The translations under genes and the position numbers were made by a program. A model generated the notes under the pieces. That model was given only the letters and a program-made list of their open reading frames with translations, did not search any database and had not been told where the DNA came from. Positions 1-64,000 of a DNA stretch of 64,000 nucleotides are shown here, in pieces; position 1 is the first letter of the stretch; the number at the start of each line of letters is the position of its first letter. Source of the stretch: Corynebacterium amycolatum SK46 (GTDB lineage: Bacteria; Actinomycetota; Actinomycetes; Mycobacteriales; Mycobacteriaceae); contig NZ_ABZU01000003.1 of assembly GCF_000173655.1 (NCBI RefSeq), positions 1-64,000 on the forward strand, read 5' to 3'.

Positions 1-20
1 TCCCCCCTAAAACCAAAGAA

Positions 21-50
21 CCCCAGGCCAGAAAACTTCCTGACCTGGGG
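21..50 (-). terminator. Hairpin terminator after tRNA-Thr
   Basis: A 10-base inverted repeat (CCCCAGGCCA with TGACCTGGGG, one mismatch, 10-base loop) lies immediately downstream of the tRNA on the minus strand. Read on that strand it is followed by a T-rich run (TTCTTTGGTTTT), as expected of an intrinsic terminator. Confidence 0.75.
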
Positions 51-53
51 TTT

Positions 54-129
54 TGGAGCCGGAAACGGGACTCGAACCCGTAACCTACTGATTACAAATC
101 AGTTGCGCTACCAATTGCGCCATCCCGGC
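54..129 (-). tRNA. tRNA-Thr (anticodon TGT)
   Basis: The minus strand folds into a full cloverleaf: acceptor GCCGGGA paired with TTCCGGC (one G-U), D stem GCGC/GCGC, anticodon stem ACTGA/TCAGT around loop TTTGTAA, variable AGGTT, T stem ACGGG/CCCGT with loop TTCGAGT. The anticodon TGT reads ACA, giving threonine. The 3' CCA is encoded (positions 54-56). Confidence 0.95.
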
Positions 130-490
130 AACTTTAAAGCGACCCTTTTTGGCGTTAGCCGTCGCTGGCTCGAAAGAATCAGAGTCAACCTGAGAATCGA
201 ACTCAGCTGTGCCGCTGACAGGCGATTGTACAGGTTGGCAAGCAGAAGTTAAAAACGACACCACAGGAAAACTGCAACGGCACTTCTTGAACACTTTCCT
301 AAACGCTAAAAGCCCCGCTCAGATAGGCATATTCACCGCCTCAAAAACGAATTGAGATTCTAGGTCGCTGACGGAGTAGTGTGACTATCGCTAAATCACT
401 GGGGCTATGTTTCTGCAACGTCTCCGCATCGCGTCTTTGCAGCATCACTGCAATACACCCCAGGCAGTATCGGGGAAAGGAAGTGTCGAC
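130..490. other. Intergenic region between tRNA-Thr and thrE
   Basis: No supported gene. It must hold the leftward tRNA promoter and the rightward thrE promoter. Short open frames here lack a ribosome binding site and recognisable protein sequence. Confidence 0.5.
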
Positions 491-2119
491 ATGTCATTCG
501 CTGGTGACAGCAATTCCAACGCCGGAGAAAACTCCGCTGCGAAGAATGATCTCTACGACGCTGAAACCACTGTCTCTTACGACGACACTCCGCAGACCCA
601 GTTTCCTGCCATCGAAGATCAGTCCACCTTCAAGCAGCGCATGATTGATTTCGTTTCCGGCCCAACGGCAACTGTTGACCTAGTGCACTCGACCACTACC
701 CCACTGCCGCTGGCACCGATTGATTATTCCGACCCCAGCCAGGTCACGGCCGTACTCGATCTCGCTGCCCGCATCGGCGGACTGCTGCTGGCATGTGGCT
801 CGGGCAACCGCGATACCGAGCTGCAAATTAAGGCCGTGACCTCAGCCTATGGCCTCACCCAGATCCAGGTCGACATCACGTTGACCTCCGTGACGGTCTA
901 CCACCTCATCGGTGCCCGCCGCACTCCTATTACGGCTATGCGCGTTGTCAGCGCACCGGTTCCTGACTTCGAGCGCCTGCGCCACACCGACCGCGTCATC
1001 CGCCGAATTCGTGCAGGCCACCTGAGCTTGGAGGAGGCTATTGAGGCTATCGACAAGGTCGAGCGTGAGCCCGCAAAATATCGTCTCCGCGTCATCTACG
1101 CTGGCTGGGCATTGCTGGCTTCATCTGTGACTGTGCTGCTCGGCTCGGGTTTCGAGGTCGCCCTCATCGCGGCTGCGGTCACACTGGCCATCGTCATCGT
1201 GATTGGTGAACTCGCCGCCCGCGAGTTGCCCACATTCTTCCAGAACGCAGTCGGCGGTCTCATCGCCACACTCTCCGCTGCTGTGCTCAATGCGGCGCAG
1301 GCGTATCTCCCCTTTGAAATGCAGCCATCCAGGCTAATTGCCTCGGGAATTATCGTGATGCTCGCCGGCCTAACCCTCGTGCAAGCACTGCAAGACGGCA
1401 TCACCGGCGCACCTGTGACTGGCTCCGCGCGCTTCTTCGACACCATGTTGTTGACCGGCGGCATTGTCGCCGGCATCGCAATGGGCATCGAGTTTTCCGG
1501 AATGCTGGGCATTCCGCTTCCCGACGTCATCGCGGGCTCCGACCTCAACCTGGCACAGGCAACAGTGAGGGTGATAGCGGGAACTACCGCCTCAATCGCA
1601 TTTGCGTTGGCCTCGAATGCTGGGTTCACCGCGTTGTCAGTGTCCGGCACGGTCGCCCTGCTGGGGTCGATGACCTACTACTACGTGTTGACTCCGCTGG
1701 GAGTTCATCCGGTGACTAGCGCAGGCGCGGCAGCAACGCTGATTGGTCTCATCGGTGGCCTGCTGGCACGACGTTGGTCCATCCCACCGCTGATTACGGC
1801 AGTAGCAGGCGTAACCCCACTGCTTCCGGGAATGACGATCTACCGCGGTATGCACGCACTGCTGCACGACCACCCGACCAAGGGGTTTACAGCGCTGGCC
1901 TCAGCGCTAGGCATTGCGACGGCACTAGCTGCGGGCATTGTCCTCGGTGAATGGATGGCGCGCAGGCTCCGTCGCCCTCGCGCACTGCGCGAAGACAGTG
2001 GCCTGACCCGCCCAATCCGGGCTGGTATGCGTCGCATCCGTCCAGTGAATCCGCGGAACAAGCCTCGACGCCCACGCAACTACCGCTTCAAGGGCGGTAT
2101 GAACCCGCGCGTGGACTAG
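491..2119 (+). CDS. thrE: Threonine/serine exporter family protein (ThrE)
   Basis: Integral membrane exporter of the ThrE family, which in Corynebacterium glutamicum exports L-threonine and L-serine using proton motive force. The protein has a polar N-terminal part of roughly 90 residues, then the DUF1212-type region (motif GGLLLACGSGNRDTE), then about ten hydrophobic segments and an Arg-rich C-terminal tail. The ATG at 491 is chosen over an in-frame ATG at 407 because GGAAAGGAAG stands 6-15 bases upstream of it. That gives 542 residues, somewhat longer than the roughly 490 usual for C. glutamicum ThrE, the excess lying in the polar termini. It stands alone, with tRNA-Thr upstream in the opposite direction. 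The family call is firm; the substrate is taken from the family. Confidence 0.9.
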   Translation: MSFAGDSNSNAGENSAAKNDLYDAETTVSYDDTPQTQFPAIEDQSTFKQRMIDFVSGPTATVDLVHSTTTPLPLAPIDYSDPSQVTAVLDLAARIGGLLLACGSGNRDTELQIKAVTSAYGLTQIQVDITLTSVTVYHLIGARRTPITAMRVVSAPVPDFERLRHTDRVIRRIRAGHLSLEEAIEAIDKVEREPAKYRLRVIYAGWALLASSVTVLLGSGFEVALIAAAVTLAIVIVIGELAARELPTFFQNAVGGLIATLSAAVLNAAQAYLPFEMQPSRLIASGIIVMLAGLTLVQALQDGITGAPVTGSARFFDTMLLTGGIVAGIAMGIEFSGMLGIPLPDVIAGSDLNLAQATVRVIAGTTASIAFALASNAGFTALSVSGTVALLGSMTYYYVLTPLGVHPVTSAGAAATLIGLIGGLLARRWSIPPLITAVAGVTPLLPGMTIYRGMHALLHDHPTKGFTALASALGIATALAAGIVLGEWMARRLRRPRALREDSGLTRPIRAGMRRIRPVNPRNKPRRPRNYRFKGGMNPRVD

Positions 2120-2159
2120 TCGCTGCGTGAACTAGTCGCTGCGTGAACTGGTCGCTTCC
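2112..2159. repeat. Three 16-bp tandem repeats across the thrE stop codon
   Basis: Units TGGACTAGTCGCTGCG, TGAACTAGTCGCTGCG and TGAACTGGTCGCTTCC follow head to tail. The first contains the thrE stop codon (TAG at 2117-2119) and the last copy has diverged. Slipped-strand expansion is likely. No function is evident. Confidence 0.85.
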
Positions 2160-2373
2160 GGAACCAGGTTGTCCACACCGCGCGACCTATCATCAACGTG
2201 GTAGAATAAGGTTTTTGAACTGTAAGTAGCGCTTAAAGCTGAAACTGCGTCATCACAATCCCATTCCTTCTCCGCTGAACTCGGTTGAGCTCAGTGACGG
2301 GAGCATGTGGCGAGATGACTGGCAGAAGTAGGTATAACGGGCGCAATTAAAGCCATGCTTGCCAGGAGGATTC

Positions 2374-2751
2374 GTGCCACCGAAGGTCACAGACACTCGC
2401 ACTGCTCAGAACGAGGCTCTTCACAAGGTCGAAGAAAAGACCGCTGCTGGCGCACGGCGAATTGTGGCTACCTTCGCCGAGGACTTCTACGATGCCGTCA
2501 CTCTGATGTGCATGCTCGGAGTGGAGAAGGAAGGCCTGAGCTTCAAGAAGGTTCACGAGGAGTACGAGAAGGAAAACGCTCCGAAGACCGCAAAGCGCAC
2601 ACGCAAGTCCACCAAGAAGACTGCGAAGAAGTCGACCAAGAAGTCCGCAAAGAAGTCCACTCGTAAGACGGCGAAGAAGGCTGCAAAAAAAGCCGCCAAG
2701 AAGACGACGAAGAAGGCTGCTAAGAAGACCACCAAGAAGGCAGCTAACTAA
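2374..2751 (+). CDS. Small basic protein with lysine-rich histone-H1-like tail
   Basis: 125 residues from GTG at 2374, preceded by AGGAGGA (2364-2370). The N-terminal ~60 residues form a predicted helical domain (PPKVTDTRTAQNE, then a hydrophobic stretch around FYDAVTLMCMLGVE). The C-terminal half is made of K/A/T repeats of the type KKTAKK and KKAAKK, like the tails of histone H1 and of bacterial nucleoid proteins such as HupB. Such a tail is expected to bind DNA or RNA by charge. I do not recognise the N-terminal domain by name. It lies 14 bp upstream of a lipoprotein gene on the same strand. A role as nucleoid-associated protein is inference; the N-terminal domain does not look like HU or Lsr2. 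Confidence 0.75.
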   Translation: MPPKVTDTRTAQNEALHKVEEKTAAGARRIVATFAEDFYDAVTLMCMLGVEKEGLSFKKVHEEYEKENAPKTAKRTRKSTKKTAKKSTKKSAKKSTRKTAKKAAKKAAKKTTKKAAKKTTKKAAN

Positions 2752-2765
2752 CGGGGTCACGCAGC

Positions 2766-3242
2766 ATGGGTCTGAGCGGGAAAAAGGCGGTTGCCGCAGT
2801 AGCTGTCGTTGCGGCAGTGTCCATGACGGCTACCGCATGCCAGGCAAAGCCGGCAGCGGAGATCGTCGGCAAGCAATGGCAGATTACCGCGATTTTTGAT
2901 GACCCAAACCTGCCCCACGGTGTGCCGGACGGAACTCAAGCACCGACTATTACGCTGGGGCAAACAACGTATACCTTCGCTGATTCCTGTGGCAACGGCT
3001 CTGGTTCGCTGCAGTGGAAGGGCGAGGCGGTCGAATTCGGCACCCCGGAGCAGACTCGCAGTTTGGACTGCTCAGACCAGGCGCAGACCTATTCGGAGCG
3101 CTTCCACAAGATTGTTGCGGGCGAATTCGTCTACACGCAGGACAACAATGGTCTGCGCATGCGAGAGATGAAAGACACCAAGCCAGGCGAGGATCGCCGT
3201 GGCTGGACTGCGACAACCTCGGGTTACACCGAGGGGCGCTGA
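2766..3242 (+). CDS. HslJ/META-domain-like lipoprotein
   Basis: 158-residue predicted lipoprotein: basic start, hydrophobic core and lipobox TATAC with the acylated Cys at residue 25. The mature part starts with GKQWQITAIFDD and contains ITLGQTTYTFADSCGNGSG, a pattern close to META/HslJ domains (W, then a conserved xGSCN-like motif), which form small beta-barrels at the cell surface. Function in the family is poorly defined. The gene follows the lysine-rich protein by 14 bp, so the two are probably cotranscribed. Its 3' end overlaps the convergent flavin reductase gene by 19 bp. Confidence 0.65.
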   Translation: MGLSGKKAVAAVAVVAAVSMTATACQAKPAAEIVGKQWQITAIFDDPNLPHGVPDGTQAPTITLGQTTYTFADSCGNGSGSLQWKGEAVEFGTPEQTRSLDCSDQAQTYSERFHKIVAGEFVYTQDNNGLRMREMKDTKPGEDRRGWTATTSGYTEGR

Positions 3243-3847
3243 CGCCACTTCTGATCAACAGGCGCATCGGTGCCGGGGTGAGAAACCCGTGCGTAAGAAC
3301 CGCGGTGGTAAATGAGCGGATTGATTTCTTCACGCTTGCCGATAGCCGCAATATCCGCCGTCACAATCCAGTGATCGCCGCCTTCGTAAACATCGACGAC
3401 GGTGCAATCAATCCACACGGAGCAGCCGTGCAGTAATGGATTGCCCAACTCAGAGCGGGTCCACTTCCCCATCTTGAACTTTTCGCCATTACTGCGACCG
3501 AAGGCTGCCGAGATATCCTCCTGATCCTCAGCCAACACATTGACGGAAAAACGTCCAGCGTTCCGTATATGTGGCCAGGACCGCGAGGTCTTCATGACCG
3601 TAAACAGAACCATCGGTGGAGTGAGACTCAGGGAGGAAAAAGACTGGCAGGCGAAACCGTACGCCTCGCCTTCATCCTCGGTGGCAATAATGGTCACGCC
3701 AGTGGTGAACTCACTCATCGCGCCACGGATAGACATTTCATCCAATTCGACGGGGCCACCAAGTTCGACATGGTCGTCGCAGGTAGCTTCCGGACTATTG
3801 AGAGCCGCAGCTGATCGGTCGGTGCTCGAATTTGTTGAATCTGTCAT
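3224..3847 (-). CDS. Flavin reductase (HpaC-like) domain protein
   Basis: 207 residues. After a disordered N-terminus of about 40 residues comes a flavin reductase-like fold. It shows MSEFTTGVTIIATEDEG, FACQSFSSLSLTPPMVLFTV, RNAGRFSVNVLAEDQ and the C-terminal IYHRGSYARV, all typical of FMN-dependent short flavin reductases. These use NAD(P)H to supply reduced flavin to a partner monooxygenase, or bind flavin themselves. No monooxygenase is adjacent, so the partner is unknown. It is convergent with the HslJ-like gene and overlaps it by 19 bp. The LacI-type regulator lies upstream on the same strand, about 100 bp away. Confidence 0.85.
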   Translation of the reverse strand: MTDSTNSSTDRSAAALNSPEATCDDHVELGGPVELDEMSIRGAMSEFTTGVTIIATEDEGEAYGFACQSFSSLSLTPPMVLFTVMKTSRSWPHIRNAGRFSVNVLAEDQEDISAAFGRSNGEKFKMGKWTRSELGNPLLHGCSVWIDCTVVDVYEGGDHWIVTADIAAIGKREEINPLIYHRGSYARVSHPGTDAPVDQKWRQRPSV

Positions 3848-3949
3848 GTAATAGACCTTAATCTGAATCCGAACACAGTAAAGACGAGGTGGGGTTTACC
3901 ACCCCAGGAACCTCCGATAGCGCCACGATGTTGTTACCTCGTCAGCCCG

Positions 3950-5056
3950 CTACCCGGCTGACGGTGCCGACGGCGCTGCAGTTGTCGTCCCAACGACAAA
4001 CTCAGTCTCAAGCAAGACACGAGGAGCGCGACCGCTGTCCTCGTGTGTGGCCTCAAGCTCCTCGGCCAGCGCGCGGCCGACGGCAATGCCCTTCTGCCTA
4101 TTCGGCTGAATCACAGTGGTCAGATTGTGGAAAAGCGCGCGCTCAATTCCGTCAAAGCCGGTGATGGACAGGTCCTCCGGAACACGAATTCCGTTCTCCT
4201 TGGCATATTCCAAGACCGCAATTGCCTGAGTATCCGTGGTACAGACCACCGCCGTGAGATCCGGGTTGTCGGTCAGCAGCTGGCGAGCCGCATCGCGGTT
4301 GTTCTCGCGGTCATTGAGGTGACGCTCGATGATAGGCACATCCGCCTGCTGAATACCGACCTCGGCAAGTGCTTCCAGCGCACCTTCGACGCGGTTCTTC
4401 TGCACCTGGTGATGAGCTTCTGCCAGCCGCTTCTCCGTGACATATCCCGAGTTCGGGGTACGCGACAAGCGCACTGAAAGGATTCCCACCTTGCGATGTC
4501 CCAACTCAGTCAGGTGCCGCACCGCGGGCTTGATGGCCTCGCGGTCGTCGATGCCCACAAACGGTAGAGCCGCCGCATCCGCAGGCTGGTCGCACACGAC
4601 CGTCGGCAAGCCGCGAGCGCGCACCGCAGCGAGGAACGGATCGTTGTCCGCGACGGAGTAGACCACAAAACCGTCGACCACCGCCTGCCGAATCAAATTG
4701 AGATCTACGTCCCCGCCCTCCTCGGAGGAAGCTGGAATGACCAACATGGAGTCGCCCATTTCGCCGAGCTCCTCTGCGAGGCCGGCGAGAAAATCCACCG
4801 ATGCAGGGTCTTCAAAAGCGAACGGGAGGTGCTCGGTGAACAGCACGCCGATGGCGCCAACCCGGCGCATGCGCAGACCGCGAGCCATTGGGTCCGGCCC
4901 CGGATAGCCAAGCCGCTCCGCAGTTTCCAAGATGTGCTCCCGCAACTTCTCCGAGAGCTGGTCAGGACGGTTGTAAGCATTAGACACAGTCGTGCGCGAG
5001 ACCCCAAGTTCTGCTGCGATGGAAGCCAAGGTGCCACGACGACGCCGACTTTGCAC
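3950..5056 (-). CDS. LacI-family transcriptional regulator
   Basis: 368 residues starting at a GTG with AAGAAGGG about 12 bases upstream. The N-terminal LacI helix-turn-helix is clear (TLASIAAELGVSRTTVSNAY), followed by the hinge (LREHILETAERLGYPGP) and a periplasmic-binding-protein-like sensor domain (GAIGVLF, VVCDQP, GFDGIERALFHNLTTVIQP). Members bind operators as dimers and respond to sugars or nucleosides. No carbohydrate genes are adjacent. The divergent zinc transporter operon has its own candidate Zur site, so the target is unknown. The flavin reductase gene downstream is a candidate operon partner. Confidence 0.9.
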   Translation of the reverse strand: MQSRRRRGTLASIAAELGVSRTTVSNAYNRPDQLSEKLREHILETAERLGYPGPDPMARGLRMRRVGAIGVLFTEHLPFAFEDPASVDFLAGLAEELGEMGDSMLVIPASSEEGGDVDLNLIRQAVVDGFVVYSVADNDPFLAAVRARGLPTVVCDQPADAAALPFVGIDDREAIKPAVRHLTELGHRKVGILSVRLSRTPNSGYVTEKRLAEAHHQVQKNRVEGALEALAEVGIQQADVPIIERHLNDRENNRDAARQLLTDNPDLTAVVCTTDTQAIAVLEYAKENGIRVPEDLSITGFDGIERALFHNLTTVIQPNRQKGIAVGRALAEELEATHEDSGRAPRVLLETEFVVGTTTAAPSAPSAG

Positions 5057-5374
5057 GGAATACCGACCCTTCTTGAAAAAACCAACAGCGACTGCCCGCT
5101 CAGATATCTTCGTCCAGCTACCTCAGGTAGAAAACCTCAGTTTTATGGAAAAGAACTGCAACGAGCATCACACACATCTAATCGCGGACAACTTTACCCA
5201 ACGAATGTGCGCGACTGTCATTTCTGCCACTCCGGCAGAGGTCCGCCTTGTGACTGGGTCTCCGCAGCCCCTACTATGTTCTTTGAACTAAAGGACAACT
5301 GTTTTCAATAGCGGTTAATGCTCAGGAGCTGAATAAAGGAAATAATTCAGCCCGCAACAGGATTGGATACATAT
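5057..5374. other. Divergent regulatory region between lacI-type gene and zinc operon
   Basis: 318 bp without a supported gene. It holds the leftward promoter of the LacI-type regulator and the rightward promoter and candidate Zur operator of the zinc transporter operon. Confidence 0.55.
5292..5312. promoter_or_regulatory. Candidate Zur (zinc uptake regulator) operator
   Basis: A 21-bp imperfect dyad, half-sites AAAGGACAAC and GTTTTCAATA around a central T. The minus-strand half TATTGAAAAC matches the left half of the mycobacterial Zur box as I recall it (TATTGAAAA then TTTTCA). It lies 63-83 bp upstream of the zinc-binding lipoprotein start. Zur would repress the operon when zinc is sufficient. 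Confidence 0.5.
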
Positions 5375-6385
5375 ATGAAGGCACGCTTTTCCACGCGCAT
5401 CGCGGCGCTAGTCGCCAGCGCCGGCCTCGTCGCAGGTCTCGGCGCATGCTCCAGCAATGATGACAGCGCTACATCCGCAGGCAAGTCCGAAGACACCATT
5501 AAGGTGGTCACCTCCACCAAGGTCTGGGCAGACGTCGCCGACGCAGTCACCGACGATGAGAAGGTCTCCATCGACCCGATTATCGCGTCCAACGACATCG
5601 ATCCTCACTCCTACGAACCGGCCGCAGCCGACATGGCAAAGGTAGAGGACGCCGATATTCTCATCGCAGGTGGCGGGCATTACGACGCATGGCTGACCTC
5701 CTCCCTACGCGACGCAAAGGACAAGGTCATCATCTCTGCGCTGCCGCAGGAAGAGGGCCACGAGCACGACCACGACCACGAAGGCCACGACGACCACGAG
5801 GGCCACGACGACCACGAAGGCCACGAGCACGACCACGACCACGAGGGCCACGACGACCACGAAGGCCACGAAGGCCACGAGCACCACCACCATGACGGCG
5901 AAGCCAACGAGCACGTCTGGTACGACACCGATGCGGTTGAAGAAACTGCAGAGCAGCTCGCCGATGCTTTGACCAAGCTGGGCGCCAAGGCAGACGCCAA
6001 GGCTGTCGATAAGGAAACCAAGGACATCGAAGAGGCCAAGAGCAGGCTCAAAGCCGCTAAGGTTGCTCAGGTTCACCCGCTGGCCGATGACATCCTGAAG
6101 GACACGAAGGTCGAGGACATCACCCCGAAGGGCTACCGTCAGTCCACGCTGAATGAGTCCGAGCCGTCGGCAAGCGACGTCAATGAAATGCTGAAGCTGA
6201 TTGAGTCCGGTGAACTGGACTACCTCATCGACGCACCGCAGACCCACGACCAGGTCTCGCAGCGCCTCGTCGAGGCAGCCAAGGCAAAGGGCGTTAAAAT
6301 CGTCGATGTTTTTGAGTCGCCGAGCGCTGACCAGTCGTTCTTTGACCTCTACAAGCAAACCCTTTCCGATATGGAGTCCGCATAA
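5375..6385 (+). CDS. znuA: Zinc ABC transporter substrate-binding lipoprotein
   Basis: 336 residues from ATG 5375 (an in-frame TTG lies at 5363). Signal peptide with lipobox GLGAC, acylated Cys at residue 25. It belongs to the cluster A-I metal-binding proteins (ZnuA/TroA type): IKVVTSTKVWADVADAV, NDIDPHSYEP with the first metal His, a long His/Asp/Glu/Gly-rich loop, then EHVWYD with further metal ligands. The His-rich loop is typical of zinc-specific members and collects Zn2+ for the binding site. The middle region is short, and the last Asp/His ligand region is less clear. The ATPase gene starts 2 bp after its stop and the permease follows, so this is a complete importer operon. Zinc rather than manganese is inferred from the loop and the candidate Zur box. 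Confidence 0.88.
   Translation: MKARFSTRIAALVASAGLVAGLGACSSNDDSATSAGKSEDTIKVVTSTKVWADVADAVTDDEKVSIDPIIASNDIDPHSYEPAAADMAKVEDADILIAGGGHYDAWLTSSLRDAKDKVIISALPQEEGHEHDHDHEGHDDHEGHDDHEGHEHDHDHEGHDDHEGHEGHEHHHHDGEANEHVWYDTDAVEETAEQLADALTKLGAKADAKAVDKETKDIEEAKSRLKAAKVAQVHPLADDILKDTKVEDITPKGYRQSTLNESEPSASDVNEMLKLIESGELDYLIDAPQTHDQVSQRLVEAAKAKGVKIVDVFESPSADQSFFDLYKQTLSDMESA
5759..5894 (+). repeat. His-rich codon repeat inside znuA
   Basis: Near-perfect tandem units encoding HDHDHEGHDDHEGH-type sequence, built from GGCCACGACGACCACGA-like blocks. This coding repeat is prone to length change by slippage and would alter the number of zinc-collecting histidines. Confidence 0.85.
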
Positions 6386-6387
6386 CT

Positions 6388-7068
6388 TTGCCCTCACTGA
6401 CTTTTACTGACGCAGCCGTTGAGCCGCTGTGGTCCGGTCTCAATTTGAATATCGAGCCCGGCGAGTTCTTGGCCATCCTAGGCCCTAACGGCGTCGGCAA
6501 ATCCACGCTGCTGACCACTGCCCTTGGCATGCGGCGGCTGACTCACGGTTCAGTAAAAGTCGACGGGAACCTGGGCTACATTCCGCAGCAGCGGATGTTC
6601 GAGCCCTCGCTGCCCATTCGGGTTCGCGACCTCGTCGAGTTGGCGGCCGGCAAGAACCGCTCCGCCACCGAAGAAATGCTGGAGTTTGTCGGCGCATCGG
6701 GTATTGCGGATCGTCGCGTCGGCACGCTCTCTGGCGGTCAGCAACAGCTTGTCCGTCAGGCGCAGGCGCTCGTTTCGGCGCCGGATTTTTTGCTTTGCGA
6801 CGAGCCCCTGCTCTCCCTCGACCCTGCGGCACAACGAACCACGGTCGAGCGCCTGGACCGGCATCGCCGGGAAAATGACACGGCAGTCGTCTTTGTCACC
6901 CACGACATCAACCCCATCCTGGGTGTCTGTGACCGAGTGCTCTACCTGACACCGCATGGACATGCGGTCGGATCGGTCGAGGAAATTATCACCTCAGAGA
7001 CGCTCTCGGAGCTATACCAAACCGAAATTGTGGTTGCCCGTGTCGAGGGAAAGTTGGTTATCGCCTAA
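6388..7068 (+). CDS. znuC: Zinc ABC transporter ATP-binding protein
   Basis: 226-residue ABC ATPase starting at TTG, 2 bp after the binding-protein gene. Walker A GPNGVGKST, Q-loop region GYIPQQR, signature LSGGQQQ, Walker B FLLCDEP and the switch His in VFVTHD are all present, so it should be active. It energises metal import with the downstream permease. Its stop overlaps the permease ATG by one base (TAATG), indicating translational coupling. Confidence 0.9.
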   Translation: MPSLTFTDAAVEPLWSGLNLNIEPGEFLAILGPNGVGKSTLLTTALGMRRLTHGSVKVDGNLGYIPQQRMFEPSLPIRVRDLVELAAGKNRSATEEMLEFVGASGIADRRVGTLSGGQQQLVRQAQALVSAPDFLLCDEPLLSLDPAAQRTTVERLDRHRRENDTAVVFVTHDINPILGVCDRVLYLTPHGHAVGSVEEIITSETLSELYQTEIVVARVEGKLVIA

Positions 7069-7940
7069 TGGGCCTAATTACTCAATACCTCTCCGACACC
7101 GCTGCCCTACTCCAGGTCGGATTCGTCCACAATGCCCTCATTGCAGCGGCACTGCTTGGGCTGATCTCCGGCATCATCTCGCCACTGATTGTCATGCGAC
7201 AGATGAGCTTCACTGTCCACGGCACCAGCGAACTTGCCCTCATGGGCGCATCCGCGGCTCTACTACTTGGTGTCAGTGTCAGCAGCGGTGCCATTATCGG
7301 CTCGGTGCTCATCGCAATAGTCCTGGCGGCGCTGTCGCTTCGAGGGCGCCAAGATGCGGTTGTGGGCGTGGTCTTGAGCTTCGGGATGGGCCTATCGGTG
7401 CTGTTTATCCACCTCTACCCCGGCCGAACAAGTACTGCGTTTTCACTTCTCACCGGCCAAATTATCGGCCTGACTGACACTTCTTTATGGACGATGGCCA
7501 TCGTCGCGGTCATTGTCGTCGGCGGCGTTGCCTGGAAATGGCGGCCGCTGCTATTCGCCTCCGCCGACCCCATCATGGCCGCCGCCAGTGGTGTCAACGT
7601 CAAGGCGCTATCGATCTACTTCGCAATTCTCACCGGCCTCGTCGCCGCCCAGGGCGTGCAAATCGTCGGCTCTCTGCTCGTCATCGCCCTGATCATCACC
7701 CCTGGTGCCGCGGCCGCATTCGTCACCGCCTCGCCTGTAAAAGCCATCATCCTGTCGACCATCTTCGCCGAGTTCGCGGCTGTCGGAGGCATCGTTCTCT
7801 CGCTCGCACCGGGCATCCCGGTCAGCGTTCTAGTGACAACAATCGCGTTTGTCATCTACCTGTTCTGCTATGCCATTGGAGCGGTGCAGTCACGCAAGGC
7901 AACGCGTGACGACGTTCAGGCTGCCAAGTGGAGCAAATAG
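7068..7940 (+). CDS. znuB: Zinc ABC transporter permease (ABC-3 family)
   Basis: 290 residues with about eight or nine hydrophobic segments and the ABC-3 (ZnuB/TroC) pattern: ALIAAALLGLISGIISPLIVMRQMSFTVH near the N-terminus, then a central GVNVKALSIYF coupling region and LLVIALIITPGAAA. It forms the membrane channel of the importer with the two upstream gene products. It is the last gene of the operon, with a strong hairpin downstream. Confidence 0.9.
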   Translation: MGLITQYLSDTAALLQVGFVHNALIAAALLGLISGIISPLIVMRQMSFTVHGTSELALMGASAALLLGVSVSSGAIIGSVLIAIVLAALSLRGRQDAVVGVVLSFGMGLSVLFIHLYPGRTSTAFSLLTGQIIGLTDTSLWTMAIVAVIVVGGVAWKWRPLLFASADPIMAAASGVNVKALSIYFAILTGLVAAQGVQIVGSLLVIALIITPGAAAAFVTASPVKAIILSTIFAEFAAVGGIVLSLAPGIPVSVLVTTIAFVIYLFCYAIGAVQSRKATRDDVQAAKWSK

Positions 7941-8511
7941 ACGCATACGCTTTTCGGAGTTCCATCACTTTTCGGAGCGGCTTTCAAACAAGAAAAACAT
8001 CGGGCAGCCCCTCGAGTGACGATTACGGAGAAGGTGCGTCCACCTTCCCTCTCGTCACCGAGGGGCTGCCCGTATTTTTGCTGGATTCTCTAAAAGCAGA
8101 CTCCAATACCCCCAGCTTTTTAAGACTGCGAGACTGCCGAAATGGGGTGACCCGGCAGACAGAAAAACTAACGCTGAGGATGTCATGGTCTGACAGCTCA
8201 GTGACCCAAAGCTAGCTGTACAAGCCACCGCTAGGTCCGTGCGTATCCCCAAACTACGGCCAATTACGCCCCTATTTCTAGGAGCATGATTTGCCCGCCC
8301 TCCCCTTCGAGAAACGACGGATAATTTTCTGTTGGAAGTGATAATAACGCCGTTATTTCTGCAGCGCACGCCGGAAATAGAATTATCTTTAAAGCGCTGA
8401 ACTACTGGGGGTAGCCATAAGTACCGGCCGCAATTTAGAACCCAAAATACCCCACGTAAACGCCATTACTATAACGAATTGATAATGACACCTACGGGGG
8501 TATCAAATGCG
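7941..8511. other. 571-bp intergenic region after znuB
   Basis: Holds the zinc-operon terminator (8001-8072) and then about 430 bp, AT-richer than its surroundings towards its right end, with no open frame showing a ribosome binding site or recognisable protein. The convergent rlmB gene ends at its right edge. Confidence 0.5.
8001..8072 (+). terminator. Long hairpin terminator after the zinc operon
   Basis: A 14-bp perfect outer stem (CGGGCAGCCCCTCG with CGAGGGGCTGCCCG), continued inside by GTGACG/CGTCAC and GAAGGTG/CACCTTC, is followed by TATTTTTG. This is an intrinsic terminator for znuABC. Confidence 0.85.
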
Positions 8512-9456
8512 CTACTGACTACTCTTTGCCCGGCGCTGGCGGGCAAACTCACTCAGGGTCACACCCGCAGCAACGGAAGCATTGAGCGACTCCACCCAGC
8601 CGGTCATCGGAATGGACATGATGGTGTCACAGGTATCGCGCACCAGGCGCGAAAGGCCCTTACCCTCGGAGCCGACGACCACGACCACCGGGGTGGTGCC
8701 GTCGTAAGTATCCAGAGTGTGGTCGCCACCAGCATCCAGTCCAACGATCTGGTAGCCAGCCTTCTGGAACTGCTTGAGCGAGCGGACCATGTTGGTTGCC
8801 CGAGCAACTGGCAGACGTGCAGCAGTACCAGCCGAGGTACGCCAGGCCACGCCCGTAATGGCGGCCGAGCGTCGCTCCGGAATCACCACACCGTGACCGC
8901 CGAAGGCCGCCACCGAGCGAATGACCGCACCCAGGTTACGAGGGTCGGTGATGTTATCCAGGCAGACGATAAGCCCCGGCTCACCGGTCTTGGCCACCGA
9001 ATCAATCAGATCTTCGACAGACGAGTACTTGTACGACGGAATCTGCAGACCGATGCCCTGGTGCATGGTGTTGCCGGTCATGGTGTCCAGCTCGTGGCGG
9101 GGCACCTCGCGAATCGGAATACCACGGGAGTTAGCAATACGCACTGACTCCTGCAGGCGCTCGTCATTGTCGGTGCCCAGCGCCACGATCAGCGCTGCCG
9201 CTGGCACCTTCGCATGCAGGCACTCCACGACCGGGTTACGGCCGACTACCAGCTCAGTACCATCTCCCTTGCGCTCATGACGCCCAGAGTCACGGCGGCG
9301 CTTCTCATTCGCCCGCTTATGAGCTGCGTGATAAACGCGGTCCTCAGCCTTCGGGGTCGGCCCCTTGCCACGCAAGCCACGCTTTTGGCCACCGGAGCCG
9401 CCGACGTTCTTCTTGCTTGCCTTGCGCACTGCACCACGACGACCGTTGCCTGCCAT
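8512..9456 (-). CDS. rlmB: 23S rRNA 2'-O-methyltransferase, RlmB/TrmH family
   Basis: 314-residue SpoU-type (SPOUT) methyltransferase that uses S-adenosylmethionine to methylate ribose 2'-OH, in RlmB the G2251 of 23S rRNA. A basic N-terminal extension of ~70 residues leads to the substrate-binding domain ([15 protein letters not shown]). The trefoil-knot catalytic domain follows: motif 1 [19 protein letters not shown], motif 2 [13 protein letters not shown], motif 3 [18 protein letters not shown]. It lies downstream of cysS on the same strand, the usual arrangement in Corynebacteriales. The exact nucleotide modified is inferred from family and context. Confidence 0.9.
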
Positions 9457-9513
9457 AGCTACCTGCTTCCTGTTGTTAATAGTTTTCTCTAGCCTAAAGC
9501 CAGCTTTTCAGCC

Positions 9514-10917
9514 CTAGTCAGCGACAGACCATGCCGGGCCATCAGCGGTATCAGTTACCTCGATACCCGCTTCCTTCAGACGGTCGCGCACAGCATCAGC
9601 CGTAGCCCAGTCCTTCTCTGCACGAGCCCGAGTGCGCTCCTCCAACTGGTGCTCAACCAGCACACCGAGCGCATGCATTGCCGCGTCAGAACCGGAATCG
9701 GAGGTTGCCCACTGCTCATTCAGCGGATCGAATCCAAGGACTGCGGCCATCGCGCGGACAGCACCGGCAATCTCCTTGGCCTTGGTCTCGTCGCCGTCGG
9801 CAAGCGCCTGGTTGCCCCCACGAACAGCGTTGTGGATTTCCGCAAGCGCGCGTGGGACGGCGAGGTCGTCATCGAGCGCGGCTTCGAACGCCGGCGTCCA
9901 CTCACCGATTTCGATATCGCCGAGCTTATCGACGGCACGGTGCATAAACGCCTCGATACGACGGTAGCCCACTGCCGCTTCCTGCAGAGCCTCCTCGGAG
10001 TACTCCAGCACGGAGCGGTAGTGCGCACTACCGAGGTAGTAACGCAGCTCAACCGGACGAACCATGGTCAGGATATGCGGCACGGACAACACGTTGCCGA
10101 GCGACTTCGACATCTTTTCGCCGGCCATTGTGACCCAGTGATTGTGCATCCAGTAGCGAGCAAAGCCGTCGCCGGCTGCGTGCGACTGCGCAATCTCGTT
10201 TTCATGGTGCGGGAACTGCAGGTCGAGACCACCACAGTGGATGTCGAACTCGGAGCCCAAGTAGTAGGTGGCCATGGCGGAGCACTCCAGGTGCCAGCCC
10301 GGACGGCCATTGCCCCACGGCGTCGGCCACGAAGGCTCGCCAGGCTTGGCAGCCTTCCACAGCGCGAAATCGTGCGCACCGCGCTTGCCCGGAGTGTTGG
10401 TCTCGCCCTGCTCCATCTCGTCGACGCGGTTGCCGGACAGACTGCCGTAGTCACTACCTTCAGCCTTGGACCAGGCATCCACGTCGAAATAGACGCTGCC
10501 ATCGACAGCGTAGGCGAAGCCGTTATCCATCAGACGCTGCATGTACTCCACCATCTGAGTGACATGACCGGTAGCGCGCGGCTCAACGCTCGGTGGGAGG
10601 ACACCGAGCTGGTTGTAAGCCCAGGTAAATTCACGCTCAAAGCGGGAGACCCACTCCCACCAAGGGCGGCCGTGCTCGGCGGCCTTGTTCAAGATCTTGT
10701 CATCGATATCGGTAACGTTGCGCACAAAGACGACGTCATACCCCTTGGCGATCAGCCAACGGCGCAAGATATCAAAGGCCACGCCGGAGCGAACATGGCC
10801 AATGTGCGGCTGAGCCTGCGGGGTCGCACCGCACAGGTAAATGGAGGCATGCCCCTCGCGGAGAGGCTCAAAATCCTTCAGTTGGCGGGTTGCGGTATCG
10901 AAGATTTGAAAAGTCAC
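9514..10917 (-). CDS. cysS: Cysteinyl-tRNA synthetase
   Basis: 467 residues from GTG 10917 ([11 protein letters not shown]). Class I synthetase charging tRNA-Cys: [19 protein letters not shown] holds the zinc Cys and HIGH motif, WHLECSAMA and the HCGGLDL segment are zinc/cysteine site elements, and EKMSKSLGN is the KMSKS loop. A longer frame reaches 10983, but that extension would be encoded inside the carD terminator hairpin, which supports the shorter start. rlmB follows downstream. In mycobacteria and C. glutamicum ispD and ispF usually lie between carD and cysS; here they do not. Confidence 0.93.
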
Positions 10918-10961
10918 AGCCCCGAGCATAGCGGGGAAATAGATACGGGTGAAAAAGAGAA

Positions 10962-11002
10962 AACGGCTAGCGCACACGGGCAATGTGTGTGCGCTAGCCG
11001 TT
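10962..11002 (-). terminator. Terminator between carD and cysS
   Basis: 15-bp stem AACGGCTAGCGCACA paired with TGTGCGCTAGCCGTT. On the minus strand it is followed by TTCTCTTTTTC. It ends carD transcription about 45 bp upstream of the cysS start, so cysS needs its own promoter or readthrough. Confidence 0.85.
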
Positions 11003-11057
11003 AACCGGAAAAGTGCAGAAAATCCCTACTGAAAGGAACCGGGGAGGGGGGAACGAC

Positions 11058-11633
11058 TTATGCGTCAGCGTCCAGGTCCACCGGCTTATCGTCGGCCTCA
11101 TCCTTCTTCTCACCGGCGGCACCTTCCTGCGCCAGCGCGCGGTGACGCTCGATAGTGGCATCGACGCGGGCAAAAACTTCCTCGACCTTGGCCTCATCAA
11201 CGCCGTCGGCAAGCGCGAGCTCACCGACGAGAACCTGGCGAGCCTTGCTCAACATACGCTTCTCACCGGCGGACAGACCGCGGTCCTGATCGCGGCGCCA
11301 CAGGTCACGAACTACCTCAGCGACCTTGTTAATGTCGCCCGAACCCAGGCGCTCCTGGTTGGCCTTGTAGCGACGAGACCAGTTGCCGGCCTCTTCGACG
11401 TCGGTCTCACGCAGAACGGAGAAGACCTTCAGCAGCCCCTCTTCACCGACAACATCGCGGACACCGACCAGCTCGGCATTCTTGGCGGGCACCTGGATAT
11501 TCAAATCACTCTGCAGAATCTGCAGTACGAGGTACTGAACGGTCTCACCGTTAAGCTCTCGTTCAATGATGTTTTCGATTTTCGCAGCTCCGTGGTGCGG
11601 ATAAACTACGGTATCGCCAATGCTGAATTCCAT
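11058..11633 (-). CDS. carD: CarD-family RNA polymerase-binding transcription factor
   Basis: 191 residues from ATG 11633 ([17 protein letters not shown]), with GGAAAGGGCG upstream. The N-terminal Tudor-like RNA polymerase interaction domain covers residues 1-60. The C-terminal helical DNA-binding domain includes the basic [13 protein letters not shown] segment with the conserved Trp. In Mycobacterium CarD stabilises open promoter complexes, mainly at rRNA promoters. This protein is longer than the ~162 residues of M. tuberculosis CarD because of an acidic, Ala/Asp-rich C-terminal tail ([14 protein letters not shown]). A strong terminator follows directly. The lpqE-like gene is divergent. Confidence 0.93.
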
Positions 11634-11787
11634 GTAATGCACACGCCCTTTCCAACGGCCTTCCACCCTATCATGTCCCCCCATGATTTTACGGGTAGTA
11701 TGAGAACATCTTAGGAAGACACTAAGGTGTTCTTTAAATACTGAAAATCCTATCGCCCATCCTCAAGCTACTGGAGGAAATCTAGTC

Positions 11788-12474
11788 ATGGCCTTCAAGT
11801 CCGTACTTCGCCGCAGCGCCCTCATCACCGTCTCCGCAGCATCCGCAGTTGCGCTTGCTGCTTGTGGCGCCGGTCAGATTTCGCAGACCGCAAATCAGCA
11901 CCCGGCTGTAGACGGTGCGATGAACGGCGGCGAAGATGCTGCCGGTAAGGGTGCTGAGAACACCAACTCGGCTCTTGGCTTCGTCAACATCCGCGACGCT
12001 CACATCCTGGTTGACCCGGAGGCTGGTACCGCTGGTCTGAAGTTCTCCGCCAGCAACCAGCAGCGCGCTACCGAGTCGGTCTACACGCTGAAGTCCGTCA
12101 CCGTTGAAGGTATCGGCGAGGTTGAGCTGAAGAAGGTCGCTGAGACTCCTTCCTTCGCTAAGGCTGCCAAGGGTGACAAGTCCCTGCCGCGTGAGTGCCA
12201 GATCGTCGCTGGCCCGAAGTCCGTCATCGATCCGCTGGCCAAGACCGCAAAGGACAACACCGGCTGCATCGGTTACTACACCAATGAGCTGGACCCGAGC
12301 ACCCTGGTTGGCGACAAGAGCAGCGCTGCTGGCCAGAACCGCGAGGCCACCTTCGAGTTCGCTGACCCGCAGGGCCAGACCAACACCTACGACCTTGACA
12401 TCACCATCTCCGCTGACATTCTCGAAGCTGGCGCACCGAACCGCGGTGCTGACGGCATGCTTGAATCCAAGTAA
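11788..12474 (+). CDS. LpqE-like lipoprotein
   Basis: 228-residue predicted lipoprotein with lipobox ALAAC (Cys at residue 26). The mature part (LGFVNIRDAHILVDPEAG, then an Ig-like beta-rich region) and the location, divergent from carD and upstream of radA, match LpqE of mycobacteria (Rv3584). Function of the family is not well established. The assignment rests mostly on position and general sequence character. A weak hairpin follows at 12495-12516, so radA probably has its own promoter. Confidence 0.75.
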   Translation: MAFKSVLRRSALITVSAASAVALAACGAGQISQTANQHPAVDGAMNGGEDAAGKGAENTNSALGFVNIRDAHILVDPEAGTAGLKFSASNQQRATESVYTLKSVTVEGIGEVELKKVAETPSFAKAAKGDKSLPRECQIVAGPKSVIDPLAKTAKDNTGCIGYYTNELDPSTLVGDKSSAAGQNREATFEFADPQGQTNTYDLDITISADILEAGAPNRGADGMLESK

Positions 12475-12494
12475 GCGCGGCACAGTGGTGTTCC

Positions 12495-12516
12495 TGCGCT
12501 GTTCGCGCGCAGCGCA
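12495..12516 (+). terminator. Weak hairpin after the LpqE-like gene
   Basis: Stem TGCGCTG/CAGCGCA with an 8-base loop, followed by CTTTTAGG. Short stem and imperfect T run; a plausible but weak terminator. Confidence 0.4.
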
Positions 12517-12766
12517 CTTTTAGGTGCTGGTACAGCGCAGTCCTGCCCCGCAAATAACGCGAGGAGCTTCATCGAGCGGGCATGGGCGATTGGTCGCTTG
12601 ATACGGGTCACGGCAGTACAGTCATCCTTGACACAAGTCATTGACACTGCCCTGGCCCGCTCTCGCGTATCTGGGGTGAATTTTCTCGCGACATTCACCT
12701 CATACCGCACAACACGCGTTGTGGCGTCTGTCGTGTCGCCTCTCTTGAAGCAAAGGTGGTTGCACC

Positions 12767-14326
12767 GTGGCCAAGACCAAAGACGAAGCCTACGAATGCT
12801 CAGCATGCGGCTGGCAGGTGTCGAAATGGGTCGGCCAATGTCCCAATTGCAAAGAGTGGGGCACGCTGGAGAAGGTGACTATTCGCTCCAGCAGTGGGAA
12901 GTCCATCTCCACGCTGGAGGACAAAATTGCTGCACGGGCAGCCAAGCAACGTCGCCGTAGCGCTGCCGCAACGGAGCCCGGCGCGCGGGGTGGTCGTCGA
13001 AAAGCATCTTCCACTTCCGTCGCGGCTGAAAGCCAGCGTCTAGTACAGCGCGCGCTTGACGACGAGGCGGAGGAACGTTTCCTCGCCGAGACATCCGCAA
13101 CAGATCGAATCCCCACTTCATCTTCCGAGTTGACCGCGATTACGGGGATTTCCGCCAAGGCTGCGCACGCGGTGCGCACGGGCATCGGTGAGCTGGATCG
13201 AGTGCTCGGTTCCGGTATTGTGCCGGGTTCGTTGGTGCTCTTGGCGGGCGAGCCGGGGGTTGGTAAGTCGACGCTGCTACTTGAAGTGGCCTACCGCTGC
13301 GCGAACGGCGATTTGGGGCCGACTCTTTACGTCACCGGTGAGGAATCGGTCGGCCAGGTGCGGCTGCGTGCCGAGCGCACTGGTGCACTGTCGGACTCGC
13401 TGTACCTGTCGGCAGTGTCGAATATCGAGGATGTCATCGATCTGACGCTGGAGCTCTCCCCCGGTCTGCTCATTGTGGACTCCGTGCAGACGATGCGTGC
13501 CGACGTCGAAGGTGCTCGCGGTGGCGTTGCCCAGGCTCGCGCCGTAACCTCTGCCCTGGCAGCACTGGCGAAGGAAACCGGGACTGCAATCTTCCTGGTA
13601 GGGCACGTGACCAAGGACGGCAATGTGGCCGGCCCGCGTACGATGGAGCACCTGGTTGATGTGGTGCTCAACTTCGAGGGCGATAGGCATTCGGGGCTAC
13701 GCTTCTTGCGCGGCCTGAAAAACCGCTTCGGCAGCACCGATGAGGTGGGCTGCTTCGAGCAGACCGCGGGCGGTATTGCGGAAGTTGAGGATCCCTCGGG
13801 GCTGTTTTTGCATCACCGAACGCCGACCTCGGGAACTGCAATTACCGTGGCCATGGATGGCCGCAGGCCGCTGCTGGCGGAGGTTCAGGGCCTGGTTATC
13901 AATACCGAGGCGCACAACCCGCGCCGCAATGTCTCCGGTCTCGACCCTCGGCGCGTGCCGATGGTCGCGGCCGTGCTGACTGAACACGGCAACTTCAAGC
14001 AGTTGGCTCGCATGGAGATGTACGTATCCACCGTCGGCGGTATGACGCTGTCGGAGCCTGCCGCGGACCTGGCGATTGCGCTGGCATTGGCCTCATCCAT
14101 GACTAAGCGGACCTTCCAGGACAAAACCATTGCACTCGGCGAACTGGGGTTGGCCGGAGAAGTGCGCCGAGTGACCGATCTGGAGTGGCGACTTAAGGAA
14201 GCTCATCGAATGGGCTTCGACACGGCAATTGTGCCCAGAGGCGCAAAAGGCCCGGCAGGGATGCGACTGCTGGAAGCAGGCACCGTTGCCGAGGCCATTG
14301 AACTTGGGTTGGGAACTAAGCGCTAG
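12767..14326 (+). CDS. radA: DNA repair protein RadA (RecA-like branch migration ATPase)
   Basis: 519 residues from GTG 12767. Order of domains: N-terminal C4 zinc finger (YECSACGW and CPNCKEWG), RecA-like ATPase with Walker A GEPGVGKST and Walker B LLIVDSV, the RadA-specific KNRFG motif, and a C-terminal Lon-protease-like domain. RadA promotes branch migration during recombination repair. A Ser/Arg-rich insertion follows the zinc finger. In mycobacteria disA follows radA; here the next gene is convergent and overlaps the radA stop by 4 bp, so disA is not at this place. Confidence 0.95.
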   Translation: MAKTKDEAYECSACGWQVSKWVGQCPNCKEWGTLEKVTIRSSSGKSISTLEDKIAARAAKQRRRSAAATEPGARGGRRKASSTSVAAESQRLVQRALDDEAEERFLAETSATDRIPTSSSELTAITGISAKAAHAVRTGIGELDRVLGSGIVPGSLVLLAGEPGVGKSTLLLEVAYRCANGDLGPTLYVTGEESVGQVRLRAERTGALSDSLYLSAVSNIEDVIDLTLELSPGLLIVDSVQTMRADVEGARGGVAQARAVTSALAALAKETGTAIFLVGHVTKDGNVAGPRTMEHLVDVVLNFEGDRHSGLRFLRGLKNRFGSTDEVGCFEQTAGGIAEVEDPSGLFLHHRTPTSGTAITVAMDGRRPLLAEVQGLVINTEAHNPRRNVSGLDPRRVPMVAAVLTEHGNFKQLARMEMYVSTVGGMTLSEPAADLAIALALASSMTKRTFQDKTIALGELGLAGEVRRVTDLEWRLKEAHRMGFDTAIVPRGAKGPAGMRLLEAGTVAEAIELGLGTKR

Positions 14327-15033
14327 CGCATGTTGAACGTGTAGGCGTCAGAGTTGTTGTCACCAATCACGCCGTAGAAGATGTACGACCCGGAGGGCGC
14401 TGGGACGCGGTCTTCTTCGGAGCACTTGTTCGGCGCCGAGGTCAGACGCGACCAAGTGGCGGCATAGTTGACTTCCTCGCCCGGTGCCAATACCAGTTCA
14501 CCGTGGCCTTCGGAGTCATTGCAGTCCACATCCGACCAGACACGCTCGTATGTTGCCAGGTCGTAAACCTCGAAGCGCAACTGCTGCTCATCGAGGTTCA
14601 CGCGGCATTCACCGCCGGTGGGATTGTGGACGGTGATTGCCAGAGTCGGCTGCTCATCGCCATAGTTCGGCTGATCCGAGGTGGCAGTCACCTGCAGATC
14701 TGCAAGGCTACAGTCCTTTTTGTTCGCAAGCGCCGCCTGAGCGTCATCCTTCGCGGAATCTTCGCCTTCCTTGTCGCCCTTCTTGGCGCCCTTGTCAGAC
14801 TTATCGTTCTTCGAGTCCTTGTCAGGCTTAGGCGCGTAAGGTTCCTTGGGCTGTTCCGGAGGGGTCACCTCTTTCCCGTCATCCCTGGTGACATTCACCG
14901 GTTCAGAATCCTCGCTGTCCCGGTTTACCAGTGCGGAAATACCCCAGCCCAGGAGAACGAGGATGATAACGAGCAACACCGCCGCGGCGATACGCCGACG
15001 CCGGTAGATTTCTGGAGGCAGCTTATTGGTCAC
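14323..15033 (-). CDS. Single-span membrane protein with extracytoplasmic beta domain
   Basis: 236 residues: short basic N-terminus (PEIYRRRR), one transmembrane helix (residues about 14-35), a Lys/Asp/Glu-rich linker, then a ~120-residue domain with four cysteines that is probably disulphide-linked outside the membrane. The position between radA and the carbonic anhydrase matches Rv3587c of M. tuberculosis, a conserved membrane protein of unknown function. It is convergent with radA (4-bp overlap) and lies 4 bp downstream of the carbonic anhydrase gene, so those two are likely one operon. Confidence 0.8.
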   Translation of the reverse strand: MTNKLPPEIYRRRRIAAAVLLVIILVLLGWGISALVNRDSEDSEPVNVTRDDGKEVTPPEQPKEPYAPKPDKDSKNDKSDKGAKKGDKEGEDSAKDDAQAALANKKDCSLADLQVTATSDQPNYGDEQPTLAITVHNPTGGECRVNLDEQQLRFEVYDLATYERVWSDVDCNDSEGHGELVLAPGEEVNYAATWSRLTSAPNKCSEEDRVPAPSGSYIFYGVIGDNNSDAYTFNMR

Positions 15034-15037
15034 ACAT

Positions 15038-15670
15038 TTAGGTTAGCGGGTTCTCACTGACTCCATGGGTAACGACGGTCTCAGCGCGTCCGTCCTCCAA
15101 GCGGTACCGCATACCGACAACGCCCACCTCGCCGGTCGCCAACCGCGATGAAATCTCTGGCGAGCGATCAATAATGTGATTAACAATCTCGCGCACGTGG
15201 CGACGCTCAAATTCGTCGATTTCAGTCTCGCCATCCTTGCGAGCCGCCAACAGCGACGGGGTGACCTTCTCAATCAGCACACGCTGGAAACCACCCGGCA
15301 GTTCGCCACCGTCCAGTGCAGTCTTCGCCGCAGCCACTGCGCCGCAGGACTCGTGGCCGAGAACAATCACCAGCGAAACTCCCAGACCATCAACTGCGAA
15401 TTCCAGCGAAGCCAGCACCGACAGGTCGGTGATCTCACCGGCAGTACGGATCACAAATACATCGCCCAGGCCCTGATCGAAGATAATCTCCACCGGAGCA
15501 CGGGAATCCGAGCACGCCAGCACAACGGCCTTCGGCTTCTGCCCCTGCGTCAGCTGCTTACGACGAACCAAGTCCTGGCGAGGATGCGCAGTCTTGCTCT
15601 CGCAGAAGCGGAGGTTTCCGCGAACCATCGATTGCCATACACTCTCAGGAGTCCTCTCAGAATTGCTCAT
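15038..15670 (-). CDS. Beta-class carbonic anhydrase
   Basis: 210 residues from ATG 15670. Zinc ligands of the beta class are visible: Cys and the Asp/Arg dyad in VLACSDSRAPVE, then His and Cys in VLGHESCGAVAAA. The enzyme interconverts CO2 and bicarbonate, supplying carboxylases. It is placed as canB is in mycobacteria, between the Rv3587c-like gene and mutY. No clear ribosome binding site precedes the ATG. mutY is divergent, about 30 bp away, so promoters overlap. It is followed by the membrane-protein gene after 4 bp. Confidence 0.92.
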   Translation of the reverse strand: MSNSERTPESVWQSMVRGNLRFCESKTAHPRQDLVRRKQLTQGQKPKAVVLACSDSRAPVEIIFDQGLGDVFVIRTAGEITDLSVLASLEFAVDGLGVSLVIVLGHESCGAVAAAKTALDGGELPGGFQRVLIEKVTPSLLAARKDGETEIDEFERRHVREIVNHIIDRSPEISSRLATGEVGVVGMRYRLEDGRAETVVTHGVSENPLT

Positions 15671-15699
15671 AGCTATATTGTGCAACGACTCCGCTGTTT

Positions 15700-16632
15700 A
15701 TGGGAAAGCGAGAATGTAGATTGACCTCTGCAATTAACCAATCCGACGACTTCGACGTACACGTCGATGCCGCCTTACGTGATTGGTATCGCGCCAATAT
15801 GCGGCCACTTCCCTGGCGCGAAGAAGGCACTTCACCATGGGCTGTGCTCGTCAGCGAAGTGATGAGTCAACAGACTCCCGTCGCCCGGGTAATCCCCTCG
15901 TGGCGCGCCTGGCTGGAAAAATGGCCCACCCCAGCCGATCTGGCAGTCGCTCCCAAAGATGAAGTCCTGCGCATGTGGGGAAAACTCGGCTATCCCCGAC
16001 GTGCGCTCCGGCTGCGTGAATGCGCAGAAAGAATCGTCGAAAAGCACGACGGCGAAGTGCCGAGTGACGTGGACACACTGTTAGCTCTTCCGGGGGTAGG
16101 AGACTACACCGCTCGGGCGGTTGCGGCGTTTGCTTTTTGCGCGCGCACGCCGGTGGTGGACATCAACGTGCGCCGCGTACTTCGGCGACACCGCCAGGGC
16201 ACGTACCTACCCGGCACCGCCAAACGCGCCGACATGGCGCTCGTCGAAGAGTTCCTACCACTCGACCCCACGACTGCGGCCGAAACCTCTGTCGCGCTCA
16301 TGGAACTCGGCGCTACCGTCTGCCGAACCACACCCGAGTGCGAGGTCTGCCCCATCGCCACCAGTTGCGCCTGGATCGCCGCCGGTCGCCCCGAACCCGA
16401 AGACCACGAAATCGCCGCAGCTAAACGGCGTGTGCAGAAGTTCGAAGGCACCGACCGCCAAGTCCGGGGCTTGCTTCTCGACGTGCTTCGCGCCGCCGAC
16501 TCCCCCGTCGAACAGGCCGCTCTCGATGCGGTCTGGGATGATGCGCATCAGCGTTCCCGCGCACTGTTCTCTCTGCTTAACGACGGACTTGCGGAGCAAA
16601 CTCCCGATGGCCGCTTCCAGTTACCCCGTTAA
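15700..16632 (+). CDS. mutY: A/G-specific adenine glycosylase MutY
   Basis: 310 residues. The HhH-GPD fold is clear: LPWREEGTSPWAVLVSEVMSQQTPV contains the catalytic Glu, LPGVGDYTARAVAAFAF the helix-hairpin-helix, and VVDINVRRV the catalytic Asp. The iron-sulphur cluster cysteines are present but spaced C-X5-C-X2-C-X5-C instead of the C-X6-C-X2-C-X5-C I recall for E. coli MutY. It removes adenine opposite 8-oxoguanine. The start is uncertain: ATG 15700 or TTG 15721, both with weak ribosome binding sites. The C-terminal 8-oxoG recognition domain is short, as in other actinobacteria. Confidence 0.9.
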   Translation: MGKRECRLTSAINQSDDFDVHVDAALRDWYRANMRPLPWREEGTSPWAVLVSEVMSQQTPVARVIPSWRAWLEKWPTPADLAVAPKDEVLRMWGKLGYPRRALRLRECAERIVEKHDGEVPSDVDTLLALPGVGDYTARAVAAFAFCARTPVVDINVRRVLRRHRQGTYLPGTAKRADMALVEEFLPLDPTTAAETSVALMELGATVCRTTPECEVCPIATSCAWIAAGRPEPEDHEIAAAKRRVQKFEGTDRQVRGLLLDVLRAADSPVEQAALDAVWDDAHQRSRALFSLLNDGLAEQTPDGRFQLPR

Positions 16633-16694
16633 AGCCGAGCCAATGCTCCAGTAAAGACCAGATTCGAACAAGTGCGTTGCCTAGAATTGGGAAC

Positions 16695-17957
16695 ATGAAT
16701 GCCTCGCTCCATCGACCTCAGCGCCAACGCTGTCTCTTTGGGGCTAGTAAACGCAGAATTGCGCTGAGCATGGTGCTCGGAATTTCGCTGTTTGGCACTA
16801 GCGCAGGTGTGCTCGCTGGTTGCTCAGCGGTCGATGGACTAGGCGCAATTGACTTCGGCTCCTCGGATTCTGACTCTTCTGCGGTGAAGCGATTGCCTCC
16901 GGGGCAGGTAATTACGCAGACACCATTTCCGGTCAATGCGCCCGCACGGGCACAGCGGGTCGTGTTTTCCTCCACAGGTGCACGCGACCACCGCCAAACA
17001 GCGGTGTCTGGTACCGTATTGCAGCCCTATGCCCGCTGGTCGGAGAAGTCCCCACGGCCTCTGGCGGTGATTGCGCCGGGGACTCTCGGGATGGCTGATA
17101 ACTGTGCCAGCTCGGTTGCGCTGCGCTACGAAGCACCTCCGACGCCTCCGGCACCTCAGCTGCTGGCACAGGGATGGAATGTTGCCATCGTGGATTACCA
17201 GGGGCTCGGCACGCCTGGAGTACATCCGTATCTCAACCGTGAGATTGCCGGGAATGACACGCTCGATATGGCACGAGCGACTATTGAAACTTTACAACTA
17301 CCTGCAGATACTCCGATTGCGCTGTTCGGCTACTCGCAAGGCGGAGGTGCCACCGCTGCAGCCGCCGAGCTAGCCGATGAGTACGCCTCGGAGCTGAACA
17401 TCCGCGCTGTTTACGCCGGGGCTATTCCGGCCGATCTCACCGACACTGCGCTGCATATTCGCGGCTCGGCGCTGGCGGGGCTCGTCGGATACTTCATGAA
17501 CGGCTTGATTGCAGAGTACCCAGAGACCAAAGAACCACTCGAGCGCATGCTGAGCCCGCTGGGGCAGGACTTCCTGAAGCTCACAGCCGATGAATGCATT
17601 GGCGCGACTGTCGAACGTTGGCCTCGCAATGACACCAAAGCTTTTACGGCCAACGACTTGGGGATCGCGGAGAATCTGCGCTCACCGGAGCTATCCGCCG
17701 TCGTTCGACGCCACGTGGACGAACAGACTCTGGGCACAAAGACTCCCAGTATGCCCGTGTTCGTTACCCATAACGCATTGGATGATGTGTTACCCGTGAC
17801 GTCGGCACGCGAACTTGTGCAGAAATGGCAAAAGGCCGGCGCCGACATCACCTACGTGGAGGTCGACACTGACCTCGGTGATGGTACGCACGGCCTTGCC
17901 TACGTGCTCACCCACGACGAGATGCTTGCGTGGGTGAATCAGAAAATGGGGTACTAG
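16695..17957 (+). CDS. Secreted lipase-family alpha/beta hydrolase (lipoprotein)
   Basis: 420 residues from ATG 16695. Signal peptide with lipobox VLAGC (Cys 43). The alpha/beta hydrolase fold shows the nucleophile elbow GYSQGG (Ser 214), a likely acid in THNALDDVLPV and a likely His in DGTHGLAY. The sequence resembles the LIP secretory lipase family (PF03583 type), common in corynebacteria of skin, which act on triacylglycerols or other esters outside the cell. It may help take up host lipids together with the acyl-CoA ligase and dehydrogenases further along; that link is inference. It follows mutY by about 60 bp but probably has its own promoter. Confidence 0.85.
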   Translation: MNASLHRPQRQRCLFGASKRRIALSMVLGISLFGTSAGVLAGCSAVDGLGAIDFGSSDSDSSAVKRLPPGQVITQTPFPVNAPARAQRVVFSSTGARDHRQTAVSGTVLQPYARWSEKSPRPLAVIAPGTLGMADNCASSVALRYEAPPTPPAPQLLAQGWNVAIVDYQGLGTPGVHPYLNREIAGNDTLDMARATIETLQLPADTPIALFGYSQGGGATAAAAELADEYASELNIRAVYAGAIPADLTDTALHIRGSALAGLVGYFMNGLIAEYPETKEPLERMLSPLGQDFLKLTADECIGATVERWPRNDTKAFTANDLGIAENLRSPELSAVVRRHVDEQTLGTKTPSMPVFVTHNALDDVLPVTSARELVQKWQKAGADITYVEVDTDLGDGTHGLAYVLTHDEMLAWVNQKMGY

Positions 17958-18017
17958 CGCACTAGCGCCCTAGCTGTACTGACGGTGGAATGCTCACCGC
18001 CAACCACCAGCCGCTAA

Positions 18018-18194
18018 TTACTTCTTCTTCCAACGGCCGCGGAAGGTCAGCCCCTTGCCCAGTCGGACGGTGTAACCGCCACGGCTGTTAATGGTCACTG
18101 GACCGATACGCTTAGAACCAGAGACTCCCGAACCCGAGTAGTTCAGCCACGTGTCCTTGTCCAGGTTCTGCTTCTTGCGAAATTGAATCCCCAT
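18018..18194 (-). CDS. DUF4236-like microprotein
   Basis: 58 residues starting MGIQFRKKQNLDKDTWLNYS, with a Gly/Ser-rich middle (SGSGVSGSKRIGP) and basic end (LTFRGRWKKK). This is the pattern of DUF4236 proteins, whose N-terminus reads FRK...L...SKSG and which end with a Gly-Arg repeat. GGGAGAGAAC lies 4-13 bases upstream of the ATG. The start codon directly follows the stop of a decayed clpC 3' fragment on the same strand, so the gene may once have sat downstream of clpC. Function of the family is unknown. A second DUF4236-like gene lies at 24699. Confidence 0.7.
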   Translation of the reverse strand: MGIQFRKKQNLDKDTWLNYSGSGVSGSKRIGPVTINSRGGYTVRLGKGLTFRGRWKKK

Positions 18195-18440
18195 TTAGTT
18201 CTCTCCCTCGGAGTTATCAGATTCGGTCTCTGCCTCGGCAGTGTCCTGATCGGCAGTACCTTTGATGTCGCCAGATGCAAACGCTCAGGATACCGTCAGC
18301 ACTGCCGAGAACGCCCGTCATCTTCCTCAGAACCGGCCAAGGCACTGCCCATCGGCATCAACGTTACCGGCCTTGCCCTTGTTGGTGAAGGTGAACTTCG
18401 CCTTGTCGACGTCCTTGGACTCGCCGTCCCTGCACCATAG
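18195..18440 (-). pseudogene. Decayed duplicate of the clpC 3' end
   Basis: Positions 18352-18430 match clpC positions 21224-21302 with only three differences in 79 bases (read by eye), both on the minus strand. Translated, it begins like the ClpC tail ([19 protein letters not shown]) and then runs into a stop after a frame change. Another frame of the same strand reads an acidic tail ending in SDNSEGEN and a TAA at 18195-18197, next to the ATG of the DUF4236-like gene. The fragment is best explained as the displaced original end of a clpC gene left behind by recombination. Confidence 0.8.
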
Positions 18441-18528
18441 ATGCCTCAATCCGTTATTTGTGACCGCCCCCTAGTGAGCTCATGAAACCGGCCACCGCCA
18501 CAGCGCGCCGAACAATGACGACAGGTAG

Positions 18529-19362
18529 TTAGTGCAAACCGCCCAGGGATGCGAATGGCTCCTCGGCCTGGATGTCGTGCAAGGGCACGCGCACCCAAGG
18601 CGAATCACTGTGTGCGAGCAGCTCGGTGAGCCGTTGCGATTGATCCTTCATCGCAGCGGTGACGTCGGGCTCACCATCACTCGCCCAAATCATTCGACCC
18701 CACCAGAAACTAGCGGCTACGTCAGCCCACGACACGAAGTAGCGCTGCAGCGCCGCCACGGCCTTGTCTGAAATCTGAAGGAACTCTTCTGGAGAAATCC
18801 AACCCAGCTCCGTTGCCGGGCCACCAACGTTATGGATTCGGATTATGTCCCATGCGCGCGTAGTGGTGGGCAGTGCCGGGGCCGCTGCTTTGGCAAAGCC
18901 CTCCGAGCGCAACATCCTTACGAGGTAGCGGAACTTACGTTCACCACGACGCGGATCCGCGCCTTGGGCAGTAAAGAAGTCTTTGATGAAATCGACCTTT
19001 TCCTCCACTTCCGCATCTAGCTCGCGCTCGGGGACGTCCTTCACGGCGTATGCGAGGGGTAAAACCAGGTCATCTTCCACGTGCTGGCCACCTTCGAGCA
19101 GAGCATCAATAACCTGATACGCTTCCTGTGCACCAGTGACCCCCCAGTTTTGCTCGAGAGATGTTTTGTAGTACTTGGCTGCCCTTGCGTTGATGGCCTC
19201 AACCCCTAGCGGGGTCGCAAACGCCTTATTGCTCTTGTACACCATTCCCCAAGAGTGGCGGCGCACCTCATCTTTGCTCGGCGCCGGTTCCGGCCATGGG
19301 AACTTTGTAAGGCGGTAGATCCAAGTATCATCAAACTTTGCTGGCGTGAACGTAGGGCTCAT
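18529..19362 (-). CDS. DUF1266-like protein
   Basis: 277 residues, soluble, no signal peptide. The C-terminal third holds the features I associate with DUF1266: TRAWDIIRIHNVGG, then GWISPEEFLQISDKAVAALQRYFVSWADVAASFWWGRMIW, with spaced aromatic residues and Ser-Trp. The N-terminal part has a conserved-looking WGMVYKSNKAF. Members are found in many bacteria near toxins and signalling genes, but no activity is established. It lies inside the segment bounded by the two copies of the clpC end and is divergent from the next two genes. Confidence 0.65.
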   Translation of the reverse strand: MSPTFTPAKFDDTWIYRLTKFPWPEPAPSKDEVRRHSWGMVYKSNKAFATPLGVEAINARAAKYYKTSLEQNWGVTGAQEAYQVIDALLEGGQHVEDDLVLPLAYAVKDVPERELDAEVEEKVDFIKDFFTAQGADPRRGERKFRYLVRMLRSEGFAKAAAPALPTTTRAWDIIRIHNVGGPATELGWISPEEFLQISDKAVAALQRYFVSWADVAASFWWGRMIWASDGEPDVTAAMKDQSQRLTELLAHSDSPWVRVPLHDIQAEEPFASLGGLH

Positions 19363-19492
19363 ATCCTCACAAAGTACCGAGGTTTCGGGGTTGAGTCAGT
19401 GTTACTTCACACACCACCCCAACCCTGGGGTGATTTATGTCATAGCACTGAACCTCAGGCGCGGTTTTTATTGTGTTGCTAGTCTCGTGTGC

Positions 19493-20056
19493 ATGACAGG
19501 ATCCCAGATTACATTGACCGACCGGCCAGATCTCGGTGCCGCACTTGAACGTGCCGGTAATTCCGGGATTGTGCGCACTGCCGCCGTCGCTGTTGTAGAA
19601 GGCCTTGGTGTCGACGAGATTGTGCTCGAGGCCGCCGCTACAAAAACCAGTGGAGTAGATGGCGCAGCGTTCGTCACCAACCGAAGAATTCTCGTGACCG
19701 CCAACAAGAAAGATCCGTCTCAATTCGAGTTCCTTGAACTCGACAACCTCGCCAATGTAATTGTTCTGCCTTACAAGGGCGGCTGGGCCGTCGTGGCCCA
19801 GCTCTACAACACATATAAAGTGTGGAGCGGTTTCACAGAAAAGGCTGCGAAACGTGTGCAATTTGCCGCCCAGTGGGCTCTGACCGCAGGCCGAGAGGCA
19901 CGAACTGAGGCCTCTCGTGCAGTGTCGTCGACAGAGCTTTTTGAGCGATGGAAAGAAAATAAGCACCGTCTCAATCGCAATAGTTTGGAAGAGTTTGTAG
20001 AGTCGATGCGCTCCCTGTATTCCGACATTGATTCACGGTGGTGGACTGAAAAATGA
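19493..20056 (+). CDS. Protein with bacterial PH-like domain
   Basis: 187 residues from ATG 19493; the frame is open to 19346, but that part overlaps the divergent gene and lacks protein-like character. Residues about 50-105 (GAAFVTNRRILVTANKK, then FEFLELDNLANVIVLPYKGGWAVVAQ) have the beta-strand pattern of bacterial PH-like domains. The C-terminal part is helical and charged. The stop overlaps the next ATG (ATGA), so the two genes are translationally coupled. Role unknown; the fold call is tentative. Confidence 0.65.
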   Translation: MTGSQITLTDRPDLGAALERAGNSGIVRTAAVAVVEGLGVDEIVLEAAATKTSGVDGAAFVTNRRILVTANKKDPSQFEFLELDNLANVIVLPYKGGWAVVAQLYNTYKVWSGFTEKAAKRVQFAAQWALTAGREARTEASRAVSSTELFERWKENKHRLNRNSLEEFVESMRSLYSDIDSRWWTEK

Positions 20057-20898
20057 TTCGACTTGCATACCCAGGTTCGCCCGACCGCTTAAATGGGGCA
20101 GAAGACACATCACACATCGAACAAAACCTGGCTATTGCGGAAAATGGCTATCGCCATTACATCAAGCATGGCTCGTTACTAGAAACTGGAGCGTCTCCAG
20201 CAAATACGACTGCCGCCTCAAGGTCGAACGCCAGCGCGGGCACGACAGGTGCCCAGACCCGCGGCGCATCGAAAGGCCTCAGCGTAAAGAAGCAGCTATT
20301 ACTCCTCCCCTTAGTGATAGCGGGCATCGTGGTGCTAGCGATTGCCTACGTTGCAGCTAAAGACGCGCTCTTTAGTGACAAGTCAGACGAGTCCGCTGCT
20401 CCCGCACAGTCCGCCGCTGAAGCACCTGCCGATCCCGGCGCTTCCAACGGTGGCGCTACCGGTGCTACTGGTGGGGATACCGCTGGCGGCCTCACCCCTG
20501 CCGACCACGCACCCGAACCGATTGCTAGTTTCGTGCGGGCCTGCACAGACTATGAAGTGGTGTTTAGCTACTATGGTGCGGATAGCGCCCCTGCCCCACA
20601 GGCAATGGGTACCAACTGTTCCGTGGATACTACGAAGGCTCCCGCCGTTGGTTACGTAGTCTTCACCGATGACCCTGCCGCCACCGCCGCCGTTCGTGAC
20701 GGCAAGCCCGTCTTGGATGCCGTTGAGATTCCGGCAGAATCAACGCGCGGTTCCACATTCAAGGCGCAGAGAGTGGAGTCCCTCATCACAGTTGCGGAAA
20801 TCCTCCCAGAGGACCAGGGAATCGTTGAGTACATGATTAAGAATGATGACCCCGAAGTGGCAAAGAAAGCATTGGTCGACCTCGGCGTGGCCAAGTAG
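20053..20898 (+). CDS. Single-span membrane protein, unknown
   Basis: 281 residues. A soluble N-terminus of about 75 residues, one strong transmembrane helix (residues about 79-102), an Ala/Pro/Gly-rich linker and an extracytoplasmic domain with two cysteines (FVRACTDYEVVFSYY, TNCSVDT). It is coupled by ATGA overlap to the PH-like gene, and the two are probably a functional pair. I do not recognise the extracellular domain. A very strong hairpin ends the operon against the convergent clpC. Confidence 0.7.
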   Translation: MIRLAYPGSPDRLNGAEDTSHIEQNLAIAENGYRHYIKHGSLLETGASPANTTAASRSNASAGTTGAQTRGASKGLSVKKQLLLLPLVIAGIVVLAIAYVAAKDALFSDKSDESAAPAQSAAEAPADPGASNGGATGATGGDTAGGLTPADHAPEPIASFVRACTDYEVVFSYYGADSAPAPQAMGTNCSVDTTKAPAVGYVVFTDDPAATAAVRDGKPVLDAVEIPAESTRGSTFKAQRVESLITVAEILPEDQGIVEYMIKNDDPEVAKKALVDLGVAK

Positions 20899-20941
20899 AA
20901 CTACAACTCTCCGCGCTTTTAGGAAAGACCGCATATAGACA

Positions 20942-20992
20942 CACTGCCGCCCCAGTTCCTCCCATAATGGAGTCGGAACTGGGGCGGCAGTG
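20942..20992. terminator. Bidirectional terminator between the PH-like operon and clpC
   Basis: An 18-bp perfect stem (CACTGCCGCCCCAGTTCC with its complement) around a 15-base loop in the convergent gap. It is GC-rich and probably stops transcription from both sides, though the T runs are short. Confidence 0.8.
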
Positions 20993-21021
20993 TTCGTTGG
21001 TACTGCTAGCGGCTAAACCTC

Positions 21022-23754
21022 TTAGAGCGGCTGGCCAGCACCCGCACCAGCCGGTGGCGGGTTGTGGCCGTCGTCATCGGAGTCCGAACCGGACTCTAGG
21101 TCGGTTCCAGCGGCGGTGGAACCGCCGTCACCCAGTACATCCGGGGTGATGATATCGGGCTCGCTGGTACCAGCGCTGCCGAGAACGTCCTTGCCTTCCT
21201 CGGAGTCATCCAGAGCACCGCCGTCGGCATCGACGTTACCGGCCTTGCCCTTATTGGTGAAGGTGAACTTCGCCTTGTCGACGTCCTTGGACTCGCCATC
21301 CCAGCCTTCGACATCGATGAAGACGGTCTCGCCGAGACCAACCTCACCGTAGAGAATCTTCTCGGAGAGCTGATCCTCAATCTCGCGCTGGATGGTGCGA
21401 CGCAGCGGACGGGCGCCGAGCACCGGATCAAAGCCACGCTTGGCCAGCAGGTTCTTGGCGCGGTCGGAAATCTCCATGGTGATGCGCTTCTCGCCGAGCT
21501 GGTCGCTGACGCGGGTCAGCATCAGGTCGACCATCTGGACAATCTCGGCCTGGCTCAGCTGCTTGAAGACCACAATCTCGTCGATACGGTTCAGGAACTC
21601 CGGACGGAAGTGCTTCTTCAGCTCATCGTGAACTTTGTCCTTCATCCGCTCGTACTTACCGTCTTCATCGGCCTCACCGACACCCGAGAAGCCCATGCCG
21701 ACGGCCTTGGAAATGTCGCTGGTACCGAGGTTCGAGGTGAAGATCAGGACCGTATTCTTGAAGTCCACCACTCGACCCTGCGAGTCGGTCAGACGACCGT
21801 CTTCCAGGACCTGCAGCAAGGTGTTGTAAATCTCCTTGTGGGCCTTCTCAATCTCGTCGAAAAGCACGACGGAGAACGGCTTGCGGCGCACCTTCTCGGT
21901 GAGCTGGCCACCTTCTTCGTAGCCAACGTATCCGGGAGGGGCACCGAAGAGACGCGAAGCGGTGAAGCGGTCGTGGAACTCACCCATATCAATCTGAATG
22001 AGTGCGTCTTCCTCACCAAAGAGGAACTCGGCAAGGGCCTTCGACAGCTCGGTCTTACCAACGCCGGACGGGCCGGCGAAGATGAACGAACCGGACGGAC
22101 GCTTCGGGTCCTTCAGGCCAGCGCGGGTACGACGAATAGCGCGGGAGACAGCACTAACGGCCTCTTCCTGACCGATGATGCGCTTGTGCAGCTCGTCCTC
22201 CATACGCAGCAGACGCGAGGACTCTTCCTCGGTGAGCTTGAACACCGGAATGCCAGTCCAGGAAGCCAGGACCTCCGCAATCTGCTCCTCACCGATCTCA
22301 GCGATGGTGTCGGACTCGCCCGCACGCCACTTCTTCTCGCGCTCGCGGCGCTCTTCACCCAGCTTGCGCTCCTTATCGCGCAGACCAGCTGCCTTCTCGA
22401 AGTCCTGCTCGTCGATGGCGGCTTCCTTCTGGCGACGCACATCGGCAATCTTGGAGTCAATCTCCTGCAGGTCAGCCGGGGCAGTCATGCGCTTGATGCG
22501 CATACGAGCACCGGCCTCGTCAATAAGGTCAACAGCCTTATCCGGCAGGAAGCGGTCGTTGATGTAGCGATCCGAGAGAGTAGCGGCGGCAACCAGCGCC
22601 TTGTCCGAGATGGATACGCGGTGGTGAGCCTCGTACTTATCGCGGACACCACGCAGAATCTCGATAGTGAGATCCACGCTCGGCTCCGGCACGTTCACCG
22701 GCTGGAAACGACGCTCGAGAGCGGCGTCCTTCTCGATGTGCTTACGGTACTCATCCAAAGTGGTAGCACCGATGGTCTGCAGCTCACCGCGAGCCAGCTT
22801 CGGCTTCAGAATCGAGGCCGCGTCAATTGCGCCCTCTGCGGCACCGGCACCGACCAGCGTGTGAATCTCATCAATAAACAGGATGATGTCACCGCGCTGG
22901 TTAATCTCCTTGAGCACCTTCTTCAGACGCTCCTCGAAGTCACCTCGGTAACGGGAGCCCGCAACCAGCGAGCCCAGGTCGAGGGAGTAAAGCTGCTTAT
23001 CCTTCAGCGTCTCCGGCACACGACCGTTGACGATGTCCAGCGCGAGCCCCTCCACAACGGCGGTCTTACCAACGCCCGGCTCACCAATCAGAACAGGGTT
23101 GTTCTTGGTACGACGAGAAAGGACCTGCATAATGCGCTCGATTTCCTTCTCGCGGCCAATGACCGGATCCAGCTTGCCCTCGCGCGCAGCCACGGTCAGG
23201 TTACGACCAAACTGATCGAGCACCAGCGAACCGGACTGGTGGTTACCCTCCTGCACACGAGCGCCGGAAGTAGCACCGACCGGACGCTGCTCCGGAGAAC
23301 CATCGGACTCATCGCCCTGGAAACCGCTGAGCAGCTGAATAACCTGCTGACGTACGCGCGGCAGGTCAGCGCCGAGCTTAACCAGGACCTGAGCGGCAAC
23401 ACCTTCGCCCTCACGAATCAGGCCGAGCAGCAGGTGCTCAGTACCGATGTACTTGTGACCCAGCTGCAGAGCCTCGCGCAGAGAGTACTCCAGCACCTTC
23501 TTTGCACGCGGGGTAAACGGCACGTGACCGCTCGGCGGCTGGGAGCCACGACCAATAATGTCGACTACCTCCGAGCGCACAGCGTCCAGGGAAATACCCA
23601 TGGACTCCAGCGCCTTGGCAGCCACACCGTCGCCTTCACTAATCAAGCCGAGCAGGATGTGCTCCGTGCCGATGTAATTGTGATTGAGCTCGCGTGCCTC
23701 ATCCTGTGCTAGGACGACAACGCGACGTGCTCGGTCCGTAAACCTCTCGAACAT
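21022..23754 (-). CDS. clpC: ATP-dependent Clp protease ATP-binding subunit ClpC
   Basis: 910 residues from ATG 23754. HSP100 unfoldase feeding ClpP. Order: N-terminal Clp-N double repeat ([20 protein letters not shown]), first AAA domain ([27 protein letters not shown]), UVR-type coiled middle ([20 protein letters not shown]), second AAA domain ([27 protein letters not shown]) and the C-terminal D2-small domain. It ends in an unusually long acidic Gly/Asp/Ser-rich tail of about 80 residues, [21 protein letters not shown] near the end. The final ~80 residues are where the duplicated fragment at 18195-18440 matches. lysS, normally close upstream, is 40 kb away. Confidence 0.96.
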
Positions 23755-23847
23755 CACTGCCCTTTCAAGTGTCTATTTTCGCCGTAATTCAATAAAGGTT
23801 GTTTCACCTAGCTTAAACGCGACGCGACGCAGATTAATCCCTATAGC

Positions 23848-23865
23848 CGTACGCCAGTAGCGAAC
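23848..23865. promoter_or_regulatory. Candidate ClgR operator upstream of clpC
   Basis: TACGCCAGTAGCGAAC fits the CGC-N5-GCG dyad of the corynebacterial ClgR motif (WNNWCGCYNANRGCGWWS as I recall it), with two mismatches. It lies about 95-111 bp upstream of the clpC start. ClgR activates clpC and clpP genes in C. glutamicum. Confidence 0.5.
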
Positions 23866-23908
23866 AGTCTGGTCAGGAGAGGTATCACTGCTCCCACAAC
23901 AGCAAAAG

Positions 23909-23933
23909 CTCCCGGTGGCAATGCCACCGGGAG
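23909..23933 (-). terminator. Hairpin terminator after the secreted-protein gene
   Basis: 12-bp stem CTCCCGGTGGCA paired with TGCCACCGGGAG, followed on the minus strand by CTTTTGCTG. It lies about 75 bp beyond the gene at 24009-24467. Confidence 0.65.
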
Positions 23934-24008
23934 GAAACGAATGTTGGAATGAATTACTCCTGCGCGTTAAGCCCTACGCCAAACAAGAAGGAGTACTCGC
24001 ACGGGATA

Positions 24009-24467
24009 TCAGTCAGTCTCCATAATCTCCCACTCGTATGGAGTCACTTCACCGCGCACCTCATGGTACGGAGAACTGAAGTACAGGGTGCCATTCTTAT
24101 TCAGGACCACAATCCCGTGGAAGCTGTACTTCTTCCCTTCCTTCAGGCGGAATGGCGGACGCGAGGCATCCCAATTCCCGCCGCTCATTCCAGCGTCCCA
24201 GCTTCCAGATGCATCCTCAAGATCAAAGGTGACCAAATTGTGGGCGTTCTCCTTGCTACCCCACTTAGCTGTGGTCTGGCAGCGGAACATGTCCTGATTT
24301 ACCGACCCACCACAGACTACGGTTTCTCCTTCTGTGGAATAGCTGACATAGTCACGGTTGATCTTGGGGTAGTTCGTAGCGGCATCGGCGACGGATGGAT
24401 TGACAACAACAAGCGCAGCGGCGGCAGTGATTGCGGCGGCTACAACGGAAATCTTCTTAGTGAACAT
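24009..24467 (-). CDS. Small secreted protein, unknown
   Basis: 152 residues. A clear Sec signal peptide (MFTKKISVVAAAITAAAA, cleavage probably after ADA near residue 29) is followed by a ~120-residue domain with two cysteines (VVCGGSVNQDMFRCQTTAKWG) and many aromatic residues. No lipobox, no transmembrane span, no cell-wall sorting signal. I do not recognise the family. The promoter region carries two tandem copies of the palindrome GGGAGTTCTCCC at 24504-24529, also present upstream of two other exported proteins in this block, which suggests shared regulation. Confidence 0.7.
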   Translation of the reverse strand: MFTKKISVVAAAITAAAALVVVNPSVADAATNYPKINRDYVSYSTEGETVVCGGSVNQDMFRCQTTAKWGSKENAHNLVTFDLEDASGSWDAGMSGGNWDASRPPFRLKEGKKYSFHGIVVLNKNGTLYFSSPYHEVRGEVTPYEWEIMETD

Positions 24468-24503
24468 GACCTCAGATTAAAAACTCTCGGCCACAAAAGA
24501 AAC

Positions 24504-24529
24504 GGGAGTTCTCCCCGGGGAGTTCTCCC
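24504..24529. promoter_or_regulatory. Two adjacent copies of palindrome GGGAGTTCTCCC
   Basis: Copies at 24504-24515 and 24518-24529, 37-62 bp upstream of the secreted-protein start. The reverse complement, GGGAGAACTCCC, occurs at 32695 and 62762. Likely a tandem operator for an unidentified regulator. Confidence 0.6.
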
Positions 24530-24698
24530 CTGGCCAAACCATGCTGGCCTGCCCAAATCTAGATAGTGGTGCCATCAATCGCACCATGATTTACCCACCT
24601 TTGTCACAGGAACAATGCGGTCAGCCGGCAACGCAACTAGCGCAATGAGGCCAGAGCGCATGACCGCCTGTGACTCACCGAGAACGGAACTCATATCA

Positions 24699-24893
24699 AT
24701 GGCTTTCAAACTATTCAGCTTCCGAAAAACCTTTCGCCCCACCCGCAACTCCCGGGTTACGCTGTCGCGTTCTGGCCTCGGATATTCCTATCGCATGGGG
24801 CCCGTTCGGTGGACGAAGAATGCCCGTGGCGGCCGAACCACCACTGTGAACACGCCAATTAAGGGATTGACTTATCGCAAGTACCGTCGTTAA
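24699..24893 (+). CDS. DUF4236-like microprotein
   Basis: 64 residues from ATG 24699. FRKTFRPTRNSRVTLSRSGLGYS, then GPVRWTKNARGGRTTT, then GLTYRKYRR: the N-terminal FRK, Ser-Arg-Ser-Gly and C-terminal Gly-Leu-x-Tyr pattern of DUF4236. Very basic. Its end overlaps the convergent FHA-like gene by 4 bp. Function unknown. The ribosome binding site is weak (CGGAAC), so the start is uncertain; the open frame extends upstream to 24615. Confidence 0.6.
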   Translation: MAFKLFSFRKTFRPTRNSRVTLSRSGLGYSYRMGPVRWTKNARGGRTTTVNTPIKGLTYRKYRR

Positions 24894-25585
24894 GCGAGCA
24901 GTTTCAAGTCGTCTGCCGTGACCAATCGTGCTTCGATTGCAGCGACGACTACCAGCTGCAGGCGGCTCTTTTGATTAACCCGTTGCCACTCCTTGCTTGA
25001 GACCAGCCCTTTGCTCAAAGCGGATTCAAAAAGTGCGGTGCGGTAATGCTCGACTGCCTTTGCGGTCTTGCCTCCCAGCTTTCGGCCGGCCTCGGCATCG
25101 GTGCACGAAACCATAATGGTGTCGATTCGGCCGCGCAGATAGTCTTCCGCATATGCGGCGATCAGAGCACGCTGGCGCTCCGGCAGCTCCCCAACCGAGA
25201 TAGTTTCTGTCCCGTCAGTTGGCAGCACGACCTTTGCATCGGCGTGCTCAATATCCTGTTTAATCTGAATTTCGTACTGGTCATCTTTGACGGAAAAGCG
25301 GATGAAATACTCCGGGTAGCTCAAATCAAAACGCTGTTGCGGAGCCAGTCGGAATGACCGCGACACCTCCGGAATGTGCACCATTGCAGTCACGTGCTCG
25401 CAGTTATTGAGCAAAAACCACATTCCGGATTCCGCGTACACATACATTGCTACGCGGTGCATGTAGCGATTATCTTCGCCCACCTTGAGATCGGCGTCAC
25501 GCCCGATGGTTAATCCCTCACGCGGATTGGCAACAATCGCATCCCCACACAAATTATCAACCACAAGTGTTGGGAGCGATGTCAC
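24890..25585 (-). CDS. FHA-like domain protein with C-terminal helical (HTH-like) region
   Basis: 231 residues from GTG 25585, chosen because GAAAGG precedes it; an upstream GTG at 25612 would add nine residues. The N-terminal ~100 residues look like an FHA phosphothreonine-binding domain (LTIGRDADL, then YMHRVAMYV and WFLLNNC), though the usual Ser-x-x-His is replaced by Met-His-Arg. The C-terminal part (ELPERQRALIAAYAEDYLRG to AIEARLVTADDLKLLA) resembles the helical region found after FHA domains in many actinobacterial proteins. It is the last gene of a leftward group with the Ser/Thr kinase, so it may read that kinase's phosphothreonine marks (inference). Confidence 0.75.
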   Translation of the reverse strand: MTSLPTLVVDNLCGDAIVANPREGLTIGRDADLKVGEDNRYMHRVAMYVYAESGMWFLLNNCEHVTAMVHIPEVSRSFRLAPQQRFDLSYPEYFIRFSVKDDQYEIQIKQDIEHADAKVVLPTDGTETISVGELPERQRALIAAYAEDYLRGRIDTIMVSCTDAEAGRKLGGKTAKAVEHYRTALFESALSKGLVSSKEWQRVNQKSRLQLVVVAAIEARLVTADDLKLLA

Positions 25586-25735
25586 GTTGACCAGACCTTT
25601 CTCTCGCACCACCAGCCACCAACCGCGAATTAAGCACCTTGCCCAATGCTCCTGAGAAATCGCCCAACGGCGGCTGAAGTGACTGGCATTCAGGATAATT
25701 ATCCGAAATATAACAAATAATCTCGGCGTTATCGC

Positions 25736-27331
25736 TTAATTCGTCGTGGTTTGCATTGCCCACGCCGCCACCGTGTCATAGGCAGCAGGACAAGGATCGC
25801 CTTCGGTCAAAACGACAAATACCGGACGGAGCACTTCGGGACTGGATGGCGCAGAGCTTTCCGCCGGCTGAACCAAGCAATAATTGATCGGCCGTGTTGC
25901 CTCGGAACCTTCGCTGTTCACGGCGTGAAAAGAACCGGACGTCTGTAGGACATCCAACCGGCGACCATCGGGCTCCATTCGCAGTTTCACAACTTCAGAG
26001 CCAGCCGGTTCAGCCACTGAACGGTTCTTGCTCACGGCATCCAGAATTTCACCACGCCATTTGTCATTTTCAGCCTCTGCAATCGGCTTCTTCTCATCAA
26101 TACCGTGGCGAAATGGCAGCAAGAATTCATCCGCTGAAGCAAACTGCGTGGCGTGATATGCAGCACCGTTGAATGTTCCCATGCGCTGGATGCCCTGCCA
26201 GCTCTTCTCGCCGATGGGGACGTCGCTTAACGACGTAAGGGTCCACCGGTCGCCCACCGGAATCCGAGGCCCCTTCGCCAAATCGGGAGCGCGAAGTCGC
26301 ATTGGTTCCGCGGAACCTCCGATAGCTACTGGCTGTGCCAAATGCTTGGCACTAAAGAGACCGCCATCTCCAATGCCACTACGTTCGGCAACAACAATGC
26401 CTCCACCAATAAGACCTAGACATGCCACTACGGAAAACGCTGCAAGAGCTTTCTTCCGGTTCTTCGGATTGCGAACCTCGACCGCACCACCATTTAGCGC
26501 AGCAATGAGATCGCTAATAAACGCATTACAGGATTCGTAGCGTTCATCGGCATCAATAGCCAACGCCTTGGCGAATACCGAATCGACTACCGCACCGAGG
26601 TTGGTAACCGGTCGCTTACCGCAATGCAATTGCCGCGCACTGGCCGCGTCAGTAGCTGGAAAGGCCTTATATCCCTGCAGCAGCTCGAATATCGTGCACG
26701 CAAACGCATACTCGTCACTAGCTGCACTAATGTAACCCTTAGTGAAGATTTCTGGCGCCATATAGGGCAATGAGCCGGCAACACGATTTGTCACGCCAAC
26801 ACTGTCGATTTCAGTGGCGGTTGATACACCGAAATCCACAAGCGTCGCACTTAACACAAGCCCCGACGAATCCCGCTCTACGACGATATTTGATGGTTTT
26901 ACATCACCATGAATCACCGCTGGTTCGTGCTTTGCTAGCCGATCTAGCGCGGTAGCAATCTCCACACCAATCGACATGACTTCGCTCTTATCGAAATTGC
27001 GTGGCGGATACTCGGCCAGCTCAGTGCCCAACGAATTACCGCTGATAAGAGTCATGGTGAACCAGAGCAGATTCCCTGCTCGCCCGCCATCGAACACGGT
27101 CACTACGTTGGGAACGTGAACAGTAGCTGCGATAGAAACCTCGTTCTGGAACAGTGCCTCCATGCGCTTAGAAGCACTGGCCTCTTCCGGCAGTGGGACG
27201 ATTTTCAGTGCTTCGTTTCGGCCCAGTTTGGGATTCCGTACTCGAAAAACCGTCCCCATATTGCCGGCACCGATGAGAGCTTCAACCTCGTAGCCCTCAA
27301 AAATATCGCCTACCTGGGGAAGATCAGTCAT
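25736..27331 (-). CDS. Membrane-anchored Ser/Thr protein kinase
   Basis: 531 residues. A Hanks-type kinase domain spans residues ~14-280: glycine loop GAGNMGTV, Lys 43 in ALKI, catalytic loop HGDVKPSN (Asp 143), DFG 166-168, APE 192-194. It is a non-RD kinase because Gly replaces the Arg before the catalytic Asp. One transmembrane helix (about 296-315) separates it from a ~215-residue extracytoplasmic domain with two cysteines, without PASTA repeats. Its start overlaps the upstream gene by ATGA. Phosphorylation of the neighbouring FHA, Hsp70 or GTPase proteins is a reasonable inference. No PP2C phosphatase is in the block. Confidence 0.92.
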   Translation of the reverse strand: MTDLPQVGDIFEGYEVEALIGAGNMGTVFRVRNPKLGRNEALKIVPLPEEASASKRMEALFQNEVSIAATVHVPNVVTVFDGGRAGNLLWFTMTLISGNSLGTELAEYPPRNFDKSEVMSIGVEIATALDRLAKHEPAVIHGDVKPSNIVVERDSSGLVLSATLVDFGVSTATEIDSVGVTNRVAGSLPYMAPEIFTKGYISAASDEYAFACTIFELLQGYKAFPATDAASARQLHCGKRPVTNLGAVVDSVFAKALAIDADERYESCNAFISDLIAALNGGAVEVRNPKNRKKALAAFSVVACLGLIGGGIVVAERSGIGDGGLFSAKHLAQPVAIGGSAEPMRLRAPDLAKGPRIPVGDRWTLTSLSDVPIGEKSWQGIQRMGTFNGAAYHATQFASADEFLLPFRHGIDEKKPIAEAENDKWRGEILDAVSKNRSVAEPAGSEVVKLRMEPDGRRLDVLQTSGSFHAVNSEGSEATRPINYCLVQPAESSAPSSPEVLRPVFVVLTEGDPCPAAYDTVAAWAMQTTTN

Positions 27332-27921
27332 CGGTTCCGTTGCCCAGACCCATCGAGATTACCCACCATAATCTGGATCCCCGACTCAGAGCGGCAATCA
27401 TAATTAGGCGAAACTTCTTGGCATTCCATCGTCAGTGGCTGACCGTCATACTCAATCTCGATTGTCGTCTGCTCTGGCAGTGTTCCTTGCTCTTGCCGCT
27501 GTTTACTGAGCGCCCGCACTACCTCGTAATATGCTTCACAGTCCATATCATCGCCCTGGTTTGACCAGGCACTCTGCAGCGTCGGGCACGCCGGATCAAC
27601 GGTCGACGCTAAGACCTCTGGGTCTACGAACCGATCGTCGGCAGGCGGTGCGATAGTGGTCGAGGTTGGTTCCTGGTCGTCGCCCGCATAGTAGGACGGC
27701 GAGACTTCCACTTCGGTGCTTTCAGTAGTTTCAAACAGCCCGTCGGCGTTGTCCTGCTGGTTAGAGCGGAAATTTAGGATCCAGACCACCATTGCCAGGA
27801 TGACAACAATCAGAATGGCGAGAACAAGCAGCAGGATTTTCCGATTTCGACCGCCAGAATCGGAATTTGCACCGCTGTCAATGTCATCGACGCCCGGGAT
27901 TAGAGTGCGATCGTCGGTCAT
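27328..27921 (-). CDS. Single-span membrane protein of the kinase/Hsp70 operon
   Basis: 197 residues: acidic cytoplasmic N-terminus, transmembrane helix at about 28-50 (ILLLVLAILIVVILAMVVWI), then a Ser/Thr/Glu linker and a small extracytoplasmic domain with four cysteines. It overlaps the kinase start by 4 bp and shares one base with the end of the Hsp70 gene, so translation is coupled on both sides. No family recognised; the arrangement resembles the single-span proteins beside the vWA and kinase genes elsewhere in this block. Confidence 0.75.
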   Translation of the reverse strand: MTDDRTLIPGVDDIDSGANSDSGGRNRKILLLVLAILIVVILAMVVWILNFRSNQQDNADGLFETTESTEVEVSPSYYAGDDQEPTSTTIAPPADDRFVDPEVLASTVDPACPTLQSAWSNQGDDMDCEAYYEVVRALSKQRQEQGTLPEQTTIEIEYDGQPLTMECQEVSPNYDCRSESGIQIMVGNLDGSGQRNR

Positions 27922-29540
27922 CAGTTATCTCCTTGGCTGACAGAAACCTTCATCATCGTCGTGCGAGCAGCCGAAATCTCTTCCTCATTCATCACACCAA
28001 TTCGCACGTGTGATTCGATTGAGCGACCCGATGGAACGTGAGTACCTTCCACGGTAATCATGCCGTCTGCTGCTACAAAGAACTTAACCTGAATTGGCTG
28101 GCCCTTGGGCAACGGCGGGATTCCTGTCAGCATAGATTCCGAACCACTAATGATGTCATTGAGAGCGACATCTTCGGATGGAACGTCGCTGGCCTGCTGA
28201 TACAGCGTCAAATCTACTTCCTCTTGGCCATCAACTACGGTCGAATACTCCCGGACCACCGGTTCAGACAGCGGAATCATGTCATTCTGGTTGACCAGAT
28301 AGTCGATGTACGGGTTATTCAGGTGATCGACAACTCGAATGCCAATCGACTTTGGCAACACATTTGCCACCTTCTTCTCCGACAGCGCGGCTAGCTGCCC
28401 AGCATCAATTCCCGTCTCAGCCGCAATCTGCGCAATTGACTGCTGTTGTGCTGCAGGGCTGGACTCAGCATTGACCACGCCACCAAGCTTGCTAATCATC
28501 GCGGCAAGGGCAGCGCCCTTAGCAACGGCTAGATCAGGCTCAACCAACAGTGGCTTCTTACCCGTCAGACGCTCCACCAGTTTGGTTACGGCGGTCATTC
28601 GCGAAGATCCTCCCACCAGAATGACCTCATCAATTGTCAGTCCCGGCTCCTTTTCCTTTGCTGTCTCCATTACCCGGGTCAAAGGAATCTCCGTCTGCTC
28701 GAGCAGCGGCGCAGTGACACGCTCCAAGTCTTCGCGGGTAACGGCAATCTTGGCGCGGGAACCGGAGTCACTGGCAAGTCGCACAGTGGCGCTTTCCGCA
28801 TTACTCAGCGCCTCTTTACAGTTCACCGTCTGCTCGTGCAGCTTAGCGACGAAGGTCTCATCGTTTTCCGCCTCCTCGTCACCAGTCTGCTCAATGAATT
28901 TATCCAGGATAAATTCACCAAGAGCCTTGTCCCAGTCGGCACCGCCCAGTCGAGCATCACCATCGGTGGCAATAACTCGGAAGGTGTTGTCAATCCCCTG
29001 CACAATCGTGGCATCGAATGTGCCGCCTCCGAGGTCATACACCAGCAGGGTCTTGTCCTTTAGAGGCTGCTTGGAGTCGTAGTAGAGGGCCGCAGCAACC
29101 GGTTCTGCTACCAGCTCCAACACATTGAAATTAGCAATCTGTCCTGCGTTGCGAGTTGCCTCGCGCTCCTTTGCACCAAAGTATGCCGGCACAGTAATAA
29201 CTGCCGAAATTTCGTCGTCAGCTGCTTCGTCTGGAATCAACGAGCGCAAAATCAATGAGGAAATCTCCTCCGGGGTGTACGCCTTCCCGCTGAAATTCCA
29301 TTTCTTATCGGTGCCGATGCTCCGCTTCACCAGCTCGATGACGTCATTGGGGCTGAAGAGCTTCTCTTCACGCGCCAGCTTTCCGACAACGGTATTGGCC
29401 TTCGACTCAAACCACACCACACTTGGCGTCGACAGATCTCCGTCGAGGTTTTCTTGAATGACAGGAACACCCAGTGAGTCCACGTAGGAAATTGCGCTAT
29501 TGGATGTACCCAGATCGATGCCGTAAATACGCTCAGCCAT
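27921..29540 (-). CDS. Lidless Hsp70-family protein
   Basis: 539 residues from ATG 29540, with AAGGAG 8 bases upstream. Actin-like ATPase domain with phosphate 1 motif IYGIDLGTSNSAISYVD, phosphate 2 YDLGGGTFDATIV and adenosine motif EVILVGGSSRM. A beta-type substrate-binding domain follows (SIGIRVVDHLNN to HVRIGVMNEEE). The alpha-helical lid of DnaK is absent, so the protein is about 80-100 residues shorter than DnaK. It is paired with a GrpE-like gene just upstream, but no J-domain gene lies in the operon. This is a specialised paralogue rather than the housekeeping DnaK; a role remodelling the neighbouring complex is inferred. Confidence 0.93.
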   Translation of the reverse strand: MAERIYGIDLGTSNSAISYVDSLGVPVIQENLDGDLSTPSVVWFESKANTVVGKLAREEKLFSPNDVIELVKRSIGTDKKWNFSGKAYTPEEISSLILRSLIPDEAADDEISAVITVPAYFGAKEREATRNAGQIANFNVLELVAEPVAAALYYDSKQPLKDKTLLVYDLGGGTFDATIVQGIDNTFRVIATDGDARLGGADWDKALGEFILDKFIEQTGDEEAENDETFVAKLHEQTVNCKEALSNAESATVRLASDSGSRAKIAVTREDLERVTAPLLEQTEIPLTRVMETAKEKEPGLTIDEVILVGGSSRMTAVTKLVERLTGKKPLLVEPDLAVAKGAALAAMISKLGGVVNAESSPAAQQQSIAQIAAETGIDAGQLAALSEKKVANVLPKSIGIRVVDHLNNPYIDYLVNQNDMIPLSEPVVREYSTVVDGQEEVDLTLYQQASDVPSEDVALNDIISGSESMLTGIPPLPKGQPIQVKFFVAADGMITVEGTHVPSGRSIESHVRIGVMNEEEISAARTTMMKVSVSQGDN

Positions 29541-29611
29541 GATATTTCTCCTTGTTCTGCAATCTGTTGATTGCTTGAATACTTCTGCCGTGTCAGTGCT
29601 CTAGTTGTGCT

Positions 29612-30526
29612 CTAGTTGCCACTCTGCCGGTACACCGTGACCGGCGCCTTGGCCACCACAATTGGGCTGGTAGAGCTAGTGAAGGTGTAGTAGTGCGAGA
29701 TTCGCCGTGAGGGCGCTAGCGTGCGGTGCAGCGCGGGATTATCCGAATCCGCGAATTTGGTGCGACGATGAATTGAAGAATCAAAGGCATCGCCCACTTT
29801 CGCCTCTGTAATTGCCACTCCCATGGACTGAAGCGCATCTGCAATCGAATCCTGCAGGAAATCCAGTGTCGAATACAGATCACTACCATCAGTCTCGGTG
29901 GTTTCTTCGAGCCGCGAAAGATCAGCGCAGATTCCGTCATGGATAGCCGCCAACTTTTCCGCCAGCGGCATTAACTGGGCGTACCAACGACGATCAGTCA
30001 GCGTTTCTAACTCTTCACTTTGAGAGCGCAGTACTGCGTTCATTGTGTCCAGCCGAGTTTGAATCAAATCCAACTGCTTTACGACGTTCTCGGCCACAAC
30101 ACCTGCGGTACTTTCGACATCCATTTCTGAGAGCTCTTCCACTGTCACGGGAGGAACGTCTTCCTGGTTTGGTGTTCCTTCCGCGGCATCCTCAACACCA
30201 CCAAAATCGACACCGCCAGAATCGGCACCGTCAGAATCAGCACTGCCAGAATCGGCGCTCTCAACCTTGGACCACGCAGCTTCGTTGGTGTCTAGTTTTG
30301 GGTCTCCGGAATACTCGACCGGCTCCTGACCTGTGGTATCACCGTTGTCGACCGTGCCCCGGGGGCCGAAGGACTCATCAAAATTCGGCAGCGGGGCGAA
30401 ATTATGCGCTCCACCGAAGTCAACCTCCGGATACTTAGGATCTCGTTCCTGATACTCATCAGCACGACCGTCTGAATGTTTAGCCGACCTTTTATTTTCA
30501 TCCTTTTTGTTATTAAAGAACCCCAT
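29612..30526 (-). CDS. GrpE-like nucleotide exchange protein with long disordered N-terminus
   Basis: 304 residues from ATG 30526, with AAGGAG upstream. Residues 1-130 are acidic and disordered with Phe-Gly motifs (VDFGGAHNFAPLPNF, SGGVDFGG). A coiled-coil segment follows (VVKQLDLIQTRLDTMNAVLRSQSEELE). The C-terminal part, ALQSMGVAITEAKVGDAFDSSIHRRTKFADSDNP to PVTVYRQ, has the GrpE head pattern, with G-V-x, G-D-x-F-D and His. GrpE drives ADP release from Hsp70; the adjacent Hsp70 is the expected partner. The first 14 bases of this gene overlap the end of the upstream membrane-protein gene. Confidence 0.75.
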   Translation of the reverse strand: MGFFNNKKDENKRSAKHSDGRADEYQERDPKYPEVDFGGAHNFAPLPNFDESFGPRGTVDNGDTTGQEPVEYSGDPKLDTNEAAWSKVESADSGSADSDGADSGGVDFGGVEDAAEGTPNQEDVPPVTVEELSEMDVESTAGVVAENVVKQLDLIQTRLDTMNAVLRSQSEELETLTDRRWYAQLMPLAEKLAAIHDGICADLSRLEETTETDGSDLYSTLDFLQDSIADALQSMGVAITEAKVGDAFDSSIHRRTKFADSDNPALHRTLAPSRRISHYYTFTSSTSPIVVAKAPVTVYRQSGN

Positions 30527-31847
30527 TTTTATACTCCTTACCCTTGGCGAATAGATAGACAAGCGTTATGCCAACCATGATTACTATTAACGACATCTCC
30601 CAATCGAAATATGTGAAGAAGATTTCTCCAATTACCGCTGCAAAGAATACATATACAAAGCCGAACACACCTATCCACCTTTTAGCTGTCCGCGCTCTGA
30701 CCAATTTATGCAAAATCACAAGAAATAGACCTAAGGTCAGTGCCGACCCAGCATTATGCACAAGGGCATAGTCATTGGGATAATATTTCAAGTCGTTAAT
30801 TAGAGACCAGATAATGGATACAGCGGTCAAAGGTATTAGTAAAACCATCAAACGTCTTGTAATTAAATCTTTTTCATTCTCTTGTGCTTGTTGACCCCAT
30901 GATCCTTTTTCTAGAGGTGATTTCTCGAGCGCATCCGTTCGATTGACGTTTTGAAGTACATGATTCTCAACTGTCGAATCGGAATTAGAACAGTAGGCTC
31001 CCTCAGCAATTTGCAATTCTTTACGAAGTCTCGTTGAGTCCAACGACGATTCGTCGTTAAGCAGACCGAAAGTATGTCGAGTCACTAAATCCGCTGGATT
31101 ATCGACTGCTTGCAACCTTCGAATAAGACCGGTCCGGGTTTCGGCTTCTGGTGAACCGGTGCGAAAATTTGCGCCGATAGATTTCGTTGCACTCTTCAGC
31201 ATGTCGCTATCGATGGGGTTGCCGTCGATAGCGCCTTCGGACTGCTCGCGAAAGCCGCTCGCAATGACATCTGCAATCGACCGGATGTCAGTATTTGCAC
31301 TACTGGCCTCTTCAAAGGCAGCCCAGACTCTTTTCTCTGCGTTGTTCGTCGGACCAGTCTCAATTTCCTGGCTATCTTCAACGTCGACGTATTCACGGAG
31401 CTCCATGCGGTTAGACGTTGGAACCAATATCCGATCAAAGAACTCTTCAAGCCCGTGCTCGGTAATCGCTTTTCCGCTGCCCTTTGCATACGGCTTCAAG
31501 AACCCCTCTTTAACTGCCTTCATCTGCACATCAGTGAAAAAGTACTGAGGACGCTGTACTCGTTTGAGAACAAGTCGAAAGGAAACACCAAACTTCTTTC
31601 GCACCGCGTCAACAAAATCTTCGGTGTGCAGCTCATCGATGATGTCCAGTGCACGCTGGGACTGCCCACCGAAGAACAACAAGTCTCGAATTAGACGTAC
31701 ACGCGCTTCCCAAAACTGGGACGAAGAAGCGTCTCCGCCCAGGGGAATGTCGGCAATCAGCTGAGCTAACTTGGCGCCCGTTGGCACCGCGCCTGGTGAA
31801 AATAGATTTTCAGCTAGGTTGTCTCGAACTGCGGGATTCAGACTCAC
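30513..31847 (-). CDS. Membrane protein with cytoplasmic N-terminal domain, unknown
   Basis: 444 residues. About 330 cytoplasmic residues are followed by four predicted transmembrane helices (MVLLIPLTAVSIIWSLIN, ALTLGLFLVILHKLV, WIGVFGFVYVFFAAVIGEIFF, MSLIVIMVGITLVYLFA). The N-terminus (LIADIPLGGD, RLIRDLLFFGGQSQRALDIIDELH) recalls the effector-associated helical domains of NTP-dependent conflict systems, but this is tentative. The C-terminal half is visibly AT-richer than neighbouring genes. It overlaps the upstream gene by 4 bp and the GrpE-like gene by 14 bp. Confidence 0.75.
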   Translation of the reverse strand: MSLNPAVRDNLAENLFSPGAVPTGAKLAQLIADIPLGGDASSSQFWEARVRLIRDLLFFGGQSQRALDIIDELHTEDFVDAVRKKFGVSFRLVLKRVQRPQYFFTDVQMKAVKEGFLKPYAKGSGKAITEHGLEEFFDRILVPTSNRMELREYVDVEDSQEIETGPTNNAEKRVWAAFEEASSANTDIRSIADVIASGFREQSEGAIDGNPIDSDMLKSATKSIGANFRTGSPEAETRTGLIRRLQAVDNPADLVTRHTFGLLNDESSLDSTRLRKELQIAEGAYCSNSDSTVENHVLQNVNRTDALEKSPLEKGSWGQQAQENEKDLITRRLMVLLIPLTAVSIIWSLINDLKYYPNDYALVHNAGSALTLGLFLVILHKLVRARTAKRWIGVFGFVYVFFAAVIGEIFFTYFDWEMSLIVIMVGITLVYLFAKGKEYKNGVL

Positions 31848-32602
31848 ATCTGCTCCTGAATCTCACTGATGCGAACACGTTGTTCTGGGGACAGGCCTGT
31901 CATGAATCTTCTGGCAGGATCTACTGCGATAAGCCATCCGGGACCTACATGCTCCGGCAACAGTCGAATCATTGCCCGAGCAGGACGCCCCGAATCAAGC
32001 GCGGAGACAGTCGTCAGAGTCTCTCCGTTGACGTTGGCGTCGTCTCGCTCTTCCAGCTCATAGGCAGTGCCGTACGTAGAAAGCGCCTGCTTCATCTCTT
32101 CAAACGCCGCGGCAGTGTTGTAGTCGAATGCGGCGCGAGCGTAGATGTATTCCACTAGGACTACGAGAGTGAAGAGGACTAATGCTTCGAGCGAAATCAG
32201 GACGCTTTTAGCCATAAGCGATGCCGCAATGACTCCCATCACCGTGATAATGAGGCCAGGAATCCAACTAGTCTGATTTCGCAAGAACCACATCGCAAAC
32301 CCCATGGCGAATGGAATCAACATAGCAGTATCTGGATATGGGCCACTATTGATAGATTCCAAAACTCCGCCAATTATGAATCCGGCGATAATGAGTACGA
32401 CTCGCAACATCCAGGGTGCCCACCAGACAAAAAATGGCGGAATGATACGACCTTCTTGATCTACACCAACACGGTTCGGAATAATTCCTTGATCCTCCAA
32501 ATCACCGCGCCAACCTTTAGTGCGATCTGGAACATCCTTCACAATTTCTGTGGTTTTTGAAAAGTAGCTTTTGGCTATCTCTTTCATCTGTTGAAAGTCC
32601 AT
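31844..32602 (-). CDS. Polytopic membrane protein, first gene of the Hsp70/kinase operon
   Basis: 252 residues with four to five hydrophobic segments between residues about 63 and 155 (MLRVVLIIAGFIIGGVL, AMLIPFAMGFAMWFL, GLIITVMGVIAASLMA, SLEALVLFTLVVLVEYIY), then a ~95-residue cytoplasmic C-terminus (PEHVGPGWLIAVDPARRFM). No family recognised. It is the promoter-proximal gene of the leftward seven-gene group and shares a divergent control region, with two dyads, with the lipoprotein gene at 32794. Confidence 0.75.
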   Translation of the reverse strand: MDFQQMKEIAKSYFSKTTEIVKDVPDRTKGWRGDLEDQGIIPNRVGVDQEGRIIPPFFVWWAPWMLRVVLIIAGFIIGGVLESINSGPYPDTAMLIPFAMGFAMWFLRNQTSWIPGLIITVMGVIAASLMAKSVLISLEALVLFTLVVLVEYIYARAAFDYNTAAAFEEMKQALSTYGTAYELEERDDANVNGETLTTVSALDSGRPARAMIRLLPEHVGPGWLIAVDPARRFMTGLSPEQRVRISEIQEQM

Positions 32603-32653
32603 TAAACAGTACTTTCCCTCGATCTTTTGTCCAACGATTAACTCGCCGAACCT

Positions 32654-32676
32654 GACAGGATTTAGTTAAACCTGTC
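32654..32676. promoter_or_regulatory. Operator-like dyad in the divergent control region
   Basis: GACAGG-A-TTTA, GT, TAAACCTGTC: half-sites GACAGG/CCTGTC and TTTA/TAAA match perfectly around a 2-base centre, with one extra A on the left. It lies between the two divergent gene sets, 52-74 bp upstream of the gene at 32602. Confidence 0.5.
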
Positions 32677-32694
32677 TGGATAGGGAAAATCACC

Positions 32695-32706
32695 GGGAGA
32701 ACTCCC
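32695..32706. promoter_or_regulatory. Palindrome GGGAGAACTCCC (shared operator candidate)
   Basis: 12-bp inverted repeat with a two-base centre, 88 bp upstream of the lipoprotein at 32794 and 93 bp upstream of the divergent membrane-protein gene. Identical copies stand at 62762 and (as the complement, twice) at 24504-24529. Confidence 0.6.
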
Positions 32707-32793
32707 GTACCTTTCTTGCAGCTTCCGCTATAGCGTCGTCAAGCAGATGAAGAAAAACTTATTCGGTGCTTAACTCGGAGGTTTTCAACGCCC

Positions 32794-33543
32794 ATGTCAT
32801 CCCATTTTCATTCAAAGCACGTTCTAGCTGTGGCAGCTGCCGCCACTCCCCTGACTCTGCTTGGCTGCTCAGGCATGCCCGCTAACAACGCTGCCCCGGA
32901 GTCCCCCTCAGTGGTGACAGTTACAGAAACGTACCCTGCTTCTGATGCACAATCCGAAACCCCTAGCTCGACTGAGAGTTCGACCGAGTCGGAGGAGCCA
33001 GAGCAGGAATATGCCAACAGTTCGCAGGATAAGAATTCTCCAAACAGCGAACTTTCGGACTCGGACGATGACTCTGGTGCAGTAACGCTGAACAGCTCGA
33101 TGGAGCTGACCAAAATTGGCGGCATGGAGCCTGGCAGTGCCAAGCGCCAAAACGTCAAGATTGACGCAACTGCTCACCAGAAAGAATTGGGTGGCTTCGA
33201 CACTGCTCGGATCACATTTCCCTTCGAGGAGTCCAATAGCCTGTTGACCTATCCCCTGGTTGATGGCGAAGCAAACGTCAGGTTGATGTGGAATTTCAGC
33301 CAGACCGGAGGAACTGAAACCTGTGAAAACAAGGTGGATGTCTACGATGCCGAAGGCAAACCGACTGCAAGTGCCAGCGCAGGTGTGACTGGACAACATA
33401 CTCCTTGCCAAATCGTTCGCCGGTTTGGAGAGAAGGCTTACGCAACTTTTACAGAACCCGGTGAATACATCGTTGCTGTGACAGCTCAGCAACCGGGATT
33501 CGAACCAATCACAATCGCACAGAAGGTGAAGGTAGTCGGTTAA
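32794..33543 (+). CDS. Lipoprotein with Ser/Glu-rich linker, unknown
   Basis: 249 residues. Signal peptide with lipobox LLGC (Cys 25), an ~80-residue Ser/Glu/Asp-rich linker, and a beta-rich domain from about residue 105 with two cysteines (GGTETCENKVDVYD, GQHTPCQIVRRFGEKAYATF). It ends EPITIAQKVKVVG, suggestive of an Ig-like or bacterial Big-type fold. It stands 2 bp before the next membrane-protein gene and divergent from the Hsp70/kinase operon, so it probably senses or scaffolds outside the membrane. Confidence 0.7.
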   Translation: MSSHFHSKHVLAVAAAATPLTLLGCSGMPANNAAPESPSVVTVTETYPASDAQSETPSSTESSTESEEPEQEYANSSQDKNSPNSELSDSDDDSGAVTLNSSMELTKIGGMEPGSAKRQNVKIDATAHQKELGGFDTARITFPFEESNSLLTYPLVDGEANVRLMWNFSQTGGTETCENKVDVYDAEGKPTASASAGVTGQHTPCQIVRRFGEKAYATFTEPGEYIVAVTAQQPGFEPITIAQKVKVVG

Positions 33544-33545
33544 AA

Positions 33546-34259
33546 ATGAGCGCTCACGAACCCATCGATCCGTGGAACAACGATCAGCCAACCTCCAAAG
33601 TGGACACGCCAAATAGAACTTCTGGTACCAAGCCAGGAAAGAATAAATCGCTGACATTGCCACTCATCGTCGGCGCGGTCGCAGTGGTTGTTGCCGGCGC
33701 GGCAGGTTTTGCCATGGGCGGCAAGAATTCTGAGTCCGAACTCGCAAGCGCGAATGAAGAGATTTACTCATTGCAACAACAGCTAGAGGAGCAGGAAAGC
33801 GAGCTGCAAACACAGATTGATGAGCTGAAGGACAAAAACTCGGAAACTCATCGCGAGAGCCTCAAGTCTGACCAAGCCGCCGCAGCAGCCTACAACTACA
33901 AACGGGCGCTCGACTGGCTGAACGTCTGCGACGCGCGCGACTACATGCCTGCAGAGACGGGGGCCGAACCGACTAGTTGGGGATCCCTAGGCATTGGCTG
34001 CTTTTACGATTTCGAAGAGTCAGGCGGAGAAATAGTCATTCTAGTTGGTGGACAAACTAACGAAAACAACAGTGGTGAACGCCGCAATGGCGATAAAACT
34101 GGTTATCTAGAATCACTCCAAATTAACCGCGTGCAGCTCAATGTATGGGTATCTGACTCTGGACCATGGGCCGACGCAGAGGAAAAGGCCACAGATATTG
34201 CCGAAAAGGTAAGCAATGCCGCTGAGCTCAACAAGAAACAGGACACTGAAGAACAATAA
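33546..34259 (+). CDS. Single-span membrane protein with extracytoplasmic coiled coil
   Basis: 237 residues: short cytoplasmic N-terminus (MSAHEPIDPWNNDQP), transmembrane helix at about 37-57 (LPLIVGAVAVVVAGAAGFAMG), coiled coil (EEIYSLQQQLEEQESELQTQ), then a small domain with two cysteines (WLNVCDARDY, LGIGCFYDF). No recognised family. It lies 2 bp after the lipoprotein gene and is followed by an 18-bp hairpin. Confidence 0.75.
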   Translation: MSAHEPIDPWNNDQPTSKVDTPNRTSGTKPGKNKSLTLPLIVGAVAVVVAGAAGFAMGGKNSESELASANEEIYSLQQQLEEQESELQTQIDELKDKNSETHRESLKSDQAAAAAYNYKRALDWLNVCDARDYMPAETGAEPTSWGSLGIGCFYDFEESGGEIVILVGGQTNENNSGERRNGDKTGYLESLQINRVQLNVWVSDSGPWADAEEKATDIAEKVSNAAELNKKQDTEEQ

Positions 34260-34280
34260 ATAGCGTCCCTGCCATAAACG

Positions 34281-34320
34281 CCCATGAACCCCAGCTCACT
34301 ACTGAGCTGGGGTTCATGGG
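34281..34320. terminator. Perfect 18-bp hairpin in a convergent gap
   Basis: CCCATGAACCCCAGCTCA pairs perfectly with its complement around the 4-base loop CTAC. It lies between convergent genes ending at 34259 and 34368 and probably ends transcription from both, although no clear T run follows. Confidence 0.7.
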
Positions 34321-34367
34321 TTACGTGGGGCCGATAATTCACAAAATCTACGGCACCGATTCAAAGA

Positions 34368-34586
34368 CTAATTGTTCACACGGTCATCGTCATCAACGTC
34401 ATCGCGATCATCGTCCAGCTCCTCAGTCGACGTCACCGTAGTGGTCTGGACTGGAGTCGTATCGGAGTCATCTTTATCGCCACACGCTGCGAGACCGAAA
34501 GTGGCACCGGTTGCGACTGCACCAACTACGGCTACTCGAGCTGCCGAGTTTCTCAGGAATGCACGGTTCTTGAGATTGGAATTCAT
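34368..34586 (-). CDS. Small acidic lipoprotein
   Basis: 72 residues from ATG 34586, with TAGGAGA 4 bases upstream. Lipobox GLAAC (Cys 35) preceded by a basic region (NRAFLRNSAARVAV); the mature part is a Thr/Asp-rich tail (DDDRDDVDDDDRVNN). No folded domain. The acidic tail may bind cations or simply be a spacer. Confidence 0.65.
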   Translation of the reverse strand: MNSNLKNRAFLRNSAARVAVVGAVATGATFGLAACGDKDDSDTTPVQTTTVTSTEELDDDRDDVDDDDRVNN

Positions 34587-34947
34587 CGATTCTCCTATGT
34601 CGTATCGGATAGGTTCGCCCTTCGCCACCGAGTCGAGGGCGCAGCTGGATTAGAACACGTTTCAGGAGCCCTCCCCAAAGGAATCAGCTCCAAACCAGAA
34701 CCTTCCCCGGCTAAGGTCAGCACCCATTGAGCTGCGAAAGAGAACTGATACTTGACCATCTTCACTGGTCACCGCGCATATCTTCACAAATATTCGTTTC
34801 TGATAAAAAAATTTTGCAAAAGCTACACAAAAGTGACCTAGGACACTTATTCTTACTGTAAAAGAAACTAAATCGGCGGTCCTACCGATGAGGTTTCGCC
34901 TGATTAGGCCTCTCCGAAGACCACAGGACATGAACCACGGAAGATGA
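34587..34947. other. Intergenic region upstream of the acyl-CoA ligase
   Basis: 361 bp. Holds divergent promoters and a dyad at 34831-34848, a GlxR-like site. No supported gene. Confidence 0.5.
34832..34847. promoter_or_regulatory. Weak GlxR (CRP-type) site candidate
   Basis: AGTGA-CCTAGG-ACACT, compared with the GlxR consensus TGTGA-NNTANN-TCACA as I recall it: seven of ten half-site bases match and the centre has TA. It is about 100 bp upstream of the acyl-CoA ligase start. The surrounding AAGTG/CACTT arms make a larger dyad, so another regulator is equally possible. Confidence 0.35.
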
Positions 34948-36672
34948 GTGACTATGACATCTGATCCACAGACCTCGATTCTCAATAAGGTGCGCAAAGC
35001 TTCGCGAGCTACCTCGGACCTCGTTCTCGGACTCGCACCGGTGACGCAGGCTGGTGTCCTCGGCTCGATGGGACCCGGCGCTGCTGGCAAGGCATTAAAT
35101 TCCATCTACCGCTGGGACTTCCTGCCAGCTGGTCTCCTCGGCATTGCAGCCGGCCGCGATCCGCACCACACCGCAATTATTGATGACGGCGGCTCGCTGA
35201 CCTACGAGGAGCTGCATGAGCGCTCCACTGCCCTGGCGCGAGCACTCCGCCACGGCGATATTCAGCAGCGCGACCGCATCGGTGTGCTGGCTCGCAACCA
35301 CCGCGGTTTCATTATGGCTCTGTGCGCCCACGGTCGCCTCGGCACCGACCTGGTGCTGCTCAACACCGGCGCCTCTGCCGAGCAGACTCTGGCCGTGATT
35401 CGTGAGCAGAAGATTGACTTCCTGTTTATTGATGAGGAATTCACTCACATGTTGCCGGAGGGCTTCGATGAGTGCCCGGTCGCAGTGTCGTGGTTCGAAA
35501 ACTACGGTGACACCTCCTGCGTTCGCGAGGGCTGGACCTCCATGCAGGAGATGCTGAAGACGGCACCTCCAGCAAAGTGGCCAACCGCCGAGCTGCCAAG
35601 CCGCCCGCGCCGTGGTCGCGTTATTATTCTGACTTCCGGAACCACCGGCACTCCAAAGGGAGCCAAGCGTCCGGAGCCACGCAGCTGGATGCCGGCATCG
35701 TCCATCATGAGCCGCATTCCGCTGCGCCAGCGTCGCCCGGCTTACCTTGCGGCTCCGCTGTTCCACACTTGGGGCTTCGCAACTGCACAGCTGTGCATCG
35801 CACTGCGTTCCACCATGATCATGCGCCGCAAGTTCGATCCAGCCGACAGCCTCCGCATTATCGAGCAGCACTCTCCGCACACCATCTTCCTGGTGCCGAC
35901 CATGCTGCAGCGCATGATTGAGATTCTCCCCGACAACTACGACATCGGCGCGACATCGCTGAAAGTCATCGCATCCTGTGGTTCGGCTATCCCCGAGGGA
36001 ATTGTCACCAAGACCCTCGAGCGCTTCGGACCGGTTCTCTACAACCAGTACGGCTCCACCGAGGTCAGCTGGGCAACCATTGCTACCCCGGATGAGCTCA
36101 AGGCAAATCCAACCACGGCAGGTCGCGCACCGCTGGGCACTCGTGTCCAGATTCTCGACGAAGACGGCAACCGCGTTGCCGACGGCGAGACCGGTCGAAT
36201 CTTCGTGGGCAACAACATGTTGTACGAGGGCTACACCCGCCCCGGCGCGGACAAGCAGGTCATTGACGGCATGGTCTGTACCGGTGACTTGGGTCGAATG
36301 GAAAATGGTCTGCTCTACATCTCCGGTCGCGAGGACGACATGATTGTCTCCGGTGGCGAGAACGTCTTCCCACGTCAGACCGAAGATGCACTCAGCCAGC
36401 TCGAGGGTATCCGCGAGTGTGCAGTCGCAGGTGTTCCGGATGAGCGCTTCGGTCAGGCTCTGGTCGCCTGGGTTGTCCGCGACGATTCCCCTGAGGGCCG
36501 TGCCCTGACCAATGAGCAGATTCGCACATACGTCAAGCAGCACCTCAGCCGCTTCGCTGTTCCGCGCGAGACCGTGTTCCTCGATGAACTGCCACGCAAC
36601 GCAGTCGGCAAGGTGGTTCCTCGCCACCTGCCGAAGCCGTGGGAGAATGCCGCCGAGGAGAAGGCGGCTTAG
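34948..36672 (+). CDS. Long-chain fatty acid-CoA ligase (FadD2-like)
   Basis: 574 residues (start GTG 34948 or ATG 34954; GGAAG precedes both). ANL-family adenylating enzyme: AMP-binding motif ILTSGTTGTPKGAKRP, motif YNQYGSTEVSWA, GDLGRMENGLLYISGREDDMIVSGGENV and the C-terminal catalytic Lys in NAVGKVVPRHLP. It activates fatty acids to acyl-CoA through acyl-AMP. The N-terminal ~70 residues are similar to FadD2-type proteins of mycobacteria (Rv0270), which lie convergent with fadE6; here two acyl-CoA dehydrogenase genes lie 23 kb away in the convergent orientation. Confidence 0.9.
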   Translation: MTMTSDPQTSILNKVRKASRATSDLVLGLAPVTQAGVLGSMGPGAAGKALNSIYRWDFLPAGLLGIAAGRDPHHTAIIDDGGSLTYEELHERSTALARALRHGDIQQRDRIGVLARNHRGFIMALCAHGRLGTDLVLLNTGASAEQTLAVIREQKIDFLFIDEEFTHMLPEGFDECPVAVSWFENYGDTSCVREGWTSMQEMLKTAPPAKWPTAELPSRPRRGRVIILTSGTTGTPKGAKRPEPRSWMPASSIMSRIPLRQRRPAYLAAPLFHTWGFATAQLCIALRSTMIMRRKFDPADSLRIIEQHSPHTIFLVPTMLQRMIEILPDNYDIGATSLKVIASCGSAIPEGIVTKTLERFGPVLYNQYGSTEVSWATIATPDELKANPTTAGRAPLGTRVQILDEDGNRVADGETGRIFVGNNMLYEGYTRPGADKQVIDGMVCTGDLGRMENGLLYISGREDDMIVSGGENVFPRQTEDALSQLEGIRECAVAGVPDERFGQALVAWVVRDDSPEGRALTNEQIRTYVKQHLSRFAVPRETVFLDELPRNAVGKVVPRHLPKPWENAAEEKAA

Positions 36673-36698
36673 GGCGCAGAGACCGTCGTAAAGCAAAA

Positions 36699-36741
36699 AG
36701 CGCCGACCACAGTGCAAAACTGCACTTTCGTGGTCGGCGCT
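36699..36741. terminator. Bidirectional terminator after the acyl-CoA ligase
   Basis: 12-bp outer stem AGCGCCGACCAC/GTGGTCGGCGCT with an inner AGTGCA/TGCACT stem. The minus strand then reads TTTTTGCTTT, which makes it a good terminator for the gene ending at 36761; the plus strand exit is weaker. Confidence 0.8.
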
Positions 36742-36760
36742 GTTCTGTCAAAAGTTGCAG

Positions 36761-37618
36761 CTAGCCAGCCTGCAGGACACCGTAGTCGATGACATCGTCC
36801 TGGAAGATGTTCTCATCATCGGCGTTGTAGACGTTGATTTCGCTCGGCGTCAGCACATATTCAATGCCGCCGTTCTTGGCGATGATTTCGTTTGTAGAGT
36901 AACTAACCACACTGTACGGATCTGGGTTCTCCGAAATATCACCGAAGTGGCCGACATAGTAGCGCTGCTGGCGATTACTGGAGTTCTCGCAGATTACGAT
37001 CCATCCCTCGGTTGTCTCAGCAAGAATTCGCGCGTAATACCCACTCGAACAGCGCGCACTATTGTCAATCCAACCACGCTCGTCAAAGTCAGTGCCGTAC
37101 GTATTACGGCTCATGTCAAAGCCCGAACGCTTTGATGAAGACTTCTGTCGTGTCGTAGAGGGCGCCGCCGGCTCCGGCTCGCTCGTCGCGGTCTCAGTGT
37201 AAGTTTGAGTCTCCGTATACGTCTCCGTCGGAGCAGGGGCCGCAGTGCTTGACGACGAATCCCCCGCCGCAACCGTATCGGGCGACTGCGGTGACTGATC
37301 TGCGTCCTCGGAATCCGAACCCGTGACCATGATGCCAATCACCAGCGCCAACCCCAAAATGAGAACACTAACGACGCCAATTGCGGCATAGAGAACCGTA
37401 TTTGACTTTGAACCACTCTGCGGTACTGCGGGCTGAGCAGGCTGCTGCTGGGTGGAAGACCCGAGCTGGGTGTCGGAATTAAAAGGATTGAACTCGGTTG
37501 TTTCATTGAGGTCGTTCGAAGAACTCGACCACATGTCCTCGAAATCCTTAGGGCTTCCAAAGTAATCATCGAAGCCATTGCCACCATTCGGCCCATGCGA
37601 GTCCTGTGGGTTAGCCAT
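36761..37618 (-). CDS. Single-span membrane protein with disordered cytoplasmic tail
   Basis: 285 residues. A cytoplasmic N-terminus of ~70 residues is rich in Phe/Asp/Asn/Gly (NGFDDYFGSPKDFEDMW, FNPFNSD), then a transmembrane helix at about 76-98, a Thr/Pro/Ser linker (TETYTETQTYTETATSEPE), and a C-terminal domain with two cysteines (NSARCSSGYYARILAET, WIVICENSS). The C-terminal domain is of a type seen after protein-kinase transmembrane helices, but I cannot name it. The aromatic N-terminal tail resembles those of other proteins in the block. Confidence 0.75.
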   Translation of the reverse strand: MANPQDSHGPNGGNGFDDYFGSPKDFEDMWSSSSNDLNETTEFNPFNSDTQLGSSTQQQPAQPAVPQSGSKSNTVLYAAIGVVSVLILGLALVIGIMVTGSDSEDADQSPQSPDTVAAGDSSSSTAAPAPTETYTETQTYTETATSEPEPAAPSTTRQKSSSKRSGFDMSRNTYGTDFDERGWIDNSARCSSGYYARILAETTEGWIVICENSSNRQQRYYVGHFGDISENPDPYSVVSYSTNEIIAKNGGIEYVLTPSEINVYNADDENIFQDDVIDYGVLQAG

Positions 37619-37672
37619 TGAATTCGTCCTTATCCGAAAGATTTCTTATCCAGGTCTAAGCATATCGTCGTT

Positions 37673-39130
37673 TTAGGTGTTTACCGCAATTTTGTAGTGC
37701 TGTACATAGTTACGATCGGATATCTGTCCCAACATCAACTCAGGTTCTAGCCCGAACAAAGACCAGCGAGTTTTCACTGACCACGCGAGAGACTCCGGAG
37801 TCCTGGTCCTGTGATAAGTGACTTGCGACCCATCAGTATGAATATGGATACGGGTGTAGCCGCCGGGATAACCGAGCGATGATCCGCGCTCACAGAAGTC
37901 CGTCGCCCCAACATCCGCAACTCCCCGACGGTTGCGGTGCGTGTGACCTGCAAATACCGCCTTTGCCCCTGGAGTTGCAGCTAGAATTTTCTGAAGTGCT
38001 GCCGCTTGAGTTCGTTCGAGCATAAAGGACGGACCTCCGAGGTGCGATTGCACGGCATCATCGGTAATCGGATGGTGTGCAAACAAAATTGTCGGCCGTT
38101 CCGGATCTTGAGCGAGCTCTGCACGAACGGCACGCATCTGCCGCTCATTAATACGGCCACCGGCATAGCCGAATTCAGCGGTATCCAGCCCAATGAGACG
38201 GACCTCCCCGACTTGAGTCACCCAATGCTGCTGCGTGGGGACAAGCAGACCACTGAAGTAATCGGGAATATAGGTTTTCCCCTTTCGAATGTCCCGTCCA
38301 CGTCGGCCATTGATATTTGGCAGCCCAGGAGGATGGATATCATGATTGCCTCGAGTGACAAACCACTGTTTGCCCATTTCACCGAACTGATTCATCACTC
38401 GGAGGAATTCATCGTATTCCTCCGGACGGTTACTATCCGTGCAGTCACCGTTGACGACAATGGTGTCAATGCCGTCTTCCTTCACTGTCTTGAGCAGGCT
38501 CTCCAACTGCATCGAAGGGAATGGTTGCTCGCCAGGCTCCGAAGAGAGACCGAAATTACCGAAACGAATACCGTCGTGATTCGGCTTGCCAATATGTGTG
38601 TCATTAGTCAGGGCGATAGTGGCCAGCAATTTACCGCTCAGCGTCGGCAGTGTTTTGAAAACGCCGAGGTGCTCAGGAGCCGTCTTGCTCATTGTTACTG
38701 CAAGGGTGGGCTCCGCCTTGGCATCGTCTGACCAGCATTCAAACTGATATTCACGATCGGGCTCCAGTCCTTCAATCACCACATGGTGATACCCGGACTC
38801 CGAGAAACCCTCATGCACCGTTTTAAGCTCTCCACCGCCCACTGGTGCCATAAGCACCCGTTGTCCGGCTGCAACCGTTGGCCTAGCCAAGCCGTAGGCC
38901 GTCTTCACACCCGGCGCGTAGGTAGCCCACGTGAAAGCCACCGACGTATCAGTTACCGTAACGACCTCGAGATCACTGGCCTGTACCGCCATTGACTTAG
39001 TGTCGTCCTCGGATAGCCCCAAACCTGCAGTTACCAGCCCAAGGCCGTAGGCTCCCGAGGTCTTGGCCAAAGCCATTGAACTAGCAGCGAGGGTCGCGAC
39101 TGAAAGGTATGCGCGGCGCGAAATGCTCAT
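37673..39130 (-). CDS. Exported metallophosphoesterase (purple acid phosphatase-like)
   Basis: 485 residues with a Tat-type start (MSISRRAYLSVATLAASS; Arg-Arg with a hydrophobic stretch). A fibronectin-III-like region of ~110 residues (TDTSVAFTWATYAPG to YQFECWSDD) precedes the calcineurin-like phosphoesterase domain. All metal motifs are seen: NDTHIG, VNGDCTD, TRGNHDIH, FAHHPI and AGHTHRN. Expected to hydrolyse phosphate mono- or diesters outside the cell using a dinuclear metal centre; the substrate is unknown. It lies between the membrane-protein gene and the divergent TPR-like gene. Confidence 0.88.
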   Translation of the reverse strand: MSISRRAYLSVATLAASSMALAKTSGAYGLGLVTAGLGLSEDDTKSMAVQASDLEVVTVTDTSVAFTWATYAPGVKTAYGLARPTVAAGQRVLMAPVGGGELKTVHEGFSESGYHHVVIEGLEPDREYQFECWSDDAKAEPTLAVTMSKTAPEHLGVFKTLPTLSGKLLATIALTNDTHIGKPNHDGIRFGNFGLSSEPGEQPFPSMQLESLLKTVKEDGIDTIVVNGDCTDSNRPEEYDEFLRVMNQFGEMGKQWFVTRGNHDIHPPGLPNINGRRGRDIRKGKTYIPDYFSGLLVPTQQHWVTQVGEVRLIGLDTAEFGYAGGRINERQMRAVRAELAQDPERPTILFAHHPITDDAVQSHLGGPSFMLERTQAAALQKILAATPGAKAVFAGHTHRNRRGVADVGATDFCERGSSLGYPGGYTRIHIHTDGSQVTYHRTRTPESLAWSVKTRWSLFGLEPELMLGQISDRNYVQHYKIAVNT

Positions 39131-39280
39131 AACCGCTAAGAGTAAGACGAAAAAGTTAAAGACAAATGAACAACCGAATCCTTGGCAATTATGGGGTTAG
39201 TGGCGTGTGATTTTCACATATTGGATGCATTTTTGGCCCTCATGCTGCCCAAGCGGTTGATCTCCGGCTAGGCTCATCAT

Positions 39281-40633
39281 ATGTCCCTCAATAATATTCT
39301 CGAGCGAGTACGGCTCATCGATGCACCAGCCTCGGAAGAAATCCAAGAGATTCACCAAACTGGCACTATCGACGACCAAGAGGGCCAAATACTCGCACAG
39401 CTGGAGCAGCTTGACGCCGTCACCCAGGTTCAACCAGACCGCGAAAGCTGGGCACGCCTCATCGCACTCTTTGCCGCCCGGGCTGACGCCCACGCTAAGC
39501 GCGGCGAAGTCGAAGAGGCACAGGAAGCTTTCCGACGAGCCGCTATTTATGGCCTTCTCATCGGGGACGCTCAGCTACGAGAGCAGTCGCTTCAAGCTGC
39601 TGAGAATGCCGCCTCTATTGTCGACTCGGCCTCTGTCGCCAAGGGAGCCACAGACCTAGAAGCCGACGAAGCGGCCCCAAAACACGCAGTTCCTGACCAT
39701 AGTGAGCAGCGCACTTGGGCTACTGCTGCTGAGCTCACCGAGCTCGAACCTGAAGAATTCGGCCACTCAATGAATGAGCTTGCAGGCCTTGATGACCCCA
39801 CTGCCACGCAGCTAATTAAAGACTGCTACGACACCCTGTCAGCGCAGCTCACTCAGGCGACAAAGGAAAACGACGCCGATCGGCAGATTCAAATTGCAGA
39901 CCGCGTCATTGCCGGTGCGAACTCATCTGTTCACCCCACACCAGAGCTACTCTCAAACTGTGTCTTCACCAAGTCGGTCGCACTGGCTCAGCGTGGCTTT
40001 TCGCCACAGCTAGAGTCCGCCGTGGACGAGGCTATTAACGTCTTCAGCACTTCCGATCACGACACCGCCGGAGAGACCCTCATGCTTTGCTACCGGGCAC
40101 TTATTCCGATCCCCGAGGCGTCTGCGCAACGATTCCGTTTACTTTCGGCAGCATCAGGCCACTATGAGGAAGCGCAAAACACACCACAATCATTGACCTG
40201 CCAGATTGAACTGGGCATGGAACATCAGCGCACGAACAACTTCGCTGATGCGTTTACATTTTTCCAAAATGCCGCACAGCAGTCATACAACGCACAGGTT
40301 CCTGCGACCTTCACACGAGCTAGTTTTCTCGTCGGAGATTCTTGGGGCAGAGCTATCCAAGAGAGGAAAGTCGAGCCCAACAAAGGCGCATTTAATGCCG
40401 CCCGTGCCTACATAAGTGCTATCAGTACTTTCCCGGAAGAACAGTACACCACCAACGCGGACAAACAGATTCTCGCTCTTGCGAACCTGCGGTTAGCCGT
40501 GCTCCTGCACTCTAAGCGGGACTTGGCGCAACATCTCCAAACCACTGCCCGCACCTATGCACTGAAGGCACATTCAATCTTCGAGTCTCTCGGAGAAAAT
40601 GAACGCGCCCAACAGTGCCTCCAATACCAGTAA
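39281..40633 (+). CDS. TPR-like helical repeat protein
   Basis: 450 residues, soluble, almost wholly helical. Several segments fit tetratricopeptide repeats: WARLIALFAARADAHAKRGEVEEAQEAFRRAAIYG, then CQIELGMEHQRTNNFADAFTFFQNAAQQSYN, then LANLRLAVLLHSKRDLAQHLQ. The middle has an acidic disordered stretch. TPR proteins scaffold protein complexes; this one is convergent with the tubulin/GTPase operon and ends against it at a hairpin, so it may belong to the same system. Start ATG 39281; no strong ribosome binding site is visible. Confidence 0.75.
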   Translation: MSLNNILERVRLIDAPASEEIQEIHQTGTIDDQEGQILAQLEQLDAVTQVQPDRESWARLIALFAARADAHAKRGEVEEAQEAFRRAAIYGLLIGDAQLREQSLQAAENAASIVDSASVAKGATDLEADEAAPKHAVPDHSEQRTWATAAELTELEPEEFGHSMNELAGLDDPTATQLIKDCYDTLSAQLTQATKENDADRQIQIADRVIAGANSSVHPTPELLSNCVFTKSVALAQRGFSPQLESAVDEAINVFSTSDHDTAGETLMLCYRALIPIPEASAQRFRLLSAASGHYEEAQNTPQSLTCQIELGMEHQRTNNFADAFTFFQNAAQQSYNAQVPATFTRASFLVGDSWGRAIQERKVEPNKGAFNAARAYISAISTFPEEQYTTNADKQILALANLRLAVLLHSKRDLAQHLQTTARTYALKAHSIFESLGENERAQQCLQYQ

Positions 40634-40636
40634 TGG

Positions 40637-40672
40637 TCGAGTGGTGCTGAGCGAAAACTCAGCACCACTCGA
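40637..40672. terminator. Hairpin between TPR-like gene and GTPase operon
   Basis: 15-bp perfect stem TCGAGTGGTGCTGAG with its complement around loop CGAAAA, in the 52-bp convergent gap. A third CTCAGCAC copy follows at 40676. No long T run; probably a bidirectional stop. Confidence 0.7.
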
Positions 40673-40685
40673 GAACTCAGCACAA

Positions 40686-41714
40686 CTACGGGGTGAAGCC
40701 GTAGTTGAACAGAACCCAACTAATTGGGTCCATGCAACGGTACGGGGCAATCCCCGTTTCCTGAATATGTGAGCCCTTTGGTGGTGCACCAAGTGCCGAT
40801 GTCGCAAAGTACCGACACCGGTGCAGATTCCGCCCAAAGTAGTTATTAAATGAGTTGACCAGAGTTTTTGCGTCCAATTTAATCAACAAACTCTCGACCT
40901 CGTAATGCAGGAGCTGAGAGTCGTGATCGTCATAGTTAAAACCGTTGTCCCGTCGGTAAGCGGAGCCATAGTTGCCCATAATCTGCGCCCACTCACTGTT
41001 TTCAACTGATTCAAGGCTCTGCAAAGTATCGAATTTGGACAGTGCAATCCCAAAGCGAGAGTGGTTGTCCACGTTGAGAACGCGTGTAAGATTCTGCAAC
41101 ACCTTGCTCGGGTCACCGCCGAGTGCAGATTCCGAAATAAAGCCCTTGAGGTAGTTCTTAATCTGCGGAACCTTTAGCGGGTCAAAGAGGAAAAGGATTT
41201 CATCGGCATAATTGAAGAAATCCAGGCGCGAAGTGTCCTCTGGCAGATTTTCCAAATCTTCGCCCGCGACATCACGAATAACAATAAAGAAGTTGCGATT
41301 CTCATTCGTGCTGCGGTCGAAATGAACCCCAAGATGATAAATTAGCGGGTCATGCTGATAGGCATCAGAACTGCTATACGACGGGGTCGGTGGCATAAGG
41401 CCACGTTCTTCAAATAGCGGAGTTTCGTAATTGGTTTCGTAGCGCTCCTGCGTAGTTTCATCCGCAGGTTCGACTACAAATCCAAATTCTTCGCCCATCT
41501 GTTGCAGGAGTTTCACCAGCACGCCGATGTAAAGGGACTTCCCCGATGCTCGAGCACCGGCGAGTGCAATACAGACAGTCGCTGCGTTTTGCCATCCTCG
41601 GGGAAGATCGCGGTCAACGTACTCACTGCGCTCGGCGTTTGGGTCTGACAATGGTTTAAAAGTCCAAGGACAGCGCGTGACAGCGCTAGTCAGAAGCGTT
41701 GGATTGTTGTTCAT
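40686..41714 (-). CDS. TRAFAC-type GTPase (DO-GTPase2-like)
   Basis: 342 residues. Walker A GARASGKS (53-60), switch II/Walker B IRDVAGED with the D-x-x-G motif (148-151), and SKFD (226-229) where most GTPases have NKxD, so guanine specificity may be relaxed. A FLFDPLKVP strand follows Walker B, as in DO-GTPases of predicted conflict systems. The N-terminus may carry a Cys-rich remnant (only TRCPW is visible). It is the last gene of the ten-gene operon and directly follows the degenerate vWA gene and the GAP1-like gene, a gene neighbourhood known for this GTPase family. Family name is from memory and not searched. Confidence 0.8.
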   Translation of the reverse strand: MNNNPTLLTSAVTRCPWTFKPLSDPNAERSEYVDRDLPRGWQNAATVCIALAGARASGKSLYIGVLVKLLQQMGEEFGFVVEPADETTQERYETNYETPLFEERGLMPPTPSYSSSDAYQHDPLIYHLGVHFDRSTNENRNFFIVIRDVAGEDLENLPEDTSRLDFFNYADEILFLFDPLKVPQIKNYLKGFISESALGGDPSKVLQNLTRVLNVDNHSRFGIALSKFDTLQSLESVENSEWAQIMGNYGSAYRRDNGFNYDDHDSQLLHYEVESLLIKLDAKTLVNSFNNYFGRNLHRCRYFATSALGAPPKGSHIQETGIAPYRCMDPISWVLFNYGFTP

Positions 41715-41720
41715 CTTTCA

Positions 41721-43001
41721 CTACCTCCAATTCCCTGGAAACTGACTGTCATTGGGGAAGGGAGTTTCCGAATCACCAGGAAACTCATTGCCGGCGAACG
41801 GCGCGTCCGGAAAACTTGGACGGCTCTCCCCCTGCTGAGATGGCTGTGGATCGAAGCCACCAAAACTGGGCACATCGATATTAGGACCAGATGAGAATCC
41901 CCTACCCGGGACATCAGGAGTGGGATTGTTATCCAATCCTGGAACTGGGAAAGCCGGTGGTTCGATGTCACCGAAGTCAGTTGTGCCGCGCAGCTTTCGC
42001 CGACTGTGCGCCGTCGGTAGAGTCCCCTGAACAACAGTTGCGATTGCTTCGCTCACAATCTTCAGCGGATGCTGCATACCAGAAGCGCTGTCAGCAGCAG
42101 TCACCGGAGCAGACAGTCGACTTTCAAAAGTGGAACCGATGTTGACGATGGCACTGTTGTTGCCTTCTACTGGAATATCCACAGGGTTATCTCCCAGTAC
42201 CAGTGCAACGGCATTGGACTCCGCTAATTCGACTACAGCAGGCGCGACGTCGGAGATGACGAAAGTCAGGTGGCTCATACCGTCACCGGAGTACTCGGCC
42301 CCGCCGACGTACCGATGGCCTTGCTTCACAATCTCAACGACGCGGGATTCGAGCTTTTCTAAGCTTACGCGCTCAGTTCCATCGTGCCCCCAACACAATT
42401 CCACGCTATCTAGAGATGAGCACGCGGCGACGGAGCCGGTGATTACGTTAACTGCCTGCGGAATCAATCCAATAAGAGCCGGCGTGGCCATAGCCGCACC
42501 GCAATCGAGGAAGACCCTAACACCCATACCATCAGGCAAATACGAGTTAGAGGCATCAATCATCGGACGAAGATTAGAACGAACGATACCACCCAACCCG
42601 GCCACGCTCTGTCCAACCGAAGTATTGGCAGTGGAAACTTCTAACCATCCGTCATTCCGGGTGAGAGTGGCAATACGAAGTGGTGAATTGTCACTCAACG
42701 TCGCTGGCGGGAATTCGATAATCTCCTCCGCACTCGAACCACGACGGCCACTGCTAATCTGCACCGTGGCGGAGACTGCATTGGAGAAGTCCGTACCACT
42801 ACCGGGCTGAATGCTAACGCTAATCTCTCCGTTACATTCTAACAGCTTAAAAGCCGAACCCGACATGCGGTTATAGCGACCTTCGCCCTCTAAATTGAGC
42901 TCAGCGGGAACGTTCGAACCGGCGGTGACTACCCGGACCTCGAGCATGCCCTCCATACGGAGCCGAGTGGTCGTGCCTGGGACTAATTGGCGAAAAGACA
43001 T
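41721..43001 (-). CDS. Degenerate vWA-domain protein with disordered aromatic tail
   Basis: 426 residues from ATG 43001, with AAGGAG 5-10 bases upstream. N-terminal ~130 residues form a beta-rich domain (LVPGTTTRLRMEGMLEVRV). Residues ~155-300 look like a vWA fold (YLPDGMGVRVFLDCGAAMATPALIG), but the metal-site motif DxSxS is changed to DCGAA, so metal binding is probably weakened or lost. The last 70 residues are Pro/Phe/Gly/Asp-rich (NPTPDVPGRGFSSG, FPNDSQFPGNW) and disordered. It lies 6 bp before the GTPase gene. A scaffold role for the GTPase is inferred. Confidence 0.7.
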   Translation of the reverse strand: MSFRQLVPGTTTRLRMEGMLEVRVVTAGSNVPAELNLEGEGRYNRMSGSAFKLLECNGEISVSIQPGSGTDFSNAVSATVQISSGRRGSSAEEIIEFPPATLSDNSPLRIATLTRNDGWLEVSTANTSVGQSVAGLGGIVRSNLRPMIDASNSYLPDGMGVRVFLDCGAAMATPALIGLIPQAVNVITGSVAACSSLDSVELCWGHDGTERVSLEKLESRVVEIVKQGHRYVGGAEYSGDGMSHLTFVISDVAPAVVELAESNAVALVLGDNPVDIPVEGNNSAIVNIGSTFESRLSAPVTAADSASGMQHPLKIVSEAIATVVQGTLPTAHSRRKLRGTTDFGDIEPPAFPVPGLDNNPTPDVPGRGFSSGPNIDVPSFGGFDPQPSQQGESRPSFPDAPFAGNEFPGDSETPFPNDSQFPGNWR

Positions 43002-43024
43002 TAGTACTCCTTCAATTCTAATTT

Positions 43025-45655
43025 TCAGTACTGACGGGAAACGTCGTTGGCACGACGTGTTAGAGGACTGATTCCCGGGATTTCCAGCTTTGCAATGTAC
43101 TTGTTCTTTAGTTCAATCCGCGAAACGCTCTTGTCACGCTGTGCAGCAGGTAGAGATAGTGCGAGGTCGTCAAACAAACTTTCTTCCATAAAGTCGATTC
43201 GCCACCATGGCAAGTACAACGACTTTGCTAGCTTCCGATTATTGAGCGACTGGTACGCATCCTCGATAGCCCAGCAGGCTAACGACACAAACGCACCGTA
43301 GAGAAGTGGATCACTCTCGATGGGTCCAAAGAAGATTCCAGAAAGCTTGGACAGTCGAACCTCGGAGTACAAGTTCTTAGGAAATAGCGGACTGCATTGA
43401 TGTTCTTCTTTAATCCAGGAGCTTATTTCTGCGGGTGTTGCTCCCGCTAATACAGCCAATTCTTGATCAGTAAAAGGCGTGACCGTATGGTCTGAACGCT
43501 CGGTTTCACACTCTTGTTCCACAGCGCCCTGACCCCACGCCGACCGCGTCCCAAAGTCCACGGTCTTCTTGCCCGTAATTTCCGCTGCCGTCCTACCTGG
43601 GCGGCGCCCCGGACTGTGGGAGCTCGAACTGACCGGCGCGAAGTCCGACTCAGGTTGCGCAAATTCAGCCTGCTTAACATTAATGCTGCCGTTTTGTGAC
43701 ACCGAACCGCTAGGTGTTTCCCACGTGGTCGGTATCTTTTCAGGCGCGGGCGGTGCAGCCGCGGACTGCGCGGCCTCGGGCACATTTCGCCACATTCCAA
43801 GCGCAAGCACATCTTTGCCCTCTGCAGAGAGCAATGACTTCGCATCACGAATGGCAGGGGTGAAAATGGAAATATTCTCCTGCCAACCGGGGCCTTCGCT
43901 ATCCAGGACAGTCTCAATTGAGTTCAGCCCAAAAGCGATAGCTCGTGACTCATGAGCACCCAGCGCAGGGGCCGTCGTCACGCCAAAATCAGAATTTTCA
44001 GGACCGATACTGGTGGAAAAATCGCTGCCAAAACTCGGTTCTGTGAAGGAAGGATCAGAGAAACCACCGGTGAACGGATCCTGGCCCTTCGGCTGCGAAT
44101 TGCTGTCTGCCACCTTTCCCAGTGCCCATGCTGAGACCAAGAGCGCATCCACCAAGTCAACCGCACGGTGATTCCTATTCTCAGCTGCGCTCAGAACTGT
44201 TGAGCTCAGCGAGAGTGAAAACTCATCCAACCCCAACCACTTAGAGACGTTAGGGTCGAGTGCCTTGGCATTGACGACGTGCTGGTAGAGGCGATCATCC
44301 TCGCTGACCAACTGCTGTAGGATTTTTTCAATCTTGGCACCGGAGCGAGGCAGCGCCCGAACTTGATAGCAGTCCTCGAACACGAGATCCAGGAAGTCTG
44401 ATCCACGGATAGCTTGCTCAATCTCTTGCTCTGAAAGCAGCCCGAGTGTTTCCCACTTCATCAGCTGCCTGTGAAGTTCCGGAAAGCGACGCGAGCATAA
44501 ATGGCTCGGACCGAATTCCGTCAGCAGCTTGTCAAAAACACTCTCATTCAGATTTGCTGGCAACGGGCCAGCCGCAATCTGCTGACGGATAGGCTCTCGT
44601 AGATAACGAAGCATTCCGTCATCCATGACAGCTTCCGACACAAGATGCCAGGAAGGATGTCCCTGCTCGTTAGTCTCGACCGCATTACGGCTTTTTGCAC
44701 TGGCCGAATCGGCATCAAAACACTGGTATTCAAAGAGGACTTCCCAGGCTGAGACAGGAATCTTGGTTCCGTTCAAGATGTGAACAGCACCCTCGCCGTC
44801 AATGTTTTGGACATTGGGTTCTGTATCCGTACGAATACAGATGACATCGTGGTTCGCCGCAGCTGCGTCATAATCCTCAAGAGGAACACAGACAACTTGA
44901 TATCCGGCCTCCACCGCTCGGGAAAGGTTACGGGCACGCTCAAAAGTCGACCAGTTCATAGCTGAGAGAGAGGCTGGTGACGCGCTCAGGAACAGAGCTG
45001 AAAGCCAGAACTTCGCTTCCTGGTTGGGGCATGCGATTGCCACTACCCGCTGTTGTGTAGAGAGCTTCAATACATGATTGACAGCGCTCAATACTGCACG
45101 GTGCACGGCGGCGCGATCGACTGGCGAGCCATCGTCAAAAATCCAATTCCACACATTTTCCGGAATGGCGCAAGGGCCCTTGTGGAGCTGGCCGTCCAAC
45201 GCGGGGATTGAGTTTACTTCCTGCGGCCCAAAAGGCGTCAGCAGGCCGTCCGAATCAAGGAAGTCGGTTGCTCGCTGTCCGCCGAACCCACCGCGCAGAA
45301 CATATGCCTGGGTGAAAACATTTCCACGGCGTCCCGTCGCATCTTCACCGACCGGCGTTGAGTAGATAAATACCCTGTCCTCGGGGTGCCCTGACTGCTG
45401 CCAAGGAGCGTCCAAGACCGCGGTACGCCGATCCATTGCCGCAATTTCATCTCGGTTTGGATACTTTGGAATCTCGATCGGTGAATCAATGACGGTCGGG
45501 ACGACCTCAACCAACGCCTTGGACTCAGCGTCGTTGAGACCCGCCTGCTGACCGATTCCCCAACCGGATCGACGATTGTTTTGGAAAGAGGCGAAAGTCA
45601 AAAAACCCTGCGCCATTATTTCTTGTGCCATCGTTTCTTGCTCTTCCCTCATCAC
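43025..45655 (-). CDS. GAP1-like GTPase-associated protein
   Basis: 876 residues. The N-terminal region (GFLTFASFQNNRRSGWGIGQQAGLN, then YSTPVGEDATGRRGNVFTQAYVLRG) matches the GAP1 N-terminal domain pattern: a Gly-Trp-containing first strand and a Gly-Arg-x-Gly-Asn-x-Phe block. A large helical middle and an internal Phe/Gly/Pro-rich segment (GGFSDPSFTEPSFGSDF) follow, and then a C-terminal domain with an Ala/Glu/Leu-rich helical end. In predicted conflict systems GAP1 accompanies DO-GTPases, as here two genes later. ATGA overlap with the upstream gene. Exact biochemical role is unknown; control of the GTPase is inference. Confidence 0.72.
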   Translation of the reverse strand: MMREEQETMAQEIMAQGFLTFASFQNNRRSGWGIGQQAGLNDAESKALVEVVPTVIDSPIEIPKYPNRDEIAAMDRRTAVLDAPWQQSGHPEDRVFIYSTPVGEDATGRRGNVFTQAYVLRGGFGGQRATDFLDSDGLLTPFGPQEVNSIPALDGQLHKGPCAIPENVWNWIFDDGSPVDRAAVHRAVLSAVNHVLKLSTQQRVVAIACPNQEAKFWLSALFLSASPASLSAMNWSTFERARNLSRAVEAGYQVVCVPLEDYDAAAANHDVICIRTDTEPNVQNIDGEGAVHILNGTKIPVSAWEVLFEYQCFDADSASAKSRNAVETNEQGHPSWHLVSEAVMDDGMLRYLREPIRQQIAAGPLPANLNESVFDKLLTEFGPSHLCSRRFPELHRQLMKWETLGLLSEQEIEQAIRGSDFLDLVFEDCYQVRALPRSGAKIEKILQQLVSEDDRLYQHVVNAKALDPNVSKWLGLDEFSLSLSSTVLSAAENRNHRAVDLVDALLVSAWALGKVADSNSQPKGQDPFTGGFSDPSFTEPSFGSDFSTSIGPENSDFGVTTAPALGAHESRAIAFGLNSIETVLDSEGPGWQENISIFTPAIRDAKSLLSAEGKDVLALGMWRNVPEAAQSAAAPPAPEKIPTTWETPSGSVSQNGSINVKQAEFAQPESDFAPVSSSSHSPGRRPGRTAAEITGKKTVDFGTRSAWGQGAVEQECETERSDHTVTPFTDQELAVLAGATPAEISSWIKEEHQCSPLFPKNLYSEVRLSKLSGIFFGPIESDPLLYGAFVSLACWAIEDAYQSLNNRKLAKSLYLPWWRIDFMEESLFDDLALSLPAAQRDKSVSRIELKNKYIAKLEIPGISPLTRRANDVSRQY

Positions 45656-47913
45656 CCAGCGACGAATTGGTTGAAGGTATCCAGCAAGATGCGCCGCGGC
45701 ATGTGCTCATCTTGGGCCTCGTCCTGAATGAACAGGCGCAGTCGACCGCCAGTTGTGGGGTCGAATTCCTGGTCGCGAAATCCCACAAAGAAGCAGTTCT
45801 CAGCAGCGCGTGCTTCGGCTTCACTACCCGGCAAACGCTCTGGGGAAAGAATTGCCCCTGGCTCCGACACCAACTGGCCATCCAGATTCCTGACCGTCGA
45901 AATCTGAAGTTTTGCAGCTCCCATGTCATTGGCATCCGTCTCTGCCAGCGGTAGACGGGCGGGGTGATAGACACCGACGAAGCTCGGAGGATTCAGGTCC
46001 TCTCCGTCTTCCTTCCAAATGAAGACCTTGAATCCAATCCCCTGAATGATTTCCATGCTGTAGAAGTACTTTGCAAGCCCCGGGTAATCCAGCTGAAGAG
46101 GCGTAGATGCAGTCTCTCGGCCGGCAAATGTGCTCAGTGGTGTCAGAAAGACCGTCTCCCCGTCTGGGTTTAGGTTCAGTCGGACCCCACCATCTCGGAT
46201 ATAGCGGCCGCGATCGAGCTCAGCGCGTGTCTCGCGGTACGAATCACCACCGGTACCTCGTGGAGCAACTTCCACCCGAACAATGTCCGCACCCTGTGGC
46301 CACACAAAGTTAATAATCTGCTGGGACGTGCGTTCGACGATAGTCGCCTCCGCAACTTCGCCTACCTGCTGCAATACTACGGACTTGCCCACGACGGCCT
46401 CGTCGTTAAGCACTGTAATCGGCGTAATGTGCAGCTCGGTCCACCCCGATGGCCACGATGCAGTTTCAGTCCTGGAAATGCCGTCCTGTGTCCACGGATC
46501 CTCGATTGCCTTGTGCCCTTCGGCGATGGCGGGATCGTAATCCAGGGCGGACTCCGGGACCGTGGTGATGGTCAGATCGGTGCTCGGTGCCTTCGGAGTG
46601 AAGTAAATGCGTACGTTTCCAGCCGGTGGCGAGTACCACGAGAGGATAACCTTGTCGCCACGACCGCTGCTGTCATCGAGAAACGCATCGATTTCCGGCG
46701 CCTGCAGTACAGCCTTGACTTCGACGGTCTTGACCACAACTTTGCCCGCGACTTCGCTCTGACGGAACTTCACAAACGGCTTGAATGCATAACGCATCGT
46801 CTGACCGGTTGAATTGGTCTCATGTTTGAAGCTGTGGTTACTCACACCCGCCGGAAGACGAAACTCCGGCGAATCGACCCTGTCGCCTGACTTCTCCGGC
46901 GAAGCGAAAACCTGCACCTGGTCATACTGCTCGACGAAGTTCCAGTTGCCTTCGACGATGCCGTCAGAGCACTGCACCTCAACGCCTTCAACCGGGAAAA
47001 CCACCAGGTCCTCACCGATGAAGTACGGTTGCGAGTCCAGAATGTCGTTCAGATCTTCACCCGTATACGCCCACACTTGGTAGTGGCGAACGGCGACACC
47101 AGGATTTGCCTGCTCGACATACTCTTTGCCCTCGGTGACAATGATTTGCTGACCGAGATCAGGCGAGCATTCCACTACCCGATCCGAGGCCACGACACGG
47201 AAGACCGTGAAGATGTCATCCTTCGTAGGAAGAGTGCCCGGTGACCATGTAATTTCGACAGTCGAGGCCTCTTCTTCCTGGAAAATACGTGCCTTCACCC
47301 GTCCTTGCGGCTTCAGGGATTCCTCATCGTAGGCGAATTCCGCGAAGTCCTCCGCGTAAAGGTCGACGAAGTCGTTTTCGTCGACACGTGCACGCCTACC
47401 CTTTTCGCGCAACTCCTTGGCCTGTTTAGCCAGGTCGGACAGGCGCCTCTTCTTCGGCTGTTCCTCTTCCTCGTCCGCTGAATCGTCTTGCCCGGCATCG
47501 GCGGTGGCATCGTCAGACAGGTGCGGGTTTTCTGCCATCATCGACGGCACGGTGCTTTCCGACGGCACCTTCACCGAGCCCCCCTCCGATGCCTCAGTGG
47601 TAGCAGCGCTTGCGCCAGCATCCATTGGCATCGCTGCAGTGATCGAAGCCCACTCGTCTAGGCCCCCAGTTTCCCCACCGGCTGAAGCGGTATCTTCTAC
47701 AGCCCATTCGGCCGCCGCTTCGCTAGTAGTTGCAGCCTCCTCGGGCACAGCGCTGCCCTGGAAGCGCTGCCACAGCTCCTCGGCGTACTGCTTCTTAGGT
47801 CCGGGTAGCTTGCGGCGGATTGCCTCAACCGTCGGATTGTCCATTGATGCAATTGCAAGCAAAATGTTTTCGGGAATCTCCGAAAGCTGCTTGTCAAAAC
47901 TATGGTCGACCAT
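45652..47913 (-). CDS. Large beta-rich protein with acidic linker, unknown
   Basis: 753 residues. Residues 1-50 are helical (EIPENILLAIASMDNPTVEAIRRKL), residues ~50-190 acidic and disordered with a charged helix (RLSDLAKQAKELREKGRRARVD), and the rest consists of successive beta-sandwich-like segments of ~90 residues with fibronectin-III-like features (STVEITWSPG, DKVILSWYSPPAGNVRIYF, PQGADIVRVEVAPRG). There is no signal peptide, so the beta repeats are cytoplasmic. It probably is an adaptor in the complex. ATGA overlap links it to the GAP1-like gene. Confidence 0.72.
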   Translation of the reverse strand: MVDHSFDKQLSEIPENILLAIASMDNPTVEAIRRKLPGPKKQYAEELWQRFQGSAVPEEAATTSEAAAEWAVEDTASAGGETGGLDEWASITAAMPMDAGASAATTEASEGGSVKVPSESTVPSMMAENPHLSDDATADAGQDDSADEEEEQPKKRRLSDLAKQAKELREKGRRARVDENDFVDLYAEDFAEFAYDEESLKPQGRVKARIFQEEEASTVEITWSPGTLPTKDDIFTVFRVVASDRVVECSPDLGQQIIVTEGKEYVEQANPGVAVRHYQVWAYTGEDLNDILDSQPYFIGEDLVVFPVEGVEVQCSDGIVEGNWNFVEQYDQVQVFASPEKSGDRVDSPEFRLPAGVSNHSFKHETNSTGQTMRYAFKPFVKFRQSEVAGKVVVKTVEVKAVLQAPEIDAFLDDSSGRGDKVILSWYSPPAGNVRIYFTPKAPSTDLTITTVPESALDYDPAIAEGHKAIEDPWTQDGISRTETASWPSGWTELHITPITVLNDEAVVGKSVVLQQVGEVAEATIVERTSQQIINFVWPQGADIVRVEVAPRGTGGDSYRETRAELDRGRYIRDGGVRLNLNPDGETVFLTPLSTFAGRETASTPLQLDYPGLAKYFYSMEIIQGIGFKVFIWKEDGEDLNPPSFVGVYHPARLPLAETDANDMGAAKLQISTVRNLDGQLVSEPGAILSPERLPGSEAEARAAENCFFVGFRDQEFDPTTGGRLRLFIQDEAQDEHMPRRILLDTFNQFVAG

Positions 47914-47937
47914 TTATCTAAATGCCTCTTCCATTAA

Positions 47938-50643
47938 TTATTGAATCGCTTGCAGCGAATCGAGATTGGTCAACCGCCCGTATTGAATCAGAGTCAACGT
48001 CCGCGAGAAGCCGGCGCCGCCGCTTTCTCCGGATCCCGTCCCAACGGTGGGTGAAGATGTGCCCTCCTGACTATCAACCACCCGAGAAATCTCTGGGTCA
48101 ATGTCGGTGGCTCCACTGTTCGCAGCCGAGAAGTTCACAGAACCATCGGCAAATGATGCGAGAAGCTCCTGCCCCTCGTTGTTCTTGCCAAAGGTCGCGA
48201 GAATATTCGCGGTCTCGATAGTGCGGGCACCCGACTCTTCCCAAATCTCCATACGGGAAGTCAGTTCCTTTGTATTGGCATCATCCTGATTACTAGCCAG
48301 GCAATCGCTCCAGGCTGCGCTCGCATCGACACGACGTGGTAAATCCGGGCTCTCAGCGACGTAAACCAGCTTGTCCAGCTGCGAACCTGAACCATAGCCC
48401 GGCATACCGGAGTAGTCATCAATCCCATACCGCGTCGAAACTGTGGCGCTCATCGCCGTGTTTGCGTCGTCGATGAGTCTGTTCAGCGACAGCTCTGCCC
48501 ATCCAATTGGGTATAGCTTATTGCGCAGCGTCTGCATCGAAGTTTTCATTGCCATGTCGCTTGCCTCTGCGCGGCCGATGACCGTTGCTCGGGGCAAGCC
48601 ACCTTCGGGAATCGACACTGGCGCGGTCTGATTCACCTGCATGCCAAATGGGAAGTTAATCGCGCGACCGAGCACTCGGCTCCATGCCTGGTGCTGAGCA
48701 TACGCATTGGTCGTGCGCTCGACTGCGGCAATCGCTCGCGCCAGGTTCCGGGACACAATTTCCTCTTGCTTCCGCAACAGCTGACGTTGCTGATTGCGCT
48801 CGTACAATCCGCGGCGCGCACGTGCGTAAAGCAGCCACTCGGTCACCAACGCAATGATTGTCGAAACGATAACCGCGGTAAGGCCCCACGGCCAGCTCAG
48901 CTCAGCAAGGTTGCCGTGAATCTTCCAATCCGGATTAATTCCGCCGAGCACCAGGTAAATCATCATAATGACGAAGAACAGCCAACCCCAGGTAATCGAC
49001 CGCATCGCACGCAGCAAACGCTTATCGACGCCATCGTCACCCGCTCCCAGCTCGCGAAGTTTACGCTGAATATCGTCAAATTCTTGACGGAATCGGGCGA
49101 CATCTTCATTAGCCTTGTAAATGAACCCCATGAGCTCGTTGCCAACTGCCCAACCGAAGCTGCGGGAATTGTTGCGCTTCCAGACCCGGAAGTCTTCCTT
49201 CTTCTGAGTGAGACTGCGATCGGTTGACTGCTTGGCAGCCCGATCGATGTGACGCTGGTAAATCTCGGCGCTGAACGGATCGAATGGCGCGACCGTAGTG
49301 TTCGGCAAATTCTTGCCGAACTGCGCATTCAGTACAGAATGCGCACCATCAAAGGATTCGCTGGAGTCAACAACGGAGAACCGTGTGTTCGACAGCACCG
49401 TCGGGTTCAGGTCGCTCCACCCCACCGGCGCAAAGTTCTTTGAGTTCTTACGCTGCTCAGCATCTACCAAGGTCAGAGCGCATTCCTGGTAGGTCCTCCA
49501 CATAGCTGCAAGCTGATCTGGCGGCCCCACACGGAACTCGTTCGTGTTCTGGTTGGCAATCTGCTCACGCAGCTTGGCACTGACATCGTGCATCTGCTCA
49601 ACAGTGAAGTTGCGCTGCTTACCAGAGTGATTACCGCAAACTACCTCAATCTGCGATTCCTGCCCGTACAGCAAATTCTGCATACCGCTGGCGAATGCCG
49701 ATTGGCCAGAGGACTTCATTGCGTTACCCCAGTCAGATGGGGAACCGATTACTGCACGGAAGAAGAAGCTCAAAAATGCTTTAAAGGTCTGCCACGCGCT
49801 GACCTGGACAGACTCCAGTTTTGCGGCTGGCTCGTAGTCTTCGAAAAGCGACTTTCGGGACACATCACTGAAACGCTTAGTGATACCGGAAACGACCTCA
49901 TCGGAATCAACGGCCACGGTTACCGGTGTGCCGCGTGACGACGTCGGCTGCGGAATCGAATCACGTACGTTAAGTGCACCCTCGCGGACGAGTGATTCAA
50001 TCTCGGTGGCATCGATACGGCGGTGGTACACACGGACAAGTCGAGTGCTGCTACCCGATTCGGTGTCTAGGCGACCTGCGTTGAGGTCACCTAGAACCGG
50101 TACCTCGTTCATTCCCTCCCACAGGCCGGTCAAACCTGCAATCGCTGGTGCAGCATAGCGTGCCAATTCTGCCGGGCCATCACTGCGATACTTGGCAGTC
50201 TGCGGAGCGGATGGCGTATCGGAGTCCTCTGCTGCCAGAACCAACCGAGGCCAACCCACGATTGGCTCAATCGGCCGATTGATCAGCGGCAGACGCGACA
50301 GAATCAGGTGAAGTCGCTTCGTATCGACCTTCGATGAGTGGATTATGTCTGCCCAGCGATTAATTCCCGTTTCGCTGAGGTACGACCCCTCGTCTTCGAT
50401 GTCATCGAGCGCGACGAGCAATACCTGCTTGCAGTCTCGTACGACAGCCGCGATGGACCGTGGTTCTTCGACAAGCCCCTCTGCCGCACTGTGCTCGTAG
50501 ACCTCGACACTGTCGCCTTCCCTGTCGGGGTTAACCCACAACAATTCCGGAATGAGACCGAGTGCTGTGAAGTCAATCAGCGCCGAGCGAATGGCATTAG
50601 CACCAGAGCCACTACCGAGGAGAATTACCTTGTTTTCCATCAT
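47938..50643 (-). CDS. Membrane protein with glycine-rich Rossmann-like N-terminus
   Basis: 901 residues. The N-terminus MMENKVILLGSGSGANAI, then ELLWVNPDREGDSVEVYE, has the strand-Gly-rich loop-helix-strand pattern of a nucleotide-binding Rossmann or tubulin-type fold and is similar to the start of the tubulin-like neighbour. Two transmembrane helices (about 551-568 and 584-607) are followed by a basic helix (YERNQQRQLLRKQEEIVSRNLARA) and a helical C-terminus. Start overlaps the tubulin-like stop by one base (TGATG), so the two proteins are made together. Proposed role: membrane anchor for the tubulin-like partner (inference). Confidence 0.75.
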   Translation of the reverse strand: MMENKVILLGSGSGANAIRSALIDFTALGLIPELLWVNPDREGDSVEVYEHSAAEGLVEEPRSIAAVVRDCKQVLLVALDDIEDEGSYLSETGINRWADIIHSSKVDTKRLHLILSRLPLINRPIEPIVGWPRLVLAAEDSDTPSAPQTAKYRSDGPAELARYAAPAIAGLTGLWEGMNEVPVLGDLNAGRLDTESGSSTRLVRVYHRRIDATEIESLVREGALNVRDSIPQPTSSRGTPVTVAVDSDEVVSGITKRFSDVSRKSLFEDYEPAAKLESVQVSAWQTFKAFLSFFFRAVIGSPSDWGNAMKSSGQSAFASGMQNLLYGQESQIEVVCGNHSGKQRNFTVEQMHDVSAKLREQIANQNTNEFRVGPPDQLAAMWRTYQECALTLVDAEQRKNSKNFAPVGWSDLNPTVLSNTRFSVVDSSESFDGAHSVLNAQFGKNLPNTTVAPFDPFSAEIYQRHIDRAAKQSTDRSLTQKKEDFRVWKRNNSRSFGWAVGNELMGFIYKANEDVARFRQEFDDIQRKLRELGAGDDGVDKRLLRAMRSITWGWLFFVIMMIYLVLGGINPDWKIHGNLAELSWPWGLTAVIVSTIIALVTEWLLYARARRGLYERNQQRQLLRKQEEIVSRNLARAIAAVERTTNAYAQHQAWSRVLGRAINFPFGMQVNQTAPVSIPEGGLPRATVIGRAEASDMAMKTSMQTLRNKLYPIGWAELSLNRLIDDANTAMSATVSTRYGIDDYSGMPGYGSGSQLDKLVYVAESPDLPRRVDASAAWSDCLASNQDDANTKELTSRMEIWEESGARTIETANILATFGKNNEGQELLASFADGSVNFSAANSGATDIDPEISRVVDSQEGTSSPTVGTGSGESGGAGFSRTLTLIQYGRLTNLDSLQAIQ

Positions 50644-53600
50644 CAGAATGGACCTCCAAACGGATTATCACCGGAATTATCCTGTTCACCCCAGTTAAAC
50701 GTAGGCTCGCTGGTCTCCGGACCGTCGAAACTGCCCCCGAACGGCTCATTCGGCTCACTCGGCTGGCTAGGTTTAGCTGGCTGGCTTGGCTGCACCGGCT
50801 GCGTTGGCGTAACCGGAGTTTCTGGTGATCCAGTCGCCCCTGGCATAGTCGGGGCTCCGCCGAACGACGGGATTGTCGGAACCTCGGGAGTGCTGTCAAA
50901 CGATTGCGTTGGTACAGCACTGCCCGGAACCTTCTTTGGTTCATACTGGATAGCTTCATCCAGACGACGAATCAGGTCATCACACATTTCGTAGACATCC
51001 TCAGCGATGTCCCGGAACAACGGCATGCTGGATGCCACGTTGCGGTCAGTAACTCGAGCAAATGGTCGTCCCTCTGGCATCGAACCTGGTAGCGCACCCA
51101 TTGGGTTCTTCTCAATGAAGTTCAAGCTCAGCTGTTGCCACTGCTTCAGGTAGTTTTCCGCGTTCTGTTTACGCTCTTCCTTGGTCCCACCGTATGGTGA
51201 CTGGCCGTGAACCCGATCTTGGCCGTCCTTTAGCCACTCGTGCAACACACGCACACCGGAAATAGCGATGCCGCCAGTCGTCGGACCTTGGTCGCCGTCG
51301 TCGTAAAGCCCACGGAGGAGCATGTACGGCTGCAGCGAATCGCCAATCTGACCGCCCATCGGGATTTCCTGCACATTGGCATAGGCCACGAAGATAGACT
51401 CCAAAACCGCTGGGAGCCAATCGTAGTCGGCCTTGAACTTAGTACGCGGAGTTAGCATGTGCTTAACAAACGGAAGCCATGTGTTTTTCTTGTCCGAGTA
51501 GATGTATGCGAGACCGTCAGGCTCGTTTGCGCCGCGGATGTAAATCTTTCCGGTGATCTGTCCGATAAACCAGCCACCGATCATTGCCCGACGCTCCTCG
51601 CGGGACATGGGCAATGCAGCTGCTAGTGGGCGGGCACGACGCAGTGTCCAGAATTCGTCGAGTTGCCCGCGCAGACTATTAATCTGCTTACCAATCGCTG
51701 GAAACAGCGAGCTGAACACAATCGGCGAGTAGTTCGGGTACGCGCCGAAAACAGTAAAGGACTGCAGATGATCAGCAGTGTTGAGCGACTTTTCGAACTC
51801 CCCCTGAGACGTCTGGCTAATGCTCGATGACGACGTGAGTGTACCCAACAGGGCATCCTTGGCTTCCAGTCCGTTGAACGGAATTTCCGAGAACTTGAAG
51901 TTGTAGACCTCGTTGGAGTTGCCGTAGACGCGTCCCAGCATTTCCTTGCTGATTGACGCCAGCGGCAGAGCCAGCGTCAGGCACTCATAAAATGCCGTGC
52001 GCAGGCGCGACAGACGCTCGTTGTACACGGTGTCATTCGGGGCCAGTTCACGACTGAGGTAGTGACGCAGGCCCATGCTGATGAACTGCTCAAACGGCTC
52101 ACCCGGGCGTGCCAGCCACTGACGGGAGCGCTCCAGCAAGTCTGTCGGGCGCAGTTTCACTTCGAATGCGCCTGGGCGCGGGTCACGCTTTTCGACGCGC
52201 CCCAGTGGGTCATCGAGCAGGTCGCGAGCGACCCAACCCGCACGGTTACCAATGAAGTCCGAGCGCTCGGGAAGCCTTGCAGCCAAGGTATCCTCCGGAG
52301 CCTTGTGACCACCGGTGGTTTCCCACATGCCGAGGATGATTTCGCGAATAGCTGCCTGAGTTGCCTGCTGCAGGTTGAGCTGCTGGCCGTCAGTATCCGA
52401 CATGGTTTTGGTCAGGTGTGCCTCGTAGTCGCGTGGGAACTCCTCGACCTTGGTAATTAGCTTGACATTCTTCGATTCGAAGAAGCGGTCAGCAACCAAC
52501 TCGTCACCGTCTGAAGGCCAAAGTGTGGGCTCATCGGTGGTGACGTCGGCAAGCTTGGTGGACGTCGGCTTGTCCTTGGCCTTGGCTTCGAGATCCTGGT
52601 GCACATTTTCCAGCTGACGGGACAGCGGCATCAGGAAGTTGTTGCGGAAGTCCTCTAACACAGGGGCAAGACGTGCAGCGACGCACATCCAGAAGTGCTG
52701 CTGAAGCAGCGGCTCGAAACTCTGAATAATCTGGTCGGAAATCTGGACCGAGTTATTCACACTACCGCGACCGTTCAGCGGTGCCAGGAGCTGCTCCAGC
52801 TGTGGGGTCGGAGCAACCGGGTTGTGCGAGTTAGCAGCTTGTCCAAGCTGTCGCAGTGCGTTAATCAAACCGTCCTTGAGCAGGAGGTTGACGTTCTTAA
52901 TCAGAGCTTCTGCATAGGCCAAACCGTATTTGGACAGATCCTTTTCCAGAGTGCGCAGGAGGTTGTCCGCAAATGGGTTGGAGAACTCAAAGACGGCCAC
53001 CGAGGCAGCGCGATCAATCGTGTGATGAACCTCGCCCGCAGACTGCGCGAGACGCTGACGAACCAGGGATGCCCACTCCGCAGACTTCATACCGTCCGCA
53101 GCCGGAATTCGGGAGTGCAGCAGGCCCTTCGCCTGCTGTGTCACATTGCGGGTGGGTACACCAAATAGTTGTGGAATCCACTGCTGGACTGCCCCGCTGT
53201 TCGGCGCCGACGGCAGCCAGCATTCATGGAAGAACTGTGCCTGCTGCTCGTGGACGCGGCGTTCGAGCTGCTCCGATGCGGTGGCGGGGTCACTCTTGTC
53301 AAAGTGTCCCTCCAGAAGGTGGTCAAACACCGTGCGAGAAAGACGCTGCGCTGAGTATTCAGCGAAACGGTCGCGGCCCATGCTGAGCTCTGCAAAGCCC
53401 ATGGAACCCCACGGAATGAGCTCCCACTTAGTCTCATCGCTAGAACCCCAACCCAGCAGAGAACGGTCGCCCGCCTCCACACCGGTATTACCCAGGTCAT
53501 ACTGGACGAAGCTGTTTGAGGCTGCATCCGAGGTCATCAAAGCTGCCAGCGATCGTGCCAGACCACGGTAAATATCCCCCGGGCTGCCATCACCGAACAG

Positions 53601-54455
53601 GGACTTCTGCGCACCCGCGCGGGCACCAATCGGGAACAGACGGTTGAAAGTAGCGGTATCCGAGTGGCCGGAAATTCCCATCGCCTGCAGCAACCGCTGG
53701 TCGTGCTCAACCGCAGTGCCAGCCTGCGCTGCAAAGGCCTCGCCAAACATTGCAAGCGCATTGCCGCGAGTACCGGTCATCTTGTCCGCGTTAACAGCTT
53801 CAAAGACCTCCGGGGTGAACATAAACACGGCAGTCTTGCCGGATTGCACACCGTCGATGCTGCTCAGGAGGCGGCAGACATCGAATGCCATCGAAGCGCC
53901 GGTGCCACCGGCCATGGAGCTAATCACGAAAACAAGTGGAGTTTCCTTCGTAGCGTCCTGGTACTGACCGGTAACCTTCGTGTTCAACTCGTTGAGTTCA
54001 GAGTTGGTCTCAACCTTGTTTAAGGTCTGCACGGCAGCCTCAAGGCCATCGCGCACTTCCTTGAAGGAATTAATGGCGAGCATACGGCCAATGGCACGGT
54101 ACTGACCAGCACCATCGGAAATCGGTGTATTGCGAGTACGTGGGTTGCGGTCGGCCCACGTAGCGACCTCTCCCAAGGCACCAGCTTGACCGAGCTTGCG
54201 AGACAGGCCTGTGTCGAACTCGTTATAGTGCTGGCGATTACCAACCGAGATGTAGCTGCCGCCGCTCTGCTTGACATTTGGCACGTCGTACTTCTCCGCC
54301 TCCAGCGGAGAGTCGATGGAAACAAACTGCCACGCTGCCGGCAGTCGGTCGATTTCTGGGTCGACTCGGCGGAGGTATGCCTTCAGCTGGTCAATCATGT
54401 AGGCCTGCGTCTTGGCGCCAGATCCGCCACAGCCGACGATCAGAAACTTCTTCAT
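50643..54455 (-). CDS. Giant tubulin-like protein (Tubulin_2-type)
   Basis: 1270 residues from ATG 54455, with GAAAGG upstream. N-terminal GTPase-type fold: glycine-rich loop GCGGSGAK (8-15), then the tubulin signature MAGGTGASM at about 181-189 (the GGGTGSG motif with the first Gly as Ala and the last as Ser), as expected for the Tubulin_2 (PF13809) family. The rest is long and mostly helical with no transmembrane span. The C-terminal ~70 residues are disordered and Pro/Gly/Phe/Trp-rich (EPFGGSFDG, EPTFNWGE, NPFGGPF). Tubulin_2 proteins occur with vWA and conflict-type genes in actinobacteria; polymerisation is unproven. It sits between the vWA gene and the membrane-anchor gene. Confidence 0.85.
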   Translation of the reverse strand: MKKFLIVGCGGSGAKTQAYMIDQLKAYLRRVDPEIDRLPAAWQFVSIDSPLEAEKYDVPNVKQSGGSYISVGNRQHYNEFDTGLSRKLGQAGALGEVATWADRNPRTRNTPISDGAGQYRAIGRMLAINSFKEVRDGLEAAVQTLNKVETNSELNELNTKVTGQYQDATKETPLVFVISSMAGGTGASMAFDVCRLLSSIDGVQSGKTAVFMFTPEVFEAVNADKMTGTRGNALAMFGEAFAAQAGTAVEHDQRLLQAMGISGHSDTATFNRLFPIGARAGAQKSLFGDGSPGDIYRGLARSLAALMTSDAASNSFVQYDLGNTGVEAGDRSLLGWGSSDETKWELIPWGSMGFAELSMGRDRFAEYSAQRLSRTVFDHLLEGHFDKSDPATASEQLERRVHEQQAQFFHECWLPSAPNSGAVQQWIPQLFGVPTRNVTQQAKGLLHSRIPAADGMKSAEWASLVRQRLAQSAGEVHHTIDRAASVAVFEFSNPFADNLLRTLEKDLSKYGLAYAEALIKNVNLLLKDGLINALRQLGQAANSHNPVAPTPQLEQLLAPLNGRGSVNNSVQISDQIIQSFEPLLQQHFWMCVAARLAPVLEDFRNNFLMPLSRQLENVHQDLEAKAKDKPTSTKLADVTTDEPTLWPSDGDELVADRFFESKNVKLITKVEEFPRDYEAHLTKTMSDTDGQQLNLQQATQAAIREIILGMWETTGGHKAPEDTLAARLPERSDFIGNRAGWVARDLLDDPLGRVEKRDPRPGAFEVKLRPTDLLERSRQWLARPGEPFEQFISMGLRHYLSRELAPNDTVYNERLSRLRTAFYECLTLALPLASISKEMLGRVYGNSNEVYNFKFSEIPFNGLEAKDALLGTLTSSSSISQTSQGEFEKSLNTADHLQSFTVFGAYPNYSPIVFSSLFPAIGKQINSLRGQLDEFWTLRRARPLAAALPMSREERRAMIGGWFIGQITGKIYIRGANEPDGLAYIYSDKKNTWLPFVKHMLTPRTKFKADYDWLPAVLESIFVAYANVQEIPMGGQIGDSLQPYMLLRGLYDDGDQGPTTGGIAISGVRVLHEWLKDGQDRVHGQSPYGGTKEERKQNAENYLKQWQQLSLNFIEKNPMGALPGSMPEGRPFARVTDRNVASSMPLFRDIAEDVYEMCDDLIRRLDEAIQYEPKKVPGSAVPTQSFDSTPEVPTIPSFGGAPTMPGATGSPETPVTPTQPVQPSQPAKPSQPSEPNEPFGGSFDGPETSEPTFNWGEQDNSGDNPFGGPF

Positions 54456-54502
54456 GAGAATGAGCCTTTCAGTTCTATCTGTATTAGTCGTGATTGCGAC
54501 GT

Positions 54503-57271
54503 CTAGCGGTTAAATCCGCCATTATTGTCCTGCTGATCGGTTCCCCAACCGGAGTCAGACCAGCCACCACCGGCGTTCTGGTCCCAGCCACCGGACGCGG
54601 AGTTATTCCCCGAATCACCTACTGCGCCCCACGCCTGTGTGGACGTGTCGTCGCTGTTATCGGAAACCTGTCCATCGGCCTGTCCCCAACCAAACCCGGT
54701 ATCGGATCCGTTGCTGGCTCCGTTTGCAGGCATACCCCAACCGGAATCCTGCTGGCTCGGAGTCTCAGGTGCAGGGGTCTGGCCCCAACCGCCGTTATTT
54801 TGTTCCGGGGCGGCGGACGCTCCAGGGGCCGTCGCAAAGCCAGACGCGGCAGCCCCCGGCGCACCGCCAGTGCTTGACGACGGCGCCCCTTGCTCGCCAA
54901 CCTGTTGCGCGAGCTTGGTAATACGGCTCGCGCCCTTGCTCTGGATTTCTTCGACCACGGTGGCGAGATGCTCGGGCGACATGCTCTCATCACACAGCAG
55001 AATGATGGCCTGATCTGCCGGGTTATTCTGATCCACATATGCGAACCAGCGGTTGTGGACGGCCAGTGGCAGGGAGGCTCGGCGGCCGACCTGTTTGCCG
55101 TCATCGCTGACACTTGCTTCAGCATCGACAACTGCCTGCACCGGTGCCAGCGGGTTCCATCCGGTACGTACCTTGATTGGCAGACCTGCGGCATCAAGGG
55201 ATTTGCCCGTCGACTTAGTGCGCACAGCGTTGATGAAATCATTCTGGTAATCAACGTCAAACTCGCGTCCGGTGTCCTGTCGCAGCAACTGCGAGTCGCG
55301 CGCAGACACTGGAATACGCAGTACGTGAAGACCCGGATTTGTCGGAATCTTACCGGTCAGGAAGCGAATCAGGTAGAGCAGACCAATGGGGATAAGCAGG
55401 CCGAGTAGCAGCACAATAACGAGCGTGGCACCGAAAACGACCTTGTTAACCGGCGCGTTGACAGAACCGTTAACAGTAACCTGCGCTGGGGATCCTTCCT
55501 TGCCGTCGGCATCCTTGAACGCGACCGGCACGAGTGCTCCATTAATTGGGGCATCGACTGCCTTGTCGACCTTCGTGGTGACCAGAATCTTTCCTGTTTC
55601 ACCCTTGCCGAGCTTCAGCGGGCTCGCGGAATCATGATTTGCCGAGTAGTTAATCTGGGTGCCGTTGGTGTCGATTGCGCCGGGCTCAATCCACACCTCG
55701 CCCGGCCCCGTGACAGGAATCTCAAAGCTGCCTTCGGTGCCCTTCATATTCAAGATCGCGGAGCCCGGAATGTTTGGTGCATTGGCCGGCACGATGGAAA
55801 TTGGCTTTTCATAGACGATTGGCTTTAGCTGCGTACCAGACCCATCACCAGAGGGCTTAGTAGCAATCATGGCGTTAAGACGCAGCGTGCCCCGCACGGC
55901 ATCGTCGATATCCTGAAGTGGGATCTCAACTCGGCCGGTGTGGATGTCGTGGTTACCCAACGGAACCGTTGTACCGTCTTCACCAACGATTTCAGCGGTC
56001 AAATCCGCGGTGCCTTCAAGGCCGTGCTGCTGGCCTTCCTTGTTCAACAAGCTGACGGCCAGCGGCTGATCGGACTTCAGCGATAGTGCCGAGCTATCAT
56101 CGCTGCCATCAACTGCGATGGAAAGGCCAGGTTCAATCGTCATTTTGACGTGGTACTTGCCTTCCGACGACTCTTGTGGCTTGTACCCAAAGTTCCACTG
56201 TCCAGCCCACTCGTCAGCACCCTTGGCTAAATCGATGTCATAGCCACCCGGGACGTTGACGTTTTCGACAACGTTGACTTCGTTGCCCGCGACTGTCTGG
56301 GCGCCGGACTTGAGTTCAACCTCTTTCCCATCGGGGCCCGTGAGAACTGGAGTCAGCTTGTCAGCTCCCTCGACTGCAGAATCTGGCTGCGCGCTGATGC
56401 GAACATTGTCAATCGAATTGTCGAGCGTAAAATCCTGCTTTTCGGTCAAACTGCGCTCAGCTTCAACAGATCCACCGTTGGGAACCATTTGACGGAAGGC
56501 TGCCAAAAGTTCACCGGGGTTGTTGGCGAACAAGTGCTGACCACTCGGGGCGCTGTTCGAGCAATCCCCCTCAGAAATGCGGCGCAAGTCAGGGGTGTCC
56601 GTTGCGGACTTCTCCGGCGCCAAGCCGACTGTGAAAATCAACGTATCAGCTGCACGGAGACGTCCAACTGCGCCTTCTGGTCGGCAGACATCCTGCATTA
56701 CAGCCTCTGCGCCACCGGCTTCACGTGTAGGGAAACCATCGCTGAAAAACAGGATCGCCTTACAGTCTGATGTGCCATCGCTCACCGCTTCGGCGGCGCC
56801 ATCCAAACCCTTGGCGTAGTCGGTGTATTCGCCGTCCGTGCGGTCCTTAAACGCTTCGATATCACGGTCTACGTTCGTGCCGTTTCCTTCAATCGCAAGC
56901 TTCTGCCAACCACCGTGAGGCAGATAGTCGTCAGCAAAGCCACCGAGTTTGATATTAATTGCGGCCTTGTTGTCATCGGCGTAACGAGCCATCTCACGCG
57001 CAAAGTTCATCGCTGCATCGACACGTTTTCCTTCAGCGTCAGTCGCCTGAGGGTTAGACCCCTTACCAACAAGCGATCCAGTCTCGTCGATTACAAGCAA
57101 AATGTCAGCGCTTTTCGAACCCTGGATACACGCGGCCAGACGCTGAGCTGCGTTCTGATTCGTGTCCGGGTTCTCCTGGGCATTGGCAAAGGTACCGAGG
57201 CTCGAGGACACAATGGCCGTAGATGCCAGAACGCCAGTGGCCAGGACCTTTTTATAAAAAGTTTTAGACAT
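54503..57271 (-). CDS. Secreted, membrane-anchored vWA-domain protein
   Basis: 922 residues from ATG 57271 (AGGAA seven bases upstream). Sec signal peptide (about 1-31, FANA-Q), then a von Willebrand A domain with metal site DETGS (Asp 62, Thr 64, Ser 66) and FFSDGFPT. Large beta-rich extracellular region follows, then a transmembrane helix (about 611-637, VVFGATLVIVLLLGLLIPIGLLYL) and a 285-residue cytoplasmic part ending in a disordered Gly/Trp/Gln tail (GGWDQN, GWSDSGWGTDQQ). No LPXTG or sortase, so it is anchored by the helix. It could sense extracellular ligands and signal to the tubulin-like protein inside (inference). Confidence 0.85.
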   Translation of the reverse strand: MSKTFYKKVLATGVLASTAIVSSSLGTFANAQENPDTNQNAAQRLAACIQGSKSADILLVIDETGSLVGKGSNPQATDAEGKRVDAAMNFAREMARYADDNKAAINIKLGGFADDYLPHGGWQKLAIEGNGTNVDRDIEAFKDRTDGEYTDYAKGLDGAAEAVSDGTSDCKAILFFSDGFPTREAGGAEAVMQDVCRPEGAVGRLRAADTLIFTVGLAPEKSATDTPDLRRISEGDCSNSAPSGQHLFANNPGELLAAFRQMVPNGGSVEAERSLTEKQDFTLDNSIDNVRISAQPDSAVEGADKLTPVLTGPDGKEVELKSGAQTVAGNEVNVVENVNVPGGYDIDLAKGADEWAGQWNFGYKPQESSEGKYHVKMTIEPGLSIAVDGSDDSSALSLKSDQPLAVSLLNKEGQQHGLEGTADLTAEIVGEDGTTVPLGNHDIHTGRVEIPLQDIDDAVRGTLRLNAMIATKPSGDGSGTQLKPIVYEKPISIVPANAPNIPGSAILNMKGTEGSFEIPVTGPGEVWIEPGAIDTNGTQINYSANHDSASPLKLGKGETGKILVTTKVDKAVDAPINGALVPVAFKDADGKEGSPAQVTVNGSVNAPVNKVVFGATLVIVLLLGLLIPIGLLYLIRFLTGKIPTNPGLHVLRIPVSARDSQLLRQDTGREFDVDYQNDFINAVRTKSTGKSLDAAGLPIKVRTGWNPLAPVQAVVDAEASVSDDGKQVGRRASLPLAVHNRWFAYVDQNNPADQAIILLCDESMSPEHLATVVEEIQSKGASRITKLAQQVGEQGAPSSSTGGAPGAAASGFATAPGASAAPEQNNGGWGQTPAPETPSQQDSGWGMPANGASNGSDTGFGWGQADGQVSDNSDDTSTQAWGAVGDSGNNSASGGWDQNAGGGWSDSGWGTDQQDNNGGFNR

Positions 57272-57281
57272 CAACGAGTTC

Positions 57282-57989
57282 CTATTTTGCAAAGACCAGG
57301 GCAATTTCAATTGCCGTTACGACAATGGCGATAAGACCGACACACGCTGCTGCTCTGTAGAGCAACACCTGCGTGGAGTTTTCGATATACGGTCCGCTCG
57401 CGCGCCGCTTGTTGTCCTCTACGACATGAAGACCCAGGAAAATAAAGGTCAGGATGCCACCAATCACCCAGCCGGCGAAGGCCATCGCTGTAAACGTCGT
57501 GCTGGTGAAAGAGCTTGCCGACGAAGCGGTGAAGTAGGCGACAATGCCGAGAATCAGGCCAACGGCTGCGCATCCGATCGCGGTGGCCACCCAGTGCCAG
57601 GGGCCAGTGCCGAATTTCAGCGGACCGGTGCTAGCGCCAGCACCTGTATCCACTTGACCAGCATTAGCCGAATCTCCCTGCGGCGCGAACGCAGAGGTCG
57701 GGGCATCGGTATCAAAACTATTCTGGCCAAAACCGCTCTGGCCGAAGCCGGAGCCTCCACCAAAGGAATTCGGAGTTTGCCCAAACGAGTTCGGCGCCTG
57801 TCCAAACGATCCTGATGACTGACCGAACGAGCTATCGCCAGACCCAAATCCTCCAGCGCTCCCGCTGTTGTCATTTCCGGAGGGACCGGCACCCCATCCG
57901 CCAGTGCCACCTTGGGCTCCGAAGCCCGAGTTACTCTGACCTGAATCCCCTTGGGAACCAAATCCACCTGAGCCAAATCCATTAGTCAT
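57282..57989 (-). CDS. Membrane protein with GF/FG-repeat N-terminus
   Basis: 235 residues. N-terminal ~125 residues are low-complexity repeats of Phe-Gly and Gly-Phe (GGFGSGDSSFGQSSGSFGQ, NSFGQTPNSFGGG). Three transmembrane helices follow (WVATAIGCAAVGLILGIVAYF, FTAMAFAGWVIGGILTFIFL, AAACVGLIAIVVTAIEIALVF). It lies 10 bp before the vWA gene. The Phe-Gly repeats are cohesive in other systems and may bind the similar tails of the neighbouring proteins; this is inference. Confidence 0.75.
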   Translation of the reverse strand: MTNGFGSGGFGSQGDSGQSNSGFGAQGGTGGWGAGPSGNDNSGSAGGFGSGDSSFGQSSGSFGQAPNSFGQTPNSFGGGSGFGQSGFGQNSFDTDAPTSAFAPQGDSANAGQVDTGAGASTGPLKFGTGPWHWVATAIGCAAVGLILGIVAYFTASSASSFTSTTFTAMAFAGWVIGGILTFIFLGLHVVEDNKRRASGPYIENSTQVLLYRAAACVGLIAIVVTAIEIALVFAK

Positions 57990-58053
57990 ATCTGAAAACC
58001 TGTGTCCTTATTCCAATCGCCTTTTGCTCACTACCGTTTACGCTCGGCGGTGG

Positions 58054-58656
58054 TTATTTGTTGGTCCAGTCCTTTTGCTCTTCGGGCTTGGTGATCTTCC
58101 ATGTGAAGTAGTCATCGAAGTCAATCGGGTAGTTACATTTCACAACAGGCTCTCTATTTTCCCTGTTTGCAGCAATTTCTTCTGCCGGGTCAGCGCTGGG
58201 AGTGTCTTCCACTGGAGATATGGGGTTTCCGTCGAGAAGAATTCGCTCGCACTTGCCGTCTTCTGTTGGCAATAGCGATTCTGTATAAAAATGAGATTTC
58301 GTCAACTCTTTATCGGTGAACGTGAACCGGTAATAGAACTCAGGCTTTGAATTCTCTATCATCTTCGAAGCCTCGTCTTCGAGGTTGTCGGTCAAAGAAT
58401 ATGAGAGTTCCTCTCGACGAGAAGTCTGACTGAACTTCCCCCCATCAGTCTTTTCAAACTGCTCCTGATTTCCCTCGAGCTTGATAGCGCTCTGCCCCAT
58501 GCGATAGCCGTAGACATTGACAGCATGGCCAAAGGAAAATGCAACAATCGCACCAATCACGAGTGCGACAAACAGAAGCACAAGCCTTGGCATTACTTCA
58601 GGCTTCGGGGCCACCGAAGCTGATGTTGTCTCAACATTCTGGTTCTGATTAGTCAT
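58054..58656 (-). CDS. Single-span membrane protein, unknown
   Basis: 200 residues from ATG 58656. Transmembrane helix at about 22-44 (MPRLVLLFVALVIGAIVAF), then a ~155-residue extracytoplasmic domain with two cysteines (EDGKCERILLDG, VVKCNYPIDFDDYF). No recognised family. The gene start lies inside the end of the upstream gene (8-bp overlap), so they are translationally coupled. Confidence 0.75.
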   Translation of the reverse strand: MTNQNQNVETTSASVAPKPEVMPRLVLLFVALVIGAIVAFSFGHAVNVYGYRMGQSAIKLEGNQEQFEKTDGGKFSQTSRREELSYSLTDNLEDEASKMIENSKPEFYYRFTFTDKELTKSHFYTESLLPTEDGKCERILLDGNPISPVEDTPSADPAEEIAANRENREPVVKCNYPIDFDDYFTWKITKPEEQKDWTNK

Positions 58657-59596
58657 TGGAAGCACTCCGTCGGCTCGCGATTGGAAGGTAGCAAGACACT
58701 ACAAAGATGAATGCAAGGAATTGACCAATAGGAAACTTCCCCAGTATTTGCATGAAAGCTAGATGAAGGTTCGTCGTGAGATACCAAGGCGCAACCCAAG
58801 GAACGCGGATTTCCTGACCACCTGACTGCCCGCCTGTGGCTATGTGATAGAAAAATGCAAACAAGCCAAAAACTGCGATTGGGAACAACAACGAGAGGAA
58901 GTAAGCTCCGGCAGTACCCAGCCGCTCACCTCGCGCATCCGCAATGATGCCCATAAACAAAAGCGCGATTGGGAAAACGATTCCCGCCAAGAGCACCAGA
59001 ATTCCCAGCATCCAGGGGCGGTTATCCATGCGCAAGAAAAAAACGCTCAGCCACACAACTGCCAACATCGATGCCCACAGAAATGGCCGAGTATCGCTAG
59101 AAAGCCAGCGAATAAAAACAAATACAAGACCAAGTCCGAGATAGAGACCAAACTGGATATAAACCAGAAGAGAACTGAACCGATCGAAGTCCGCGACAAG
59201 GTCTTGCAAATAGGAAAAGACAAATAGAGAAAGCGCCGCAATAACAAGAGCAAGCGCTACCTGCGCGAAGTTGGGCCAGCCGGCGAGCGGCGCCTTCTTC
59301 GGCCCCGCTTTACGGGTCTTCTTCTTGTCCTTCACCGCAGGCTCTGGTACCGAATTAGTGGCTGCAGGTTCTGCCGTCGCAGGTCCCCTCTGAGGTGCAG
59401 CAGCATGAGGAACGCCAGCATTCACTCCGGCCTGACCACCCCACTGAGCATTGTTCCCAGGAGTGGCGGTGCCACCACCTGGAGATTGCCGAGATCCGCC
59501 CCAGCCCGAATTAGGCTGAGCACTTCCCCAGCCTGCGTTTTGACCGCTATTGCCATGTGGCTGCCAGCTTCCCCCCTGACGTGGCTGCTGATTCAC
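58649..59596 (-). CDS. Polytopic membrane protein with Gly/Trp/Pro-rich N-terminus, first gene of the tubulin/GTPase operon
   Basis: 315 residues from GTG 59596, with AAAGGAA upstream. The N-terminal ~100 residues are disordered (NAGWGSAQPNSGWGG, Pro/Gln/Gly-rich) and end in a Lys-rich stretch (KDKKKTRKAGPKKAP). Five to six transmembrane helices follow. No recognised family. As promoter-proximal gene it sets the left-hand operon of ten genes. The tail is like that of the vWA protein and the GF/FG protein. Confidence 0.78.
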   Translation of the reverse strand: MNQQPRQGGSWQPHGNSGQNAGWGSAQPNSGWGGSRQSPGGGTATPGNNAQWGGQAGVNAGVPHAAAPQRGPATAEPAATNSVPEPAVKDKKKTRKAGPKKAPLAGWPNFAQVALALVIAALSLFVFSYLQDLVADFDRFSSLLVYIQFGLYLGLGLVFVFIRWLSSDTRPFLWASMLAVVWLSVFFLRMDNRPWMLGILVLLAGIVFPIALLFMGIIADARGERLGTAGAYFLSLLFPIAVFGLFAFFYHIATGGQSGGQEIRVPWVAPWYLTTNLHLAFMQILGKFPIGQFLAFIFVVSCYLPIASRRSASND

Positions 59597-59907
59597 CGCT
59601 GAATTCCTTTCACACAGAGCTCTTATCCTTTGTTTACCTTACCGCGGGGAGCGGATTACCCACACGATAATTCGAACAATCCCCCCGCTTTGATTCTATT
59701 TTTATAAAGACTCCCAAGCGAAAGAAGCCCGACAGTTTAACGTTTTTAACCCAGTGTTTATTTGCGCATTCCAAATATTAGGAATCAGTTAATCTACAAA
59801 AATAGGCGCCCGCAGTACCGTTACGGTACTGCGGGCGCCTTTCTGTAGTTGAACAGTTACCAGCGCAGCAATCTAGGAATTACACCGATTGCTAACGCGA
59901 GCAACGA
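59597..59907. other. Intergenic region upstream of the tubulin/GTPase operon
   Basis: About 300 bp. Contains the operon promoter, which I cannot place exactly, and the terminator of the acyl-CoA dehydrogenase operon (59804-59840). The part between 59690 and 59800 is AT-rich. No supported gene. Confidence 0.5.
59804..59840 (-). terminator. Terminator of the acyl-CoA dehydrogenase operon
   Basis: 17-bp perfect stem AGGCGCCCGCAGTACCG with its complement and a 3-base loop. On the minus strand it is followed by TATTTTTG, a typical intrinsic terminator. Confidence 0.9.
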
Positions 59908-61119
59908 TTACTTGAGCTCCTTGGAGGACAGCCCCAGGGTGCGGCGAGCAACGACCAGCTGCTGAATCTGCTGGGTACCTTCGAAGATGTCCAGGATCTT
60001 GACGTCGCGGGACCACTTCTCCAGCAGGTTACGCTCAGAGTAACCGAAGGTACCTGCCAGCTGAACGGCACGGAGGCAAATCTCGGTGCCAGCACGGCCG
60101 GCCTTGGCCTTACACTCGGAAGCTTCCAGAGTGTTCGGCTGCTTGTTGTCAGCCATCCACGCAGCGCGCAGAGCCAGGAGGTATGCAGCCTCCCAATCGG
60201 ACTCCAGCTTGAGGTACTCAGCTGCAGCAGCACTCTGGGTGTGTGCCGGTGCATCGTAGTCAATCTCGATGCCAGCCTCTTCGAGGATGCGACGCAGCTC
60301 TTCCAGCGAAGCGCGGGAGACACCGATGGCCATACCAGCAACCAGCGGACGAGTGTTGTCGAAGGTTGCCATTGCGCCGGCGAAGGACTTCTTAACGTCG
60401 ATCTCCGGGGAACCCAGCAGGTTCTCCTTCGGAACGCGGACGTTGTCCAGGCGGAGCACTGCGGTATCCGAGGAACGAATACCCAGCTTTTCCTCCAGGC
60501 GCTCAACGGTGAAGCCCGGGGTGCCCTTCTTCACCAGGAAGGACTTAATGGCAGCACGGCCCTTGGACTTGTCCAGGGTTGCCCACACAACGACGGAGTC
60601 GGAACGCTCACCCGCGGTAACGAAGATCTTCTCACCGTTGATGACGTACTCGTCACCATCGAGCTTGGCGGTGGTGGAAACTGCGGAGGAGTCAGAACCG
60701 AAGGACGGCTCGGTAATTGCCATGGAAGCCCAGGTCTTACCGAAAGCCTCCAGCTGCTCATCAGTAGCAACAGCTGCGATGGCTGCGTTGCCCAGACCCT
60801 GGTACGGCAGGGACAGGGTCAGCCCCACGTCACCCCAGCAGGTCTCAATAACGTTGAGCAGCGAAGCCATGTTGCCACCGTTCTTTACACCGGTGCGCTT
60901 CTTTTTCTTTTCGTCGCCACGTCCACCGGAAGCACCGGAGAAGCCACGGCCACCATCTGCCATGCCGTCCATCATGGAGGCAAGGGTGTCGAGTTCCTTC
61001 GGGTACTCGTGCTCAGCGAGATCGTACTTACGGGAAATCGGTCGGAAGATCTCAGCGGCGGCCTGATGCGACTGGGACGCGCCCGCCTTGAGGAACTTCG
61101 GCAGTTCGAGGTTAATCAT
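59908..61119 (-). CDS. Acyl-CoA dehydrogenase
   Basis: 403 residues. FAD-dependent acyl-CoA dehydrogenase fold: ITEPSFGSDSSAVSTTAKLDGDEYVINGEKIFVT in the middle domain, and LDIFEGTQQIQQLVVARRTLG with the catalytic Glu of the YEGT-type motif. A Lys-rich insertion (RGDEKKKKRTGVKNGG) near residue 70 is unusual and lies in the N-terminal helical domain. It is 42 bp downstream of another dehydrogenase gene on the same strand. The pair may form a mixed complex, as known for paired mycobacterial FadEs. First step of beta-oxidation or a similar dehydrogenation; substrate unknown. Confidence 0.88.
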   Translation of the reverse strand: MINLELPKFLKAGASQSHQAAAEIFRPISRKYDLAEHEYPKELDTLASMMDGMADGGRGFSGASGGRGDEKKKKRTGVKNGGNMASLLNVIETCWGDVGLTLSLPYQGLGNAAIAAVATDEQLEAFGKTWASMAITEPSFGSDSSAVSTTAKLDGDEYVINGEKIFVTAGERSDSVVVWATLDKSKGRAAIKSFLVKKGTPGFTVERLEEKLGIRSSDTAVLRLDNVRVPKENLLGSPEIDVKKSFAGAMATFDNTRPLVAGMAIGVSRASLEELRRILEEAGIEIDYDAPAHTQSAAAAEYLKLESDWEAAYLLALRAAWMADNKQPNTLEASECKAKAGRAGTEICLRAVQLAGTFGYSERNLLEKWSRDVKILDIFEGTQQIQQLVVARRTLGLSSKELK

Positions 61120-61161
61120 TTTCTTTCCTCTTAATTCTTTTCGGCTGAAGTATCTAGCGGT

Positions 61162-62568
61162 TTACAGAACGACGATGCCTTCGGCGACACCGATTGCGCG
61201 GAGGTCACGGTACCAACGCTCAACCGGGTGCTCCTTGGTGAAGCCGTGTCCACCGAGCAGCTGCACACCGTCGGAACCAATCTTCATACCCTTTTCCGCG
61301 GCGAAGGTCTTAGCCAGAGCTGCCTCGCGAGCGAAGCCGCGACCCTGGTCAGCGCGGAAAGCACCGCGGAGGGTGATCATGCGGAGACCATCGAGCTCAA
61401 TCTTGATGTCGGCGACCATGAAGGCCACTGCCTGGCGGTGGGAAATCGGCTCGCCGAATGCCTGACGCTCATTGACGTAAGGAATGACGTAGTCGAGAAC
61501 TGCCTGAGAAGTACCCATTGCAAGAGCTGCCCAGCCAAGGCGGGAACGACGCAGAATGTCGAGGTATGCCTCTTCACGGCCTGCAGCCGAGGTGCTAGCG
61601 CCGCCGAGAATGTTCTCGGCCGGAACCTTGACATCCTTCAGGATGACGCGACCCATTGCGGCACCGCGCAGACCCATGGACGGGTCAGCCTCAACGTGGA
61701 GACCTTCAGTGTCGGACTCAACGATAACCAGAGCCGGCTTACCCTCGAGCTCAACACCGATGATGAACAGCTCAGCTGCGCCGGCGTTCGGAACGAAGGA
61801 CTTAACACCGTTGAGGACCAGCGAATCGCCCTCGCGCTTTGCGGTGGTTTCAGGCTTGCGTGCGTCGAAAAGCGGGCGCGGCTCTGCGAGTACAACAGCG
61901 GCAGCCGGGACGTTCTCACCAGCGAATGCGGGCAGGTAGGTCTTCTGCTGCGAGTCGGAGCCGTGAGCGGTCAGGGTGGCAGCGACACCGGCCGGAGCCA
62001 GCACTGCCAGAGCCAGACCCATGTCACCGTAGGACAGAGCCTCAGCGACCAGCGCGTTGGTGGTGACGTCCTCACCTGTAGCGATGCCCTCGAAAGCCTC
62101 CGGGACGTTGATCATGGTGACGCCCAGCTCAGAAGCCTCAGAGACGAGGTTCTCCGGCGGAGTTGCCTCGTGGTCGGACTTGTAAGCAGCCTCGCGCAGA
62201 CGAGACTCAGCGAACTCCTTAACCGTCTCGACGATCATCTGCTGATCCTCGGTCGGGGTGAGGTCGAAGAGCTTCTTTGCCTTCTCCTCGGCTGCGGCCT
62301 CCTGTGCAGCCTGGGCTTCCTCAGCCGGACGCTCCGGCTTACCGGAACCGGAAATCTTCTTAAACTGACGGTTCGCGGCACCAAGGGTCTTGAAACCGGA
62401 CTTGGTGGACTGGTACACCACACGGTCGATCTTTGGCTGAAGGTCGTACTTCTGGGCGAAGTCCGAACCAGTAATCGACGTGATGAACCGCATTGCCGCT
62501 CCGATAGCGTCGCGACCAGGGTTATTGCGGCCGACAGTCGAATCTTCGCGGTTCTTCTTCTCGCTCAT
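61162..62568 (-). CDS. Acyl-CoA dehydrogenase with N-terminal extension
   Basis: 468 residues from ATG 62568, with GAAAGG upstream; longer frames reach 62637 but lack a binding site. A ~110-residue N-terminal extension includes an Ala/Glu-rich helix (EEAQAAQEAAAEEKAKKL). Then the dehydrogenase domains: LTPTEDQQMIVETVKEFAESRL, FEGIATGEDVTTNALVAEALSYGDMGLAL, LNGVKSFVPNAGAAELFI, and QLLGGHGFTKEHPVERWYRDLRAIGVAEGIVVL. The protein ends five residues after the Glu-Gly that aligns with the catalytic YEGT motif, so the last helix is shorter than usual. Probable partner of the next gene. Confidence 0.88.
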   Translation of the reverse strand: MSEKKNREDSTVGRNNPGRDAIGAAMRFITSITGSDFAQKYDLQPKIDRVVYQSTKSGFKTLGAANRQFKKISGSGKPERPAEEAQAAQEAAAEEKAKKLFDLTPTEDQQMIVETVKEFAESRLREAAYKSDHEATPPENLVSEASELGVTMINVPEAFEGIATGEDVTTNALVAEALSYGDMGLALAVLAPAGVAATLTAHGSDSQQKTYLPAFAGENVPAAAVVLAEPRPLFDARKPETTAKREGDSLVLNGVKSFVPNAGAAELFIIGVELEGKPALVIVESDTEGLHVEADPSMGLRGAAMGRVILKDVKVPAENILGGASTSAAGREEAYLDILRRSRLGWAALAMGTSQAVLDYVIPYVNERQAFGEPISHRQAVAFMVADIKIELDGLRMITLRGAFRADQGRGFAREAALAKTFAAEKGMKIGSDGVQLLGGHGFTKEHPVERWYRDLRAIGVAEGIVVL

Positions 62569-62622
62569 GTGATCATGGCCTTTCGAGTCAGAACTATTAC
62601 TGGCATAACAATAAATCAATCG

Positions 62623-62638
62623 CGTGACCGTTGTCACA
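62623..62638. promoter_or_regulatory. Candidate GlxR (CRP-type) site upstream of the fadE operon
   Basis: CGTGACCGTTGTCACA compared with the consensus TGTGA-N6-TCACA as I recall it: nine of ten half-site bases match. It is 55-70 bp upstream of the dehydrogenase start. GlxR is the cAMP-dependent global regulator of carbon and fatty acid metabolism in Corynebacterium. Confidence 0.55.
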
Positions 62639-62761
62639 GGAATTGAAAAAACATTGCCAAGTAACAGAACACTTTCAGGTTTTCAGCTCATAGGATCCAG
62701 CAATGTGGTGTTTACGGGGTAACAAAGGGGCGCTCTCAACTTCATCCATAAGCCCGACGGC

Positions 62762-62773
62762 GGGAGAACTCCC
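62762..62773. promoter_or_regulatory. Palindrome GGGAGAACTCCC (shared operator candidate)
   Basis: Same 12-bp palindrome as at 32695. It lies 103 bp upstream of the lipoprotein at 62876 and is immediately followed by a second repeat, CCTAG-T-CCTAGG. Confidence 0.6.
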
Positions 62774-62875
62774 CTAGTCCTAGGTATTGAAGGCGAAATA
62801 AAGTCAAAACTGCAACATAACAAGACAGCGGCACTGAAGAGTTTTCAGAAGCCAACCTTTACTGAAAGGACCAAC

Positions 62876-63307
62876 GTGAAATTAAAGAATCTTGCCATCA
62901 TTGCAGTTTTACTTCCCGTCGCTACCGCTCTCACAGCCTGTGGCGAAGAAGGATTCGAAGCGAGCACCAATGATCATTTTTATGAAAAGGCTGCGGAGTT
63001 TCTCAATGCATTTGGCGAACCAGACAACGATAAGGTCATGGAACTCGCGTGCCCGGATTCTCGACTCTATGAGCGTGCGGAATCCGGCGAGCTAGACGGA
63101 GCTAAGGAGCCATTTGAGATTGATCTGTCGGACCCTAAAGTCTCGAAGGTCGGAGTAGAAGAAATGGGCAAGGAAGTCATTGCAATCATTAAACCTGACG
63201 ATGACTACAAGGCGCTTGCTGTCAGCTTTGCGCACCCCTCGCCTGATTCTGAACGCTGGTGCGTAACCGGCATGGATCAGGACGACTATGGTTTTTTCCG
63301 CAACTAA
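62876..63307 (+). CDS. Small lipoprotein, unknown
   Basis: 143 residues, ATG or GTG at 62876 with CTGAAAGG just upstream. Lipobox ALTAC (Cys 22). The mature domain (HFYEKAAEFLNAFGEPDNDKVMELACPDSRLYE, then VIAIIKPDDDYKALAVSFAHP, then WCVTGMDQDDYGFFRN) resembles small alpha+beta DUF4878- or NTF2-like extracytoplasmic domains. Its upstream region carries the shared palindrome, so it may be coregulated with the exported proteins at 24009 and 32794. Confidence 0.68.
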   Translation: MKLKNLAIIAVLLPVATALTACGEEGFEASTNDHFYEKAAEFLNAFGEPDNDKVMELACPDSRLYERAESGELDGAKEPFEIDLSDPKVSKVGVEEMGKEVIAIIKPDDDYKALAVSFAHPSPDSERWCVTGMDQDDYGFFRN

Positions 63308-63421
63308 AAACGTCTTGAGGTGACAGTGTTTAGCCACCTTATTTCGGATTACACTACCTCGAAAAGGATAATGAGCCACCCTGGCGTGGGCCATGGGTGA
63401 CTCACCGAGCATTAGCGCCGC

Positions 63422-64000
63422 TTACGCTTCCGGCTTCACAATCGGGAACAGCACGGTTTCGCGAATGCCAAGGCCGGTCAGGGCCATCAGCAGGCGGTCA
63501 ATGCCCATGCCCACACCGGTTGTCGGCGGCATGCCCTGCTCCATTGCGTGCAGGAAGTCCTCATCCAGAACCATGGCCTCGTCGTCGCCACCGGCGGCCA
63601 AACGCGCCTGATCCTCGAAGCGCTCACGCTGGACAACCGGGTCAACCAGCTCGGAGTAGCCGGTAGCCAGCTCGAAGCCGCGGACGTAAAGATCCCACTT
63701 CTCGGTCACGCCCGGCTTGGAGCGGTGCTGACGAGTCAGCGGAGAGGTCTCAACCGGGAAGTCGCGGACGAAAACAGGACCGTCGAGCTGGTCTTCACAG
63801 AGCAGCTCCCAGATTTCCTCGACCAGCTTGCCGTGGCCCCAGCCGCCCTTTTCCGGAACCTCAAGTCCAATCACATCGGCGATTGCCTTGAGCTCCTCGA
63901 CGGTGGAGTCGATGGTCACTTCCGGCTGACCAGGGAACTTGCGAGCGAGTGCCTCGTTCAGCGACGGGTACATCTCAATCTGCTTCCACTCGCCGCCGAA
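63422..64000 (-). CDS. lysS: Lysyl-tRNA synthetase, class II (3' part)
   Basis: The C-terminal 192 residues; the gene continues beyond the window to the right. Motif 2-side sequences are out of view. The visible part has the LysRS pattern [75 protein letters not shown] (motif 3 with the conserved Gly-x-Gly-x-Asp-Arg) and ends [10 protein letters not shown]. It attaches lysine to tRNA-Lys. In mycobacteria and C. glutamicum it is near clpC; here a ~39-kb block separates them. Confidence 0.93.

Follow-up and report, generated by a model that had tools for sequence, protein, structure and literature searches.

A two-helix membrane protein encoded beside a tubulin-like protein in Corynebacterium shares a covarying C-terminal peptide with it in most species

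Introduction

Tubulin_2 proteins are divergent members of the tubulin superfamily, and the literature accessible to us assigns them predicted roles only. In the accessible portions of their 2010 paper, Makarova and Koonin described the FtsZ-like 1 (FtsZl1) family together with vWA/GTPase operons and mentioned the Corynebacterium glutamicum vWA gene cgR_2627 (PMC2875224); FtsZ-like proteins with the Tubulin_2 model have been traced to the same work (PMC9871819, in the excerpts available). Kaur et al. 2020 (eLife, PMC7159879) described, in the sections available, an actinobacterial tubulin theme of GAP1-N2/DO-GTPase systems that contains two FNIII proteins, one with HRDC and one with vWA and membrane segments.

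The window, that is, the whole stretch of 64,000 nucleotides of Corynebacterium amycolatum SK46 DNA that was analyzed, contains an operon of this general type:

57282..57989, minus strand: F235 (235 aa), with an N-terminus that is FG-rich and of low complexity, and three hydrophobic segments
54503..57310, minus strand: vWA protein (VWA_2) whose C-terminal tail is rich in FG/GW, with a single hydrophobic segment at residue 630
50643..54455, minus strand: Tubulin_2 (FtsZ-like) protein, 1270 aa (PF13809, E 3.2e-44)
47938..50643, minus strand: P901, putative membrane partner of the tubulin-like protein (ORF and family survey)
45652..47913, minus strand: downstream protein at the FNIII/HRDC position of Kaur et al., with no Pfam support for either domain
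43025..45655, minus strand: GAP1 (GAP1-N2, PF20013, E 1.4e-9; weak GAP1-M, PF20014, E 0.0012, below cut-off)
41721..43001, minus strand: protein of 426 aa encoded between the GAP1 and GTPase genes
40686..41714, minus strand: DO-GTPase2 (PF19993, E 2.9e-7)

PF19993, PF20013 and PF13809 all score above cut-off in the window, bringing DO-GTPase, GAP1-N2 and tubulin together, and the order of these genes is constant in loci spanning all three. The operon corresponds to the tubulin type of GAP1-N2/DO-GTPase systems described from actinobacteria. FNIII and HRDC had no match among the operon proteins, the vWA match is weak (E 0.0013, below the Pfam cut-off), and none of the eight operon proteins matched a PADLOC anti-phage model at E<=0.01.

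Results

Pairing of P901 with the Tubulin_2 protein

The preliminary description of this DNA had proposed that a 901-residue protein is a degenerate tubulin paralogue that docks an adjacent tubulin-like polymer to the membrane. The ORF at 47938-50643 (-) does encode, from an ATG start, a 901-aa product (P901) with GSGSGANAI at residues 10-18, and the reported overlap of the two genes is borne out by the sequence TGATG, in which the tubulin stop and the P901 start share one base. P901 had no match in Pfam or NCBIfam at E<=1 and none in PADLOC at E<=0.01, and searches of viral and phage collections with one relative's P901, the window Tubulin_2 protein and the window P901 returned no match.

Tubulin_2 is present in 64 of 201 Corynebacterium genomes and P901 in 63, all of them among those 64. 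P901 comes after Tubulin_2 in 42 of 43 loci; in the remaining one, the contig is 3072 bases long and breaks off within the tubulin gene. In all 42 pairs, which take in the window and the conspecific locus L013, the two genes share a strand, and their spacing is -4 to 0 bases in 36. The gene overlap and the pairing exceed chance; the glycine motif is weaker on this score. Outside the genus, Tubulin_2 occurs without a recognizable P901 in 3 of 8 genomes of an order sample and in 6 of 10 of a class sample, and homology of P901 to the proteins encoded at this position in other actinobacteria was undetected (hmmsearch best E 0.17, hhalign 0.1%). Weak P901 matches of 49 positions in three genomes without Tubulin_2 (G225, G295 and G342) were taken as spurious.

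Membrane hairpin

The following features were located in P901:

48940..48996, minus strand: first predicted membrane helix (window of 19 residues starting at 550; Kyte-Doolittle 1.98)
48829..48885, minus strand: second predicted membrane helix (window of 19 residues starting at 587; Kyte-Doolittle 1.96)
48574..49236, minus strand: hairpin region, comprising flanking predicted helices and the stretch AYxQFLSxSxxLGxxxxxPFG (alignment)

Two membrane helices had been noted after the glycine motif, a strand and an acidic turn; they are present, but start at residues 550 and 587, some 530 residues past it. Among 41 P901 proteins, 27 have two segments, 13 have one and 1 has three at a Kyte-Doolittle cut-off of 1.6, and a lax cut-off of 0.8 gives a segment pair in all 41. 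The net charge of P901 goes from +1 ahead of helix 1 through -1 in the loop of 18 residues to +4 behind helix 2, so that both termini probably face the cytosol. A low-confidence single-sequence model flanks the hairpin with predicted helices. In the family alignment, the AYxQFLSxSxxLGxxxxxPFG stretch after the hairpin has several invariant residues, and conserved residues reach well beyond the hairpin. The most frequent match listed for the 41 hairpin regions was DUF2207_C (11/41, best E 0.0013), which in the window protein reaches 18 bits, short of its cut-off of 33. Among solved structures, the full P901 profile matched 7f02_D best (E 0.0053); this match falls on the membrane segment and was taken as chance.

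Relation of P901 to tubulin

The glycine motifs of the two proteins lie as follows:

50590..50616, minus strand: GSGSGANAI, P901 residues 10-18 (family alignment)
54408..54434, minus strand: GCGGSGAKT, T1-type loop of Tubulin_2

GCGGSGAKT lies, as had been reported, in the adjacent protein (residues 8-16), and GCGGSG is found in all 41 aligned Tubulin_2 sequences. In P901, GSGSGANAI is preceded by the hydrophobic stretch VILL. The P901 family has GxGxG in only 4 of 41 members and GxG in 33; the corresponding background for residues 4-22 of 322 other ORFs (>300 aa, taken from these loci and including some that are not genuine genes) is 9 and 65. One glycine of GSGSG is kept, Gly12 being near-invariant, and GSGSGANAI is therefore not a conserved nucleotide loop. 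A T4-like GG[TSAG]G motif occurs in 1 of 42 P901 partners versus 42 of 42 tubulin-like proteins. Tubulin, Tubulin_2 and FtsZ profiles had no match in 41 P901 N-terminal regions at E up to 10, a scan in which HMMER filters discard most weak matches. With no profile match, an unconserved glycine loop and a near-absent T4-like motif, the paralogue assignment is unsupported.

Full-length hhalign comparison of P901 with tubulin gave a probability of 0.3%, and the FtsZ-Tubulin_2 control likewise just 0.4%; since this control fails, only the comparison of the first 60 residues carries weight (P901 0.25% versus FtsZ-Tubulin_2 40.6%). The Tubulin_2 profile, intended as a positive control against solved structures, matched no tubulin at E<=1. 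Given both failed controls, a remote relation between P901 and tubulin may exist. The single match of the P901 N-terminal profile to solved structures was a peptide synthetase (E 0.2). Structure models from the window sequence alone (pLDDT 38 and 46) were too poor for fold assignment; Foldseek with the second returned no match at E<=0.001 and no chain described as tubulin among 50 of 202 rows, a result given no weight in view of the model's quality.

Matching C-terminal tails

Tubulin_2 and the unrelated P901 have closely similar C-terminal peptides of 6-8 residues in most species, and the two copies covary. In most species sampled, the common peptide sits after a variable linker in both proteins. 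The window reads as follows:

50646..50672, minus strand: Tubulin_2 C-terminal tail GDNPFGGPF, after a proline-rich stretch
47941..47964, minus strand: P901 C-terminus LDSLQAIQ (tail comparison)

The window species is thus an exception, its P901 being without the linker and tail of most relatives. P901 of the conspecific L013, which was omitted from the tail statistics, likewise has no tail, and the tails of L043 and the Rhodococcus plasmid locus L014 are unmatched, as are those of the proteins at this position in other actinobacteria.

Over the last six residues, the BLOSUM62 score between Tubulin_2 and P901 is 16.15 in the same genome (n=41) and 2.72 with other species (0/2000 shuffles, which ignore ancestry and leave shared ancestry in place); against 631 other C-termini, Tubulin_2 scores -7.09. 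The within-genome similarity of the two proteins exceeds that of Tubulin_2 tails between species (4.52), and the own-genome score is at least 8 in 28 of 41. After dereplication to 21 representatives below 55% identity the values are 12.5 versus 0.03 (0/5000 shuffles), and in a second genome set, 19.0 within and 8.8 across; here 16 of 17 genomes could be used, and a single tail type accounts for 9 of them. The VWA, FN3, GTPase, GAP1 and F235 tails had no effect in the within- versus between-genome test.

Position -1 of the tail is identical in 78% of cases within genomes versus 29% across, and position -2 in 76% versus 18%; position -3 shows no excess (46% versus 43%). The pattern LD[DE]TF-stop is confined to the ends of Tubulin_2 and P901 in four of four genomes. 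Genome-wide pattern searches found no additional protein-like frame bearing the tail, and a reader of the tail would therefore be dedicated. An ORF of >200 aa lies at the position of the 426-aa protein in 36 of 41 loci; the tail of this protein is also weakly coupled to that of Tubulin_2, with negative absolute scores (-2.40 within, -5.60 across, 0/2000, n=35), and the comparison with the P901 tail gave 188/2000 shuffles. A receptor scan by partial distance correlation ranked Tubulin_2 columns 40-160 and GTPase columns 40-140 best (r about 0.3-0.4, without a null model); it left out the window, L013, L014 and L043 and is partly circular, the control distance including the tubulin-like protein, and we give this weak signal no evidential weight.

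Discussion

There is good support within Corynebacterium for P901 as the membrane-anchored partner of Tubulin_2, as co-occurrence, adjacency, codon overlap, the hairpin and the covarying C-terminal peptide bear out this part of the preliminary description. We infer that P901 may physically dock a tubulin polymer. Our preferred explanation, to which we give an even chance, is that P901 is the membrane-side partner of Tubulin_2 in a GAP1-N2/DO-GTPase operon and that one factor reads the common tail. P901 would form a dock at the membrane that faces the cytosol, and the tails of both proteins would be read by one fast-evolving operon factor or, alternatively, by a groove in Tubulin_2. Tail reading could bring polymer and membrane partner to one site, with DO-GTPase and GAP1 acting as the switch.

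Several other explanations have to be weighed. A match that is a by-product of the DNA, arising from ribosome-binding sites of the next gene or from gene conversion, might be expected where another gene often lies directly after both genes, and a short gap between P901 and the next gene does go with a stronger match (19.9, n=25, versus 9.4, n=15, at gaps of at least 11 bases). However, the same codon is used at 68 of 152 identical tail residues, against 71.6 expected from codon usage, the match is best at the last residue, beside the stop, and FN3 has no such tail although, with the starts chosen, its frame and that of GAP1 overlap in 32 of 41 loci. The covariation is at the protein, not the codon, level, and on the codon, position and FN3 data we rejected this origin as most improbable. 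Rather unlikely, though far less so, is a role of the tail in degradation or processing, by which the levels of the partners would be matched or both would be released together. The match is limited to about the last 8 residues, and 39 of the 41 tubulin-like proteins and 37 of the 41 partners end in F, I, L, M or V, as a degradation signal might have it. Within a genus, housekeeping proteases vary little, whereas the tail varies from PGEGEF to DLDETF and GGLI, and to PRSRA in wider relatives; a dedicated reader would again be required.

We also consider it unlikely, if slightly less so than a degradation signal, that P901 is a membrane effector, namely a SLATT-like pore opened by the tubulin/GTPase switch with the N-terminal domain as sensor. 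SLATT effectors with two membrane segments are known in GAP1-N2 systems (PMC7159879, in the sections available), the hairpin and its predicted flanking helices would suit a pore, and the mean column identity of P901 (35%) is below that of the tubulin domain (60%). On the other hand, no SLATT appeared among the 25 listed of 86 families matched by the 41 hairpin regions at E<=10, conservation continues past the hairpin, and a pore would have no obvious need for the tubulin's own tail. Descent of P901 from a duplicated tubulin is very improbable: a glycine-containing loop follows the first strand, an acidic residue follows the second, and firmicute systems have two tubulin genes (PMC7159879, same sections), but the single near-invariant glycine, the T4-like and hhalign results, and the absence of GxG at this place in 5 of 6 wider relatives (L086-L088, L093, L094; by eye) all argue against it.

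Returning to a shared tail reader, we tentatively propose, as a reading that is possible but has the balance against it, a lineage-specific C-terminal 'password', in which the tubulin-like polymer and its membrane dock carry matched tails recognized by one fast-evolving reader encoded in the operon or by a tubulin surface. The tails would be matched within species and drift between them because one receptor must read both. If true, this would constitute a self/non-self style code for cytoskeletal assembly at the membrane. A membrane partner with a matched tail offers a direct handle on Tubulin_2 proteins, and the same peptide evolving in concert on unrelated proteins would be an unusually clean case of shared-receptor coevolution.

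Comparison with known systems

FtsZ is tethered by SepF, FtsA and ZipA, where a tubulin-family polymer with a disordered linker and a short C-terminal peptide meets a membrane anchor. The Corynebacterium pair would resemble this arrangement in all four elements, but the P901 anchor bears a copy of the tubulin's peptide and, as far as is known, no binding groove. The closest principle is the C-terminal EEVD that the unrelated chaperones Hsp70 and Hsp90 have in common; in that case, as with the NWETF tails of chemoreceptors, one partner reads short C-terminal peptides of different proteins. EEVD and NWETF are strongly conserved, whereas the Corynebacterium peptide diverges between species and is matched within most genomes.

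The theme of Kaur et al. has tubulin, GAP1-N2, DO-GTPase and vWA in a single actinobacterial operon, as does this locus, but the sections available name neither a large protein with two membrane segments beside the tubulin nor shared tails (PMC7159879). FtsZl1 operons similarly combine FtsZ-like proteins with membrane-linked uncharacterized neighbors, although tails are absent from the available discussion, and P901 may be one of the unlabelled families A1-A2/B1-B9 of Makarova and Koonin (PMC2875224).

A membrane protein encoded behind Tubulin_2

The preliminary description proposed that a 901-residue protein (P901, frame 47938-50643, reverse strand) is a membrane-anchored partner of the adjacent tubulin-like protein. 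The frame is borne out, with GSGSGANAI at residues 10-18, as is the gene overlap: the P901 start sits inside the stop codon of the upstream gene, whose 1270-residue product matches Tubulin_2 in Pfam (E 3.2e-44). Both genes belong to an operon on one strand, in the following order:

57282-57989, reverse strand: FG-rich small membrane protein
54503-57310, reverse strand: vWA protein with a hydrophobic segment
50643-54455, reverse strand: Tubulin_2, FtsZ-like
47938-50643, reverse strand: P901
same strand: protein in the FNIII position
same strand: GAP1-N2 protein
41721-43001, same strand: 426-residue protein
same strand: DO-GTPase2

The two described membrane helices are borne out as hydrophobic segments starting at residues 550 and 587, and lie about 530 residues behind the glycine motif instead of adjoining it. 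Of 41 P901 members, 27 have two segments at a hydropathy cut-off of 1.6, 13 have a single one and 1 has three; a lax cut-off of 0.8 detects a segment pair in 41/41. The net charge of the window protein (+1 before the segments, -1 between, +4 after) suggests that both ends are probably cytosolic.

The partnership is well supported by gene content and order. Of 201 Corynebacterium genomes, 64 encode Tubulin_2 and 63 encode P901, all within those 64; in the sole remaining genome (G070), the 3072-base Tubulin_2 contig ends inside the gene. P901 lies behind Tubulin_2 in 42 of 43 loci (the window, its conspecific L013, one Rhodococcus plasmid and 40 more Corynebacterium genomes), and in 36 of the 42 pairs the two genes overlap or adjoin, with a spacing of -4 to 0 bases. 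Outside Corynebacterium the link is looser: P901 occurs in five of the eight Tubulin_2 genomes in an order sample of 200, and in four of ten in a class sample of 197. At the nine Tubulin_2 loci that lack P901, a 730-1033-residue frame lies behind the tubulin gene, with at least two hydrophobic segments in each of the eight counted; no homology between P901 and these frames was detected.

Within Corynebacterium the distribution is patchy, both genes being present or both absent. Two large Rhodococcus plasmids also carry P901 relatives, the remaining operon being shown for one (L014). The P901 relative at L093 6292-9904 (genome G472) is encoded in two pieces, overlapping frames of 548 and 672 residues; both match the P901 profile, and the second bears a tail faintly like that of the tubulin (score 6). 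In more distant actinobacterial Tubulin_2 loci (L095-L100), the tubulin gene is followed by one for a 915-1033-residue protein with hydrophobic segments and a conserved N-terminal V-x-hydrophobic-D-L-R strand; four of the six end in Trp (ENPW, EDLW, SELW, GDPW), with no match to the tubulin tail.

Other features of the operon were also recorded. FG/GW-rich low-complexity tails occur at the N-terminus of the 57282-57989 product and the C-terminus of the 54503-57310 product, with orthologues in L037-L075. Median F/W-G density per 100 residues is 5.9 in the first 110 residues of the former (n=28) and 5.5 in the last 110 of the latter (n=39), against 0.9 in background frames, where density 5 is reached by 1.6% of 322 C-termini and 0 of 295 N-termini. 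The 426-residue protein has no Pfam match; by eye it resembles a TerD-type domain with a degenerate vWA domain behind it. The window copy exceeds its relatives in length, and of 36 loci only the window and L013 show its F/W-G-rich tail. A gene at 39281-40633, with a weak TPR match, adjoins the GTPase end on the opposite strand; among the fetched neighbourhoods, L013 alone yields a relative in BLAST at 1e-4.

The proposed reading of P901 as a degenerate tubulin

The suggestion that P901 is a degenerate tubulin paralogue is not supported. Among 41 relatives, GxG is present in 33, GxGxG in 4 and GxGxxG in 3, Gly12 being the only near-invariant residue of the loop (98%), whereas GCGGSG is kept in 41/41 tubulin-like proteins. 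By eye, five of six wider relatives lack GxG at this place (loops such as APHLHT, ARFSSP, LPSGE). The T4-like motif GG[TSAG]G occurs in 1/42 P901 proteins versus 42/42 tubulin-like proteins. In full-length hhalign the P901 and Tubulin_2 families reach a probability of 0.3%, a test short of power since FtsZ itself reaches only 0.4% with Tubulin_2; over the first 60 residues FtsZ-Tubulin_2 reaches 40.6%, P901-Tubulin_2 0.25% and FtsZ-P901 2.2%. Because low-confidence structure models suggest an alpha/beta N-terminus, P901 may possess a Rossmann-like fold, and a very remote relation is possible.

Matched C-terminal tails

When C-termini were compared by eye, Tubulin_2 and P901 of one genome were found to end alike.

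C-terminal residues of Tubulin_2 and P901
L050: MPGEDLF, MPGEDLF
L037: DLDDTF, DLDETF
L051: LPGQGEF, LPGTGEF
L056: MPGLD, LPGLD
L040: FGGLV, FDGLV
L088 (wider relative): PRSRA, PRSRA
L089 (wider relative): GTRA, GTRS
L087 (wider relative): DVLA, DVRA
L086 (wider relative, left out of scoring): PEGGTF, GGDLVF

Scored by ungapped BLOSUM62 over the last six residues (n=41, L013 dropped), tails average 16.15 within genomes versus 2.72 for P901-Tubulin_2 across species; comparison with 631 other C-termini gives -7.09. The unrelated proteins of one genome are more alike at this end than Tubulin_2 orthologues across species (4.52). None of 2000 shuffles, in which shared ancestry is still present, reached the within-genome score, and 28/41 loci score at least 8, versus 1.5% of background pairs. 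Dereplication to 21 representatives below 55% identity, which lowers the ancestry effect without removing it, gave 12.5 within and 0.03 across (0/5000 shuffles). Five wider-relative loci score 6 to 24 against a cross mean of -1.65. A second set (16 of 17 genomes usable) averaged 19.0 within genomes and 8.8 across them, with tubulin-like proteins scoring 9.9 among themselves; 11/16 score at least 8, and 9/16 carry the single type DLDxTF. The same comparison revealed no such matching for the tails of the vWA protein, FNIII-position protein, GTPase, GAP1 or small membrane protein. The 426-residue protein is weakly coupled to the tubulin tail (-2.40 within, -5.60 across, 0/2000, n=35, negative in absolute terms); with the P901 tail, 188/2000 shuffles reach the score.

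The similarity does not extend beyond about the last eight residues. It peaks at positions -1 and -2 (78% and 76% identity within versus 29% and 18% across), with no excess at -3 (46% versus 43%). Identical residues use the same codon in 68/152 cases (71.6 expected), so what is kept is the peptide, not the DNA. Across four whole genomes, LD[DE]TF-stop has exactly two occurrences per genome, at the Tubulin_2 and P901 ends. A PG-type pattern, which misses true ends because it excludes tails starting with CTN leucine, has 16 matches in 10/15 genomes. Of these, 13 lie in the operon; of the remaining three, one closes a 10-residue frame, another a 57-residue frame, and the third lacks a stop codon. 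The window species is an exception: its Tubulin_2 ends DNPFGGPF, and its P901 terminates with LDSLQAIQ, short of the linker found in most relatives. Tails at L043 and L014 do not match either, and several further loci share only the last one or two residues or an offset motif (e.g. PDFGGGLI/PDWDSLI). Tail score averages 9.4 where the next gene is at least 11 bases away (n=15) versus 19.9 (n=25).

Proposed role

Our best reading is that P901 is a membrane partner that would bring membrane and Tubulin_2 assembly together by means of a peptide carried by both proteins and read by one receptor. Direct tail-to-tail pairing is less likely, because identity rather than complementarity is kept. Since the peptide diverges within the genus, such a common receptor would be expected to evolve quickly and is probably encoded in the operon. 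A distance-correlation scan, run without a null model, hinted weakly at two receptor candidates, the N-terminal domain of Tubulin_2 and the DO-GTPase, which are only a lead. The main rivals to a membrane partner with a shared receptor peptide are that P901 forms a pore and that the tail is a degradation signal.

Relation to known systems

No PADLOC model matches any of the eight operon proteins at E<=0.01. FtsZ-like proteins of the Tubulin_2 kind were described as FtsZ-like 1 (Makarova and Koonin 2010, PMC2875224), a name linked to the Tubulin_2 model through PMC9871819. The window operon corresponds to the actinobacterial tubulin theme of GAP1-N2 systems (Kaur et al. 2020, PMC7159879), except that no FNIII or HRDC domains were detected. 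Among the literature matches listed, nothing is closer than these two systems. The accessible portions of Kaur et al. and of Makarova and Koonin describe no P901-type partner, but it may be among unlabelled neighbour families in supplementary files. As far as literature searches show, earlier work has outlined the system without describing the P901 family or, most notably, its tail match with Tubulin_2.
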